A stretch of DNA of 64,000 bases from the NCBI GenBank assembly GCA_001574975.1, contig KQ965839.1, forward strand, positions 97,868-161,867. The letters run 5' to 3'. This document shows positions 1 through 64,000 of this stretch, piece after piece. Each line of letters starts with the position of its first letter. Position 1 is the stretch's first letter. The stretch is from Gonapodya prolifera JEL478. Taxonomy: Eukaryota; Monoblepharomycota; Monoblepharidomycetes; Monoblepharidales; Gonapodyaceae. The notes under the pieces are model-generated. The model was not told the DNA's origin. It saw only the letters and a program-made list of their open reading frames with translations, and did not search any database. The position numbers were made by a program, and so were the translations under genes.

Positions 1-1987
1 GTCATCAAATTTGCCGCCGTAGATGGATTTCCCGCCCGTGCCGTTTCCCTTGGTGAAGTCGCCGCCTTGACACATGAATTGCTGTAGGGGTGCGGCGAGG
101 GTGGGTAGTGGTCGTGGGAGGGAGAGTTGGGGTCAGAAGTTGGAACACACCAGTTCGGTCCCATCAAACCACCCTCATCCTCCGAGCCCCCAAACCCAGC
201 AACGTACCGGAATAATCCGGTGAAAATGGCTCCCCTTGTACCCGAACCCTCGCTCGCCCGTACAGAGTGCCCTGTTCGATCATTTCCAGACCCACACAAC
301 AAGGGCCAGGTGTCGGCATCGAGATCGGGAGGGGCAAGTGCAAGTGCGGCCCCGAACACCACCGGGCAGGTTTCAGACGGGCAACGTCAGCACACCACCC
401 TCCCCACAGCAACCACAGCCACGACCCACCTGAAGTTCTCGGCCGTCCTGGGCACGATGTCCGACCGCAGGGTCATCTCTATCCGCCCCGCGGGCTTGCC
501 GCCGATGGAAATGTCGAAGTAGACTCTGTGGGGTGGGCAGTAGGGAGTGGTGAGAGGTGGAGATATCAGGATGAGTACGGAGGTGCGGTTGGAGGAGACG
601 GTAGTAGCACGGAATGAGAAGTCGCTCTGTCCTTGTCCAACGAGTGCCTCCCGACTCCACGCGAGCGTTCGGTCCAACCGGTCACTTAGCCCGCCTCACT
701 GAAGCGATTCGAACTGACCGACCTCGCGTCCTTCCCCTCCACATCACCAGCACAACTGGCACTCGTGAATCCACCCTCGTACTCCATTTCCCATTACGCC
801 ACCTCATCTCCATCATGCCTGGCGCTCACGACCGTCCACTTGCCTCCCACCTTCCCTGGTTCACAAACCGAACCGTCCCACACCACCAGCCCCTTACCCT
901 CCCCCTACCCCCTCCATACAGCGTAACGCACCTCGGCAACCCATCCCTCCTCTTCTGCTTCTTCGCCTCGGTCTGCCCCGTCTCTCCCTCCTGTGTCCTC
1001 TTCGCCCCAGCTCCCGAACCAGCGGGTTCGGGCTCGGCGGCAATCGTCGTTCCTCTCGCCCGCGCACGGTCCTCCTCGTCCAAATCCGCCGTCGGGGCGG
1101 GAGCGGGATTCGTGCCGTCGTCGTCGTCGGGAGGGAGCTGCGCGACGTGCGTGCGGAGGTAGGCGTCGTCGGACCAGACTGCGCGGGTTTGGGGAGGGGG
1201 GGGACGAAGGTGAGTGTGAGTGGGAGTGGGATTGGAGGTGGATACAAAGAGGTGAGAGGGAATCAAGTATTTGGGTCTGCGCTCCGCTCTGCCCTTAGGA
1301 CCTCCGCCGGTCAATAAATTCTCTAAGTGCGGATACTCTGCCTTATATCAGACGCTCCCACGTGGATGTAGGATTCATTCGCTTCTATCGGACTCTTTGA
1401 CCACTGGAATTCTCCTTTTCGTACGTCCGTACTCCATGCTCTGACGGTTCATTCGTTGTTTCTGGCCGGGACTTCGCCTCCAGAGGACTCCTTGGCCTTC
1501 CACGTGATACACTCCAGACCTTGGCGTCGCTCCAGGCCACTGGAGTCCATTCCGCTTCGCTCCATTCCGTTTCGTCCCATTCGGTTTCGACAACCACTCA
1601 CTTGGTTTGTTTGAGCCCATTCCATAGCCCCTTCCCGGTCTGGCCATGTTGCACCTGAGGACCTTGCCGTACATCTCAGCAAGGTTCATGTTGTCTATGG
1701 CGGCTTTGGCATCGTCCTCGAGCTCAAACTCGACAAACGCGAACCCCCTGTGCTTTGCGTTTCCCGAGGGGTCCGGCGGCATCTGCACGCCCGTGATGTC
1801 GCCAAAGGGCAGGAATGCAGATTTGAGGAGCGCGGGAGTGACGGATTCGTCGAGCCCGCCTGGCAGAGAGAAGGGGAGTCGTGAGTGGGACGGGATGGGG
1901 GCGACCGAGGGTGTTTCCCGCGAATGTTCACGCACCGACAAAGACTGTTGTCTTGATGTTTCGTATGGTGTCAATCAGCGACCCCAT
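1..1987 (-). CDS. PPIE: Nuclear peptidyl-prolyl isomerase E (RRM + cyclophilin), 3' end off window
   Basis: Spliceosome-associated cyclophilin with an N-terminal RNA-recognition motif and a C-terminal prolyl isomerase domain. Six exons can be read on the minus strand with consistent phases: 1987-1936, 1859-1602, 1178-932, 525-430, 271-208 and 81 to beyond the edge. Exons 1-2 give the RRM ([18 protein letters not shown], then HRGFAFVEF as RNP1). Exon 3 is the acidic linker beginning IWSDD, which matches the PPIE linker. Exons 4-6 give the cyclophilin core: [35 protein letters not shown], then [17 protein letters not shown], which contains the catalytic QFMCQGG segment. The end of the cyclophilin domain lies outside the window. 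The start is the first ATG after the short divergent intergenic region. Identification is secure from domain order and linker. Confidence 0.95.
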
Positions 1988-2056
1988 TTCAGACGACGGT
2001 GAGTGGGAGTGGGAGTGGGAGTGTGTAACTGTGGTCCCCGCGTCTTCACCCCACCC
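1988..2056. promoter_or_regulatory. Very short divergent promoter between PPIE and COG4
   Basis: Only 69 bp separate the PPIE start (1987, minus) from the first ATG of COG4 (2057, plus). The interval contains a short tandem of GTGGGA units near 2003-2022. Both genes must share this interval as promoter and 5' UTRs, or use transcription starts inside each other. Inference from gene positions; no promoter element was recognised. Confidence 0.5.
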
Positions 2057-5000
2057 ATGTCCCCTCCGCTCTCCCCCTCTCGCACCTCGCACCCCCGCGC
2101 GCACTCCCGCTCTCCCTCGCAGTCCCGATCCCACTCCCCCTCGCGATCCCCCTCGCCCGCACCCTTCGATGCCCATCTCACCCCAATCGAGTCCATCAAG
2201 GATGTCCAACAGGCTCGCGCGCTCCTGGCATCAGTCGTACAGCAAGAGTCTGCGCTTGACGCGGAGCTCGACACAATGCTGGCGCAGTCGGGGGGCATAA
2301 CGGACGCGCTCGCGTCGTTGGATAATATAAGGTGATGGTTCTTCCACACAGTCACTCGTTTTTCAATTCATTCGACACGAGGCGGGAGGCGGAGTTGAAG
2401 GGCACAGATTGGAATGTTGCGAGAGGAGCGGGACGTCTTGCTCGACCTCGCCAGTCGTCACGTGGTGCGGTCGAGTCCACAAGGAGGTTCCAATTGCACT
2501 CCAAAGACATTTTCATCCATATCCGGACAGTACAGGCGATACTTTGCTGCCCGCAAGTTCAATCTGCACGACGGGCGCAATGCATTCACGTGGGAAGCGT
2601 ACTCAGAGCTCAAAGATCCAGGACACCTGGATTTGGACAACAACATGCTGAGCGAATTCCGAGCCTTCAGTGGAACCAGAACACTAACGCAGCACAGGGC
2701 TCGTCATCCAACGGATGCAGCCCACCTGCGCACGGAACGTCTCTCTGCTCTCCACGACGTGACAGCCCTGCTCTGCTCTGCTCTCCACCGCACCCCCCCC
2801 CCACCCCTACGCACAGACCTCACATCGCAACCCTCCTCTCGGACTCGTTCCAACTGCAAGCCATCGTGCACAAAGCCGCGGGCCTCGCCAATCGAATCTC
2901 GTCGCAAGTGTCCGCCCTCGACGCCAAGCAGGCACGCGTCGCGCAGGCGGTGAAAGTTGTTGATGGGGTGAGGGAGTTGCAGGTGCGTTGGCTGTAGTAT
3001 GGGGTGGCAAGGAGGGGGGATTCCTGCCGGGTGACACTTGCATAACTGGAAGTGTCGGCCGACGCATGTGGATTGGACGATCAATGTGGTTTGGCATGTG
3101 GAACGTAATGGGAACAGCGTCATGTGGAACCTTGCGCAAACGAGGGAAGCGTTTTTATCGAGCAACGGGCGGACAGCGAATTGTGGGACTATTTTTCAAC
3201 AAGAAGAAAACCTGGGGGGGCGCACCAATCTGGCTGCTGTTCATGGCGCGTCTCGCGTTAAATCCTTTCTATTCAGCCCGTCTTAATTCTGACCTTCGAT
3301 CGACTCACTCCCCACTCACAAACTTGACCTCTGTTCCCACCCACTTCCCACACCCCAAAGTCCATCCTCCACACCCTCACCAACACCCCACTCACACCGT
3401 CCAACCTCCCACAAGCAACCGGCGCTTCTGCGCGCTTCCTCCTTCTGGACCCAACACTGCTGCGCTCTGTCCTCGCCACGCCCTCTATGGACGCGTCCGT
3501 CTCGCTCCCAACACCACCCGCGGGATCGCTGGCGGCGCTGGGCGGCGTAGACCCCGTCGGAAGAGTCGAGGAGGCCCGCGCGACCCTCCGGACGGTCCTG
3601 GAGGGGCGCTTCGACGAGGCAGCGGTCCAGAAGGGCGGTGGCGGTAGCGCCGTGGATGTGTTGGTGATGATGGCCCAGGCCGGGTTCGGAGAGGTCGGGA
3701 TGGAGAAGATGGCTGCGTGGGCGTGTGGGGAGGTCGGCAGGGCGGGGAGTGAGGGGTTGAGGGGGGTTGGCAGCGGTGAGTTGTTCATTGAGGGAAGGTG
3801 TTCAGAGAAGCAGAGCTCGGAGCAGGATTGGACGGGTCAACGCTGTCACTGGGACAAGATCATTTTTTATACACCTCTGCTTTTCTGGGTGGCATCTTGG
3901 CGGATCATTGAGTGTCCCACAAAGTGTCGCCTCCAACTGCGTTCTTGACCGCTCACCATCCCTACCCCTACCCCAGCACCACCTCCCGCACACTTCGCGC
4001 ACCTTTTCACGTCCTTATTCGAGCACATTGCGGACCTCGTCGACCGCCTGCAGCCCGTAGTAGAAGCTCACTTCGGCGGTCGTACTCGTACGCGGTACCT
4101 GTGCAGACGCCTGCAGAGGGAGTGCGACGTTCAGGCGACGTTGGTCGTCGATGCGTTTTTGGAGAGGAGGGAGGTGGCGAGGAAGGTACGTTGGTGACTG
4201 TTTAGATGAAGAAGGGGGGGCTGTGGTGATGGGAAGAGGAGAGCGTGGGACTCTGAGAAGTGTTCTCATACCACAGGTCGATCTTTAACCTCCATTCCGC
4301 AAATTACCCCACCCCCAGTGTGCCGCCGCTCGTTCCTTCCGCCCCTCCACCGGGCGATCTACGCCAGGCGCTCCCGGCTCGCTTCGTGGGACAACTTCCC
4401 CCATTGCTCCGTCACCCACCTCGGCCGGGAGCTCAGGCGTTGACGCGCGGGATCTTGACGCCGTGCTTGTGGAGCTCGCGACGATGGGGCAGAGGGCGGC
4501 CATGTATGAGAGGTTTTTGGTCGGGAGGGTTGGGGTGAGTATTAATGAGCGGGTGGAGCGCAGCGCTGATGAGACCAATTATTCTTGTTGCCTCGTTAGC
4601 AGGACCTTACACCGACGTCGGCGCACTCAAAGAGTAAAGATGATGGTCGGAATGGAAGTGTAGATGCTGGGGATGACAACGAGGACTTCGTGCGGGGAAG
4701 TAAGCTGGCGGCTCGTGTGCAGGAGCTTATGGGGTATTACGTGCAGCTGGAGGAGTTGTTTGTGAGGATGAGTATTGAGAAGGTGCGTAGGAATGTGTTA
4801 ACTATGACTATCACATTTGAATACGTGAACGCTATCTCCTCCCACCAGGCGCTCGCAATCGACACCGTAGATGACGCCACAAACACATCCTCTTCCCCCG
4901 ACGACGTTTTTTACGTCGTACGCAAATCCTTAGAGCGCACACTGTCTTCACTCAGTGTGGACTCGCTATGCGCCATGCTGAATCTCGTCGGACGCGTCGT

Positions 5001-6146
5001 CGAGGAGGACTACGTGGACGTCTTGGGCCGCCGTGTGGGCGGTGCATGGGCAAGCCATCCGGACCCGGACCGGGCACGGCGGCAGTTCATGGTGGCTGTG
5101 AACGACACTGATATGGCGGTGGGGTACGTCCACAAGCTGGTGGGGGAAATGAGGGAAGCTGTGCCGGGCGTGTTGGGTGGAGAGGTGTACGAGCGGAATA
5201 GAGAAAAGATAGGAAGTTGTCTGGCCGGGTTGGAGGAGTACGCGGCTGGGTTTAAACAGTTGTTGAAGGTGAGTTTCGTTGGGTGGGTGATGTTCTGGTG
5301 TTGAGCGCCTATATGGTACATCGATAATGTTCCACTTGTTGCCGCTTTCTGCCTCCTCAGAACTGGATCGAAAACCTTTTTTCGCAAACTCTTCGCCCGC
5401 GACTGCGTATCATGCTCAGCGAAGCCCTCAAAGACGTCAAGTATGTACTCACCGAAGAAGAGTACAATGATCTGCAGGAAGGCTCCTTCGCGAAACGTGT
5501 CGCGGGTACTTTGACGAGGTTGATGGAGACATACGAGGTGTGTGTGCTCGAGGTGTGTTCACCGAGTACATGGCCTCTAACTTTTGGTCGGGTCAGAACA
5601 CGTACACCGAGAACAACTTCGCCGCAACAATGAACCACGTATTGGATTACGTGGCGAAGGAGTGGCAAAAGCACATTTTGGCTAATTTGAGGTTTAACCA
5701 GGTATGTTTGATACAAGTGTCGCTCCAGGTTCCACATCACCTACGATCGTCGTTCCCTCTGTCGCGACCAGCTGGGAGCGATCCAATTCGACAAAGATGT
5801 GCGCTCGTTGGCTGCTGCGCTATCGGCTATGACAACCGTTAACGTGCGAGACAAGATGGCGCGCCTGACGCAGATTTCGAATCTCGTGAACCTTGAGTAA
5901 GTGGCGTCGATGTTTGCACATTTGACCAGAGAAGTGCCTCACCGTGGTGTCGTTGTTTTTAAAGGCGTGTTGCGGAAGTTTACGACTATCAGAGCTCGCT
6001 GAATCTTTCGGCAGCAGATATCAGGACAATTTTGGCGCTGCGGTAAGCAAACATCAGAAAGAACGCACTTCCGGGAATTTACTCACGTGTAATCATTTTG
6101 CAGAAGCGACTTCCCCGTAGACGAGATTGCCAGACTTCGCCTGTAA
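2057..6146 (+). CDS. COG4: Conserved oligomeric Golgi complex subunit 4
   Basis: Subunit of the COG tethering complex, acting in retrograde vesicle transport at the Golgi. Exons read approximately 2057-2332, 2813-2982, 3358-3775, 3979-4185, 4318-4534, 4602-4782, 4849-5268, 5361-5701 (frame broken near 5538), 5772-5896, 5965-6042 and 6104-6146. Recognisable family blocks are ARALLASVVQQESALDAEL at the N-terminus, RVQELMGYYVQLEELFVR followed by DDVFYVVRKSLERTLSS in the middle, and the C-terminal run LGAIQFDKDVRSL ... RDKMARLTQISNLVNLE ... SDFPVDEIARLRL before the stop. The N-terminal 30 residues are Ser/Pro/Arg-rich. In the 5361-5701 exon the reading frame shifts at a GTGTGTGTG run; removing one GT unit restores it exactly, so a sequence error is as likely as a true lesion. 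The intron at 2333-2812 is unusually long (480 bp). Confidence 0.93.
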
Positions 6147-6305
6147 ATTGGACCTTATCATGGAGTATGTCTTTACCATCACCGTCTTGAGCAAGCGACA
6201 CAAGATATCCTCATGCCACATGTATCGTTGCATCAAATACTATAACTAGGACTTTTGCGGAATATCGTCAGTGGAGAATGGTCATTTCCGCAAATGTGGA
6301 TGATT

Positions 6306-7849
6306 TCAGTCTATTTCCCCCTCGTCCTTCATTTCACCTTCGTCTATGTGATCATTCTCAAGAAATCGTCTCCGGAGCTCGTTAAGCGCCTGATTATACA
6401 ACCGCCCAACCTCGGCCTTCACGTCCCCCTTCAAAGCCCTTTTTACATTCGAATTTCGGTGCCATCGGTGTACCACGTACCCTTGCGGTAACACCCAAAA
6501 CTGCACCCCGCGGTATTGCAGCTCTATGCTGTGCAAGCGTTTGTTAAAGGAGTATCCGCGAAACCGCTCATCAAATGAGGGTAACTGGTCTCGTCGGGAG
6601 ATGTAGTATGGCTCATATTTTCGACTCGGTTGGCGGGGGTTGACGGGGATGAGGTATGGAAGCGGCGGGTTGGAGAGCCACATGGGATAGTTGGTGAGAG
6701 CCTGGAGATGAAGGTGAGCAAAACAGGATCTTGGAAGAGGACAAGGACAAGGCGTACCCACATGCGTTTCTGTGATTTTTACGTGGTACTCGGAGAGATT
6801 GCCCCGGCACCACAGATCCACCTTTTCCGGGTCTCTTGTTTCCCTGGGAATGATCTGTCCTAAATCAACAGTCCTCGGTTGTCATCGAGTCCTCTCAGTG
6901 GTAATGTATGGTAAAGGTAGGACTCACTTGAATGAAAGGGAACCAAGACACCCGCACTGCATAACACTGAGAAACGATTGCGGGTGAAATTTTGTGGCCC
7001 GGTGATTTTGGATGTGAGCTCAAAGGCAGGAATGACGAACACTGCTACGCGACCCTACTTCAACCATTTAGACGATGACCACATGGCAATACGAGTCAAA
7101 GGTGGTATATTCACTTCCGAAGCAGAGCGCATCCATTCAAGCATCTGCGGCATCATAAGTGCTTTGTAGAGCCCTTCCGACGGCAAGAAATCGACGTCAA
7201 TCGAAAAGACAAATTCTGTTGTGCACTGTTTCAGCGCCAGGTTTCTGAGGTGGTTGATAGGATAAAGAATGTCGTACGGGTGGTAAGTCTGTCAAAGTGT
7301 CTCGGTGGTGGGTAAACGATGATCACAGATCAAGAACAAAAATTTGCATACCAAATTTGATGGAGCAACAAAGTGTGGCCCCAAGACAACCGTCAATACC
7401 ATACGACCATTGGCGACAGGTTGCAGCGTCTTTTTGATGTCCTCTACGACGCGGACAAGACTCGCATTTTTGGGGAGATCGTCGATGTAGAGGGCGACAG
7501 ATATTGGACCCTCCCACAAAGTTGCGAGCATTTCAAGGCGGTCTAATCGATCGAGCGAAAGCTGGGTGAAGATTGTGACATCGCTTTCGTGCCGGGATTG
7601 GGAAGGCGCAGTCAGGAGGGGGACAGTCTTGTACTCTACGACAGCTCTGGGAGCACTGGCGCTTATGTTTAATTCATGGCGAACTGAAGAATCGATCTCT
7701 GTGTGTCCTCGTTTGAGGCGGGGGAATCTATGTTGATCCCGACGAAGAAGGAGAATCGATCCAACATTTTGGTGAGTTAGCAATGAGAGGACGACGAGAA
7801 ACAATGCAAGGACTGCAAGAAGACGCGTGCATCTTCTTGCTCTGAGCAT
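6306..7849 (-). CDS. LARGE/B4GAT1-type glycosyltransferase (GT49), type II membrane protein
   Basis: Golgi-type glycosyltransferase of family GT49. The start at 7849 opens with a short basic tail and a single membrane anchor (LLAVLALFLVVLSLL), giving type II topology. The stem is followed by DVTIFTQLSLDRLDRLEML and LWEGPISVALYIDDLPKN, diagnostic of LARGE-type GT49 domains. The next exon has HPYDILYPINHLRNLAL and FVFSIDVDFLPSEG, whose DVD is the metal-binding DxD. Further exons give FVIPAFELTS and near the C-terminus DERFRGYSFNKRLH and FWVLPQGYVVHRWH, a family hallmark. The stop is at 6306-6308, convergent with COG4. In animals relatives build matriglycan on alpha-dystroglycan; the fungal acceptor is unknown. 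Several small exon joints between 6620 and 7040 were not resolved exactly. Confidence 0.88.
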
Positions 7850-7972
7850 GTGTGATGAGCCTCATAGATGACACACTTTTGGGCTCGCCGTGGTCACAAA
7901 GAGGAGCCCCTCACTTGGGTGAATCATTGGCGACATCGCCAGGTTCCCCCTTTTTGACGCTTCTCAGGCGAG
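7850..7972. promoter_or_regulatory. Divergent promoter between GT49 and desaturase genes
   Basis: 123 bp between two start codons on opposite strands. No clear TATA box was recognised; assigned by position only. Confidence 0.4.
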
Positions 7973-9758
7973 ATGGTGGCGAAAGACGCCGCCAAGGTCA
8001 TCACGCTGTCGGAATTTAAAAGGCGAAACGCTACCGGAGAATGTCTGATTGTGTTCGATGGTAGCGCTTATAATCTCACCTCGTTTCGGAAGAAACATCC
8101 CGGTGGACCATTGGTTATTGAGCATCTGAAAGGTAAAGCCATATCTGGGGGATGGAGGGGCAAAAAGCGCTTTCTGATCGACGTTCGAATGCAACACGCA
8201 AAGGCAAGAATGCAACGGACGTAATGATCGCATACCATCCAGACGACGTAATCCAGAAGCGTTTGCCATATTTCTTGGTCGGGAAGGTGGTGGACGATGG
8301 TGTTGACAGTGGTATCGAGTCGAGCGACCCCGACGAAGCTGCTGTTCCTCAGCAAACCACCCCAAACGCTCCTTTGAGCTCCGTGGAGAAAGCAGGTGGT
8401 GCGGTCGGCTATGGTGCCCTCGTCTCCAACTCCGAAGTCTCCAAGGATTATCGTCGCCTCCATCAGCAGCTCAAGGACCTTGGATTCTTTGAAACGGACT
8501 ACTCCAACTATATGCGCGAGGTGATCAAGTACCTCATCTGCCTCACTATCATCGTCTACACGGGAATATTCGCCCCTCGACACATCCTTTCTTATGTTGT
8601 ATGTGCGGCGACAACAGCGTTTATGTGGCAGCAAATGGCATTCGTGGGACATGACATTGGCCACAATGCAGTATTTCATAACGCCAAGCTGGATTATGCC
8701 GTTGGAACAGCCTTTGGAAACCCACTCTTAGGCATTAGCATCGGTTGGTGGAAGAGCAACCACAACATCCACCATGTGGTTACAAATTCGCCCGAGCACG
8801 ACCCGGACATCCAGCACCTGCCATTCTTTGCTGTCTCTTCGAGGTTTCTAACCAAGCTGTATTCCTCTTACTATGGTGTGACCTGGTGAGAGCTCAATGT
8901 TCCATTGAAGGTTGAAGTCATTCCTCAAGAAATGCACTATTTCAAGGGACTTCCCCAATGACCATTTCGCAAAGCTTCTCGTTTCAATGCAGCACAACCT
9001 CTACTACCCCATTCTCTGGTGTGTCACATACCAACATCCTCTCGTACATTGCAATAGCTCATATCCCTACCATACACAAGCTTTGCCCGCTTTTTTCTGT
9101 ATCTCCAGTCAGTGAAATACCTCTTGTCGCCTTGGTGCCCGTACCGCTTGTGGGAAGTTGGCACCATGATTTGCTTTGCCTCGTGGCAAATCTTTCTGGT
9201 GTCTCATTTCCACTCATGGACCGGCATTGCCATCTACGTGTTTATGTCGCACGCTCTCACCATGATACTGCACCTTCAAATCACTCTGAGCCATTTTTCC
9301 ATGCCAACGCAGGATCCTCCGGAGAACGAGGACTGGGCGACTAAAGCACTGCGAACCTCGCTTGACGTTGAGGTAGGACTTTGAAGGGAAAATGAACGTG
9401 CTCAAATTCTGACAAGATTGAACGCTAGTGCCCTGAGTGGTTGGACTGGTTCCACGGTGGCCTCCAATTCCAGGTCGAGCACCATCTCTTCCCTCGAATC
9501 GCTCGTCACAAGCTCCGCCAAGTACGCCCATACGTCGCAGACTTTGCAGCCCGGCATGGATTGTCGTTGAATTCGCAGTCATTCTATTATGGAAACGTGC
9601 TGCTGTACCGCAACTTCAAGGAGATCGCAGACCAAGTGGTGAGTACTGCAACAATGACGTTCCAACCAGACCAAATCTCATCCCTAAAACTACCAAAGGG
9701 ATTTGCTTGGGGTCGTATTGGGGGAGAGAAAGTAAACGTTGCAAAGAAGCTTCAATAA
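7973..9758 (+). CDS. Cytochrome b5-fused delta-8 sphingolipid / front-end fatty acyl desaturase
   Basis: Membrane di-iron desaturase with an N-terminal cytochrome b5 electron donor domain. The start ATG at 7973 opens the b5 domain, with heme motif HPGG (FRKKHPGGPLVIEH). The desaturase part has the three histidine boxes: HDIGH near 8650, HNIHH near 8762 and QVEHH near 9475. The glutamine replacing the first histidine of box 3 is the hallmark of front-end desaturases. Predicted membrane segments flank boxes 1 and 2. Exons include 7973-8130ish, about 8200-8885, a small exon near 8960-9020 (LVSMQHNLYYPIL), about 9084-9372, and 9430-9758. Overall layout fits fungal delta-8 sphingolipid desaturases acting on ceramide long-chain bases in the ER. 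A delta-6 type acyl desaturase cannot be excluded from motifs alone. Confidence 0.9.
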
Positions 9759-9770
9759 AATAGAAGGTAG

Positions 9771-9797
9771 ACTCTCTCTCTCTCTTCTTCTTTCTGG
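9771..9797 (+). repeat. Polypyrimidine CT run
   Basis: A (CT)n-rich stretch of about 25 bp lies between the desaturase stop and the LYS12 start. It is either downstream of the former or part of the LYS12 promoter, where CT-rich blocks are common in fungi. Confidence 0.6.
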
Positions 9798-9899
9798 TTA
9801 GGCGTGAGGAATTTAGTCGAAGATGTGGGAAGGGAAGAATTTTTTCTGAATACCAATGACCGGGGATGTAATCAATCGTGTAAGCTTTTCAACATAGCG

Positions 9900-11467
<1,568 letters not shown>

Positions 11468-11584
11468 TTACGATGATGGCTCGTGCCTCGTTCGACCATT
11501 GCAAAATGCACGTTTCGGTATTCAACCATGCAATGTGTATTGTCCATGCTGCAATAATTACGCACTCTATTCGCATACATATTT

Positions 11585-14144
11585 TCATTTCGAGGCAACC
11601 TGCACCGTGACCTTGTGGTAAGCGTTCCCGTTGAACCCCCGAAAGTTGTACACCAAATCGAAGCTCCGTGGCTGCTCCCCGCCACTCGAATCCCGCGCCC
11701 GACACATGAGCGTCAACTCTTTCCCCCGCTCAAGAGTCTTTGTGTCCACATCGAGCTCCCATTTCATCCACGCCCAACCTCGATCAATCGACACGAGAGC
11801 GTCCCTCTTCGCGTCAGGATCCGATACGTTCTTTTCGACCCATTCTTTCCCTTGGTCCAGCCGCGCGGGAGCCCATGTACTGCCCCCGTCGACGGACACC
11901 TCCACAGAAGTGATGAGTTTCCCATCCCCGGACCAAGCCCAGCCCTTGACGGGCATGGTGGCGTCCGAAGGGGAGATTCTGTCCCCAGGGGTCGGATGTG
12001 AAATTGCAGAGTTTACGGGCATGGTTTGGATGGCGGGGACGGTGGAGTAGTCAGCTGTATCGGGGGTGACGTGGGGGGGAAACATCTGGGAATCCGGACG
12101 TCATTTCCCAGTTGGCGACGCCGTTCACGACCTGGTCCTACCTTATAATCTCGGCGTTGCCACTGTACAATGTTCCAGGGTTGTCAAAAAACATGCCCGT
12201 TCCCTCTGGTTGAACAAGTAACGCAACCGCCCACCTGAGCGTGACTCTCCTCCTTGGAGACAACCACCCGTTTCAAAAACTTGACGCTACGAGCCGCGAC
12301 GTGTCCCGGCACGATGACACGCAGAGGGGACCCGTGGTCGCGGGTGATGGCCTCCTCATTGTGTTCGTAGGCCACGATGACATCGCCCAACGGATCGAGG
12401 GCCTTGGAGAGCGGTATGGAGGAGCCGTACTTGTCAAGAGCTTCGAACTGAAAGATGGGTCGCGTGCATTGCGTGTCATCTCGAGAAGTGGAACCAGCGG
12501 CGCCAGTCAAAACATGCCTGCACGTGATGCAATCCCCCCCGCTCTGATGTCACTCCGACACGCTTTAGTAGGTCCTTGAGGGGAACTCCTGTGTACAGGC
12601 CACATGAAATGGCACCGGGTCCCCAAAGAATTCCCTGAACTGGCTTGAAAAGGTGCTGTGCGTGCCCAACGAAAACAAATTGGAGCGCGCGTCTCAGAAT
12701 GAGCACGCTCAAAATTCATCGCTGCCATCTGTTCCACCCACCATATCTTTGCGGCGATTACCCGCACACTGCACAACGGCAATCACCGACTTCTGCGCTC
12801 CGAGTCCAAGTCCACTTTAGTGAATCAGCCACGTAGAAGTGCCATGCAGGAGGTCGTAATCACCTTTGGCATTTTGCGCAGCTCATCCAAGTCGACCTCG
12901 TAAGTCTTTCCACCTTCGACTTCCACCAGTAACGTATGTTGCTCTTGTTCGAGAGGCACGCCGAAGTGGTTCCGAACGTAAAATGTGTCGACCGGTGTGA
13001 CAAAGTCGTCAGCGAGAGTGGATGGCGGGGACTCTTTTTTCCGAAGGGAAGTCACCGAAAAGACGGGCGAGTAGTTGCAGACCGTCATGCAAAATGGAGA
13101 AGGGGAAGAGTTGTTCAGGATGCCGAGTTTGTGGGGGAAGAACCAACACAACAGGGACGTGTGCTTACCAGCATTGCAGGGCCTCGTATTCAGCATGATC
13201 AACTCAGGCCCGCGAACGGGATCCAGGGCGAAGGGGTCGCCCACTTTGGACAAGTCCACGTCCCACTTTGCTCCTTCCTCCACGTTGCCGATCCTGTGCG
13301 ACTCGAGGATTTCCCACACGTGGTCCGCGGCGTGGTTTCGGTATACGCCCCAGAATGGGTCCACTGGTAAGAGCATCGTTGGAACAGGTCGAGGTGAGTC
13401 TCGTCTTCTCCTCTCCTCAAAAGTCTGACTCGGCCGTACCAGGTCCTCCTGCCGCCAACATGATTCGCTCCCCACCAGGATGGTTCTCGATGAAGCGTGT
13501 TACGTCGTACACACCCCTGCGATACGTGACCCAAACGCCAGGACCGTCGGGGGGAAGCTGGTTGTGGCTGGACACTTGTCGTTGGGTGTATGTGGGGAGG
13601 TCTACGCGAGGCGATATGAGAAGCCAGCTTATCGAAAATCTCGCTGAGCTTCAATACGAGTAGTGTTTCAAAGCGTCAGAGCGCCGAGCCGAGGTCCCTC
13701 GAGCTTTGAGTTCGTGCAACACGTTTACCCTCACAAGGAGAGCCTTCGGCTGTCCCTGTCATCTCTTTCCCCCAGCATGCTCGCCCCTGGTAGCGTACAC
13801 ACACCTGGCCTGAAGTCTCCTGCCATTTCTCCACCGTCCTCTGGGCCATTCTTTGCTGCCTCCAGGTCTACGAACCCGAGGGTAGTGAATGCTATCCCGA
13901 CGGCGCCACCTATCAGGGCAAATAGCGGTAGAAAGGGCCCACGCGACGAGGACTGTCGGGTGTTCCCGCTTGCTAGCGGTGATTGCGTGGAAATAGCCCG
14001 AAGAGTGCGTGCCCGGTGGGTGCCCTCCCATCGAACGGCGAGGGAGGAATGCCAACCAGGTCTGGTGTGGAGCGTGACCGACGCGAGTCCGATGTGTGCT
14101 GTCGCAATCGCATTTCGTGTAATGCGAGTGATGGGATTTCTCAT
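11585..14144 (-). CDS. SUOX: Sulfite oxidase, mitochondrial (cytochrome b5 + molybdopterin domains)
   Basis: Oxidises sulfite to sulfate in the mitochondrial intermembrane space. The start at 14144 gives an Arg-rich presequence, then a hydrophobic segment (LPLFALIGGAVGIAFTTLGF) typical of intermembrane-space sorting. A cytochrome b5 domain follows (GVWVTYRRGVYDVTRFIE then NHPGGE, heme ligand His). The molybdopterin domain contains PVDTFYVRNHFGVP, the QCAGNRR box with the Mo-ligand cysteine near 12,750-12,775, GAISCGLYTGVPLKDLL and RDHGSPLRVIVPGHVAARSV. The last exons form the dimerisation domain (MPVKGWAWSGDGKLITSVEV ... YHKVTVQVASK). Multiple short introns. It sits between LYS12 (convergent) and LYS4 (divergent, about 100 bp). 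Nitrate reductase was excluded: the order is b5 first and no FAD/NADH domain follows. Confidence 0.92.
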
Positions 14145-14243
14145 GAGTGATCAAGGGTCATCGAGACAAGTGAGCTGTGGTCTCCGATGACCCGCCATTA
14201 TTCTGCCGTGCCTCTTCACCAGAAAAATACCTGCAACCCACCA
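14145..14243. promoter_or_regulatory. Divergent promoter between sulfite oxidase and LYS4
   Basis: 99 bp between the sulfite oxidase start and the preferred LYS4 start at 14244. An upstream in-frame ATG at 14187 would shorten it to 42 bp. Assigned by position. Confidence 0.4.
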
Positions 14244-16838
14244 ATGAGCACGGCCCATCTAGCTCGCACTCGCCGTGCAGGTTGCATCGCATCCCTCAGG
14301 CTGCGATCGGAATCTGCGCGATCGTTGGCATCTGCGTCGGCTGCTCCGGGCCAGACGCTGGTGGAGAAGATTGCACAAAAGTACACCGTTGATGTGCCCT
14401 CAGACTACAAAGTCAGGCAGGGCGCGTTTGTCTACGTCCAGCCCTACCACGTCATGACGCACGACAACACCGGGGCGGTCATGTCAAAGTTCAAGGAGAT
14501 TGGAGCTGCCAGTTTTCACAACCCGAAGCAACCTGTTTTCACACTCGACCACGACATTCAGAACAGGACTGAAAAGGTGAGACGCGAGCGCAGCGAGCCT
14601 GAGGCCTAAGCGCGCAGCGCTGACCGAGGGCGGCCGCCTGAGGCGAGTGACCACGCGAAGCGGAATATGCTCTCCCGGAGCGTACATCGAGGCCGAGGCT
14701 GTCCGCCGGAGGCGAAGGATCCCCGAAGTGCGAATGACATAGCGCGGACGGGTGCGGGGATTTGGACATGGCTTGGAGACTGTGTGAAGTACTTATCCCA
14801 CACTTCCGTTTCTCAACCACCCCAGAATCTCGCAAAGTATAAGGGCATCGAGAACTTTGCCAAACAGCACGGTGTCGACTTTTACCCTGCTGGACGGGGA
14901 ATCGGTCATCAAGTCGTCGTTGAAGAAGGTGAGTCCATTCTGTCACAGAAGACAAGTTGTTTCCATCGCTAACGTGTAGCGAATTTCTTCCATCGTCTTC
15001 GTCCTCGTTCACGCTCTCCTCCAAGGGTACGCACTTCCCTACACTCTGACCGTCGCCTCCGACTCCCACTCCAACATGTACGGCGGCGTCGCCGCTCTCG
15101 GCACCCCCATTGTACGCACCGACGCTGCGGCGATCTGGGCCACCGGCCGAACGTGGTGGCAAGTACCCCCCGTCGCGCGTGTGGAGCTTCGCGGGAGCCT
15201 TCGTCGCGAATGGGGCGTCTCGGGCAAAGACGTTATCACGGCTCTGTGCGGGCTGTTCAACCACGACGAGGTGCTCAACCACGCGGTCGAGTTTGTGGGC
15301 GAGGGCGTCACCAGCTTGAACGTGGACGAGCGCCTCACCGTCGCCAACATGACCACCGAGTGGGGCGCGTTGGCGGGTGTGTTTCCCGTAGACAACCGCC
15401 TTCTGCAGTGGTACCACGACCGCGCCGAACTGCTTCTCCAACGGAACGGCGGGAAACCGCACCCGCGCATCTCCCACGAGAACATCGACAGCATCGAGCG
15501 CAACCTGCTGCTGCCAGACGCGGACGCCACGTACGCCAAGTCCCTCTCTCTGGACCTCTCCACCGTGGTTCCGTGGGTTTCGGGCCCCAACTCGGTCAAA
15601 GTGTCCAACCCGCTCGACGCGCTCGAGCGCGACAACATCCCCATCCAAAAGGCCTACCTCGTCAGCTGCACCAACTCCCGCGCGTCCGACATTCGCGCCG
15701 CGGCCGCGGTCGTGCGTGGACGGAAAGTGGCGCCCGGTGTCGAGTTTTACGTTGCGGCCGCGAGCAGTGAAGTGCAGCAGGAAGTGGAGAAGAGCGGAGA
15801 GTGGTTCGAGCTGCTTCAGGCCGGCGCCATCCCGTTACCGGCAGGGTGTGGCCCTTGCATCGGGCTCGGAACGGGGTTGTTGAAAGAGGGCGAGGTGGGA
15901 ATTTCGGCGACCAACAGGAACTTCAAGGGTCGGATGGGACATCCCAAGGCGCTGGCGTACTTGTCATCGCCAGGTATGTTTTTGAACATTTTTGTCGAGC
16001 TGTTGTTCATGCCGAAAGGATTAATTCTGCAAACTATGAGCAGCGGTCGTCGCGGCATCTGCTGTTGCCGGTCGTATCATCTCCCCGGCGACTCTCTTGA
16101 ACTCGACCAGCGTCATTTCGTCAACCCCTTCCACCCGTCCCGCATTCGAAGTGGTCTCGACCAAGTCTGCGCAACCCACGTCAGCCCCTTCCGCTGCAGC
16201 TGCATCTTCCGGATCAGCCGACCTCGCTCCCGGGTTCCCCGCGTCGGTGACGGGCGAAATTGTCTTTTTGGACGTGGACAACCTCAACACGGACGGAATC
16301 TACCCGGGCAAGTACACGTACCAGGACGACTTCCCGCGAGAGGAGATGAAGAAGGTGGTCATGGAGAACTACGACGAGGAGTTTGCAAAGTTGATCAAAC
16401 CGGTGCGTACCGAGCACCGCCGCCGTTTCGAACATTGTCTGATATATCCGTCGAACGAACTGTACACAGGGCGACATTGTGGTCGGTGGAACCAACTTTG
16501 GTACCGGTTCATCCCGCGAGCAGGCCGCCACAGCTCTCCTCGCCGCCGGCATCCCCGTCGTCCTCGCAGGCACCTTTTCCGAAACCTACAAACGCAACGC
16601 CATCAACAACGGTCTCTTGGTGCTGGAGTGCGGCGACTTGGTGAAGGACTTGCGCGCCGAATTTGCCGGCGCGGACAAAGTCAAGTCCCGCAGGACGGGC
16701 GCGACGGGAACTTTGGATATGGTCAATGGCGTTTTGAAAGTGGAGGAGAGGGAGTATGGCGTGCCCAAGGTCGGGAGGGCTGCTCAGGAGATTTTGGTGG
16801 CGGGAGGTTTGGAGAGTTGGGTCAAGACTCGCATTTAG
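14244..16838 (+). CDS. LYS4: Homoaconitase, mitochondrial
   Basis: Iron-sulfur hydrolyase converting homocitrate/homoaconitate to homoisocitrate, the step before LYS12. Exons 14244-14576, 14826-14928, 15026-15973, 16044-16402 and 16470-16838 join with consistent phases. The N-terminus [19 protein letters not shown] is a mitochondrial presequence; an earlier in-frame ATG at 14187 adds a less typical leader. Family blocks are [69 protein letters not shown] and [17 protein letters not shown]. Cluster cysteines lie in LVSCTNSR and GCGPCIG. The C-terminal swivel domain has [19 protein letters not shown]. The TWWQ motif and overall match point to homoaconitase rather than mitochondrial aconitase. 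Codon use is strongly GC-biased, producing a 369-codon antisense open frame that is not a gene. Confidence 0.95.
14577..14825 (+). repeat. GC-rich palindromic block inside LYS4 intron 1
   Basis: The first LYS4 intron is 249 bp, longer than its neighbours. It carries a GC-rich stretch with repeated short palindromes: GCCTGAGGC twice (near 14,598 and 14,635) and a related CCGCCGGAGGC near 14,701, embedded in GCG/CGC-rich sequence. It is unlike the surrounding pyrimidine-rich introns. Possibly a small mobile GC cluster; the function is unknown. Confidence 0.4.
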
Positions 16839-17027
16839 CTAAAAAGTCATTTGATGAAGGGATGAGAAATGCTTTTTATATATTTAGATTAGAGTCGTGG
16901 GTGATTCGAAAAAGGACATGAAGGACCGTAATATTGACGTCATCAGCACTTCAAAAATTTGCCTCTTCTCCTTGTCGACACTATCCAACCTGCTCGTCAG
17001 AACCCCATCTCGGTCCACAGATTCCGA

Positions 17028-17632
17028 ATGCTGATGATAAGACTCCCCAAGTTTGTGACAAGAGTTTCCGCGCCACTACCTACCCTATTCGCCCGTTCCT
17101 CCTCCTCAAACCGAGATGTGAATCGCGAGGAACTGAAATCTTTGCTTCTCAGTATGAAAGGATCCACCATCAGTGTATCGCTTCTTCTCTCCACAGAGGT
17201 GCGGGATTGTCCGTGACTTGCTGGTGGACTTTGGAAGAAAACTTCGGTCCACGTTTGCTTTTTCTGAAGGAATCCGTCCAAGGAGTTTCTCAGAAAGGCG
17301 CCCCGCTCAGTGCAAAACAGCTGCTTTCGAAGTTGGAGGCGGGAGGGGAACATATTCCAGAGAGATTCAACGTCTCGGAGATGGACGATGGCGGCATCAC
17401 CGTTTCGGCGTACGCAGGCGATTTGAAACTCCAGGGAGGAGCAACGAGAGAGGTAAGTCCTAGGAGGTGTGGTTTTGGTGGAGGTGGCAGACTCTCAACC
17501 AATCCCTGATCTACCGAACACGATTTTCAGGTGATGGGACAGACTGGTGTTTCGGACATGGAAGTGAATCCACGGAATGCTGGAAGCAAAGATGTCTATG
17601 TCACCAACGATCCTCCACAACCGATTGGCTAG
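17028..17632 (+). CDS. Small protein with mitochondrial-type N-terminus, unknown function
   Basis: Three exons can be joined: about 17028-17197, 17269-17453 and 17531-17632 (introns of about 71 and 77 bp with GT-AG ends). The predicted product is about 150 residues. It begins with a basic, Ser-rich leader (MLMIRLPKFVTRVSAPLP, then LFARSSSSNRD) that fits a mitochondrial presequence. It continues with REELKSLLLSMKGSTISVSL, KQLLSKLEAGGEHIPERF and a Gly/Asn/Asp-rich tail ending DPPQPIG. No family was recognised. It lies on the same strand between LYS4 and the aminotransferase. The coding frame is supported by splice phase only; an ATG at 17034 is an alternative start. Confidence 0.55.
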
Positions 17633-17815
17633 CGAACAATTCAATTGAATGAACTTGATGTAAGACTTTTGGAAAATAATAGGCGCATCTGCAACATTTA
17701 CAATCAAATGGTCTTTACATCGGATTGTCGACGGTGACCCTCCGCTGATCGCGCGGCCCGCATTCCCTATTTCAAACATTACTCAGTCTCAATCTGCACA
17801 CACTCACTGGATACC

Positions 17816-20083
17816 ATGACCACCGATTCCGCCACCGGCGCAGCGCCATCGCAAGCGCGACAGAAACCGTTGATCCGCGACGAGAAAAAGCGCGATTCCA
17901 AGACGATCGCACGGTCGTACCATTTGCCTCCGACAACGAACCTCAGCACCCACGACATCACTGGGTACGTTCACGTCTCATGCTTCTGATAAGACGCTGC
18001 GTTGTGAAATCGTGCCCATATCTCCCGTCTTACCCTCGAAAATATGTCTGAAATGTGTCCCTCACACCGTTCGAATTCTTGTCTCTGAACGACACTCTGC
18101 GACTCGAACGTTGTGGTTTATCTTTGACGACGGTATAGTCCAACTCTTCATGTTCAGAAAGGCAATGGCATTTATGTGAGTGGGGCAACCTAAATCTGGG
18201 AAACAAGCGGGGCATTTCTGAACGTTTCCTGACCAGATCTACGACGATGAAGGCAAAGAATACATTGAGGGTGAGCCATCAGAAGAAAAACAATTGGGCT
18301 CTCGATCCCCTTAATGGTGCGTCACAGGTATGTCCGGATTGTGGAACGTGAGCCTTGGATTTTCGGAGAAGCGATTGGTCGAAGCAGCCACCAAACAACT
18401 TAACGGTAAATCCGTGAATGTTGCGGGCCGTTGTCACATGCTAAAGTCGACAACTGGCGAAAGAGCTACCATATTACCACCTGTTCTCCGCCAAAGCCCA
18501 CGACCCCGCCATCGACCTTGCGGAAGGTCTCATCAAAATTGCTCCGTGGGCCAGTAAAGTGTTCTTCGCCAACAGCGGTTCCGAGGCGAACGACACCGTC
18601 GTTAAGATGGTGTGGTACTGTGAGTCTCGAAACTAATCGATAACTGGGTCTGGTGCTGATTTTTCCACCAGATAACAACGCTCTCGACCGACCCAAGAAG
18701 AAGAAGATCTTCTCCCGCATTAAAGCGTACCACGGTATCGCTGTAGGCAGCGGTAGCTTGACTGGCATTCCAAAGAACCACGCTGATTTTGACCTGCCAA
18801 GTGGGTGCTGTGTCCTTCGTGATTGTCAAGAACATTTACCGACACACCAAATTGTCAGTCAAAAACATTTACCACACATCTTGGTGAGTCTTGTTGATAT
18901 ACACCACTTGACTGGAGCGGTTTTGATACTTGTCCACGCAGTCCCCACTACTATCGGTACGGACGTGAGGGTGAATCGGAAGAAGAATACGCCACCCGCC
19001 TCGCGGAAGAGTTTGAGAAAATGGTGGTTGAACAGGGTGGTGCTGAGGAATGCGCTGCCTTTATCGCTGAGCCTGTCCTGGGTGCCGGTGGAGTGGTGAG
19101 CATTTTCCAACGTGTGTGACAAAACAAACATAGAAGACTGAAGTTTGGTCTGCAAGATTGTGCCACCAAAGACATACTACGCCAAGATGCAGGCCATTGT
19201 CAAAAAGTACGACATGCTATGGATCGATGACGAGGTCATCTGCGGCTTTGGAAGATTAGGAGACATGTGGGGTGCAGAGGTGAGCTGTCTCGAGAAAGGT
19301 TGACTGTTATCCCATTTCCATATTCCTGGCTTTGTGTAGACTCTCGATATCAAACCCGATATCCTAGTTTCGTCCAAGGCAATCTCCAACGCGTACTTGC
19401 CGCTGTCCTGTGTCATGGTTGCCGACAACGTTTACCAGGTTCTGGTCACGCAATCCAAGAAACACGGAGTGTTCGCGCACGGGTTTACTGGCTCGGGTCA
19501 CCCAGTCGCCTGCGCCGTCGCATTGGAAGTGCTTAAAATCTACGAGGAGCGCGCGATTGTCCAACATGTGAAGGATGTGGTTCCCCACTTCTGGGAGAAG
19601 CTCAAGACGTTCGAAGGTCATCCTCTCGTCGGTGAAGTCCGGGGCATCGGGCTCATTGCAGCACTCGAATGTGTGAAGGACAAGGCGACAAAGGAAGCCT
19701 TCGACGCGGGCCTTGGTGTCGGCGCGAAAGTGGTGAGTTATCAGCTTACTTGAGTCCATTTGGCGGCACCTTTATTGACATACACTTTTCAGGCGGAATT
19801 TGCCCAAACCCATGGCCTCATCGTGCGGAACCTCGGAGGTGAGAATTCCTTTTTTCACACTCGATTTTGACGATTCTCATCGGTTTCTTCGCTTACTTCA
19901 ATTATTAGATTCCATTGCGCTGTGCCCTCCTCGTAAGTACATATTGCTTCAGTGCCTTTTGAATATTTCTCTCACTACATCTATGTGGCAGTCATTATCA
20001 CGGAGGCCCAAATCGATGAGCTGCTCAGCAGGCTGTCCAAGGCCCTCGATGACACCCTGGAATGGGTGAAAGCCAAACGTTGA
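17816..20083 (+). CDS. Class III omega-aminotransferase (GABA/beta-alanine-pyruvate type)
   Basis: Pyridoxal-phosphate aminotransferase of fold type I, class III. Readable blocks in order: [55 protein letters not shown] (PLP phosphate cup), [51 protein letters not shown] (aspartate contacting the PLP ring nitrogen), [15 protein letters not shown] (Schiff-base lysine) and [19 protein letters not shown]. The C-terminus reads [20 protein letters not shown]. About ten exons. Closest in pattern to pyruvate-dependent GABA or beta-alanine transaminases; the amino donor cannot be set from sequence alone. There is no obvious mitochondrial presequence. It is not an aminoadipate aminotransferase (those are class I), so its nearness to LYS genes is probably incidental. 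Confidence 0.88.
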
Positions 20084-20256
20084 AGCCGGTTGAAGCTGTG
20101 TGACTCCGGAAATATCTTTTAGTACTACGGAAATAGTTTATATGGAAAGAGTTCGTGAAAAATAGAACCATCTCCTAATCCCTCAGTGGGTGGTCAAGCA
20201 CGACCACGGTGACCATAGGACGATTACTGTTTTTCCTGGAGTCGACTCGACCACCA

Positions 20257-22389
20257 ATGGCGCAAGCTTACGCGCTGGACACTTCTCAGGAAGCGCACAT
20301 GGCTGAACATGTTATGTGCGTTGTCCAGCTTCGTTGATTGTCTTGGGAATGCGACTTTTCTTACTGGTGAAATGAAACCATCAACCTTGCATCTCTCACC
20401 AACAACACAAATATCCTTCAACTGCTGAAAGTCTATGCTGCGTATGTGGAGTGGCTATCCCGCCAAATCCCGCGGCCATGTGTGGAACTTGTCTTCGTAA
20501 TGAAGTAGACATCACGGAGGGGATCCCAAAGTCCTCAACGCTGCACTACTGTCGAGACTGTGACAGATACTTGCAAGTAAGGACTTGACCTACATGTTTT
20601 ATCAGTTCCCTCGAGGGTTGAGTGACGCCCTCCCCGTGCAGCCCCCCGCGATTTGGGTGAAGGCCGACTTGGAATCCCGGGAGCTTTTGGCGGTCTGCCT
20701 CAAACGCCTGCGAGGTCTCACAAAAGTTCGGCTCGTGGATGCTGGATTTGTCTGGACGGAGCCACACTCGCGGCGTGTCAAGGTAAAACTGACCATTCAG
20801 AAGGAGGTGAGATGCAGTTCAAGAAATCTGGTCGCTTTTCCTCAAGGAATCAAACACTCCGCAACACCCAAGGCATTAGCATCGACAATTTTACAGCAGA
20901 CATTTGTTGTCGAGTTCTATGTTTCGCATCAGCAGTGCGAAGACTGTGTGCGTGTCGCCGCCAAGAACACCTGGCGTGCTGTCGTACAAGTCCGCCAAAA
21001 GGTGCGCTTCCTCAGGTGTAAAAGACTTTTTTGGTGGTGCTTGTATGAAGACGTTGGACCTAGGTGCCTCACAAGCGTACCTTCCTGTGGCTCGAGCAGC
21101 TCATCCTGAAGCACGGTGCCCATAAGGATACCGTGAACATCAAAGAAGTCAAGGATGGTATCGACTTCTACTACGGACAACGGACACATGCTATTCGAAT
21201 GGTGGACTTTTTGAATGCGGTGGTACCACTGAGGTAGGTTTTCGCAAACAATACGGCTCCCCCACTGACGCTCAAAACCGCCACTAGGTCGAAGACATCG
21301 GAATCCATCATATCTTCAGATATACACCAATCCACCGCCAATTTCAAGTACACCTACTCGGTCGAATTGGTACCGCTGTGTCGAGATGACCTTGTGTGCC
21401 TTCCCCCCAAGCTCTCTCGACAGCTTGGAATGCTTGGTCCCCTCGTTCTCGTGTCGCGCATATCGAACTCTGTGCAAATGTTGGATCCCAGCACCTTAAA
21501 AATCGCAGATCTGCGAACGCAACAGTACTGGGAGAACCCTGTAACACCGCTCGCCGAGGCTAGTGACTTGGTGGAGTGGTACGTGATAGATGTACAACTG
21601 GATGGACCAAGAAGTGGAAAGGTGAGGAGAGCAAATGTGCAGTAGGAGTGATGTGTATGAACTTATGTCAACGCTCTAGAATGCACTGGCAAGCGTGGAG
21701 GTTGCTCGCTCCAACGACTTTTCCAAGACGTATTTGGCCCGCACACATCTAGGCAACTTGTTAAATCCCGGGGACCACGCTCTTGGGTAAGTCTGAATTG
21801 ATTTCCACCGACGATGAAAGATTCTCAAAGGATGATCGGGTGCTTGACTAGATACGACCTAAACAACGCAAACTTCAATCACCCCGCACTTTCCTCGTAC
21901 TTCGAATCGAGGTCTTCGAAGTTTACACTTCCAGATGTCATTTTGGTGAAGAAGTCATTCCCGCACCGGCGTCGTCGCGCGCGACCCCGAAATTGGAAAG
22001 TCAAGCATTTGGGGAAGGAAGAAGAGGAGGAGCGGAGCGGTAGGAAAGACAAGGCCGCGGACAAGGACAGGGACTTGGAACTATTCTTGAGGGATCTCGA
22101 AGAGGACGAAGAGCTGAGAGGGATGGTAAACTTGTACAAAGGTGAGCACCTTTTGCCCCGATTACTATCGAAATGTTATTTTCTCACCAAAATTCTATCA
22201 ATAGCGTCGGCACAAGACCGACAGGCAATGACACAACATTCTGACAGCATGGTTGACGACGGACAAGATGAAGGTGGTGACGAGAATGAAGATGCAATGG
22301 AAGAGAGTGAAGGGGAGGAAGACTTTCCGGAAATACGAATGGAGGAACTGTTGGATGACATGGAGCGTTTGACTGTTGCGGACGAATGA
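20257..22389 (+). CDS. NMD3: 60S ribosomal export adaptor NMD3
   Basis: Adaptor that binds the pre-60S subunit and the exportin CRM1. The start is on a small exon 20257-20325 (MAQAYALDTSQEAHMAEHV) ending at a GTGCGT donor. Joining to the acceptor before 20434 recreates ILCCVCGVAIPPNPAAMCG, the conserved N-terminal zinc motif. This is the only start that supplies an ATG, since the next exon has none upstream in frame. Further blocks are HYCRDCDRYLQPPAIWVKA, VLSRISNSVQMLDP-like strand (LVLVSRISNSVQMLDPS), QYWENPVTPLAEASDLVEWY and PDVILVKKSFPHRRR. The C-terminal tail is strongly acidic (EESEGEEDFPEIRMEELLDD), in the region carrying the leucine-rich export signal in the family. Confidence 0.93.
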
Positions 22390-22596
22390 TACGGAAGACT
22401 TCTGACATCTTTTGTAATACTGCTTAGCATGATGCAGACCGATACTATCTCTTTCTCTTGATGAATGAAGAAGGGGGGTTCTTGTTCCGAGAGGTGTCAC
22501 TACGATCTTTAAGGAATCTCCGAGAACGATCACTTATTGCGATGCGGCAGGAAACACACCACTACGCAAATCGGATGATGTCTTCGTGTCCACGGG

Positions 22597-23619
22597 ATGT
22601 ATAGAGAATCCTGGGGTCGAGATCGAAGTGAAAATCTTGCATCAGTGCGAGGAGAGCCGTCGTTTCGCTCGAACAATAGCGGCACACCATTCAAAGCAAA
22701 AGGGAATCATCAGCAGCTCACGAGAAACGGATCTAATTCACGGCCACCGCCGTCTCCTCCGCCCTCCCCCGTCTCTCCGCCTTCCTCTCCAATACTGGAA
22801 GGCGGTCCATTCAGACACGTATCGTCAAACACGCATTCCAATTCGACTCAGCTGGATCAAGAGATGCGGTACCTCTGTCGACGCTTTGAAGAATTTCGAA
22901 GCATAGTCTGGGGTACCGCAAGGTCATTGGAGCGTGATCCACTGGACACTTTTCCCTCATATCAATCACGTACTTTACACGTCTACCAACCAACGCACTT
23001 TTTTACGTTTCCGCCACCGGAGCTCAGCAGAGGCACCCTAATTTCTCTGCCAGAGTCGAGGCAGTTCGTGGATGGATGTGAGTTTGATTTCTCAAACGCA
23101 CGTGACTCTCTTTTCATTGCCTTCGTGTCTCAAGTACAAACCACAGGTCTTTTAAGTGCAGTCCCTCTGATTGCTCCACTAGGCAATCCAACAAGGCACC
23201 CATTAACATCTACAACATGGTCTTCTGCTCCCGCAACTGCGGACCACTCTCCGCGACTCGCGGATCAATCTTACGCGTACAATCACGATTCGAACACGGA
23301 TACCCCATTCGCAATGTATCGCAGCCCACTTGCTACTCCTCGGGGAAGTGATGCTTCGTTCACACCCCCCAATGCATTCGCGGACCTAAGCCGCAGAAGC
23401 TCTTCCGAACCGCATGATTTGATTGTTGAGCCTTCAGCAACGCATTCTGGAAGTCACACATCCTGGGGATCCAGGCGAGGAAGTGGAGGGCAAAGTCGCA
23501 ACTTGACACCGGAAAACCAGACACCTTCAGTCACCCGTCACGATATTGCAGTCTCGAACTCCCCTCCCCCATCTGGCACAAACGTTTCTGAGCAATTTGA
23601 GGGTGTGGTGGGTGCTTGA
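22597..23619 (+). CDS. Ser/Pro/Thr-rich low-complexity protein, unknown function
   Basis: Single-exon open frame of 340 codons starting at an ATG 207 bp after NMD3. It is rich in Ser, Pro, Thr and Arg, with a proline cluster (SRPPPSPPPSPVSPP) near residues 53-70. Short ordered stretches are YLCRRFEEFRSIVWGTARS and HVYQPTHFFTFPPPELSRG, but most of the length looks disordered. No signal peptide, membrane segment or known domain was recognised. The intronless state is unusual among the neighbours. Reality of the gene rests on length and composition only. Confidence 0.5.
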   Translation: MYRESWGRDRSENLASVRGEPSFRSNNSGTPFKAKGNHQQLTRNGSNSRPPPSPPPSPVSPPSSPILEGGPFRHVSSNTHSNSTQLDQEMRYLCRRFEEFRSIVWGTARSLERDPLDTFPSYQSRTLHVYQPTHFFTFPPPELSRGTLISLPESRQFVDGCEFDFSNARDSLFIAFVSQVQTTGLLSAVPLIAPLGNPTRHPLTSTTWSSAPATADHSPRLADQSYAYNHDSNTDTPFAMYRSPLATPRGSDASFTPPNAFADLSRRSSSEPHDLIVEPSATHSGSHTSWGSRRGSGGQSRNLTPENQTPSVTRHDIAVSNSPPPSGTNVSEQFEGVVGA

Positions 23620-23888
23620 GCAACTTTCTCCCGGATATGAGTGTCTCAAAAAGTGTTGGTTTTAGTTACTCCGTCGAGCACGCCTGCGCAGAGAGCGCAC
23701 GGTAACACCGTATTCCCGCTGAATCCTTAGATCTGTTGTTCTCAAATACGTAGCATCTGTAAATATTTTTTTATTTTTATTTTTTTGACAAAGCAGTAAA
23801 CGAAGGAATCACTTGAAAGTTTCGCTTGAAAGTTCGAACAAAGTCCAGCATCTCTAATCACATTGAAGTAACAGTAACCGCCACACAA
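23620..23888. other. Intergenic, T-rich
   Basis: No gene seen. It contains a T/A-rich run near 23,768-23,785 that may serve as a terminator or polyadenylation region for the upstream gene and promoter for the chromodomain gene. Confidence 0.4.
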
Positions 23889-24964
23889 ATGGACAAAGAA
23901 GAAACTGAATGGTGAGCAAGTGACACTACTGCGTGATGACAAGTGAAGTCTGAAGGAGCATTCCTTTGATCAAAGGGTATTTGAGCGAGTTTGCTGTTAC
24001 GGATACGCCGAACCAGGCGATGAAACCCGGAAATACAAGATCGAATGGGAGGGCGATTATCCGGAGGTCTGCGATGTCACATGTCTGAGACTGTATTCGA
24101 TCGTGCCAATCAAGTTGACTCTCACAAGACATGGGAACCAGCGGAGAACTTACCAGACGACGCACGTGAAGAGTTCGATGCTCGTTGGTCTTCTAGATCG
24201 ATCAGGAAAATAAAGAGAAAGAAACGTGGCTGGTATCTCGTGGCGTGGAATACAGATCACAATATCCCCTTTGACGACGTGAGTGGTGACGAAAACCCGC
24301 AATTTTAGCACGCGGTGATATAACCAGAACGGCACAGACGTGGGAGCCCCCCGAAGACTTGCCTTCCGGGGTGGTGGCACGCTTTGAAGGTCGATGGAGC
24401 TTAGAACACGAAGAACGGCAGAGGTCCAAACCTGTCGAAGTCAGCATGCCAGCGCGGCCAATAATATCGGAGCGACTGCAAACTCGATTCGTGGAGCATG
24501 GAACTATATTCTCCAAGCCTATTGCAGAATCAAACACACATCATCGTCAGCGCAGGCGAACGAGCTCGGCCTCACACCCCCACAAGTATCACCCTTCGAA
24601 AAAGTTAAGAATGATGGCATCCGTGTCCGATGAAGATCGCCCAGAAGATAACGAATCGTACTATCCTGTTGGTGCTGAACGTCTGACTATTTCGCCTACT
24701 TTGGGTTCACACCGTCGCTCGGTGATATCAATTGATGCACCCAAGCTCCATGAACAACTCGACATCAGCAACACCGATATGAGCGCAGTACACCATGCCA
24801 AGCAAGATGACAATGATTTCCAGGATCAAGAGCAAGATCGCGCATCAATCGGCTTGATTTCTTTACCGACTGTTACCAGGCGCATTTCACCGTCTGATTG
24901 TGCTGGTCTTGTCCGAAAATGGAGTGGTGTCGAATACTCGTGGAGTGACAGCATGGGATGGTAG
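23889..24964 (+). CDS. Tandem chromodomain protein
   Basis: A short first exon (MDKEETEW) splices to a first chromodomain: KYKIEWEGDYPE, then KTWEPAENLPDDAREEFDARW. This is followed directly by a second, SIRKIKRKKRGWYLVAWNTD, then after an intron TWEPPEDLPSGVVARFEGRW. Both carry the diagnostic TWEP. A Ser/Arg/His-rich, acidic C-terminal region of about 190 residues follows and ends DSMGW. Chromodomains read methylated histone tails or, in transposons, target integration. Here there is no integrase or reverse transcriptase in cis, so a host chromatin protein or a domesticated fragment is likely. One intron within the first chromodomain (near 24,058-24,112) could not be phased cleanly. The stop lies in the first copy of a 42-bp tandem duplication. 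Confidence 0.7.
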
Positions 24965-25026
24965 TTTGCAATCAATTGACACATGAGTGACAGCATGGGA
25001 TGGTAGTATGCAATTAATTGACACAT
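24943..25026 (+). repeat. 42-bp tandem duplication across the chromodomain-gene stop
   Basis: Two adjacent 42-bp units, 24943-24984 and 24985-25026, differ at two positions. The first contains the last codons and stop of the chromodomain gene; the second is its untranslated copy. A recent in-frame-length duplication. Confidence 0.9.
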
Positions 25027-25068
25027 TGATGTGGCATTCTTCACACAATCATGTAAACAACACACAAT

Positions 25069-28000
25069 TCAACTTTGTTCCGTTTGAGCACTACCGCCAC
25101 CTGGTGCCTGCCCCGATTCCACAGTCCCGCCATCACCTAGAGTCCCAAAAACAACAGGTTGAGGCTGAGCGCTAGCTCCACTACCCGTTCGCCCCCAGAC
25201 GGACCCATATCTCGCACCTAGAGTCGCCTGTGTCCGACCTACACCACCACCCTCTTGAGTGGAGAGTCCTTGGGATTCTCTTTCCCTTTCTCGTTCACCC
25301 CAGCCACCTTGGCTCCACCTGCGGCCTGTCGTGTTACCTTCCCCTCCAAATGCATTCAATGCAGATTGAGCCTTGTCCCGCACTTCGACATCAGCGTCAT
25401 CCAAGATTCGCTCAATGTGTTGAGGATAAGATATATCGCGAAGGACCGAGAGCCTTTCAGGAGTGCCTGCATCATCGACCCAGGTCAGATTGATTGAGAC
25501 CCAGCACGCGGCAGTTCGGTGAGATGGAGATGGGTGTGACTCAAAAATAAATGGTGTCGATAACTTGTGATTATATGCCGCAAAGGCATGCTGGACAACT
25601 CACCCAAAACCTTTTCACTGCCTCGAGAATAGTATTGCTGCTCATTAAAGCCCCCTTATGGCGCTCCGTTCCAATTGCAACATTGACAACCAGGTAGAGA
25701 ACCTGAAAATAAAGTGGGTGGTAGATGTAGTTCCGAAAGAACGCACATCCTTCAACAGAGAATAATTACCTGGAGCGCGATACCATCCCTCACGTCGGAC
25801 CTGGATTCCTCATCTCCGTCCATGTCCATTTTCGAACTTGCCACATCCCCAAAAGTGCACTCCCGTGTGCACCACCGAAGATGGTTCTCGAGGAATTTGA
25901 TCAGTCGTGCTTCCCCCAGACCGGAAAACAGATAATCGATGTCCTAAATCAAAGCCCATATCTGTCGCACCTGGCTTCACTGCACCAACCTCATGAACAC
26001 GGTACCTCTTCCCGACCAACAGTGATATTCCTCATTGCGTTCATCGCCTGCTCCCTCACTGCCAGTTCCGGTTCTCTCCAGTCTTCCATGCTCACTTCGC
26101 CCAAAGCGCCGTTATCGTCAGCATCTGGGTCCATACCCCCACACAGCCCCACCAGCGCGTCCCAGCCGAGGCCAGAATGTGGAGAGCCCGCCGTGCCAGA
26201 CACAACCGAGCGCTTAACCTCCGCTAAGAAGGGAGAGGAGTCGAACGTAAGGATCGATATCTTGTGGCGAAAGTTCATTTTGGTCCTACCATCTGCACCA
26301 AACAGGAGGTTCTTGAGGCACCAGATAGCGTTGAGCCTCAAATGAGGATTCGCGTGGCGTGTAAGCGACACGAGGTGAGGCAAGGGGTTGGGAGGATTCA
26401 AGAACGCCTGAATGGTGCTCGAAGACTTTAGTTCATTCACTCACACAGTGACACATCACAGAACCATACCTTCTTCCCCGGCTCTTTCCCCTCCAGTACC
26501 ATATTACACATCCCCGCAACCGCCTCCCTCACTAAGTCCTCGTGCATCCCAGTGCCACTGCCACGCTTCCCACCAACCTCCTCGTCCACCACCGCAGAAA
26601 GCACAGCCGCAACGTTGGCATCGGCCAGCGATGTGCGGAGCAGCTTGGGCGATCGCGACAACGACCGCACTGTTGCGCACGCCGCCACCCGCACTGAAGC
26701 TGCAGAACGGGGATCCAAATCCCGCAGGTGCTTGTCCTTCCCGGCCACGATGTAAATGAGTAGCGGCAGAATGTGCGGAACGGAAGCCACCGTCGCGCAT
26801 CGGGATGGTTCCGAGAGGGACGACGCCGCCGCAAGAGCGGCCAAAGCCGAGGCAAGCAGCGTGACGCCCGGGTGGGGACCACGCGGCGCCGACACGACAC
26901 GGCGGCTCGACTCCATGTCCGGGCCTACGCCGAGCTGCTTCGCAAGGGTACGCACGAGTACGACCAGGTTGTCCGCGGCCATGGCGTCCGCGGCTCGGTT
27001 GCAGAAGAGAGGGTCGGAGCCCACGAGACGGGCAAGGGTTGACAGAGCTGTGGAGAGGAGGGCGATAGCAGGGCCGTCGTAGATGGGCGGAGGGGCGGGG
27101 CGGGNGGGTTCTGCGGAGGTTTGCCATTGGGGAGGGACTGGCACGAGAGGGGGGATGGAGGGCGGGTTCTCGGAAGTGAGTTTAAGGAGTGCGGGGAGGA
27201 CGCGGCGGGAAAGGTGGTCTGAGACGGTGGAGTAGGAGGGAAGAAGGGTAAAGCTGGAAGATGGGGGACAGAAAGTAACGCGGTATGAAGCATTAAGATG
27301 GACACCACCAAGATACCAAAGTACACAATCTTGCCACTCACACTTCGCAAGCCCACACTTTGGTCTCTTTCCCGCCCTCCCGCACCTTCCCCGCCACCAT
27401 ATCCACGATTTCGTCAGGTCCACCAAGCGCGGCTTTGCCCCCTTTCCCCCGCAAGAGCTCCTCCGCCACGTCGCGGGCATGATGTCCCTCCAGAAGCGCC
27501 GCGAGGGCTTCGAGCGCCGCCGCGGCTTCTCTGTCTCCGGGGCTTCCGACTTTAGCACCCAGGGATCCCTTGACGCAGGCGGCGAGCAGGGACGCCGCGT
27601 GGGCGGCGGTGTGCGAGTCAAGAATGGAGGCGCGGGCGAGGTCGGCCACTAGCCGGGCTGCGAGCGCGGTGAGCCGTGTGGGGACGGGGGAGAGGGCGGA
27701 CGGAGTCGCGAGGAGGTTGACGAGGACCGATGCAATGGCTGGCGGGAGAGCAATGTGCGCGGGTGCTGCAGGGGGGCCGGCTGCAGCGTCGTTGGTGGGT
27801 CGGTCGTTGGTGCTGCACGTCAGCAGCGCCTTCGCGGCACGCAGGGCGGCGTCGACGACGCGCGTGTCCTCGTGGCCCAGGAGGGCGAACACGGGGGGAA
27901 GGAGTGTGGACTCGTCGAGGGTCCAGTCCGGGAATGGGTAGGTGGAGGCGTGGCCCGCGAGGGAGGAGACGACGGATAGGGCGGTGACGCAGGGGTCCGT

Positions 28001-28880
28001 AGATGTGGGGTTGGGGAGGCGTGGAAGAAGGTGGAGTGTGGAGGTGAGGCTGGGGGATTGTGGGGGTTAGTTTTGGATGGGGACGGCGATGTGTGGAGCC
28101 TGGAGAGTCAAGAATCCGGCTCCTTGCACCATTCTTGGTGAAAAGTCCAGACCAAGGAGATTCCCGTTCTTTGCAACAGGAACGGCGGAGAGTCCAAACG
28201 ACCGCGAGATTCCGGTGTCTTTCACCATTCCTCGTTGAGAGTCCAAAAGACGGGAGATTCCGGTCCTTTGCACCATTCCTGGGAGCAAGACGAAACAGCT
28301 CCTGAATGACGCCGGTGCTAACAGACTGTGATATGTCACATGTCCTTTGTGTCTTCTCCACCTCAATCTCAATACGGAATGACGCCGGTGCTGACCGACT
28401 GTCCCACACAAGTGGCACGTCTTGCGCGTCCTCTCCTCCTCAATTTTAATGTGGAATGACGCCGGTGATGACGGATCGTCACATACGTCCCGTCCACCAT
28501 ATTCGGTGTCATTGCACCACCCTCCTCCATTCTTTTCGCAATTGCGCGACGCCATGTCGTTCCCCTCCATCTATTCCTTCTCTCTCTCCACCTCCACCTC
28601 CACCTCCACCTCGGCTGACGTTAACGACGCGCTCTCCACTCACTCACAGGGTCTCCAATCCTGCTTTGACGAGCGCATCCTTCCGCCTCGCGCTTCCTAC
28701 GGCAGCGTTCCTGACCTGTCGCAGGACCTGGCCGAGCTGGGACGCGCTTGCTGCGACTCCTGCAGCATCCGAGACGTCCAGAGCGCGACTTGTCTGGTCC
28801 TTGGCGACGGCGAGAGCTCCGACGAGGGCAGCGGTCCCATCCTGGGTGGAAGACATGCTCGCAGGGGTCGTCTCCTTCAT
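25069..28880 (-). CDS. ARMC8: Armadillo-repeat protein ARMC8 / Gid5 (Vid28), GID-CTLH ubiquitin ligase
   Basis: Armadillo-repeat scaffold of the GID/CTLH E3 ligase, which targets gluconeogenic enzymes in yeast. The N-terminal exon 28880-28648 ends in QVRNAAVGSARRKDALVKAG. After a 598-bp intron the next exon (from 28049) continues LTSTLHLLPRLP with the phase preserved, then HEDTRVVDAALRAAKALLTC. The C-terminal part has NPHLRLNAIWCLKNLLFG, REQAMNAMRNITVGREE and PERLSVLRDISYPQHIERIL, followed by DDADVEVRDKAQSALNAF, matching ARMC8/Vid28. A Gly/Gln-rich tail ends before the stop at 25069. One ambiguous base (27105) lies in the coding region. Start 28880 is preferred; the frame is open further upstream. 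Exon limits between 25,490 and 25,990 were not all resolved. Confidence 0.85.
28119..28295. repeat. Degenerate tandem repeat A (about 48-bp unit) in ARMC8 intron 1
   Basis: About four units recur around GAGATTCCGGT, CTTTGCACCATTCCT and GAGAGTCCAAA, at about 28119, 28160, 28209 and 28256. The units differ by substitutions and small indels. Confidence 0.75.
28304..28490. repeat. Degenerate tandem repeat B (about 75-bp unit) in ARMC8 intron 1
   Basis: Three units start with GAATGACGCCGGTG at 28304, 28377 and 28454 (spacings 73 and 77). Each is followed by a CGACTGT-like box and a CTCCxCCTCAAT box. It adjoins repeat A, so most of the 598-bp intron is repetitive. Confidence 0.8.
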
Positions 28881-29434
28881 TTGATGCGCGCCTCCGCTTG
28901 GAAAGGTAAGGGGGCCTGAATCGGAAGGGGGGCTCTTCTTTGCGCCCTGTCCAAAGTGGGTCAAGAAACGAACGTGATTTACGAGTCGAGAGAGCAATAA
29001 GGCGCAAATTAATTGAGTCAAGCGAGTTGACTGGCATGCGTGAAATGCGGAGTGCGAAGGTTACAAACGCCATCATCGACGCATCGGACATTCCCTACTT
29101 GGTACAACACTTCATTGTGTGAGTACGCTGATTGCAACGTGCAGATGAGTGTGATAACGTTGGCGAGGAGAGAGAGCGTTGTGGCACAGTTGGTGGCCGC
29201 AGGAGAGCTCGGGGCTCCCACCTGAAGGGTCACACCCGCGCAGCGACGAATTGCCGGGCTGTCTGATTCAGCGGTTTGGAAACGACTCAATCTTTGCACA
29301 CCGATTCAATTCACCTGCTCGGGCGAACGGAAACTGCACGAATCTCCAATCCCTGACTCTCGGTGAAAGCAGCTCCAGGCTTTACAACCCCACACTGTGC
29401 CACGCCTTGATCGCCCGCGCTTGCTGCAACTCGG
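28881..29434. promoter_or_regulatory. Divergent intergenic region between ARMC8 and the CLC gene
   Basis: 554 bp without a supported gene. Several overlapping short open frames occur on both strands, but none shows a domain. It holds both promoters by position; no specific element was recognised. Confidence 0.4.
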
Positions 29435-32400
29435 ATGGCTCAAGATTCAGTACTCTACGGAACGTTTCCGTCGCGCGTCTCCGGTGCTCCGCGCAACTCC
29501 TCCAGCGACTCCGAAACCACCCTCCTCGTGCCCCAAACGTCGCCCGATCTTGCGTTTGCAGGCGAGTCCCCGCCCCCGCGCTTCCACCTTGCAGACGCCC
29601 ACCCGGACGATCCGCACGCCAACGATCCATTCGTGCCACCGCGCGTTCGACCAGCTGCCGACCAAGGGATCGGGGATGCCGATGGTACCCCACAGTTGAC
29701 ATCCACCGTGTCCGAACCAGGGCTAGGCCGACGCACGGAGTATGGGGAGATGGAAGCTATCGATTGGGCGCATGACACGCTCCGTGAGTCACTGAGACGG
29801 CGTCAAGTGCTCAGGCTCAAGGGTTGGAGGGGATCTGTGCAACGGGCGTGGTACGCCGTTCAGGCATGGGTACTCGTGACTTTGATCGGTGTATTGGCGG
29901 CGATTTTCGCAGGTATGAAAAACCAGGAGCACCTGTTCCGGAGCGTTGGGAAATTGTGCAACACTCACCTGCATCTACCATAAAGCATTCATCGTCGTCA
30001 CTTCCGAATGGCTCTCCGACCTCAAAGAGGGCTATTGCGTCGGTGGCATCTGGAACAACCTTGCCTCATGCTGCCCTCAAGGTCAAGGTACTTCGACGCA
30101 ACAACCTACCAAAATCGCACCAGGTTAAACAGACGACCTTACCCCACCTCTCCACTTCCATTTCCCCCTCCCTCTCTCACAGACCCGACGCAATGCACTT
30201 GGGTCCGATGGGGCGCGCTGTACTCCCACCCGACCGAAACGTCCGAGTTCTGGACCGGTTTCGCAGCGTACGCCACGGTGGGATGCGTCCTGTGCGGACT
30301 TGCCGCCACAATGGTCAAAGTGAGTCCTGCTCCCTCCCGCACACTTCTTCCCATAACTTGGTAGCTTACATCTCTTCATATGTCCTCGCAACTCATCACC
30401 GCGACACCGGCAAGTACATCGCCCCGTTCGCCGCCGGCTCGGGCATTCCCGAAGTCAAGACAATTCTCGGTGGATTCGTGATGAATCGCTTCCTCTCTAT
30501 GCCGTAAGTTTTGTTTCACACCGCTGGCCTTGGTATTATCCCTTCGTTCACACCCATGTTCACCCTCTCCACACAATCAAGAACACTCCTTGTAAAAACC
30601 GCAGGACTCGCGCTCGCGACCGCCTCGGGCGTCAACCTGGGCAAAGAAGGACCCCTCGTGCACGTTTCCTGCGCTATTGGTAACATCGTGACCAAGTGAG
30701 CTGAAACGTAACCTAGGCAACGTACGGCTACATTTGTGTTTGACGAGACATCGCCTCGTATTGTGCAGGTTCTTCCCAAAGTACGATCTGAATGAAGCCA
30801 AGCGGAGGGAAATTTTGTCGGCGGCGAGTGCGGCGGGGTACGTTGTGGATCGTTTGTGGAGGTTCGACAAGGTACTCACAAGCTCTTCAACTTGGTCCCT
30901 CCATCTGGAAACAGCGTGAGGTATGATTCCCAAAGCCCTTCTATCCACTCCCGCGCCTTCTCAATCACACACCCACACTCCACGCAGCGTCGCCTTTGGA
31001 GCACCGAGTACGTCTCGCCAATCACATTCCGTAACGTACCTCTCACCTCTCGCCCTGCAGTCGGTGGCGTCCTGTTCGCCCTGGAGGAAGTCTCGACGTA
31101 CTTTGGCCCAGGGGCGCTGTTCAGGTCGTTTTTCTGCGCTTTGGTGGGGGCGTTTACGCTAAGAGTGATCAATCCGTACGGGACGGGGAAGTGGGTACCA
31201 GATCTTCAACAACACGACTTCCCACGTTGACATTACCTTACGCCAACTTCCGATTCGACCTTTACTCTTCCGCCCCCCGTTGCACCCAGAATCGTCCTTT
31301 ACGAAGTCGACTTCACAATCGGCTGGCGCCTCCACGACGTCCCCTTCTTCATCCTCCTCGGCGCCCTTGGTGGACTTGTCGGCGCGTTCGTGATCCACGC
31401 CAACATGCGCGTTGCGCGCATCCGCAAGTTTCTCGGCGCACAGCGGTGGCCAATCCGCGACGCCGTCACGGTGACGCTCGTCACTGCCTTGGTGAGCTAC
31501 GCGATGCTGCCGACGAGAGCGAATCTCGGCCGCCTGGTCGGGAATCTGGTGAGAGAGTGCAGTGAGGTGGATGAGGAGTTCGAGGGGCTGCTGTGTGGGG
31601 AAGGACCCATTTCTTCAACGGTTGCGTGAGTGTTTTCACTTTTCTTGGGCGTGAGCTGTTGGACGAGTCGTTTCACTTTCCGTTGGAAAAAACCAGGATA
31701 CTACTCGTTTCGTTTTGTGTCAAAATATTCCTTCTCACCTTCACTATCGGGATAAAAGTGCCCGCGGGCATATTTCTTCCTCCTCTTGCTATTGGAGCAC
31801 TTGCTGGTCGAGCTCTTGGAATGGTGGGTACCACAGCGCCGTTCTTCCAGGACCATGCACCCGCACTGACGACACCCAACAGGTTGTGCAAGCACTACAC
31901 GAGTCCGACCCCACCAATCTGTTCTTTGCCCGGTGCAGTCGCGCCAAGGACCCGTCGCAATGCATATCTCCGGGTCTGTATGCCCTGGTCGGGGCGGCAG
32001 CAGCACTGGGCGGCGTAACGCGCATGACAGTCAGCTTGACAGTGATCATTTTCGAGCTCACGGGGGTCCTCGACTACAGTGAGTGCGAGTTTAATGATGT
32101 TGAGCATCTATTCATTTGACATCGCAACCCCCAGTCCTTCCGTTGATGTTTGCAATTATGACATCTAAATGGGTGGGAGATGCCTTTGGAACGGAGTCAA
32201 TTTACGAGGGCCTTATCACGGTCAACAAGCTTCCGTACCTTTCGACCCGGATCGGTGAGTGAAAGTCCACCGACCCCTCTTTCTTGTTTTTGAGCGGCGA
32301 TAACCCGGAACGCCTGTCAGACTATGTCCACCCTTTTCACGCAATGGACATTTGTCATGGAGTCAGTAGCATCACGAGCATACCGGCGACTGGTGCCACG

Positions 32401-32880
32401 CTCGATGATTTACGTCAAATTCTTCACACCCATAATCATCATCAGTACCCCGTAACAGATCAAAACGGATATTTATTGGGCGTTGTTAGTGCCCGGGACT
32501 TATGGTGTGCCATTGAAGAAGCGTGGGACCACGGGCATCATGGTGGAACCGTGTGTTCGTTCTTGGAGCGGCCACCTCCTGGAGTTGGTGATCTCGCTCA
32601 CTTGGATGAACCTCAAGGAGCTGGACCTACGAGTTTCAACCTACGGAGCTGGATTGATACGACGCCCTTCTGCGTGCAGTCAGGCTTGTCGGTTCAAGTT
32701 ATTATTGAATATGTTGCGAAACTCGGACTCCGATATGTCGTTGTTGTGGACATGGGAGTCCTGAAAGGCATGATCACTAAAAAAGACTTGTTGCGGCACG
32801 TCGAGGAGTGCGAAGGGGATTCGCCCCACGAACCTCGGATGCTGGAGTCGGAGTTTGAGAGGAAGATGGCATCACTTTAA
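29435..32880 (+). CDS. CLC-family chloride/proton antiporter with CBS domains (CLC-3/4/5, Gef1 type)
   Basis: Intracellular CLC exchanger acidifying Golgi or endosome-type compartments. The cytosolic N-terminus ([14 protein letters not shown]...) precedes helices beginning [14 protein letters not shown] and [18 protein letters not shown]. Selectivity motifs are present: [23 protein letters not shown] (gating glutamate) and [17 protein letters not shown]. The segment [20 protein letters not shown] retains the proton-pathway glutamate expected for an antiporter rather than a channel. The C-terminus holds two CBS domains ([20 protein letters not shown] ... [20 protein letters not shown] and [20 protein letters not shown]). 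About twelve exons; stop TAA at 32878-32880. It is the last conserved gene before the transposon island. Confidence 0.93.
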
Positions 32881-33060
32881 CATTTAATTATATATACAGG
32901 GAAAGATTATAGTGATAGGGACCTTGCGCAACAATTTATTTTTCACTCGCAAAAATACTTTAGGCGCCTCGAGTGAAAACTTGATTATTGACCTTGCTGC
33001 ACAATTTAAAAATATCAATACACAACTCTTTCCCTGATGGACCGATCTTCCTTAGAGCTT

Positions 33061-34224
33061 GCAGGAATGGCCGTCATGAGCACGCAAAGGAGGCAGGAAC
33101 AGCAGCGGCGGCGCTCACAATTGCCGCTTCAATCATCCCACGGGAACGCCCTACTTTCCCCTCCACTTGCATGGATCTGGACGCAATGACACCTGTGGAA
33201 TGTAGGCTGAGGTTTAGGTGAGTTGCGGTGCCATTCTCTCCACGGATCGGGCATTGGATGACCTGGGCGGTGTCTGTGGTCAGGTTTGACAAAACCAACA
33301 AGCCCTCCACATACTGGCAATTGTCAGCATGGACAACAGATTGATAGTACCTGGGACTGAGGTACTCTGTATTGTGCTCCACCACCTCTCCTTCCCCACC
33401 CGCTTGGATGACATCATCAAGGAGTTTGGCTGTGAAGGCAGTGAGATTTCACAGATTTACCAGTGGGGCATTGCCCACATCTGCGCACTATTCAGTAATG
33501 TTTTGTACTGGGACAAGGATCAGCTCACATTGGAGGTTCTCTGGGAATACGCAGATGCTGTTCGGGATGCCAGCGCACCATATGTGGATTGCTTTGGATT
33601 CATGGACAGCACAGTCTGGCAGATATGCAGACCATTGCAGTATCAGCAGCAATTGCTAACAGACATCATCAAGTACTGGCACTAAAGTTTTACAGAATTA
33701 TGGCCCTGGACAGGATCATGATACATCTTGGGGGGCCATTCAACAGCCCATTTCATGACACTACTTTATGGAAACAGAGCGGGGTCAAAGATCTTCTTGT
33801 TGAACATGGTGAGTGCCGCAATTGTTGTTGTTTGCCTTCAAATTGGTGCTCTACACCCTTTGTAGCTTTTGGTCCCAATGGTGAAATTCTCTTTGTCTAC
33901 AGTGATCCTGGGTACTCAGGCAAATTCCCCCACCTCCAGTACCCCTTCAAGTCAGCTTTTCCAATGCTGGAACAGCACGCTTGCAATGTGGGAATGAGCT
34001 GGCATTGGATTTGTGTGGAGTGGGGATGGGGGAAGGCGAAAACAGAATTTGCTGCTCTGGACTGGTGGCAAATGCATAACATTTTGTTGTCTCCAATTGC
34101 TTTATATTTTTGTTGTGGTATTTTACTAACTAATGTTCTTACATGTCTGTATGGGAGTGAAACTTCGTCACACTTTTGGTGCNNCCCCCCCCCCCCCCCC
34201 TATTGGAACATTATTTATGTGTAA
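33061..34224 (+). pseudogene. PIF/Harbinger-type DDE transposase (frame-disrupted)
   Basis: RNase-H-fold DDE_4 transposase. The N-terminal part reads DAMTPVECRLRFR, then after an intron FDKT and VPGTEVLCIVLHHLSFPTRL. The first catalytic Asp is in CFGFMDSTVWQICRP, the second in VYSDPGYSGKFP, and the acidic third position in CVEWGWGKAK. The C-terminal GILLTNVLTCLYGSETS is shared with the copy near 50,600. The frame shifts near 33,660, where the text passes from QYQQQLL to HQVLALKFYRIMALDRIM. Two unresolved bases and a 16-C run at 34183-34200 lie near the end. Decayed or affected by sequence errors. Confidence 0.75.
34185..34200 (+). repeat. Homopolymer C16 next to unresolved bases
   Basis: A run of 16 C follows two N (34183-34184). 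It is probably an assembly-difficult homopolymer in the 3' part of the transposase. Confidence 0.9.
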
Positions 34225-34254
34225 ACCAATAGATTTTATAAACTTCTAGGTTAA

Positions 34255-35890
34255 TTCAACACTATTAATACTGCTTTTTTATGGTTGGAGGGGCTGGATG
34301 AGGTGGACGAGCAAATTCTGCATTGCTCAGTTGGTCTCCCCCCTTTGTTCCTGCTCCATCCTCTGTTCTTCCAACTGCACCCTCTGGAACTCCAGCTCCT
34401 CTTGTCAAAGTGCATGGTCCTGAGTCTGTTTGTCCATCATTTGGGCAAGAGTGTTGATGACGGGATCCAGCTTCTTGTTTTCCTTGTCCATGAGGTCCTT
34501 AATGCCCCTGAGCATGTCACATGCATCCTTTGCAACCGTCCGCCGCTTTTTTGCCAGTGGTGTTCTCTCCAGCTCCAACAACTCCTTGCTGTCGCCACTC
34601 CCTGTCCTTGTCCGAATGCCTATCTTGTCAGATAGGCGCTGCAGAGCGTTTTCATGAGTTGCTGGCATAGAGGAGATACAATTGGTGCTAAAACAGTTGC
34701 CAAGGCTGGAATTGCCTGTGCATTGCTTCAATAAACAGGACTCACCTGCATGTATCTGCATTTCCATTTTTTGCTTCCTCATGACTTCATTCCGCCTTGC
34801 ATCTTGCTCTGCTGTGTATCCTGTATAAAACTTGGTAGGGGGTTGCATGTGCAATTGTGGGCAGGGCGTCATTGGGGGTTTGAAATCAATTTGATTTGTG
34901 CGCAAAATTTGAAAACTCACTGCCCCCAGAATTCCTTGGCCAACTTTGCTACACAACCTAGGTGAGCTGCACAAGCCTGTAATCTGCAGGAATGTGTATA
35001 TATGATCAGATGTACATAGCAAGACGTAATGTGCATAGAACTCACCTGCAGGAATCTGATGCCAAACTTAGGGCACATCCTGCAGGTGTGCACATCTAAA
35101 CCCGCGGCCACAGCAGCTAATACCCAACACTGATACTACACTATATACTCCACGTTAGTGGATGTCAGTGAGACAAACTTGTCCAATTGAGTGTACTGCT
35201 CATTGTCTCCAGATTTCTTGAGAGCGTTGAGGTTCTTCTTGTGATACATGTCCTGTACTTGTTCCAGTTTTCAGGTGATGTTGGTGTTGAGGTTCACAAG
35301 CACGTCTGCAAGCTCCATGTAGTTCTCCACCAGCTTTTCTCCTGGGACACACCAAAAAGGCTCCATTTCAATGGTAAGTTGGAGAAGGTGGAGGACCATT
35401 GCCATTAGCCATCAGAATGGTGCCTTCCTCAGTCCACCAGCAGCTGGCTTGTCACCAATTGCCCCATATTGTTGGTTGAGCTGCATTAGGGGTGAGATGG
35501 CTGTGGGGGCGGCAAATTGAGGGGGGGAAAGGTGGTAGAGTTTGTTGCCACTTACTTGGGGTTTCTGCAGTCCAATTGGAGCCACAAGTCCACCATTCAG
35601 TGGATTCCTATAGTCCTTCCTTTGTTGCTTCTCTTCTGCAGTAAGGCAAGGCCATCCAGGGCCATGCTTTGCCTTCTTGGGTTGCCCGTGCCCCATGCTG
35701 CGTTGGGAGTTGATTTGGGGCAGGGACGCACATCCGAGAGGCGCAGCACCCAAATTGAATATCTTGTTGTCGGAATTGGCAGGGTATTGGATGGGGTGGA
35801 CCTGGGGATGAAGGGGAAAGGCGACGACAGGGAATAAATTTAAGTCACTGCCATGGGGTGATTCGGGGCTTTTGAGGCCCACAGCTGCAG
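34255..35890 (-). CDS. Harbinger accessory protein (coiled-coil), interrupted by a solo LTR
   Basis: Minus-strand open segments lie convergent to the transposase. The N-terminal part near 35,880-35,410 is Pro/Gln-rich and includes TAEEKQQRKDYRNPLNGG. The middle has TGYTAEQDARRNEVMRKQKM. The C-terminal part has SKELLELERTPLAKKRRTVA and DMLRGIKDLMDKENKKLD, a basic patch followed by a coiled coil. This fits the second, DNA-binding ORF of Harbinger elements in position and orientation, but no Myb/SANT helix was recognised. The 229-bp LTR-like insertion at 34947-35175 splits it. Exon structure was not resolved. Confidence 0.5.
34947..35175 (-). mobile_element. Solo LTR-like element, copy 1 (5-bp TSD AACTT)
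   Basis: 229 bp with TG...CA ends, flanked by a perfect AACTT duplication (34942-34946 and 35176-35180). Read on the minus strand it has a TATATA-like box, several CCTGCAGG palindromes and a GCAGGTGAGT splice-donor-like sequence. Two other copies are at 36302-36534 and 62746-62984. The 5-bp TSD and TG/CA termini indicate integrase-mediated insertion, as for a solo LTR or a TRIM. No internal retrotransposon genes were found in the window. Confidence 0.8.
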
Positions 35891-36087
35891 CCAGGAACTC
35901 ACATGATGTCTGTGATGTTGTCCATTGATGGACATTGGTCTAGTAGCAAGGGGGCAGTGAAGAATTAATTTTCATTCAAGGGGGTTTCTAGTGTGATTTT
36001 CACTCATGGATTTTCACTACAAAATATCCTTTGGCATTAAGTAGCCAAATGAAAATGTGTGAGTGAAAATTATTGCACAAGGTCCCT

Positions 36088-36104
36088 AATAATAATAATA
36101 ATAT
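36088..36104 (+). repeat. TAA microsatellite
   Basis: (TAA)n of about five units immediately right of the Harbinger 1 end. Confidence 0.85.
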
Positions 36105-36301
36105 GTTATTTTTTGGTTTTTGAAGAGGGCAGAAGTTCTTCACTGCTGAGCATTACAGCAACCCCTGCTAACACTGCAAGACCACACAAGAGCCACCACA
36201 TCAAATCATAGGATCACATCATATTGTATTCCAAGCCACCCAAGTACGACCCAAGGAACTCCAGTATCGGGTGCCCTACCAGTGAAATAACAGACAGGGT
36301 T

Positions 36302-36534
36302 TGTCACACTGACATCCACTAATGTGGAATATATAGAGTAGTATGAGTTTTGGGTATTAGCTGCTGTGCCACTACTGTGGCCGCGGGTTTAGATGTGCAC
36401 ACCTGCAGGACATGCCCTAAGTTTGGCATCACGTTCCTGCAGGTGAGTTCAAAGCACATTACAACTTGTTATGTATATTTGATTACACATACACGTTCCT
36501 GCAGGCTTGTGCAGCTCACCTAGGTTGTGTAGCA
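36302..36534 (+). mobile_element. Solo LTR-like element, copy 2
   Basis: 233 bp homologous to copy 1 but in the opposite orientation (TGTCACACTGAC ... GTTGTGTAGCA). It has TG...CA termini. The flanks (GGGTT and TTATG) do not form a target duplication, so it may have recombined or its flanks have decayed. Confidence 0.75.
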
Positions 36535-36560
36535 TTATGCCAAACTTCCTTCCCTGTTTT

Positions 36561-37188
36561 TAGCTGACTGCAAGGTTCAGAAGCTATACAGGGATGTGAT
36601 TTTTAGCAGGCACGCGCCCCATTACAATATCTATTGAGGCAATGCGTGCTTTTTGAATTGAATCACTCAGTGAGCAGTAATCTCTCTTGGCGTAATTTCA
36701 AAAGCGGGATCGGCAATGCAGAACGAATCCACATATCGCAATTCAAGCACAACCACTTGTTGCATATTACAATCTTTAATGCACCCTCGAATTTTCGCTT
36801 TGATTGGACTACTACTCGTTGAGTTATTCACAGAAGTGTCAGCAGATTTTTATTCTCAGTACTCAGCTGATTGCAAGACGCAGAAGCTATGCAGAGATAT
36901 GATTTTCAGCAGACACCTACTTTTTTATAACGTCTATTGAAACCGCATGGTTTTGTTAACTTTCAAACACTGAGTGAGCAGATATCATTGCCAGCGTAAT
37001 TTTAATCATGGGGTCGACAATGCAGAACAAAGTGCAATATCGCAATTTTAGCAAGGTCGCTCTTTGCACATTATAATTGATGTTGCATTCACAAAGTTTC
37101 GCTTGATTTGGACTGCTTCTCGTGGTGTTATTCACGCAATTTCAGCAAAATTGGTACTCTCAGTATTCAGCTTCTTGCAAGACGCAGA
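36561..37188 (+). repeat. Tandem repeat, unit about 303 bp
   Basis: Diverged copies begin at about 36561, 36864 and 37168 (partial) with GCTGAYTGCAAGRYKCAGAA-like sequence. Further matching landmarks recur, such as CAATGCAGAACRAA and TTGGACTRCTWCTCGT. About two full units and the start of a third. AT-rich, no coding evidence. Confidence 0.8.
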
Positions 37189-38302
37189 CGTAAGCGTCAA
37201 GATGTTTTGAGTTCCAATGGATGCAAAGGAGTTTCTCAATCTTGGACACTTGGTGCTTGGGCCAGATTTGCCCAAGCTTTGTGTCCCAATTGCTTGGTGG
37301 GTCAGTCTCAGCAGCAGGTTGATTATCCCCCTCGTCCTTGTTGTCTGAATCATTGTCTGGGTCAGGCACGGCATTCACTCCCCAAGATCTCATCCAAGGC
37401 AGCATTGACACGCGCCTCCTCATCCTTATCCCCCTCACTGCCCAATAGTCATTGCAAAAACTCCTGCTCTTCTTCCTCCTTGGTGGCTGAGACTGAATCC
37501 TTTGGGCAAAGAGTTAATCGTGACCTCAGCACGTGGCATAGTGGAGTTTGGCGACCAACCCAGGTGGGAGGGTCGTCAACATGCGCACGGGCCATCTATT
37601 TTCCTTTTGGCACCAATCTTGTACTGCACAAGTGTGACTTAAAGTCGAGTCAATCCAGGAGACTCGAAAACGCCTAGTAAGTAGACTATTTTTGGAAGGT
37701 TTCAAGTTGATTTGGTGTGAATCTCGAACTCGACATCTATTATCAATCTTGTATAACAGAGAAAAACGGACCGCTGAAACCCCATGACAAACATCAACAG
37801 CGCGACATTCAGAGAGAAGACACTTCTTCCCCATCCAAGAGAGGTTTGGATCGGTACTAGTGAAGATGGTGAGGTGGTTTTATAAAATGAAGTGAGGGAC
37901 TTCTTAATCACCATTGAAAATTCCAAGCACTTGTCGCAACCCCAGTGTTTGCAGCGATATCAACGGTGCGGCAACCAGCTTCGGTGCCAGTGGGTGTCGG
38001 ATGATGGAAACAATGCGAGACATCTGGTGAAAGATGATGTCTCCGAGCGCCCAAGAGATATGCAAAAACTCTCAATCGAAACGAACTGATCCAATCCGAT
38101 ACAAATCTGGTCTACGAACGATCTAGGGTGCGAAATAGATTCCGTGCCTAGTCGGAAGATGATTTTGCCATTTCAAAACACGGTGGGGGAACTTTGAGGT
38201 GCTACAACGACAGAATCAATTATGCTATTGAAGAAAAACAATCAAGATGAAAATTATATACATCAATATTCACACAGTCCACGCCCAGCTTTCAACAAAA
38301 AG
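37189..38302. other. Boundary of repeat island, no supported gene
   Basis: Fragmented open frames occur on both strands, for example a minus-strand stretch at 37160-37438 with an acidic Asp/Asn run and LGQIWPKHQVSKIEKLL. No domain was recognised and no complete gene could be assembled. GC content rises toward the right, suggesting return to non-repetitive DNA after about 37,700. Confidence 0.4.
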
Positions 38303-38903
38303 TCAGCAGAAGTCCGTCAGTGGCAGCGTGGGCGGGACGAGATCGACTCCACTATCTCGGCGTTTTGAAACCTCAAAGTCAAGAGAGTTATTTCCTGCGA
38401 GGGCAGTGTGCTGATCCCTAACAGTGAAAAGTGATAAAAGCCTTGTGAGAACCACGTCCACGATAGATGACCGTCAAAGACAAGTACAGAGCACTTACCG
38501 AAACTCTCGTCGCATCTGCAGGATCTCAAGGACATCCAGTCGCGATAGTGTGGACATCGGTACCGCGCTTCGGCTAAATGTTAAGACGACCGTTAGTCAC
38601 GAGCTGGAGCTCTCGAAGTTGCATTCACGCACTCATAGTCATCCTTGGAGTATGTCATTCGCACACGCTGTCGTACCGGGAAATGTGCCGAATCAGGAAA
38701 GGAAAGCAGCGATACACGCAAAATGAGACCATCAGACGATTCAAGCTGGGCAAAGTAAAGTCCACAGCAATCAATTTACTCACCACACTTTTATTAAAGG
38801 TGACATATCGGGAGCGAGATGGGGAGAGTGGAGACGATGGTCGGGTCAAAGGAGGGGCAGCAAGTCGCGGAATCACCCCAGAATAGGCGAGAACAGCCGC
38901 CAT
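38303..38903 (-). CDS. Uncharacterised small protein, multi-exon
   Basis: Read on the minus strand from ATG 38903 (MAAVLAYSGVIPRLAAPPLT). A GTGAGT donor follows SRYVTFNKSV and a CAG acceptor leads to LESSDGLILRVSLLSF. Then come MTYSKDDYECV, a third exon with STLSRLDVLEILQMRREF, and a last exon ending LPLTDFC with the stop at 38303-38305. Phases are consistent across the introns. About 150 residues, no signal peptide and no recognised domain. The join to the third exon is uncertain, with two frames possible. Confidence 0.45.
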
Positions 38904-39642
38904 CGATGAAAAGGAGAGTGATATTTTGATTCTTCGAGGGAAATGGGGAAGCTGCTGTGCTGGGTTTTGCGCAAGGCGAGATATGGTGAGGCCGTGACAG
39001 CAGGTCAAATCGAGGGGCGGCAGTCGTGGATTATGCAACGGAGGAAATGGAAGAAGAGGACGCCTTTCGCTTTTGGGGCACCTTTGAACGAAATCGGGAG
39101 TAACCAAGCCACCGGGAGCACGCAGGGTTTTAGCCCCTCCTCCTGCTCCCTTCCGTCCGCACCCGAGATGGTGGGTCGGTTTACTCACCATCGTGACTCA
39201 TGCGCCCTGTTCTCATTTTCTATAGCACAACTTTTCCTCCAATCTTACACAAAAGGGGAGAGACCGAATCTTTCAGTGGTTTCCGCCTTGACTTCATTCA
39301 CAGCTTCAAACCACCCAAATGCGTCACCTTCTATTTCCTGGCATCTTTATATAGACTTATATTGGTTACTTATATTGGTTTATACTTATGTTGGTTTGGT
39401 TTACATGGTTTACATGTTAGTCTGCGGAAAAAGCATTACCCATTTAACCATTACTTGTTCCTCTCCACCACCTTTTGTAACATTCATTTTTCGGGTTTTT
39501 GGACACCCACTCACTGGCCAATGAGAAAGAAGAGAAGTCACGAAAGCTAATCCGTTTCGAGCTTGGCCGCAGTTGCGGTGAGGTTGACCACTCACAACCT
39601 TTCCAGCACTCACATCTTTGAGCCGAACCAGCCACAAATAAA
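38904..39642. other. Intergenic region, no supported gene
   Basis: About 740 bp with no convincing coding segment. It contains a TTATATTGGTTTA-like short tandem near 39,350-39,405 (TATATTGGTTTA/TATGTTGGTTTA units). It probably includes the promoter of the gene starting at 39643. Confidence 0.4.
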
Positions 39643-40469
39643 ATGGACCCATACAAAGCACCTCATGGATGGTCCGCACCGGCCAGTGGTCCGATCACGT
39701 ATGCGTCCTCTGTACCTCAATATACACCGGCACCACTTATTCCACTCTCGTCACCGACCTCTAAGCACAAACGCACGTACTTTGTCCCCCCGTCGATGAT
39801 TAGCTGCGTTCGAGGTTGGAGTGGAGTGGGTGGCTCAAAAACGTGTACAATTTTCATTTCGCCTCAGGTAAACGCCAATCCTTTCTGCAGGTCGTTGTGC
39901 CCTCGAACAAATCACAACGCAAGAAGATTTTGTACTGTGTCCCGGGCGTGGACCCAACCAAAGGCCCGTATCAAGAGGACCAGAGAATCATCCGATATAT
40001 TTCATCATTTCTGCCACACTTCATCTACCTGAGCCCGATATCGGAGTCTAAGGACGGGGTCACGAAATTCCCACCGAATTTAATTACCTTTCTGGTGGGT
40101 AGTCTTTCATGCTCTCCAGATCTGGAACCTGATTCAGTTTCCACATCCAGGCAGTCAACCCGAACAGAATAGTGAACGTTTACCCAGAGTCGGACTCAAA
40201 TGGAGAGAGGACCGTTGTTGATATAGAGCATGATGTCGCAGGGCGTGGGGACAATGCTGCAGGTGAGCTCGCCTACTGCTCGCCGCTCCACCTTCCGCCT
40301 TGACCTCAGAGACACGTTCCCTTAAAAATTAGGTGAAACGGTTTACCAAGTCATTGTGGGAAGACGAGTCGACGAGGTTGTACGGGCTGTCGCGGGAGAG
40401 CAAAGCTATGCATTCTTGCGGAATGAACTTCGAGGAGCAGATATTGGGTTTGGACTCACTCTGCGATAG
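39643..40469 (+). CDS. Uncharacterised protein, multi-exon
   Basis: Starts MDPYKAPHGWSAPASGP. A later frame reads WSGWLKNVYNFHFASGKRQS, VVVPSNKSQRKKILYCVPG and YQEDQRIIRYISSFLPHFIY. Further exons give AVNPNRIVNVYPESDSNGER and, after an intron at about 40263-40332, GETVYQVIVGRRVDEVVRAV ending GADIGFGLTLR and TAG (40467-40469). The intron between the first segment and the second was not resolved, so the N-terminus is tentative. No family was recognised. Confidence 0.5.
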
Positions 40470-40781
40470 GTTCGAATCCTTGAGGAGAAGGGGAAAGGGG
40501 AAAGGGGAAAGGGGAGAGAGGAAACATACAATTTCATATATATTTTAGTTATGTCTTGAAAATTACTACTTAAATAAAATTGCGATCCGCCACCGCCTTG
40601 TTTCAATAACGAACGAAGGCGCGTCTATTTTCTACTTGCGATCCGTCCCATCTACTTTCGTTCCGTGCCACGGAAACTGTCGAAGCAATTTCAGCCTTCG
40701 CGGCGTGGGCTGGAGAGATCTTCGCAGCATCCCGATTACTTTAACTCAAGCTACGACCCTTGTTTCTTACAATAATTTCAG

Positions 40782-41652
<871 letters not shown>

Positions 41653-41843
41653 TGGCGTAACGATGACTGAATGTTCAATGGTTATTTTTCGATTACCCGG
41701 GTTGGAAACTTATCGGAGTTGGCATCTTTGTAAAATGATGATCATGAGAATGAAAACTGGTCCACGATAAGCAACGAACACAAGTGAGTGGGGGTGGATC
41801 CTAGCTACATTTGTGTCGATCGGCACACTTTCTCGGACATCCG

Positions 41844-42660
41844 ATGGCGCAACAACGTCACTATGCTCTCTTTGGATCTACTGGCACCGTCGGATCAGCC
41901 ATATTGGCTGCACTATTGAAGGAAGGCACATCTTGTGGAGTATCAACCCTCTGTCGGAGACCAGAGAAGCTTCCTGCGGCGATCCGAAACGATGCTCGCC
42001 TCACGGTATTCCAAGCAGATATGGACAACGTTGACGCGGTTCGTAGCTTGTAAACGTGATAATTTTGCTCTGTAACATTTGAAACAGGTCGTGTAGGTTC
42101 GCAGTGTAGTTTCCCGTGGAAGGGATGGAGTGATCGTAGCTTTGAACGAGACGAATTTGGCCACTCGTTTAGGGCACTTTTTACACATTACGAAGGCGAT
42201 GGAGGACTACGGATGCCACCGACTTCTATTTTGGGGAGGCGCTGGCGCACTGCGCCTTCCGAAGGACCCAACGAAACACCTCTACGAGACTCCGAAGTAC
42301 CCAAAGCATCTGGTTGAGCATTCGAAGAATCACGTGACGGTTCTTCAAGCTGCAAAGGTTTGAAAATCAAATTGTATCTCTTTGCATAGGTTAATTTGAC
42401 CACTTCATCGCCAGCAAACGCAACTTGATTGGACTATGCTCTGTCCTCCCATGGTGTACAATGTACCTCCGACGGGAAAGGTATTGACGCGCAAAGACGT
42501 TCCTACCGGTGGGACTGCGGTATCAGCGGAAGATATGGCCCACTTTGTTGTGGAACTGCTTGACCCCGAGAAGGGAAGAGGTTGGATCCACCACCAGGTT
42601 GGGATCTCGTCCGAAGGATTATCCATGAATAATGTAAATAAAGAAAAATCTAGGATGTAA
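41844..42660 (+). CDS. NAD(P)-binding Rossmann protein (atypical SDR / NmrA-like)
   Basis: The N-terminus YALFGSTGTVGSAILAAL holds a GxxGxxG-type dinucleotide loop, followed by STLCRRPEKLPAAIR, as in atypical short-chain dehydrogenases that sense or use NADP(H). After an intron it continues with GVIVALNETNLATRLGHFLH, HRLLFWGGAGALRLPKD and a last exon QLDWTMLCPPMVYNVPPTG ... VSAEDMAHFVVELLDPEKGR. The layout fits NAD(P)H-binding-like (PF13460) proteins. No YxxxK catalytic pair was identified, so activity and substrate are unknown. Stop TAA 42658-42660. Confidence 0.8.
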
Positions 42661-42723
42661 TTCAATCCATTCCTTTTGTTCCTCACCAAACTGTGGTCGA
42701 CACATATACTTTATGCATTTCAC

Positions 42724-43998
42724 ATGCAAAGAAGGACAAAACCGTCTGCGCTGTCTCCCAATCGCCCTTCAAATGTTGAAATCCTTTCCGTCCTGGAGGA
42801 ATCTTTCGTAGAACTCGGAGTTTTCCCCCCAGACGACTCCAATCGTGTGTTGAAACGTCCACCGAACAGGAGAGGACCAACCGATGATACAGCGTCAGTC
42901 CGCGACACTGTATTCTCGTATGCGGAAACGCTTCGCACAATTAAACATTTATTCACACTCCGAGACTACAACTCCATCTTCAACGATCCCTTGCACCCTG
43001 AGAAACTCGCAGTATACTCAGCCGAATATGTTGCAGGGAGGGCCCTCGCATACGCGGATCTGTTTTCATCGGAAGAATCTGTCAGAAACGTGCTCGGACG
43101 AGCAAAGGAAGACACAGTCGTAGTGACGTGCCTTGGGGGTGGTTGTGGAAGCGAAATGGTCGGACTCACAGCATGTTTGATGAGAAATGCCTTCCTCAGC
43201 ACGAGCCAGTCGATTTCAACATCCGCTGAGTTTTCGGCTGTCAGCGAATCACAGAGCTCCCATCAAGGAACATCGAAAACGGGCTTGATTGTGCACGTTG
43301 TGGATTTCGGCGATTATGCCAACATATTGGACACTCTAGAACATTCGATGCGCTCATCGTGGGGTCTCTCGAGACACCAGATTGGGTATTCCTTCCACAA
43401 AGCAGATATTTTGGACCTCTTCCGACCACGTATGAGCGACTCGCAATCACAATCCATCACAACAGCGTCCATCATCACCTTGCTCTTTACCTTGAACGAG
43501 CTCTTCCGCAGCTCCAAAAAGGATACAGTCGGTCTTGTCGAAGGATTGGTTCATAAAATGAGACCAGGTGCTCTGCTCTTGTGCGCTGACTCCAGTGGAA
43601 GTTTCTCTGAGCTAGAAATATCCACGACGAGCAACAAAAGTGGTGGAGAAATTACGGCAAGTGCCAAGCAAAGTCGCAAGCAGGCCCACACGCTTGGGAA
43701 TGCCAGAACATCTCAGACGCGAACAGCAACGCCAAAGGACCCCGAAAGCTCGGGTGAAAACCCAGAAGCTTCTGGTGGTCGTGTGGTTCCGGTCTACCGA
43801 TTATTAGACCTTCTGGCCACACCGTCGCGGTCCAACCCGCGACCTCATTTCGAGCTGGTATATTCCACTGATGCACGATGGTTCCGCGTGGAAGATGGTG
43901 TCAACGCAACGGAAAGGGGGGGCAAGTCTTTCCGTGGCGCATATCCGGTTAAGGTTGAAAACATGAGATATTGGTGTAGAATATTGAGAAAGGTGTGA
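42724..43998 (+). CDS. BMT6: 25S rRNA (uridine-N3)-methyltransferase, BMT6-like
   Basis: Single-exon SAM-dependent methyltransferase of the fungal Bmt6 group (Methyltransf_34). Start ATG 42724 (MQRRTKPSALSPNRPS). The SAM-binding loop TVVVTCLGGGCGSEMVGLTA lies near residues 133-152, followed by LIVHVVDFGDYANILDTLE with the acidic residue expected to bind the cofactor ribose. ITLLFTLNELFRSSKKDTVG and GALLLCADSSGSFSELE are the later beta-strand blocks. A Ser/Thr/Lys-rich insertion occupies residues about 310-365. The C-terminus NMRYWCRILRKV is compact. Family assignment rests on motif pattern; the exact target uridine is inferred from yeast. Confidence 0.75.
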   Translation: MQRRTKPSALSPNRPSNVEILSVLEESFVELGVFPPDDSNRVLKRPPNRRGPTDDTASVRDTVFSYAETLRTIKHLFTLRDYNSIFNDPLHPEKLAVYSAEYVAGRALAYADLFSSEESVRNVLGRAKEDTVVVTCLGGGCGSEMVGLTACLMRNAFLSTSQSISTSAEFSAVSESQSSHQGTSKTGLIVHVVDFGDYANILDTLEHSMRSSWGLSRHQIGYSFHKADILDLFRPRMSDSQSQSITTASIITLLFTLNELFRSSKKDTVGLVEGLVHKMRPGALLLCADSSGSFSELEISTTSNKSGGEITASAKQSRKQAHTLGNARTSQTRTATPKDPESSGENPEASGGRVVPVYRLLDLLATPSRSNPRPHFELVYSTDARWFRVEDGVNATERGGKSFRGAYPVKVENMRYWCRILRKV

Positions 43999-44043
43999 TT
44001 TGTGCGTGAAGGGAACGAATTGCCGGAGGTAACGTTGGACAAA

Positions 44044-47000
44044 ATGACCGCAGGAGCTTTGGCTCGCGGTCTCTCAAAAAGAGAAAATTCTAGCATAATG
44101 GCCCCACGCGAACCTGAACCCGCAGCAAGTCGGGATGAAGGAGGACCATCAGGAGCGCATACGCCGCGGCGAAAGAAGCTTGACTCACGGATCGTTGGGT
44201 CCATTAACTCGGCAGTCGCGGGCAACCATCGAAATCTCTTCATCATTGTCGGGGACCATGCCCGAGACCAAGTCCCGAACCTGCATTTCATTCTCTCTAA
44301 GGCGCGGGTTGCATCGAGACCGTCTGTGCTGTGGTGCTATAAGAAAGAACTTGGGTTTTCCAGTCACAGGAAAAAGAGGATGAAGATTATAAAGAAGCAG
44401 ATACAAAGAGGGACTCGAGACGCCGATGAGGACGACCCATTCGAGCTGTTTGTAGCGTCGACAGAAATCCGGTACTGTTACTACAAGGAAACGGATAAGA
44501 TTTTGGGTCAAACGTTTGGTATGTGTGTCCTCCAAGTGAGTATTCCCTCATGGATGCCATGGAACTAGCAAAGTCGCAGTACTAATTATAACTCAAGGAC
44601 TTCGAATCATTGACGCCGAATCTCCTCGCTCGCACTGTTGAAACTGTTTCGGGTGGAGGTCTTGTCATCCTTATGCTTAATTCACTCAGCTCATTGAAGA
44701 AGCTGTACGCCCTGTCGATGGACGCTCACGCACGTTATCGGACGGAAGCAAGACAAGATGTAGTGGGCCGCTTTAACGAACGGTTCCTTCTCAGTCTTGC
44801 GGACTGTCAGGGATGCCTTGTGGTAGATGATGAGCTCAACGTTCTAAACGTGACAAGCGCACGTGACCTTACATCATCTGCAACACTTCCCAATCCTGCG
44901 GATACCAAGGATGATCCGGAGCTTGTTTCGCTGAAGGAATCTTTGAAAGATGTCCGGCCAGTGGGACCGATTGTGGGATTGGCAAAGACCCTGGACCAAG
45001 GGAAAGCAGTGCTTACGTTCGTTGACTCTATAGCGGAAAAAAGTTTGGGTGGCGTGGTCGCGCTCACAGCTGCGCGAGGTCGGGGAAAGTCGGCAGCTAT
45101 GGGAATGGCATTGGCCGCCGCCGTTTCGTACGGGTAAGTTGCCGCAACTCTCCAGGAAGCCCTTGTCGAATGATTTTGATCTTCTCATAAAATAGCTATG
45201 CAAATATTTTCCTTACGTCACCATCTCCAACAAATCTTCCCACTCTTTTCCGTCACCTCCTTCTCTCCCTCGATGCTCTGGAATATCAAGAACATTTAGA
45301 CTACACCATTCACCAGTCTACAGATCCAGCGTCGAAAGGCGTCGTTGTACGGCTCGACATTCACCGGGGGCACAGGCAGACAGTTCAGTATATTCACCCT
45401 CAGGACGCCCACCTACTTGCTCAGGCCGAACTTGTCGTGGTGGATGAAGCGGCAGGAATACCCGTAAATTTGGTTCGCTCAATGGTTGGGGACTGGGTAA
45501 CGTGGATGTCTAGCACCGTAAATGGTTATGAAGGAACAGGAAGAAGCTTGAGTCTGAAACTCGTGAAAGAGCTTCGAGAAGCTTCATCTGGCGGAAACTC
45601 CAGCTCTACGTTGAAGAGCTCGCAGTCTGCACCGTCGGCTACTCTGTCAAAGCGATCTCTGCGTGAGATCACCCTCTCAACTCCAATTCGTTATGCATCT
45701 TCGGACCCTGTTGAATCGTGGCTCAATAAGCTCCTTTGCCTTGATTGCTGCGACCCTTACGCGACGGGCGCAGCTTCTGTCTCTCCTCAACCTTCACCTA
45801 GACCTCTTTCGTACCCTGATCCTTCCGCCTGTGACCTTTACATTGTGTCCCGGGACTCACTGTTCTCGTATCATCCAGCTGCCGAACAGTTCCTCCGAAA
45901 GATGGTAGCTGTCTATGTGGCGGGCCATTACAAGAACTCCCCGAATGATTTGATGCTTATGGGTGATGCACCAGGGCACGTGGTTGCTGTATTGACTGCA
46001 CCTCAGGTCGGAAGCGGAGTCCCTGAACCGATTGTTGTTGTTCAGGTACGGCCTTAAATTTTTACGATTTCCCCTATATCATTTTTGAGACTCTTGGTTG
46101 ATGCGATGAATTAGATGTGCCTTGAGGGCTCCATTTCCCGGGCGACAGTTCTCCGTTCTCTCTCACGTGGCCACCGTCCAGATGGTGACTTGGTTCCATG
46201 GGTTGTTTCACAGCAGTTCGGAGACGACGGCTTTGCGCAACTTTCCGGTGCGCGTATCGTGCGAATAGCCACATCCAGCGAGTATGTTGGAATGGGATAT
46301 GGTGGACGATGTATGGAAGAAGTAGTTCGATGGATTGAGAGTGGCGAAGACGGGGATGAGGGTTCGTCGTTTGTGGAGGAAGGAAACGTGCGGAAGATTG
46401 ATGACACGGCATTCGAGAACGATTCGAGACACTTGTTGCTCAAGCCGCGCGACGCAGCAAAATTGCCTGCACTTCTTCGAAAAGCCAAAGAGAACCCTCC
46501 GCGAGCCCGACTTGACTGGATAGCTGTCTCATATGGCCTTACAACAGAACTTCATCGGTTCTGGAAGAGGCACGGATTCAGACCAGTGTATCTTCGCCAA
46601 ACTGCCAACGACGTTACGGGGGAACATACTTGCATCGTCATACGAGAGATGTTATATGACGATAGGGAAGGCCAAGGGTGGATTGAAGGGTTCACGAGAG
46701 ACTTTGCAGGACGTTTCGTCGAGCTTCTTAGCTATCCCAACTTCAGACACTTCACCGCTGTTACTTGCCTCTCCATCCTGGAAGCGGCCATTCCGAAGCA
46801 TGATCCTGAACTCCTTGTTGCGAAGCGCACAACGATAACACCAATCCAGCGCCGCATGGATCTCTACCGTAGCTTTTCACCTCATGACCTCGCTCGTCTG
46901 GAACAGTATGGAAACAACATGGCGGATCATCACGTGATCGTAGACCTTGTTCCAAAGATTGCGACGTTGTACTTTTTGGGGGGCTTTTCGTATCATGTTC

Positions 47001-47890
47001 CTGGAGCGCAAGGCGATGATGGTGATGGCGGAGTTCGGCTTTCGCCCGTGCAATCCTCTGTTCTCTGTGGTATGGGTCTTCAAAGGAAAGCTGTGGAAGA
47101 AATCGAGTCGGAAATTAAGCTTCCTGTCAGCCAAATACTTGCTCTGTTCACCAAAGTGGTGCGAAAGGTTGTGGTATGGTGTCGAGCCCTCGAAAAGAGT
47201 GAAGTCGCGATGGAGATAGACGAGGAAAGGAAGTTCAAGAACAACACCGCTGCTAAGGCAGAACACCTCTCGGTGTCCGAAACAAACCCCGACGGGATTG
47301 ATGAAGGATCAGCCACATCTAGCGGATCCGATGACGAGGATCAATCTGACCGCGAGGATGGTGTTCAGTCACAGGTAAAGGTCGGAAAGAAGCGTCCCCT
47401 CCCAACAGACGAGGATGGTGAGGAGGCGTGGGATCCCACCCCGGGTGAACTTGATGACGAATTGGAGGAAGCAGGGAAGGAGGCGGTACAACAATGGAAG
47501 GAAAAGCAACGAGAAATGATATCATCGATGGATCTGGGGAAGTGAGTTTGTGCTCACACGGTTTGTAATCACCGCTTCCTTTGATCAATTGCTTCCGTTT
47601 TGCTTCTTTTCTGGGCATTTCAAAGATATGCAATCGCCACTGCTGATGGTGACAAATTTGAGGTTCCCGTGAACTTCAACCCATCAACCTCAAAGTCCGG
47701 TATTGTATCACTTCCAAGCAAGACTTCAAATAAGGAAAGAACAGCAAAGCATTCGGGACAGGCGGCAGCTCTTGCAGAAAAACATCGGGGGGAGAAGGGT
47801 GCTCAAACACTAAACCAGGTACAAATTTTGCGGAAGCTCAAAGGCAAATTAGAACGGGGATCTAAGGGAGGTAAACTCGGGAAACGATAG
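44044..47890 (+). CDS. NAT10: RNA cytidine acetyltransferase NAT10 / Kre33
   Basis: Nucleolar enzyme making N4-acetylcytidine in 18S rRNA and tRNA, needed for small-subunit maturation. Exons lie at about 44044-44535, 44599-45133, 45196-46047, 46115-47542 and 47626-47890. Blocks in order: SVLWCYKKELGFSSHRKKR, DPFELFVASTEIRYCYYKET, TPNLLARTVETVSGGGL, TAARGRGKSAAMGMAL (Walker A), ANIFLTSPSPTNLPTLF, AELVVVDEAAGIPVNLVRS (Walker B), STVNGYEGTGRSLSLKL, then the GNAT domain CLEGSISRATVLRSLSRGH and VRIATSSEYVGMGYGGRCM. The C-terminus is Lys-rich (ILRKLKGKLERGSKGGKLGK). Start ATG 44044 is the first in frame; 44098 is also possible. It follows BMT6 by 45 bp, so two ribosome-biogenesis genes are adjacent. 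Confidence 0.95.
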
Positions 47891-48086
47891 AATATTTCGA
47901 AGGACATTCAATGTTGGCTTTATCGTATCAACCCATTCTTGCATGTTCGCAACTTAATACTGTGCCAGTTGCATAAAACGTGGTCCACATTAAATATTTG
48001 CACAGGCAACAAAGAAAAAGATAGTCTCAAGAAGTGAAAGAGCAACGACCGGGTTGTATTCGCATTGACTCGAAAGGATCAAAAGA

Positions 48087-48160
48087 CGAGCCGTGCAAGG
48101 ATTGAACCTGCGACCCCCCTGATTCGTTGTCGGGCGGTCTATCCACTGATCTAATGACCC
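48087..48160 (-). pseudogene. Decayed tRNA-Arg(ACG) copy
   Basis: Tandem duplicate of the tRNA at 48178-48250, 17 bp downstream of it. It keeps the 5' half (GGGTCATTAGATCAGTGG) and an ACG anticodon. It has a mismatch in the acceptor stem, a mispair in the anticodon stem, an added G in the variable region and one base lost from the T loop (GGTTCAATCC). Probably non-functional. Confidence 0.8.
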
Positions 48161-48177
48161 ACTGATCTAGCAAAATG

Positions 48178-48250
48178 CGAGTCATGCAGGATTCGAACCT
48201 GCGACCCCCTGATTCGTAGTCAGATGATCTATCCACTGATCTAATGACCC
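48178..48250 (-). tRNA. tRNA-Arg, anticodon ACG
   Basis: 73-nt cloverleaf on the minus strand: acceptor GGGTCAT with ATGACTC, anticodon stem TCTGA/TCAGG, loop CTACGAA (anticodon ACG, reads CGN after A-to-I) and an intact T arm (GCAGGTTCGAATCCTGC). No intron. Flanked by a decayed tandem copy. Confidence 0.93.
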
Positions 48251-49550
48251 CCGGAACATTGGAAATTAAACCAACATTGTGTATATATTATTTTAAAAAT
48301 TAAACGGTTGGAAGGTGTCTGTCCACCTTGGAACCCCTCACTCCTCACCCCAATATCTTCGCTGATGAAAACCTTATTGGACAAGTAGCTACGATACATA
48401 ACTACAACAAAAAAATAAATTGGTCTGTGCTAGGCTGATGCCTGGCTCATGTACAGCAGACAGCAGCAATTCCTCTTTGAGTGCTGCCAATCTTCTGAAT
48501 AGCTGATGCAATGATGACATACACAAAGAATTATTTGATGGTGAGCAGCTGGGCATGGGCAAAATTGCTCCCAGCCTCTGAAGGAGAATTGACCAAGCAG
48601 AGCTGTGCCGGCAATTTCATTTTATTCTTTTGTCACCAACGGCAGTCATAGTACCGTCAATGCAAATGCTGCCATCAGTGATTAGGACATTGTAGGATTG
48701 AATTTCAAATTAAAACCCCTGTCAGATAGGTGAAAACCATTGTATGTCCTGTTTACATGGTCATTTTCTTGCTTAAGATGGTTGCATTGAGCACTTGGAA
48801 CTATGTGAGTCTTGAAAGACAAAAGTTTTACATATCTTGGCTTGTCAGGTGGAGTGGGTGCATCACTTGCCTGTGGGAGTGAGGCATGCAAATGTTGGGC
48901 AAGACACAAGTGCAAAAGGGAGAGCCAAGAAAACAGAGAGGTTACATGGTGACTGGGGAGACAAGTGAGTTGAGATGGGAGAAGTAAGAGATGACATATA
49001 CAAGGTAACTTACACAAATTATGTGATGTATCTCAGGAAAATCTATAAATAGAGATGCTAGGACTTGTGCAGGGAGGTGTTTCCCAGAAAGTATGGGCAA
49101 AGCAGCACAAAAGTTTGGGTTGGAATGTAACAGATACAGGAGCTGGGATTGAACACTTGTGTAGCTGTTATAAGCTCAAGGAGAGTTGGTGAGATTCCTG
49201 ATTTTGTTCTGTACCTAAGGGTGCATTTAGGCAATTGGGGAAGAGGAACACCATAGAATTGTTCCTATTTACAATGACTGCTCCACTTTTTGATCTAGAA
49301 ACCCATTCCCAAAGCAAAATCATTTTTTTTAATGAAACTCTCATAAATCATTATGAGCTGTCACAGCTCAATCAAAATATGCACATTTACCATTAATTAC
49401 ATTTTTTATGAAAATAAAATTCAAGCCCACACCTTGCGCCAACCCAGAATGCACAATTCCGGTGGACACAAAAACATGCAAGACAATTCATTGGACTTGT
49501 CTGATTCTGATGTGGGGACTTGTGCTGTGATGCAATTAGTATGCAATCAA
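48251..49550. other. AT-rich repeat-island DNA without a supported gene
   Basis: About 1.3 kb of low-GC sequence between the tRNA and the Harbinger 2 transposase. No coding domain was recognised. A short TIR-like match (ACCTTGCGCCAAC) lies near 49,427 and is the only candidate left end for Harbinger 2; it is weak. Confidence 0.4.
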
Positions 49551-50691
49551 AGAGGAGGCGCTGGCATATGGCCCTGTTGATCCTCTTCTACCAGCTGGAG
49601 CAGATGATCCCACTGGAGAGGCCATTCCACCTGGACCCAAGGCTCAATTTGAATGCCATGTCAAACGCAGACTGCTTATTGAATTTTTGGTGAGTTCTTG
49701 TGGAATTGTTGCTTGGGCTGACAGGATTGGTGCTCAAACTTGTTGAATGCAGTTTTGAAAAGGACAACCTTCTCCATCTCCAGACAGGTCTGGAGCTCCC
49801 AGAGGTGATTGTTCTGGACAGCCGTCATAAATTTCTTGGTGCAGGGCACTCGGCAAGCTTCTGAAGCAGCTTGTATTCCCCAATTGCCTCTGGGACATTT
49901 CACAAACATTTGGTCACTCCCCTGGTGAACTATTGTGGATTGTATTGTACGTTGTTGGCAATCTGAAGGAACAATATAAGGACATATTGAAATGGGACAT
50001 GGACCAGCTGATGCTGCAGCTGCTGAAGCAGTTTTGTGAGGCGATTCATGAAGCTGGTTCGCCTCTTGTTTCTGTCTTTGGATTCATTGATGGCACAGAT
50101 CACAGGATATCACGGCCGTTGCACAATCAAAGGAAGTATTACAGTGGGCAAAAGAGGCAGCATTGCCTCAAGTATCAGGGTGTGGTGTCACTGGATGGGA
50201 TTATCATCCACCTGGCAGGACCATTTCTTGGTCCAGACCATGACCTCACCATCTTCTGAAGAAGCGGATTGAACAATCTTCTTGCACTCCATGGTTCATG
50301 CTAATTTCGTGCCCTGTTATGATGGCTTTAACATACTTTGGGTAGCATTTGGACCTCTTACCAAATCTATGGGGACCCAGCTTATCTGCCAGGCAATGGT
50401 CATTTGGCAGGTCCATGGAAGCTGGCACATCTAAGTGCTGTGCAGCAGGAGTATAATTCAAGGAACATTGCCATGCGCATGTCTATTGAATGGGCATGGG
50501 AGAAGCTGGCAACACTTTTTGTGTTCCTGAATTACTACAGGAATCTGAAGGTAGAGCTTTCTCCTGTAGGGTTGCACTATAGTATAGGCATACTGCTAAC
50601 AAACACTCATACTTGTTTGTATGGAAGTGAGACAGGGGTGCGGTTTGGACTAACCCCCCCAATGCTCAAGGAATACCTGAATTCTGAATAG
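49551..50691 (+). pseudogene. PIF/Harbinger-type DDE transposase 2 (decayed)
   Basis: Second, diverged Harbinger transposase. Exons give VDPLLPAGADDPTGEAIPPG, then LLKQLVFPNCLWDISQTFGH and VFGFIDGTDHRISRPLHNQ (first Asp). Next is DGIIIHLAGPFLGPDHDLTI, where an in-frame TGA at 50258-50260 interrupts before RSGLNNLLALHG. It continues with IYGDPAYLPGNGHLAGPWK (second Asp) and MSIEWAWEKLATLFVFLNYY (third acidic residue), ending GSETGVRFGLTPPMLKEYLN. Clearly related to the transposase near 33,600 and more decayed. The 5' start was not identified. Confidence 0.75.
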
Positions 50692-51431
50692 ATATTTCTT
50701 TACAAAATTTGTTTCTTAATTTCCATTAACTCTTTTAACGTGGTCATCATCACATCCCTCATATTGTTGGCTTCCAACACCCACACCGCTAACTCCCGCT
50801 CCTTCAACTCCAGCGCCTTATGCTTCCTGTCCTCCAACTCTTGTGCAACCTCAAGCTAGCCTTCAGCTTGCTTTTCCTCCACGCAAAGCATGTCAAAAAT
50901 CATTTTGAGGCTGCTACAGACTTCCTCCACAGGCTTCCCCCACTTCCTTGCCACATTGACCTCATCCTTGCCATCTGCAGCATTCAGATCCACGTCCTCA
51001 AGCACCCTCTTCTTGGAGAGGGTTTCTGTTGCGTCCTTGCGTAAGCCTAATTAGATAGAATGAGTGAGCAACCAAATTAGCATGAACACAAAACACACTC
51101 ACAGGCAGCAATCAGCAATTCCATCTCTGCCTTGGCATGCCTGTTCTCCTTCTCCTTGGTGTTCTCCATTTCAAACTGGCAACGCTGGAAGAAAGAGATC
51201 AGGATGAGTGAGGTACAAACACAAACTTATACCAGTACTTACATCTCTTGCATAAGACACCACAAGCACGTCCAGAGTGGTTTCTTCCTTGTCCTCTCCT
51301 GTGTGTTTCTCCCACAAGGCTCCAGTCTGCTCCCATTGCCTGACAAGGGTCCCTACCTTGTGGTCAGCATTGATTGGAGTCACACCACTATAAGCAGTGG
51401 GGTCCTTCAATTTCATTGCCTCCGTGACCTG
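50692..51431 (-). pseudogene. Harbinger 2 accessory gene, 3' part (left of the Ginger insertion)
   Basis: Minus-strand exons encode the C-terminal half of a coiled-coil protein: VTEAMKLKDPTAYSGVTPIN, WEQTGALWEKHTGEDKEETT, then RCQFEMENTKEKENRHAKAE and ALELKERELAVWVLEANNMR. It is separated from its N-terminal HMG-box half (58867-59390) by the 7.4-kb Ginger-like element, and the CCTG target duplication sits exactly at the split. An in-frame stop is also present in the last exon. Confidence 0.6.
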
Positions 51432-51479
51432 TGTCACGTTTTTTAGACCCCCCATGCAACTGAAGCCCCCCACCCCATG
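51432..51479 (+). repeat. Left TIR of the Ginger-like element
   Basis: 48 bp, preceded by target duplication CCTG. It differs from the right TIR at two positions, both of which are CpG versus TpG/CpA. Confidence 0.9.
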
Positions 51480-51564
51480 NAATGGATTATGTTTGTGCCT
51501 TACATTGATATGGCATTTATAGGTTGGCCAAGTTTGTATATTTATTATCAGAATGCTATTAAAT

Positions 51565-54500
51565 CTAGACGAGGCTTGCCCCAACTGTCCTGTTCTGCAC
51601 ATTGGGGATACAATACGCAAAGGAATACATACATGTCCTCTTTCCATCTTCTCCAAAAATTGTGAGGGTACACTGGAAGAGGTAGCTGGGCTCCCTCAAA
51701 TTTTGCTTGAACAGTGCAGAGTACTGCATCATGAAAAGCAGTGCAACACACAAGAACAAGCCACAACTGTGTCCATCACCCTGTTTCCAAAATAGAGACC
51801 AGACCTGGTTTCTTGGAGATGGTGCCAATTCCAAGAATAGTAGTTCTTGCAACCCCTTCTGACATGCCTCCAAATCTGTGTCATAATGATGTGGGTGATC
51901 ACTCCAATCCAGTGCATCTGCAACCAGTGCGTTTCCATTCCTGTCCATCACAATCACATACCAGTGGAAGTTCTGCTCATTGACCATGAAAAGGTGATAA
52001 TCTTGATCTCCGTGTGCAAATTATCAATGAATTTTCGACTCAGTTGGGACTGGTGCTCAAGTGTCATATAGCCCAGGTTTTGAAGTGTGTACACCACTTG
52101 GGAGGAGAAGTAGGAAATGGATGGCAGCCTTTCTTGTAGATTCCACAAGGTGATGACTGGCAAGAGGAAAAGGTTGAGTACAATATTGCTCCAGTTCTGT
52201 GTTCCAGAGAGATATGATGCTTCAAAAAGAGCAGACCCTGTAGGGAACACAGCCCTGCAGATGAATAACATGTAAGATGATTTCATCCACAGTCATGAGA
52301 GGGCAGGGTGGTTTCTTACCTAATGTANGCATCCTCATAGGCCACCCTGTCCTGCGCAGAAATGGTAAGAAGGGTGGTGGGCATAAGTCTGTTGANGTCT
52401 ATACGTGAATGGGACGTCACTGGCAAGGGAGGTGCTACAGGGAGAAATGGATGTGACCTAAACTCTTGCTTGGGTTCTGTGGAATGCTTGGGGTCCAAGA
52501 CAGCTGAATTGGTTGCTCTCAACAAAGTGGATATTGAGTCATCAGTGTAGAGTGCAAGGTCTGGGATGCGCTTGTCAATGTCTTCCAAAGGAAAATTGAA
52601 GTTTGATCTGATAAAAGAAAATTCAAATGACTTTTAGATAACTATTGGGAAGTGGGGAGATTGGCAAGCACATACATTGGCTCCCATGTGGATGCTGATG
52701 GGGGCCATCCAGTCCACAAGACCAGATACTCTCTTGTATTCCCGTTCTCTCTGAATCCCAAGATTGCCTGTACTTCAAAGTCTTTGTCTTGTCCAGGTGG
52801 AGATCCGACCACCTTTTGGATCTCCTCATTGGAGATGGCTGGAGGGATTGCCCTGAGATTACGTTGATGGAACCACCATTGTGCAACTGTCCCAAGCAGA
52901 TCCTGCAGATTAGGGCCTTGGTGTATCCAGCATAACTGGTAGAGGTACTGGACTTGGTTGACCTTGACTATGGAAGCGGCATGGGCCCACATAGGGCCAG
53001 GACGTTTGCCCTTGCCTCGAAATACTTTGCGGACTAGCACCCTGTCACCAATGCTGAGGTGCTGGGGTAGCTTGTCCATCCTGGTCAATAATCTACATGA
53101 CACAGTTTAGAGATACGTGGCATCATGAATGAAGAGAAACTCACCTGGATATGGCCTTGGCACTGGCAGCAGCCATGTTTTTGTGAGCAGTCTTTATGAG
53201 TTCTTGGTGCTCTGCTTCCAAGAGAGTAGCATCCACTAGATGATCACGCAAACTGGCTGGAGCAAGGAAGCATGCATCTGTCCTGCCATAGAATAGGACA
53301 TCCAGGATGCACTTGGTGGTGGAGTGTCGTTCATGGTTGTAAGTGCTGATCACTGACTGGAGTACATTGTTGCAGTCCTCAAAAGTGCAGTGGAGGGGGT
53401 CAATATCTTTAGAGCGCATGCCTTGCCACCACCTGGGCTTCACGGTTCTGTGGATCCTCTCAATGGCACCCTGATTCTGTGGATGGTATAGACGACCATG
53501 AACTGGGCGAACTCTGAAGTGCGCATGGGTGGCAGTGACAAGATTTGATTTGAATTCAGTTCCATTGTCACTCAACATCCTACATCAATATCATGAGTTG
53601 GGTACCATACCAATCCACAGATAACTCTTACCTTTCAGGTGTTCCATCTGTTGTATATATGTTCTCCAAAAACTCCACAACATTTTTTCTGCAGTGTGTT
53701 GGTGGTACAGTTTACCCCAAATTTTTTTGCTGAAGTGGTCTACGCAGGCCAGAAGATTGAGATTGTTGAGCTTGGTGAAATTGAAGACAAAGAGTTCACA
53801 TGGTCTAGTGGCTATGATAGGGAGGAGGGGGACTGGGTTTGGGGCGGCATGGGTCATAGTGCATTGTGGGCACCACTTGATGAGGGAGCGGAAAACTGGA
53901 AATAGAGTTGAGAGATAGAAATTCTGGCTGCACCTGTCCCAAGTTCAGTTGATGCCAGGATGGGTTCCGAACTCAGACGACATATGGTTGTGCTGGTAAA
54001 GATCAAGAAACTGCTGGAATGGTTAGAATCTCGCAAAAGTGAAACCATCCATACCAGACTCACCTCGTCAAGAGAACTCAACACCACAAGACCATGCTTC
54101 TTTTTGTAGCTGTACACCAGGCGGGAATCCATGCACCAGTACTTTGTGCACTGTATGACAGTGGATTTAGGGCAGTATAACAATGACATATTCATTGGTT
54201 CCCACCATGGTTTTGAAATTTTTGCGTTGAGAAAGGTTTCCTTTGCCCAATAGTCAATCAAGAAATTTATGACTCCGCAGGTACTGTGCAATTTCTGCAT
54301 GTTTGACATAGTAAGCTCAGAGGATATAGTACTCTTCTTTGCTAAGCCTGGGATAGGAGGGGGGAGGAGTCGCAGTAACTCCAAAGGTTGCTGTTGTCTC
54401 TTCACCAAAAACTGTGTAGGAGCCATGAGCCTGCGCATGGTATGCGCCGTTCACTGAGTCTAGAATCTGACGCACTAGGGAATTGTAGATAACTGTTGGG

Positions 54501-54601
54501 GGCGCCACTCCAAGACGCATACAGAGTACATCCTCATCCACGGAGGTGAGACTTGTCTCATAGGAAACTGCGGGATCATACACACTGATGAAGCAAGGCA
54601 T
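51565..54601 (-). pseudogene. DD35E integrase with H2C2, GPY/F-like and chromodomain, spliced to a Ulp1-like protease
   Basis: Transposase polyprotein read on the minus strand. Order: N-terminal region from ATG 54601; H2C2 zinc knuckle (HNHMSSEFGTHPGIN ... WCPQC); integrase core with catalytic Asp in LLACVDHFSKKIWG, Asp in MLSDNGTEFKSNL and Glu in QNQGAIERIHRT, the last two exactly 35 residues apart; GPY/F-like fold (KGKRPGPMWAHAASI); chromodomain (REYLVLWTGWPPSASTWEP). A donor after STWEP and an acceptor near 52,607 link in phase to SNFNFPLEDIDKRIPDLAL, then a C48 protease-like domain with catalytic His (NFHWYVIVMD), Gln and Cys (WKQGDGHSCG). Damage: frameshift and stops near 54,250-54,320, a TGA in the H2C2 region near 53,947, and a one-base loss in a T run near 51,990. 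Two N occur at 52327 and 52396. Confidence 0.82.
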
Positions 54602-54673
54602 TGTGATGGAGGTGGGAAAAGAAAGTGTTTGGAGATAGTTGGAATATGGGATTGTCAGAAACCGGGTTTGTCA

Positions 54674-54951
54674 TGCAGAAAAAGGTCTCCCACCGAATTG
54701 GTAGCAGCCCATTTTCTGCGCAACCAACAACAACTGAAAATCACGCCTTTCAAGCCTGGCAGAAAAGGCTGGGTGACTGATTCGGTAGCAAATGATTTTT
54801 TGCATGTCCAATGTTGGTTGTGCAGAAATTGGGTTGCTACCGATTCAGTAGCAGCCCATTTTCTGCATGAACCACAGTGTAGTGAAATTATGGAATGCAA
54901 GTCATGCAGAAAATGTGTTGCTACCAAATCAGTAGGGGACAGTTTTGAGCA
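54674..54951. repeat. Four imperfect hairpins in the bidirectional promoter of the Ginger-like element
   Basis: Four related inverted repeats, at about 54674-54719, 54759-54806, 54821-54867 and 54905-54951. Each has the form TGCAGAAAATGGGTTGCTACC, a short spacer with GAATC, then the inverse ending TTTTCTGCA. The third is best, with arms of about 21 bp. They lie between the divergent start codons (54601 minus, 55073 plus). Candidate binding sites for a transposon protein or regulatory RNA hairpins. Confidence 0.8.
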
Positions 54952-55072
54952 TGTTCCAACTCACTTGCGTGCGGGTGCGCATCCCGACCTGTGTCACAAT
55001 GTGCCTGGAATTAGGACACCAAAATCTCTTTCCAACACAGTCAGGTCAATCTGATTCTGTTACTCTCTCATC

Positions 55073-58000
55073 ATGTCTTCCAGCTCAATCACCTCAATCA
55101 TTGCCAAGTGGCATCTTCAGGGTACATTCACAATTCCCATGAATCAGATTGACCTGAAGGCCTTCACCCCAATTCAGGAACGTTACAAGCCAGGTGTTCT
55201 GGAGATCATGTAAGTCAGATTTGGTTTTGTAGGTTGGCAGTTCTGACTTCCTACCATCCCAAGGACTGCTTTCAAAGGTCAAGCTTGGGTTTCTAGACAC
55301 CAGCATGGTCATTCTCTTCTGCATAGGGGAAGACCGTTATGGTATTGTCAATGGCAACCACAGACTTGTTGCACTTTACTGCTTGAAGGATGAGGACAAG
55401 GATTACGAAACACTCCCCAGACTCCTAGATGGGACGCTGACGGTCAACGCAATTATCTTGTGGGTGAGTTCATTTTTTGGTCTTCCTAGTCTCTGCTCAC
55501 ATTTCTCCCCCCACTTTTATGGTTATAGGATGATACGCCTGAATACGTTAGGTCCCATATCGGATCAATGGTGAACTTCACAGGCAAAACCAGTAAATAA
55601 AGCTTGAACTCTATTGAACGTCTTCTGACTTTCAATCTCTTGTAGGAGTACCCATGAACCCCTTCAATACCTTTATGGCCGTTCACCGCTCTCTCACGTA
55701 CGGCACCACCAACAGGACTCAGAGGCAGGTGCGGAACGTGGTCAAGGACTTCGAAGGTACAAGTCATGTCAAGCAGATTGGGAACTGGATCACAGTTGCC
55801 AAGTCGTACACTGCAGTCCCCAATGTGAGTCTTTGCCTACCCATGTTTTCCATTACCTCTCTGAGACAGTGTAGTTTGAGGCAATTCTTTGTGAAGATGC
55901 CATCAGCAACATGCCCAACTTCTGTCTGCCCATCACCACCCTTTATGCTGAGGGTGGTGTCAAGAAGTATCTTGTGGACAAGGATCCAGAACTTGCTGTA
56001 AGTATTCTTTTTTTAATTTATAATATCTATGGGCGCTAATGATTTATTAGGAGCACTTCTTTTGCATGCTTGTTGCTCTCCCTGCTCCACCAAAGCTCAA
56101 GGAGGTCCAGGACATGGCACAACTCTGGGGTGAGAAATACTCACCATGGATCAAGGGATACTTGCAGCTGTCTGACAATGACAGATGGACCAATGAGAAA
56201 AAACATGTGGCGCAGGTTCTCATACTGAGTGCTGAGTGTTGACTGCATTTGACTCTGTGATTGCCTGAATGTCCAACCTTCACACATTTCAAGGCACATT
56301 CAAGGACACATCCACCTGTGCCCACGTTCTGGAGGAGTGCAAGGAGCGCCTTGGGACTGTAAGCAAGAAGGGGAAGGAGAAAGGTGAGAGTATTTTGTAT
56401 GTTGTTTGCACCATGTGAATGACTTTGACAAAAGCAGCCCCCTCCGAAGAGGTCCCTGCACTGACTACCCCTGTTCCAAGGATCACAACACAAGCGGGGG
56501 AACCCAGTGGAGCAGTGGGCCCAGTGAGATTTGGTTTCCTTCTGCTTGACGTTGATATGTGCCACAAACGTTTCTTTAATGGAGATCGATGTTCCCAACA
56601 AGCAACCACCTGAGGAACTGCTACCTACTCCTTGAGCAAAAGAGGGCCTGCCCACCACTCCCTGATCCAAGGTGAGTCCCCTTAAATCATATTAGGTTCT
56701 TGTCTCTCACTCTACATTTCGTGCCAAGCCATCGAAATCTTGACCCACAGGCCGCCCCCTGAAGCACAAGTTTGCCAGTCCCACCATTACCCTCATCAAC
56801 GTGCAAAAACTTGAGGACACCCTGAACAAGTTCAGCGCAGATAAAGGACAGACTGCAAACCTTATTGTGCTGGACTTCCCTTCTCTGGATCAAGCAGACC
56901 ATGGTAACCCAGTAAGTGCACTCTGTTGCTGTGCAATCATGACACTGACTTTGCTTTTAGAAACTTGCCCCTAAATTCCAGTCGCGCCTTTGGGGACTTC
57001 AAGACATTGCCCTGAACAAGGTGCTACATCCAGACGGAATTCTCATGGAAGTAAGTTCTTTGTATTGTGTACATTCTTTTGCTCTAACCTATTTTTTCAG
57101 TGCATCAATCTTTCCCAGTACAGCTCCGTGTGCAGGGACTACACCAACTTTGGGGCTTCCTCAATCTCCACCATCCACGTCACATTCCACGCCAACGTCA
57201 GCTGGACAAAGAAGGTTCTCAATGACAAAGCAACAATTTTTGGGGCAAAAAACGTTGTTGCCCACTACATTGTTGCATCAAGATCTGCGCATGCAGTCAA
57301 CTGGTCCATTGGCACCAACTGGCGTCGTACGTGGTCCACAACCAACTTTTTTGGTCCATACATAGTGCCGGAGCAGGATGTGGTGGTGAGTTTTTGGGTG
57401 TACGTGTTCCTAGGTTTACACCAGCCTATTAACTTCTTAAACCTTTCTGCTTTTGTCAACAAACACAAGACCTATAAAGCTCAGCAAGAAGGCAGGAAGG
57501 CCATCAAGAATGTTCCATTCTTCTCTGGACAAGTACCAAGCGCCCTGTGGATGGAGGTCCTGACGCTTCTCACCAACCCTGGCAACCACGTGGTGATTCC
57601 AAGTGTGGGGACTGGAAGTTTGGCCACAGCTTGTGCACTTCTTGGTAGGGAGTGCACAGGGTGGGTCTTTGATGATCATTTCCATTCTCGCCTCAATAGC
57701 CACCACATGGAGCTTGAAGCTCAGACAAACAAAGATGCAAGGAAAGTTTTTGAAAGGTAAGTCTCTGTCTTTATCAGTGCCTCATCCCACTTGCAAAGCT
57801 AACCTACTGATGTTTTCAAGACTCATCTTGGACAGGGACTTCTTCCACTACACCACTGCATCATTCAGTGCGGAAGTGGCTGCCACCCCAGCCAGCAAGG
57901 TCCAATTGTTGGCAGAGAATGTGGATGATGAGGATGACAAAGAGTTAATTAAGGTGCCCCCTGAAGGTAAGTTGAAAATTGAACGTCTTTGCAGCAACTT

Positions 58001-58748
58001 CTGCTAACCTCCTGTAGACCCTTCACAGTACCCATCAACTGCACCAGACAGTAAGTGCAGTGTATGTTGTCCTTGTCCATGCACTAACTCTATTTTTGAC
58101 ATTTCCCCTGACCCAACCAGGACCATCCTCTTCAAATGTTCTGTGGAACTCTCAAGGTGTCCCACTTGGTAAGTTGTTTGCCCAACAATGTAACTCTGTA
58201 TGATTCTAATTCTGTGAACTATTTCAGTTGCCCAATTCATATCTGACCAAGCTGCCGTTGCATCAAGAGATGAGGACAATGAAGGTGAGGACAGTAAGTG
58301 CACCCCAATGTTCTTGTCTGTGTTACCTCTAACATGTCTAACCAACAGCAGATTCATATAGTGGGCAGTCTCTATCTAAGTACTCAGACTGCAAAGACCC
58401 ACGTACTCCACCCCCCGAGGACACCACTGAGTCCAAGCCTGAGGTAGAAGGTGAGTTGTACTACACTGTGTATGTATCTGCTCTTGTACTAACACAGTTG
58501 CACAGGCAGACCACCCTCAAATTCTTGGAAGAGGCCACTGCCAAGCCCCTGAATCTCAAGAGTGTAAGTTCCCATGTATGTACAATTTGTTTCTATGCCA
58601 TTCATATTGTCCCTTTTCAGATCCTCCTGCAAAAAGGACCTGTCAATCAGCACCCACTCAACCTGTACAAGAGCAGAGGGAAAGGGGGGGCAGGAGGGGA
58701 GGGGGGGTTGAGAGGGGCAAGAGGGGCCGTCGTGCATCTCTGAAGTGA
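55073..58748 (+). CDS. ParB-like domain fused to beta-class DNA N4/N6-methyltransferase, transposon-borne
   Basis: Multi-exon gene (about fifteen exons) from ATG 55073 (MSSSSITSIIAKWHLQG). Exons 1-2 form a ParB-like domain: IDLKAFTPIQERYKP, then GEDRYGIVNGNHRLVALY, the GNHR box of ParB/Srx folds. The middle contains QVRNVVKDFEGTSHVKQIG and a linker. The C-terminal half has beta-class methyltransferase order: TANLIVLDFPSLDQADHG (motif IV, normally DPPY), LNKVLHPDGILMECIN, VVAHYIVASRSA, then MEVLTLLTNPGNHVVIPSVG and TGSLATACALLGRECTGW (motif I, normally DPFxGSGTT). Asp of motif IV and the GTG of motif I remain, but both motifs are altered, so activity is uncertain. A basic RGGRRGGG-type tail ends at TGA 58746-58748. 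No frame break was noticed, unlike the integrase. Confidence 0.75.
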
Positions 58749-58818
58749 TAGCATTTGTATTATGCTTAGTACATAATAAACTGTTACAACTCCAATTATC
58801 TACATGGGGGTACTGATT

Positions 58819-58866
58819 CATGGGGTGGGGGGCTTCAGTTGCGTGGGGGGTCTAAAAAATGTGACA
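58819..58866 (-). repeat. Right TIR of the Ginger-like element
   Basis: 48-bp inverted copy of 51432-51479, followed by target duplication CCTG (58867-58870). Confidence 0.9.
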
Positions 58867-59390
58867 CCTGCATCCACTTTGCCTGCATTGTTTTGCTTTT
58901 TCTGAGGATCTTGTAGGGTCAAGTGACAGCTGCATGGTGCATTAGCACCATGCAGGCAGCATAGTCCCATGTAAAGTAGACTCCAGGTGCCTCCTGCATG
59001 TTGGAAGCCTTTTCTGCCACAGGCTGTCACCCTTGCCCATGTGGTGCAAGATGGGCAAGGAGTAGGCGCAAGCCAGGAGGCTTTGGCAAGTGCAGCAGAT
59101 TGGTCAACATACACCTGCCACATATACAAATGCTCACAGAGTTTCTACATGTACAGGGTAATAAGAAATGACTCACTCACCTTTTTTTCATCATTGGAAA
59201 GTGCTTTCCACATGTTTCCAATTGTCACCAGGACCATAGCAAAGTCCAGGTCAGGATATGCCTTCTTCACCTCTGGGGGCTTCTCCCTTGAAAAATGCAT
59301 GAATGGCGCAGGCACAGGCATTGGCAGTACCACAGTTGACGTTGTTGAGCCTTTTGGTGGGCGTCCGCAGCGCTTTGGGCAGCTTCCCAT
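58867..59390 (-). pseudogene. HMG-box accessory gene of Harbinger 2, 5' part (right of the Ginger insertion)
   Basis: Minus-strand exon beginning at ATG 59390 (MGSCPKRCGRPPKGSTTS) encodes an HMG-box: APFMHFSREKPPEVKKAYPD, then MVLVTIGNMWKALSNDEKK, with the RPPK AT-hook-like basic patch just before it. A GTGAGT donor leads to a second exon VYVDQSAALAKASWLAPTPC ... KKQNNAGKVDAG, which is cut by the Ginger-like element. HMG-boxes bend DNA, a plausible DNA-binding partner for the transposase. Association with the Harbinger 2 element is inferred from position and the coiled-coil remainder at 50692-51431. Confidence 0.65.
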
Positions 59391-59910
59391 GATCAGTGAT
59401 GGTTTGTTGTGTTCGAAAAATGGTGGGGTGTCTGCAAGTTGTCAGCATGCCCACCAGAGCAAAAGGAATGCAAAAGCAATAAACAATTACCAATTCAGCT
59501 GATTTGACATCAAAATCCGGGTTCTTATGGACTCACCAGTCAAATCATTGTCCAAACTGTCCCCGGTCCTGTCCATCCTGATTTCTTCCATGCCGCAAGC
59601 CCTTTTAGCAGTAGTAGCAACATCAATGTAATTGATGAAGTTTCAGCAAGAAAGAAAGGTCCAATAGGTACCAGCCAGCCCAGTTGGACACCCCAGCTGG
59701 CAGGAGACCAACGACAGTCAGCCCCAAGAAACTGGACCAATGATAATTGCCAACGTTGCCTCACCTGACGAATCTCTAAAAATTGCAATTTTCCAATGCC
59801 GTTTCCAAGAGGAAATCAATGATTGTGTGGGCTCACATATTGGCTCATGGATTTGTGAGCCTGCACGATTTATTCTCACTGCCAAATTTCTTGTGTGCTA
59901 CATATTTGTT

Positions 59911-59935
59911 AAAATAAAATGTTGCGCAACCTCTC
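59911..59935 (-). repeat. Probable right TIR of Harbinger 2
   Basis: AAAATAAAATGTTGCGCAAC followed by CTCTC and TA mirrors the Harbinger 1 end (TTGCGCAACAATTTATTTTT read outward-in). The matching left end was not found. Confidence 0.55.
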
Positions 59936-60278
59936 TATTCAGAAAATAAAAGCAAACAATAGTTTCAATATGAGGTATCATGATTATAGTAAGACTGTAG
60001 AGTTGGTTTCCAAGTCATTAGTTTGATGGACTCAACCATGTTTAGAGATATTTGATTAAATTGGACAGAATTGTATGGTATTTACTTGAGCACTGGGTTG
60101 TTCCTGGTGCAGATACATCATACCCCAACTTTGTGATGTTGAAAGTGATCTTTGGAGATGATATGAGAGTCAAAAACATTTCATTTTATGTTAAAGTGTT
60201 TGATTTTAGCTTTCTGCACGTGGCACAGTGGGAGTGGTGTGATAGTAGCATTTTTGGGTGGTAAACAACTATATATTA

Positions 60279-60489
60279 GGGACCATGTGCAAAATATCAT
60301 TCGGCACTTTTCACTGATGTCAAACAATTTGCCAAGACGCAGGGTGAGAAATTTGGGAATGAGAATAAATTCAAATATGTTTTAATTAATAGTTTAGAGT
60401 ATACTTGATGAAGCGGCTGCTTTAATGGAGGAGAATAACTATTTTTTACATGAGTGAAAATTGCTGACGGAAATTCTGCGCAAGGTCTC
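60279..60489. mobile_element. MITE of the GGGACC TIR family
   Basis: 211 bp with inverted ends GGGACCATGTGCAAAAT ... TTTTCACT and AGTGAAAA ... TGCGCAAGGTCTC, flanked by TA. There is no coding capacity. The ends match Harbinger 1, so it is probably mobilised by that transposase. Confidence 0.75.
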
Positions 60490-61102
60490 TATTATCAAAA
60501 TATACACTTCCCTGAGTGATTTCTTAAGACTGCAATATCAATTCAAATACACAATCATGTTCTAGAAATAAAACATTTTAATTGATATCAGCAGCTCTTT
60601 ACATCTTCTGTGAAACTTCAAACACTGTGGTTTAGTTAAGCTTCTTCAACAACTGTACATTATTTTGATTCACAAACCTTGTATTAATGAAGTAAAAAAC
60701 TTTGTTGACTCTATTTGCTTTCCTTACATTATGCTGCAGATCATTAACTGTTATTCCACCTCAGTTACAAACAAGGAATTGCCATTAATTACAGTTACAA
60801 TTGGGACCTACTGAAAAGCAACACATATTTCTTCACTTCATAAATAATTACTTTGTGGTAGGCCTGAACTGGAGTAACAGTATATGTAGGGGGATATCTA
60901 TAGTATTGTGGTCTACATATAACAATTCCAACTTCTCCTCTCATTACCTAACCTCTGCCCTATCCTCTTGAGTACAGATACTCCATAACTTTGCAGTAGG
61001 TATGGAGGAGAACACATGTCACAAACAGGGAGTTTTAAAGGGAATTTCAGTGGCAAATGACTGACTAAACAAAAAATAGTCTTTCATCTTCACCAAGAGT
61101 TA

Positions 61103-61123
61103 GGGGGGGGGGGGGGGGGGGGG
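61103..61123 (+). repeat. G21 homopolymer
   Basis: Uninterrupted run of 21 G in AT-rich DNA. Potential quadruplex former and likely length-variable or mis-sized. Confidence 0.95.
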
Positions 61124-62095
61124 CAAGTTTCACTAAAAATCTCATTATGTGATATTCACTGTATTCAGGTGGTATACTTTGGTTCATGTGATCTAGATGG
61201 ATTATTACAGAAGATTGAAACTAATTTCACAAACTATGCCATTACATTAGAAACTCCTCTACCAAAAGTGCTCTTATTAATATGTTTTGACATGGAATAT
61301 TTCATATAGTTGCATCTAACACTGTACAAAGCATTTTCTGGCATCTTTGCTTCTTGTTGGATGGGTAATCACCTATGCATAAGACTATGGTTTTTGTTGA
61401 CCTCATAAAGATCTCTAGAAATACCTATTTTAATAAACAAGAGACTGCACAACAGCACAACAAGCAATAATAAACATTTATTGCAATATCTAATTCTTTG
61501 TTTGTTTTCAACTGAAAATGCAAGGCATTATAGGGCTAATTAAATATGTAAGAGCATGTGCTATTCAGACTAATAAAGTCTGAAACGTACTCCATTGGTA
61601 CCACAAGTCCCAACTGTCATAGGATGGTTGCAGGCAAATTTAGGGTGTTGTTGCCAATTCCATGCTTGTTTGGGAACCATTTACCTTTCTGGTCAGATGC
61701 ATACAATATGCAAAATGAGCCAATACTTTTTTCCTTGACTAACTGAGCTTGTGCCACATAATTGAAGAGTTTTCACTTTTTATAACATCAATGACACTCT
61801 TAGTGTTGCACATTTATCTGAGTAACACTAATCTGAAATGCACAGGTTTGAGCCACCTACACAATATCACTAAATTGTATGAGAATGTGATTTTATATGC
61901 AGAAGCATCAGACTGTATATATAAGAAGAGGGTTTTCTACTGAAGCACCTAGAGGGGAACAAAAAAAATATGACATACAAAGTAAACACAAAAAAGATAT
62001 TTGAATAGGGGTAGAAGTTATGGATGGTAACTGAAATTTGTGGGAAAAAATTTGTTTATATTATTTTGGCTATGTGGAAGTGTAATTGATGCACC

Positions 62096-62728
62096 TTGTT
62101 TTATGCAAGCAAATGGTTTTGTTATCATTACGCATCAGTCTCAAAATTCTGGAACTTTATCACCACAACATCCATGGAGTACTCAAAGCCAGACAAAATT
62201 GTGTGCACACATGGTGTGATCCTCTGGGATTATGTAGAGGAACACATGCTGTGGGATGAGTCCAAGGTTATGATCAGGTGTTGTATCAGGATCTACCCAG
62301 CCATGGGTTCCAATAGAATGGACTACAGTACTTACAATATATCACACACATCATTCTATCACAAAACCTTATCTGTTTTTTCATTTCAAGAGACCACAAA
62401 AAAGTTCAAGGTGAGTTTTTTGTATTGCTTTTGCTTCTCTGTTTTATTGATTAATTATGTTGCACTACAGCTTTTTTTGGGTGTCTTGCTTAGATCACAT
62501 AATTTCACTCAGGCAAGTCACTTTGTTGGTATGTATAAATATACTATAAGCTCATTGCAGGGTACTAAACAATATGTGTATGTTTTCAAACAGACTGCAA
62601 GCCAAGAATTTCATGTTGATTTGGATTCCATGTTAAATCACAAAATTATCCATAGGTCCTTACTAAATCACACAAGTTTAACCATTCTTCATTCCTGTGG
62701 AGGCACTGCTCTGACAAGCCATTTTTGA
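62096..62728 (+). other. Open frame of about 210 codons, doubtful gene fragment
   Basis: Contains PDKIVCTHGVILWDYVEEHM and SKVMIRCCIRIYPAMGSNRM, then a GTGAGT donor after FQETTKKFK near 62,411. Low GC and many Phe/Tyr/Ser codons. No homology was recognised; possibly an exon of a decayed transposon gene. Confidence 0.25.
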
Positions 62729-62745
62729 TGTAAACAATGGAGGAT

Positions 62746-62984
62746 TGCTACACAACCTAGGTGAGCTGCACAAGCCTGTAAACTGCAGGAACGTGTATAT
62801 ATGATCAGATGTACATAGCAAGACGTGATGTGCATAGAACTCACCTGCAGGAACGTGATGCCAAACTTANNGCACGTCCTGCAGGTGTGCACATATAAAC
62901 CCGCGGCCACAGTAGTGGCACAGCAGCTAATACCCAACACTCATACTACACTATATACTCCACGTTAGTGGATGTCAGTGTGAC
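62746..62984 (-). mobile_element. Solo LTR-like element, copy 3
   Basis: 239 bp in the same orientation as copy 1 (starts TGCTACACAACCTAGGTGAG, ends GGATGTCAGTGTGACA). It contains two unresolved bases near 62,870. The flanks AGGAT and CCAGA do not match, so no target duplication is visible. Confidence 0.75.
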
Positions 62985-63030
62985 ACCAGATGGGTTTTGA
63001 CTTTGAAAGATTTGTTTCAAATCATTCCCT

Positions 63031-64000
63031 TGTCACGTTTTTTACACCCCCCACCCTGGAGAGTGCCCCCACCCTGTAAATTGCTCCACCCACCCCAAGA
63101 TCCATAATATTGAAGATGAGCGTTTTGTCTGAAAAGTATGTTAATTTCTTCAAAGAACAATGCCATTATATGTCCCTGAATCTTATGAAGACCCAGCGCT
63201 CCAACCCTTTCTGGGCTCCACCCCACTTGAACTCCCCCTTCCCCCACTACTCCCACGTGAGATCCCTCTTGCACTACCTCCCCCCCTCCCACTTGTAGAT
63301 CCACAACCACACCAGTTTGCCCTGTGTGTTGGTGTATGGTGTGGACGCTTTGGGTTAGGTTCTAGTAAAATAAAGGCAGTAATAAGAGACCATGCAGTGA
63401 GCATAGAAGTGAGAGGGTGTAGAAACCTGGGTTGGTCTCGTCTGTGCACCAATGGGGGGCTCGCCTGGCTGCGGGGGCGGGAGGTCTGGCAGGGCACATT
63501 GGGGATTTGGGCTTTGGAGCGTCTTCATAAAATGAAACAAATTCAAATAAGAACAGCCATGTCAAAGTAAACTAATGAACTTACTGTTGTATTTGCTCTC
63601 GTCCTCATCATCCTTGCTGTCACTCTCGTCATCATCCCCACCCTTGGCTGCACCTTGGTCACTGTCATCTTGGTTGCTGCCTTCTTCATCCCCAGGAAGG
63701 CAGTATCGTTTGATGAGTTGTTGGATGTTTCGTTCCATTGGTTGATGATTGAAATCAAGGCACGTTTTGAGTATTTAACAGAGGCAGAATCAGGACCTAA
63801 GAATCCGCCGCTCCATAACGGAGCAAGCCAGATCTGACTGTAGTAGGGTTACTACGGGAGTTAGTCGTTAGGGTAAGATTAGTTTTGAGTATGGAATAGC
63901 TCTGTTGTTCGTCTAGTACATGTGCTATATATTGACCGGTTCCGAGGGCTACTGTGGTCACGACGCCTACCGGCGCCCACAACGCCAATCCCTTCGGACC
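63031..64000. mobile_element. Left end of a second Ginger-like element (right end not in window)
   Basis: Begins TGTCACGTTTTTTACACCCC, which matches the first 20 bases of the 51432 element except one. It then diverges into another C-rich inverted-repeat-like stretch (to about 63,100). No matching right end was found before 64,000. Inside are short Pro-rich open frames (63160-63570 plus) with no recognised domain. From about 63,780 the sequence is GC-richer and may belong to a different unit. Confidence 0.5.

Follow-up and report, generated by a model that had tools for sequence, protein, structure and literature searches.

A Ginger-like transposon of Gonapodya prolifera carrying a probable ParB-like and DNA-methyltransferase-like gene opposite its transposase

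The analysis of a 64,000-nucleotide stretch of contig KQ965839.1 of Gonapodya prolifera JEL478 (hereafter the window) revealed a Gypsy-integrase-related (Ginger-like) cut-and-paste transposon with a second gene opposite its transposase. The first half of this gene is probably ParB-like, the second half is beta-class DNA-methyltransferase-like by sequence with altered motifs, and four related 45-bp units lie as an array between the two divergent genes (Table 1). The explanation favoured here, tentatively and at just under an even chance, is that the accessory ParB-methyltransferase descendant would act as a reader, binding the array DNA of its own element.

Table 1. Features of the transposon, with positions counted from the first nucleotide of the window
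Feature	Positions	Strand	Remarks
Whole element	51432-58866		7,435 bp
Target site duplication CCTG, left copy	51428..51431		
Left terminal inverted repeat	51432..51479	+	first bases TGTCAC
Transposase gene	51565..54601	-	approximate span from presumed start codon
Ulp1/C48-like protease region (HWYVIVMD, QGDGHSCG)	51565..52020	-	PF02902 E 0.17 / 0.089, below cut-off
Open frame with chromodomain	52642..53106	-	PF00385 E 3.1e-10
DDE integrase core, second half (SDNGTEF, GAIERI)	53141..53584	-	PF13683 (rve_3) E 1.4e-05, just below cut-off
H2C2 integrase zinc finger	53852..53998	-	PF17921 E 9.1e-07, stop entered as X
Unit U1, palindromic	54675..54719		17/22 paired, ranks second among 45-bp palindromes of the window
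Unit U2, weak palindrome	54759..54803		13/22 paired, resembles other units
Unit U3, palindromic	54822..54866		19/22 paired, best 45-bp palindrome in window
Unit U4, right half degenerate	54906..54950		11/22 paired, resembles other units
Probable ParB-like half, 8 exons	55073..56523	+	
GNHRLVALY	55353-55379	+	probable ParB-like half
Junction between halves	56524..56750	+	weak-donor intron or premature TGA
Methyltransferase-like half, 5 modelled exons	56751..57966	+	
DFPS	56873-56884	+	methyltransferase-like half
VLHPDG	57021-57038	+	methyltransferase-like half
NPGNHVVIPSVGTGS	57575-57619	+	methyltransferase-like half
Possible C-terminal tail	57967..58748	+	open frames only
Right terminal inverted repeat	58819..58866	-	
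Target site duplication CCTG, right copy	58867..58870		

The inverted repeats (51431-51479 and 58819-58867) are 49 nt long and 96% alike and, read as TGTCAC...GTGACA, place the ends of the element at 51432 and 58866, flanked on both sides by CCTG, a 4-bp target duplication known from this one insertion. The repeat core was found at two places in the 64 kb, which are the two ends (up to 3 mismatches; expected 0.00). The original prediction of a transposon with inverted repeats, a target duplication and an integrase-type transposase is borne out by these ends and by the H2C2, DDE and chromodomain matches. The search for further copies that it proposed came out negative within the window, both by blastn and with the TIR core. 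In viral contigs the 16 bases of this core picked out 14 stretches, none of them matching the ParB or the methyltransferase half, with 18-27 of the 48 TIR positions alike (the 16 core bases included in the count); searches with both gene halves and with the integrase exon yielded no confirmed relative in viral contigs.

A visual inspection of the transposase recognised the DNG and the E of the DDE core, together with an rve_3 score just below cut-off, and the His/Asp/Cys pattern of the Ulp1-like region, alongside the weak PF02902 scores. It also located a nonsense codon in the zinc finger (53942-53962), a shift of the reading frame in the DDE core around 53675-53695, and an Asn at the position of the first catalytic Asp (53777-53791). 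The stop in the finger, the frame change and the Asp to Asn replacement indicate that this copy of the element is probably unable to mobilise itself.

An integrase resembling that of Gypsy, with H2C2 and DDE, is found in both Ginger1 and Ginger2 (Bao et al. 2010, PMC2836005). For Ginger1, the available text of that paper describes a TIR of ~40-270 bp, a TGTNR end, a 4-bp duplication (CCGG/CCGT), a YPYY motif upstream of the finger, a motif named GPY/F, and an OTU or Ulp1 C-terminal domain, the Ulp1 tail being present in many. The Gonapodya element is similar to Ginger1 in its H2C2 finger match, its 49-nt TIR, its TGTCA end and its 4-bp duplication, but differs in the sequence of this duplication (CCTG), in the GPY/F motif, which was not seen, and in carrying a chromodomain and a second gene. 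The element is called Ginger-like and is not filed as Ginger1 because of the CCTG duplication and the GPY/F result. The integrase-type transposase first proposed is supported, but strict membership of Ginger1 is not, the GPY/F motif not having been seen. The GPY/F motif was sought by eye in its usual sequence context in the transposase, where the corresponding stretch reads MWAHAASIV.

The observed/expected ratio of CpG is 0.28 in the element, with an excess of TpG and CpA, and 0.25-0.31 in the four 4-kb blocks from 48 to 64 kb. Values of 0.91-1.06 were obtained for 10 of the 16 4-kb blocks (1-32 and 40-48 kb), the two others giving 0.48 and 0.78. Loss of CpG with an excess of TpG and CpA is the expected footprint of cytosine methylation on repeats. 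Near the element there are an HMG-box frame (E 3.9e-09) and Harbinger-like transposase frames recognised by eye, the one at 50332-50688 being without a Pfam match. These neighbouring frames suggest that the element may sit nested inside another transposon.

A closer look at the region separating the divergent genes showed that two of the four units (U1 and U3) are strong palindromes. The best 45-bp palindromes in 10 shuffled windows had maxima of 14-16 paired positions, compared with 19 for U3 and 17 for U1; as palindromes, U2 (13) and U4 (11) are not above chance. The unit centres, at 54697, 54781, 54844 and 54928, lie 84, 63 and 84 bp apart, and each of these distances is a multiple of 21. 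As the helical repeat is 10.5 bp per turn, units spaced in this manner would share one face of the helix. Half-sites with five mismatches or fewer account for six of the eight in the array and for none elsewhere in the window, where three with six mismatches were found. The centres resemble CCGAWTCGG, and GANTC, the CcrM site, is present in U2 and U3 (spotted post hoc), while the two centres without it (U1 and U4) deviate as CpG deamination would produce. Over the whole element GANTC is not enriched (28 vs an expected 28.7).

From its sequence, the array may be a candidate recognition site for the ParB-like protein. It is a real possibility, somewhat short of an even one, that the units are instead sites of the transposase or of a host factor, or remnants of a small hairpin insertion, and have no relation to the ParB-like protein; they lie between both promoters and are usable by either protein. 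However, four related units set apart by multiples of 21 bp suit a multi-site array better than one insertion, and half-sites with up to five mismatches are absent from the rest of the element. Such an origin of the units is compatible with the other parts of the favoured explanation.

The host is a eukaryote, and its introns are short and of the GT-AG kind. The second gene was modelled as 13 exons joined by hand, with GT...AG borders and a consistent phase within each half; the donor at 56216 (GTTCTC) is weak. The three-position GC composition is alike in both halves (0.52/0.40/0.60 and 0.53/0.40/0.57) and the 11 modelled introns are short (49-94 nt) and GC-poor (0.39 vs 0.50), which supports real coding. 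The openness of the exons is modest evidence, since shuffled exons can also be open (73, 50 and 452 of 2,000 shuffles of three exons, in some frame). The halves are separated by 227 bp (56524-56750) containing stops in all three frames, across which a weak-donor intron would connect them in phase.

The similarity of the first half to ParB was evaluated on a profile of 20 rows (12 fusion N-termini and 8 plasmid ParBs), which it matched with 10.1 bits by hmmsearch (shuffle maximum 4.8, 0/2,000 as good) and with a score of 28.2 by hhalign (shuffle maximum 22.2, 0/100), the match being centred on GNHRLVALY. On the fusion profile the result is not significant, with 324 of 2,000 shuffles (hmmsearch) and 10 of 100 (hhalign) scoring as well, and the 19.8 obtained there with the first 165 residues is too close to the shuffle maximum of 19.7 (0/100) for use. 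As a control, this half was set against the methyltransferase profile of 20 rows, where 1,295 of 2,000 (hmmsearch) and 72 of 100 shuffles (hhalign) were as good. Pfam, PHROGs and NCBIfam gave no ParB family match for this half, and the search against phages returned two records (E 7 and 10). Its top matches among solved structures are two designed ankyrin proteins (E 6.8e-07 and 0.0037), which were read as chance plus summed repeats, the best single stretches having E values of 3.7 and 0.17. The first half of the gene, which is short and weakly matched, is probably ParB-like on the basis of its own ParB profile match.

The second half, examined as a possible METHYLTRANSFERASE, has a DNA methyltransferase as its best match in the three libraries: Pfam N6_N4_Mtase (E 0.0063, below cut-off), PHROG 3008 (E 0.0026) and NCBIfam CcrM (E 0.0021, far below cut-off). 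The five matches among solved structures are all methyltransferases (E 0.054-0.9). By tblastn, 102 phage records were matched (best E 0.02), and among the best 20 of them 14 lie under methylase features (in one case named partitioning-protein) and 6 under capsid genes; 15 plasmid records were matched (best E 0.3), 9 of them under methyltransferase genes. A 20-row methyltransferase profile, in which 8 rows had been recruited through matches of this half itself, gave 30.7 bits by hmmsearch (shuffle maximum 8.5, 0/2,000 as good). Profiles of 28 and 12 rows, with no row recruited directly by this half, gave 9.8 and 9.2 bits, close to the shuffle maximum of 7.9 in both (0/2,000 each); these rows trace to L101, a fusion reached via phage contigs found with L005, itself matched by this half, so that full independence is not claimed. 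On a 37-row fusion profile the values were 31.5 by hhalign (shuffle maximum 21.3, 0/120) and 8.4 bits by hmmsearch (maximum 6.2, 0/2,000). In the control on the ParB profile, 797 of 2,000 (hmmsearch) and 83 of 120 shuffles (hhalign) were as good.

For ParB and methyltransferase alike, the similarity exceeds every shuffle when the profile is of the matching type and fails to do so when it is of the other type. The original prediction of a ParB-like half followed by a methyltransferase-like half agrees with these searches, in which each half surpassed 2,000 of 2,000 shuffles on its own-type profile, with the ParB half failing to do so on the fusion profile; methyltransferase similarity appeared both in the libraries and on our own profiles, and ParB similarity on our own ParB profile. 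The structure prediction it had proposed was of low confidence, with a mean pLDDT of 33.2 for the sequence alone and of 48.5 when 24 phage-type rows were added, rows that aligned poorly outside motif I.

The motif names (I, II, IV and DPPY) are used here in their usual sense. In the second half motif IV lies ahead of motif I, as in beta-class DNA methyltransferases. Three motifs are altered: the catalytic DPPY of motif IV, placed by eye, reads DFPS, as already seen in the original prediction, and of the two SAM-binding residues the Asp of motif I is replaced by Ile and the Glu of motif II by Val. The phage-type fusions (L101, L183-L189 and relatives) share with the Gonapodya gene a C-terminal part of beta-class methyltransferase sequence, with motif IV before motif I, and probably also the N-terminal ParB-like part. 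The order of the two domains was seen by eye in 8 rows, and the L101 model scored 25.8 bits against ParB_N, just under the cut-off of 26.3. In contrast to the Gonapodya gene, with its altered motifs, eukaryotic introns and transposon setting, the catalytic motifs are intact in 37/37 of these relatives. Motif IV reads DPPY in 34 of them, the three exceptions having DPPF, DPPW and SPPY. All 37 retain the Asp of motif I and the Glu of motif II, counted with a pattern that did not force E/Q at motif II. In alignment A2 the corresponding columns hold Asp and Glu in 24/24 other rows.

The three altered motifs downgrade the reading as an active methylase, and a DNA reader with weak or no catalysis appears likelier. 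A methylation-linked role, as first proposed, loses ground in its active form, while the fallback offered with it, a DNA-reading domain that is no longer catalytic, is favoured, motifs I and II being altered too. The accessory gene would descend from a ParB-methyltransferase fusion of bacterial or phage type, and its product would bind the DNA of the element itself, most likely at the array, using both its ParB-like half and the face of the worn methyltransferase fold that reads bases. As a sequence-specific reader it would then keep the promoter region that the two genes share active in the face of cytosine methylation by the host, or regulate both genes, and would deposit neither 6mA nor 4mC. 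We infer in this manner a role in expression or regulation of the element, the loss of catalysis and the binding to the array. A more specific version, in which a dead reader would occupy a parS-like array, with its units in phase, within the divergent promoter of its own element and so form a centromere-like or anti-silencing complex, is unlikely.

It is rather unlikely that the gene is decaying cargo, a formerly working ParB-methyltransferase whose present copy is a fossil with motifs altered by drift. The nonsense codon and the frameshift seen by eye in the transposase, the loss of CpG across the element and the stops in all frames at 56524-56750 point in that direction. Against it, the exons of the second gene retain a strong three-position bias, the DFPS and Ile changes are not simple CpG deaminations (codons by eye) and the inverted repeats remain 96% alike. 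The element is known from a single copy, in which altered motifs could reflect decay, and its transposase shows apparent signs of decay.

An active enzyme that methylates the DNA of its element at adenine or at cytosine N4, mimicking an active mark or shielding it from silencing as has been proposed for the algal ParB-methyltransferases, is improbable. The domain order equals that of the phage-type fusions with intact motifs, and binding and modification of the own sequence has been proposed for algal ParB-methyltransferases (PMC12477816), but DFPS in place of DPPY, Ile in place of the motif I Asp and Val in place of the motif II Glu speak against activity, as does the lack of enrichment of GANTC, the single site examined. 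More doubtful still are two separate adjacent genes without fusion, a view consistent with the stops that 56524-56750 contains in every frame and opposed by the fusion of the phage-type relatives, by the position of the halves on the same strand 227 bp apart and by the weak-donor intron that would connect them in phase.

The gene favoured here as a reader belongs to a kind already known from transposons, of which the present element is a variant. In Sola1-1_Ec32 of Ectocarpus, a gene combining a ParB-like and a 4mC/6mA methyltransferase domain lies opposite the transposase, and its product has been proposed to bind and modify its own transposon sequence (PMC12477816). The available text of that paper also cites ParB-methyltransferases of green and red algal transposons (Iyer 2011; Petroll 2025), which through this citation represent a like protein kind inside transposons. 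The arrangement had originally been considered undescribed, which does not hold in view of the Ectocarpus element and the algal cases cited with it. Sola1-1_Ec32 is similar to the Gonapodya element in having a ParB and methyltransferase protein opposite the transposase within a DNA transposon, but it is a 21.5-kb element of a brown alga with a Sola1 transposase, whereas the present one is integrase-type and 7.4 kb long. The altered motifs are those of the Gonapodya element, Sola1-1_Ec32 having been compared by its description and not by motif sequence. Fungal DNA transposons have adopted TET/JBP dioxygenases, with a proposed anti-silencing role (Kojima 2025, PMC12730594); they likewise bear an accessory gene linked to DNA modification, but the enzyme is unrelated to the ParB-methyltransferase, and that text makes no mention of ParB, Ginger or integrase. 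Nicking by a bacterial ParB-methylase is cited in PMC5512222. Among the papers examined from the literature on ParB, transposons and methylation, covered mostly through those available without subscription, only the Ectocarpus paper was on point, and a fungal or Ginger case may be in print. What is new here is the integrase-type element carrying the pair, the altered motifs and the four-unit array.

If the favoured explanation is correct, transposon-borne ParB-methyltransferases would reach beyond algal elements to an integrase-type transposon, an extension which suggests that unrelated transposons repeatedly recruit one and the same tool from prokaryotes. The altered motifs together with the array would recast the role of the protein as a direct question of binding, that is, whether it is a reader or a writer.

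The region between the two divergent genes of the Ginger-like element contains four mutually related units of 45 bp (54675–54950), two of them strong palindromes, placed at unit-to-unit spacings of 84, 63 and 84 bp. The Harbinger-like frames on one side of the element and the HMG-box frame on the other suggest that it may be nested inside another transposon; a Pfam search of 50332–50688, in the stretch of the Harbinger-like frames, gave no match. The three copies of the ~200-bp repeat share 88–97% identity and are possibly the ends of one common transposon family. The two tRNA-Arg predictions resemble one another, and only that at 48178–48250 reached the Rfam threshold.

Features outside the element (window coordinates)
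Feature	Position	Strand or orientation	Remark
tRNA-Arg (ACG), two, adjacent	48085–48250	-	predicted
Harbinger-like transposase frames	49.6–50.7 kb	+	by eye
HMG-box frame	59145–59441	-	other side of element from Harbinger-like frames
Second Harbinger-like transposase frame	33499–34221		DDE_Tnp_4, E 0.015, below cut-off
~200-bp repeat, three copies	34946–35175, 36299–36504, 62745–62985	two direct, one inverted	

Dinucleotide observed/expected ratios revealed a strong depletion of CpG at 48001–64000 and 32001–36000, against values of ~1.0 in gene-rich blocks, with TpG and CpA over-represented in both CpG-poor stretches. Judged from this composition, these stretches would be repeat islands bearing a footprint of cytosine methylation.
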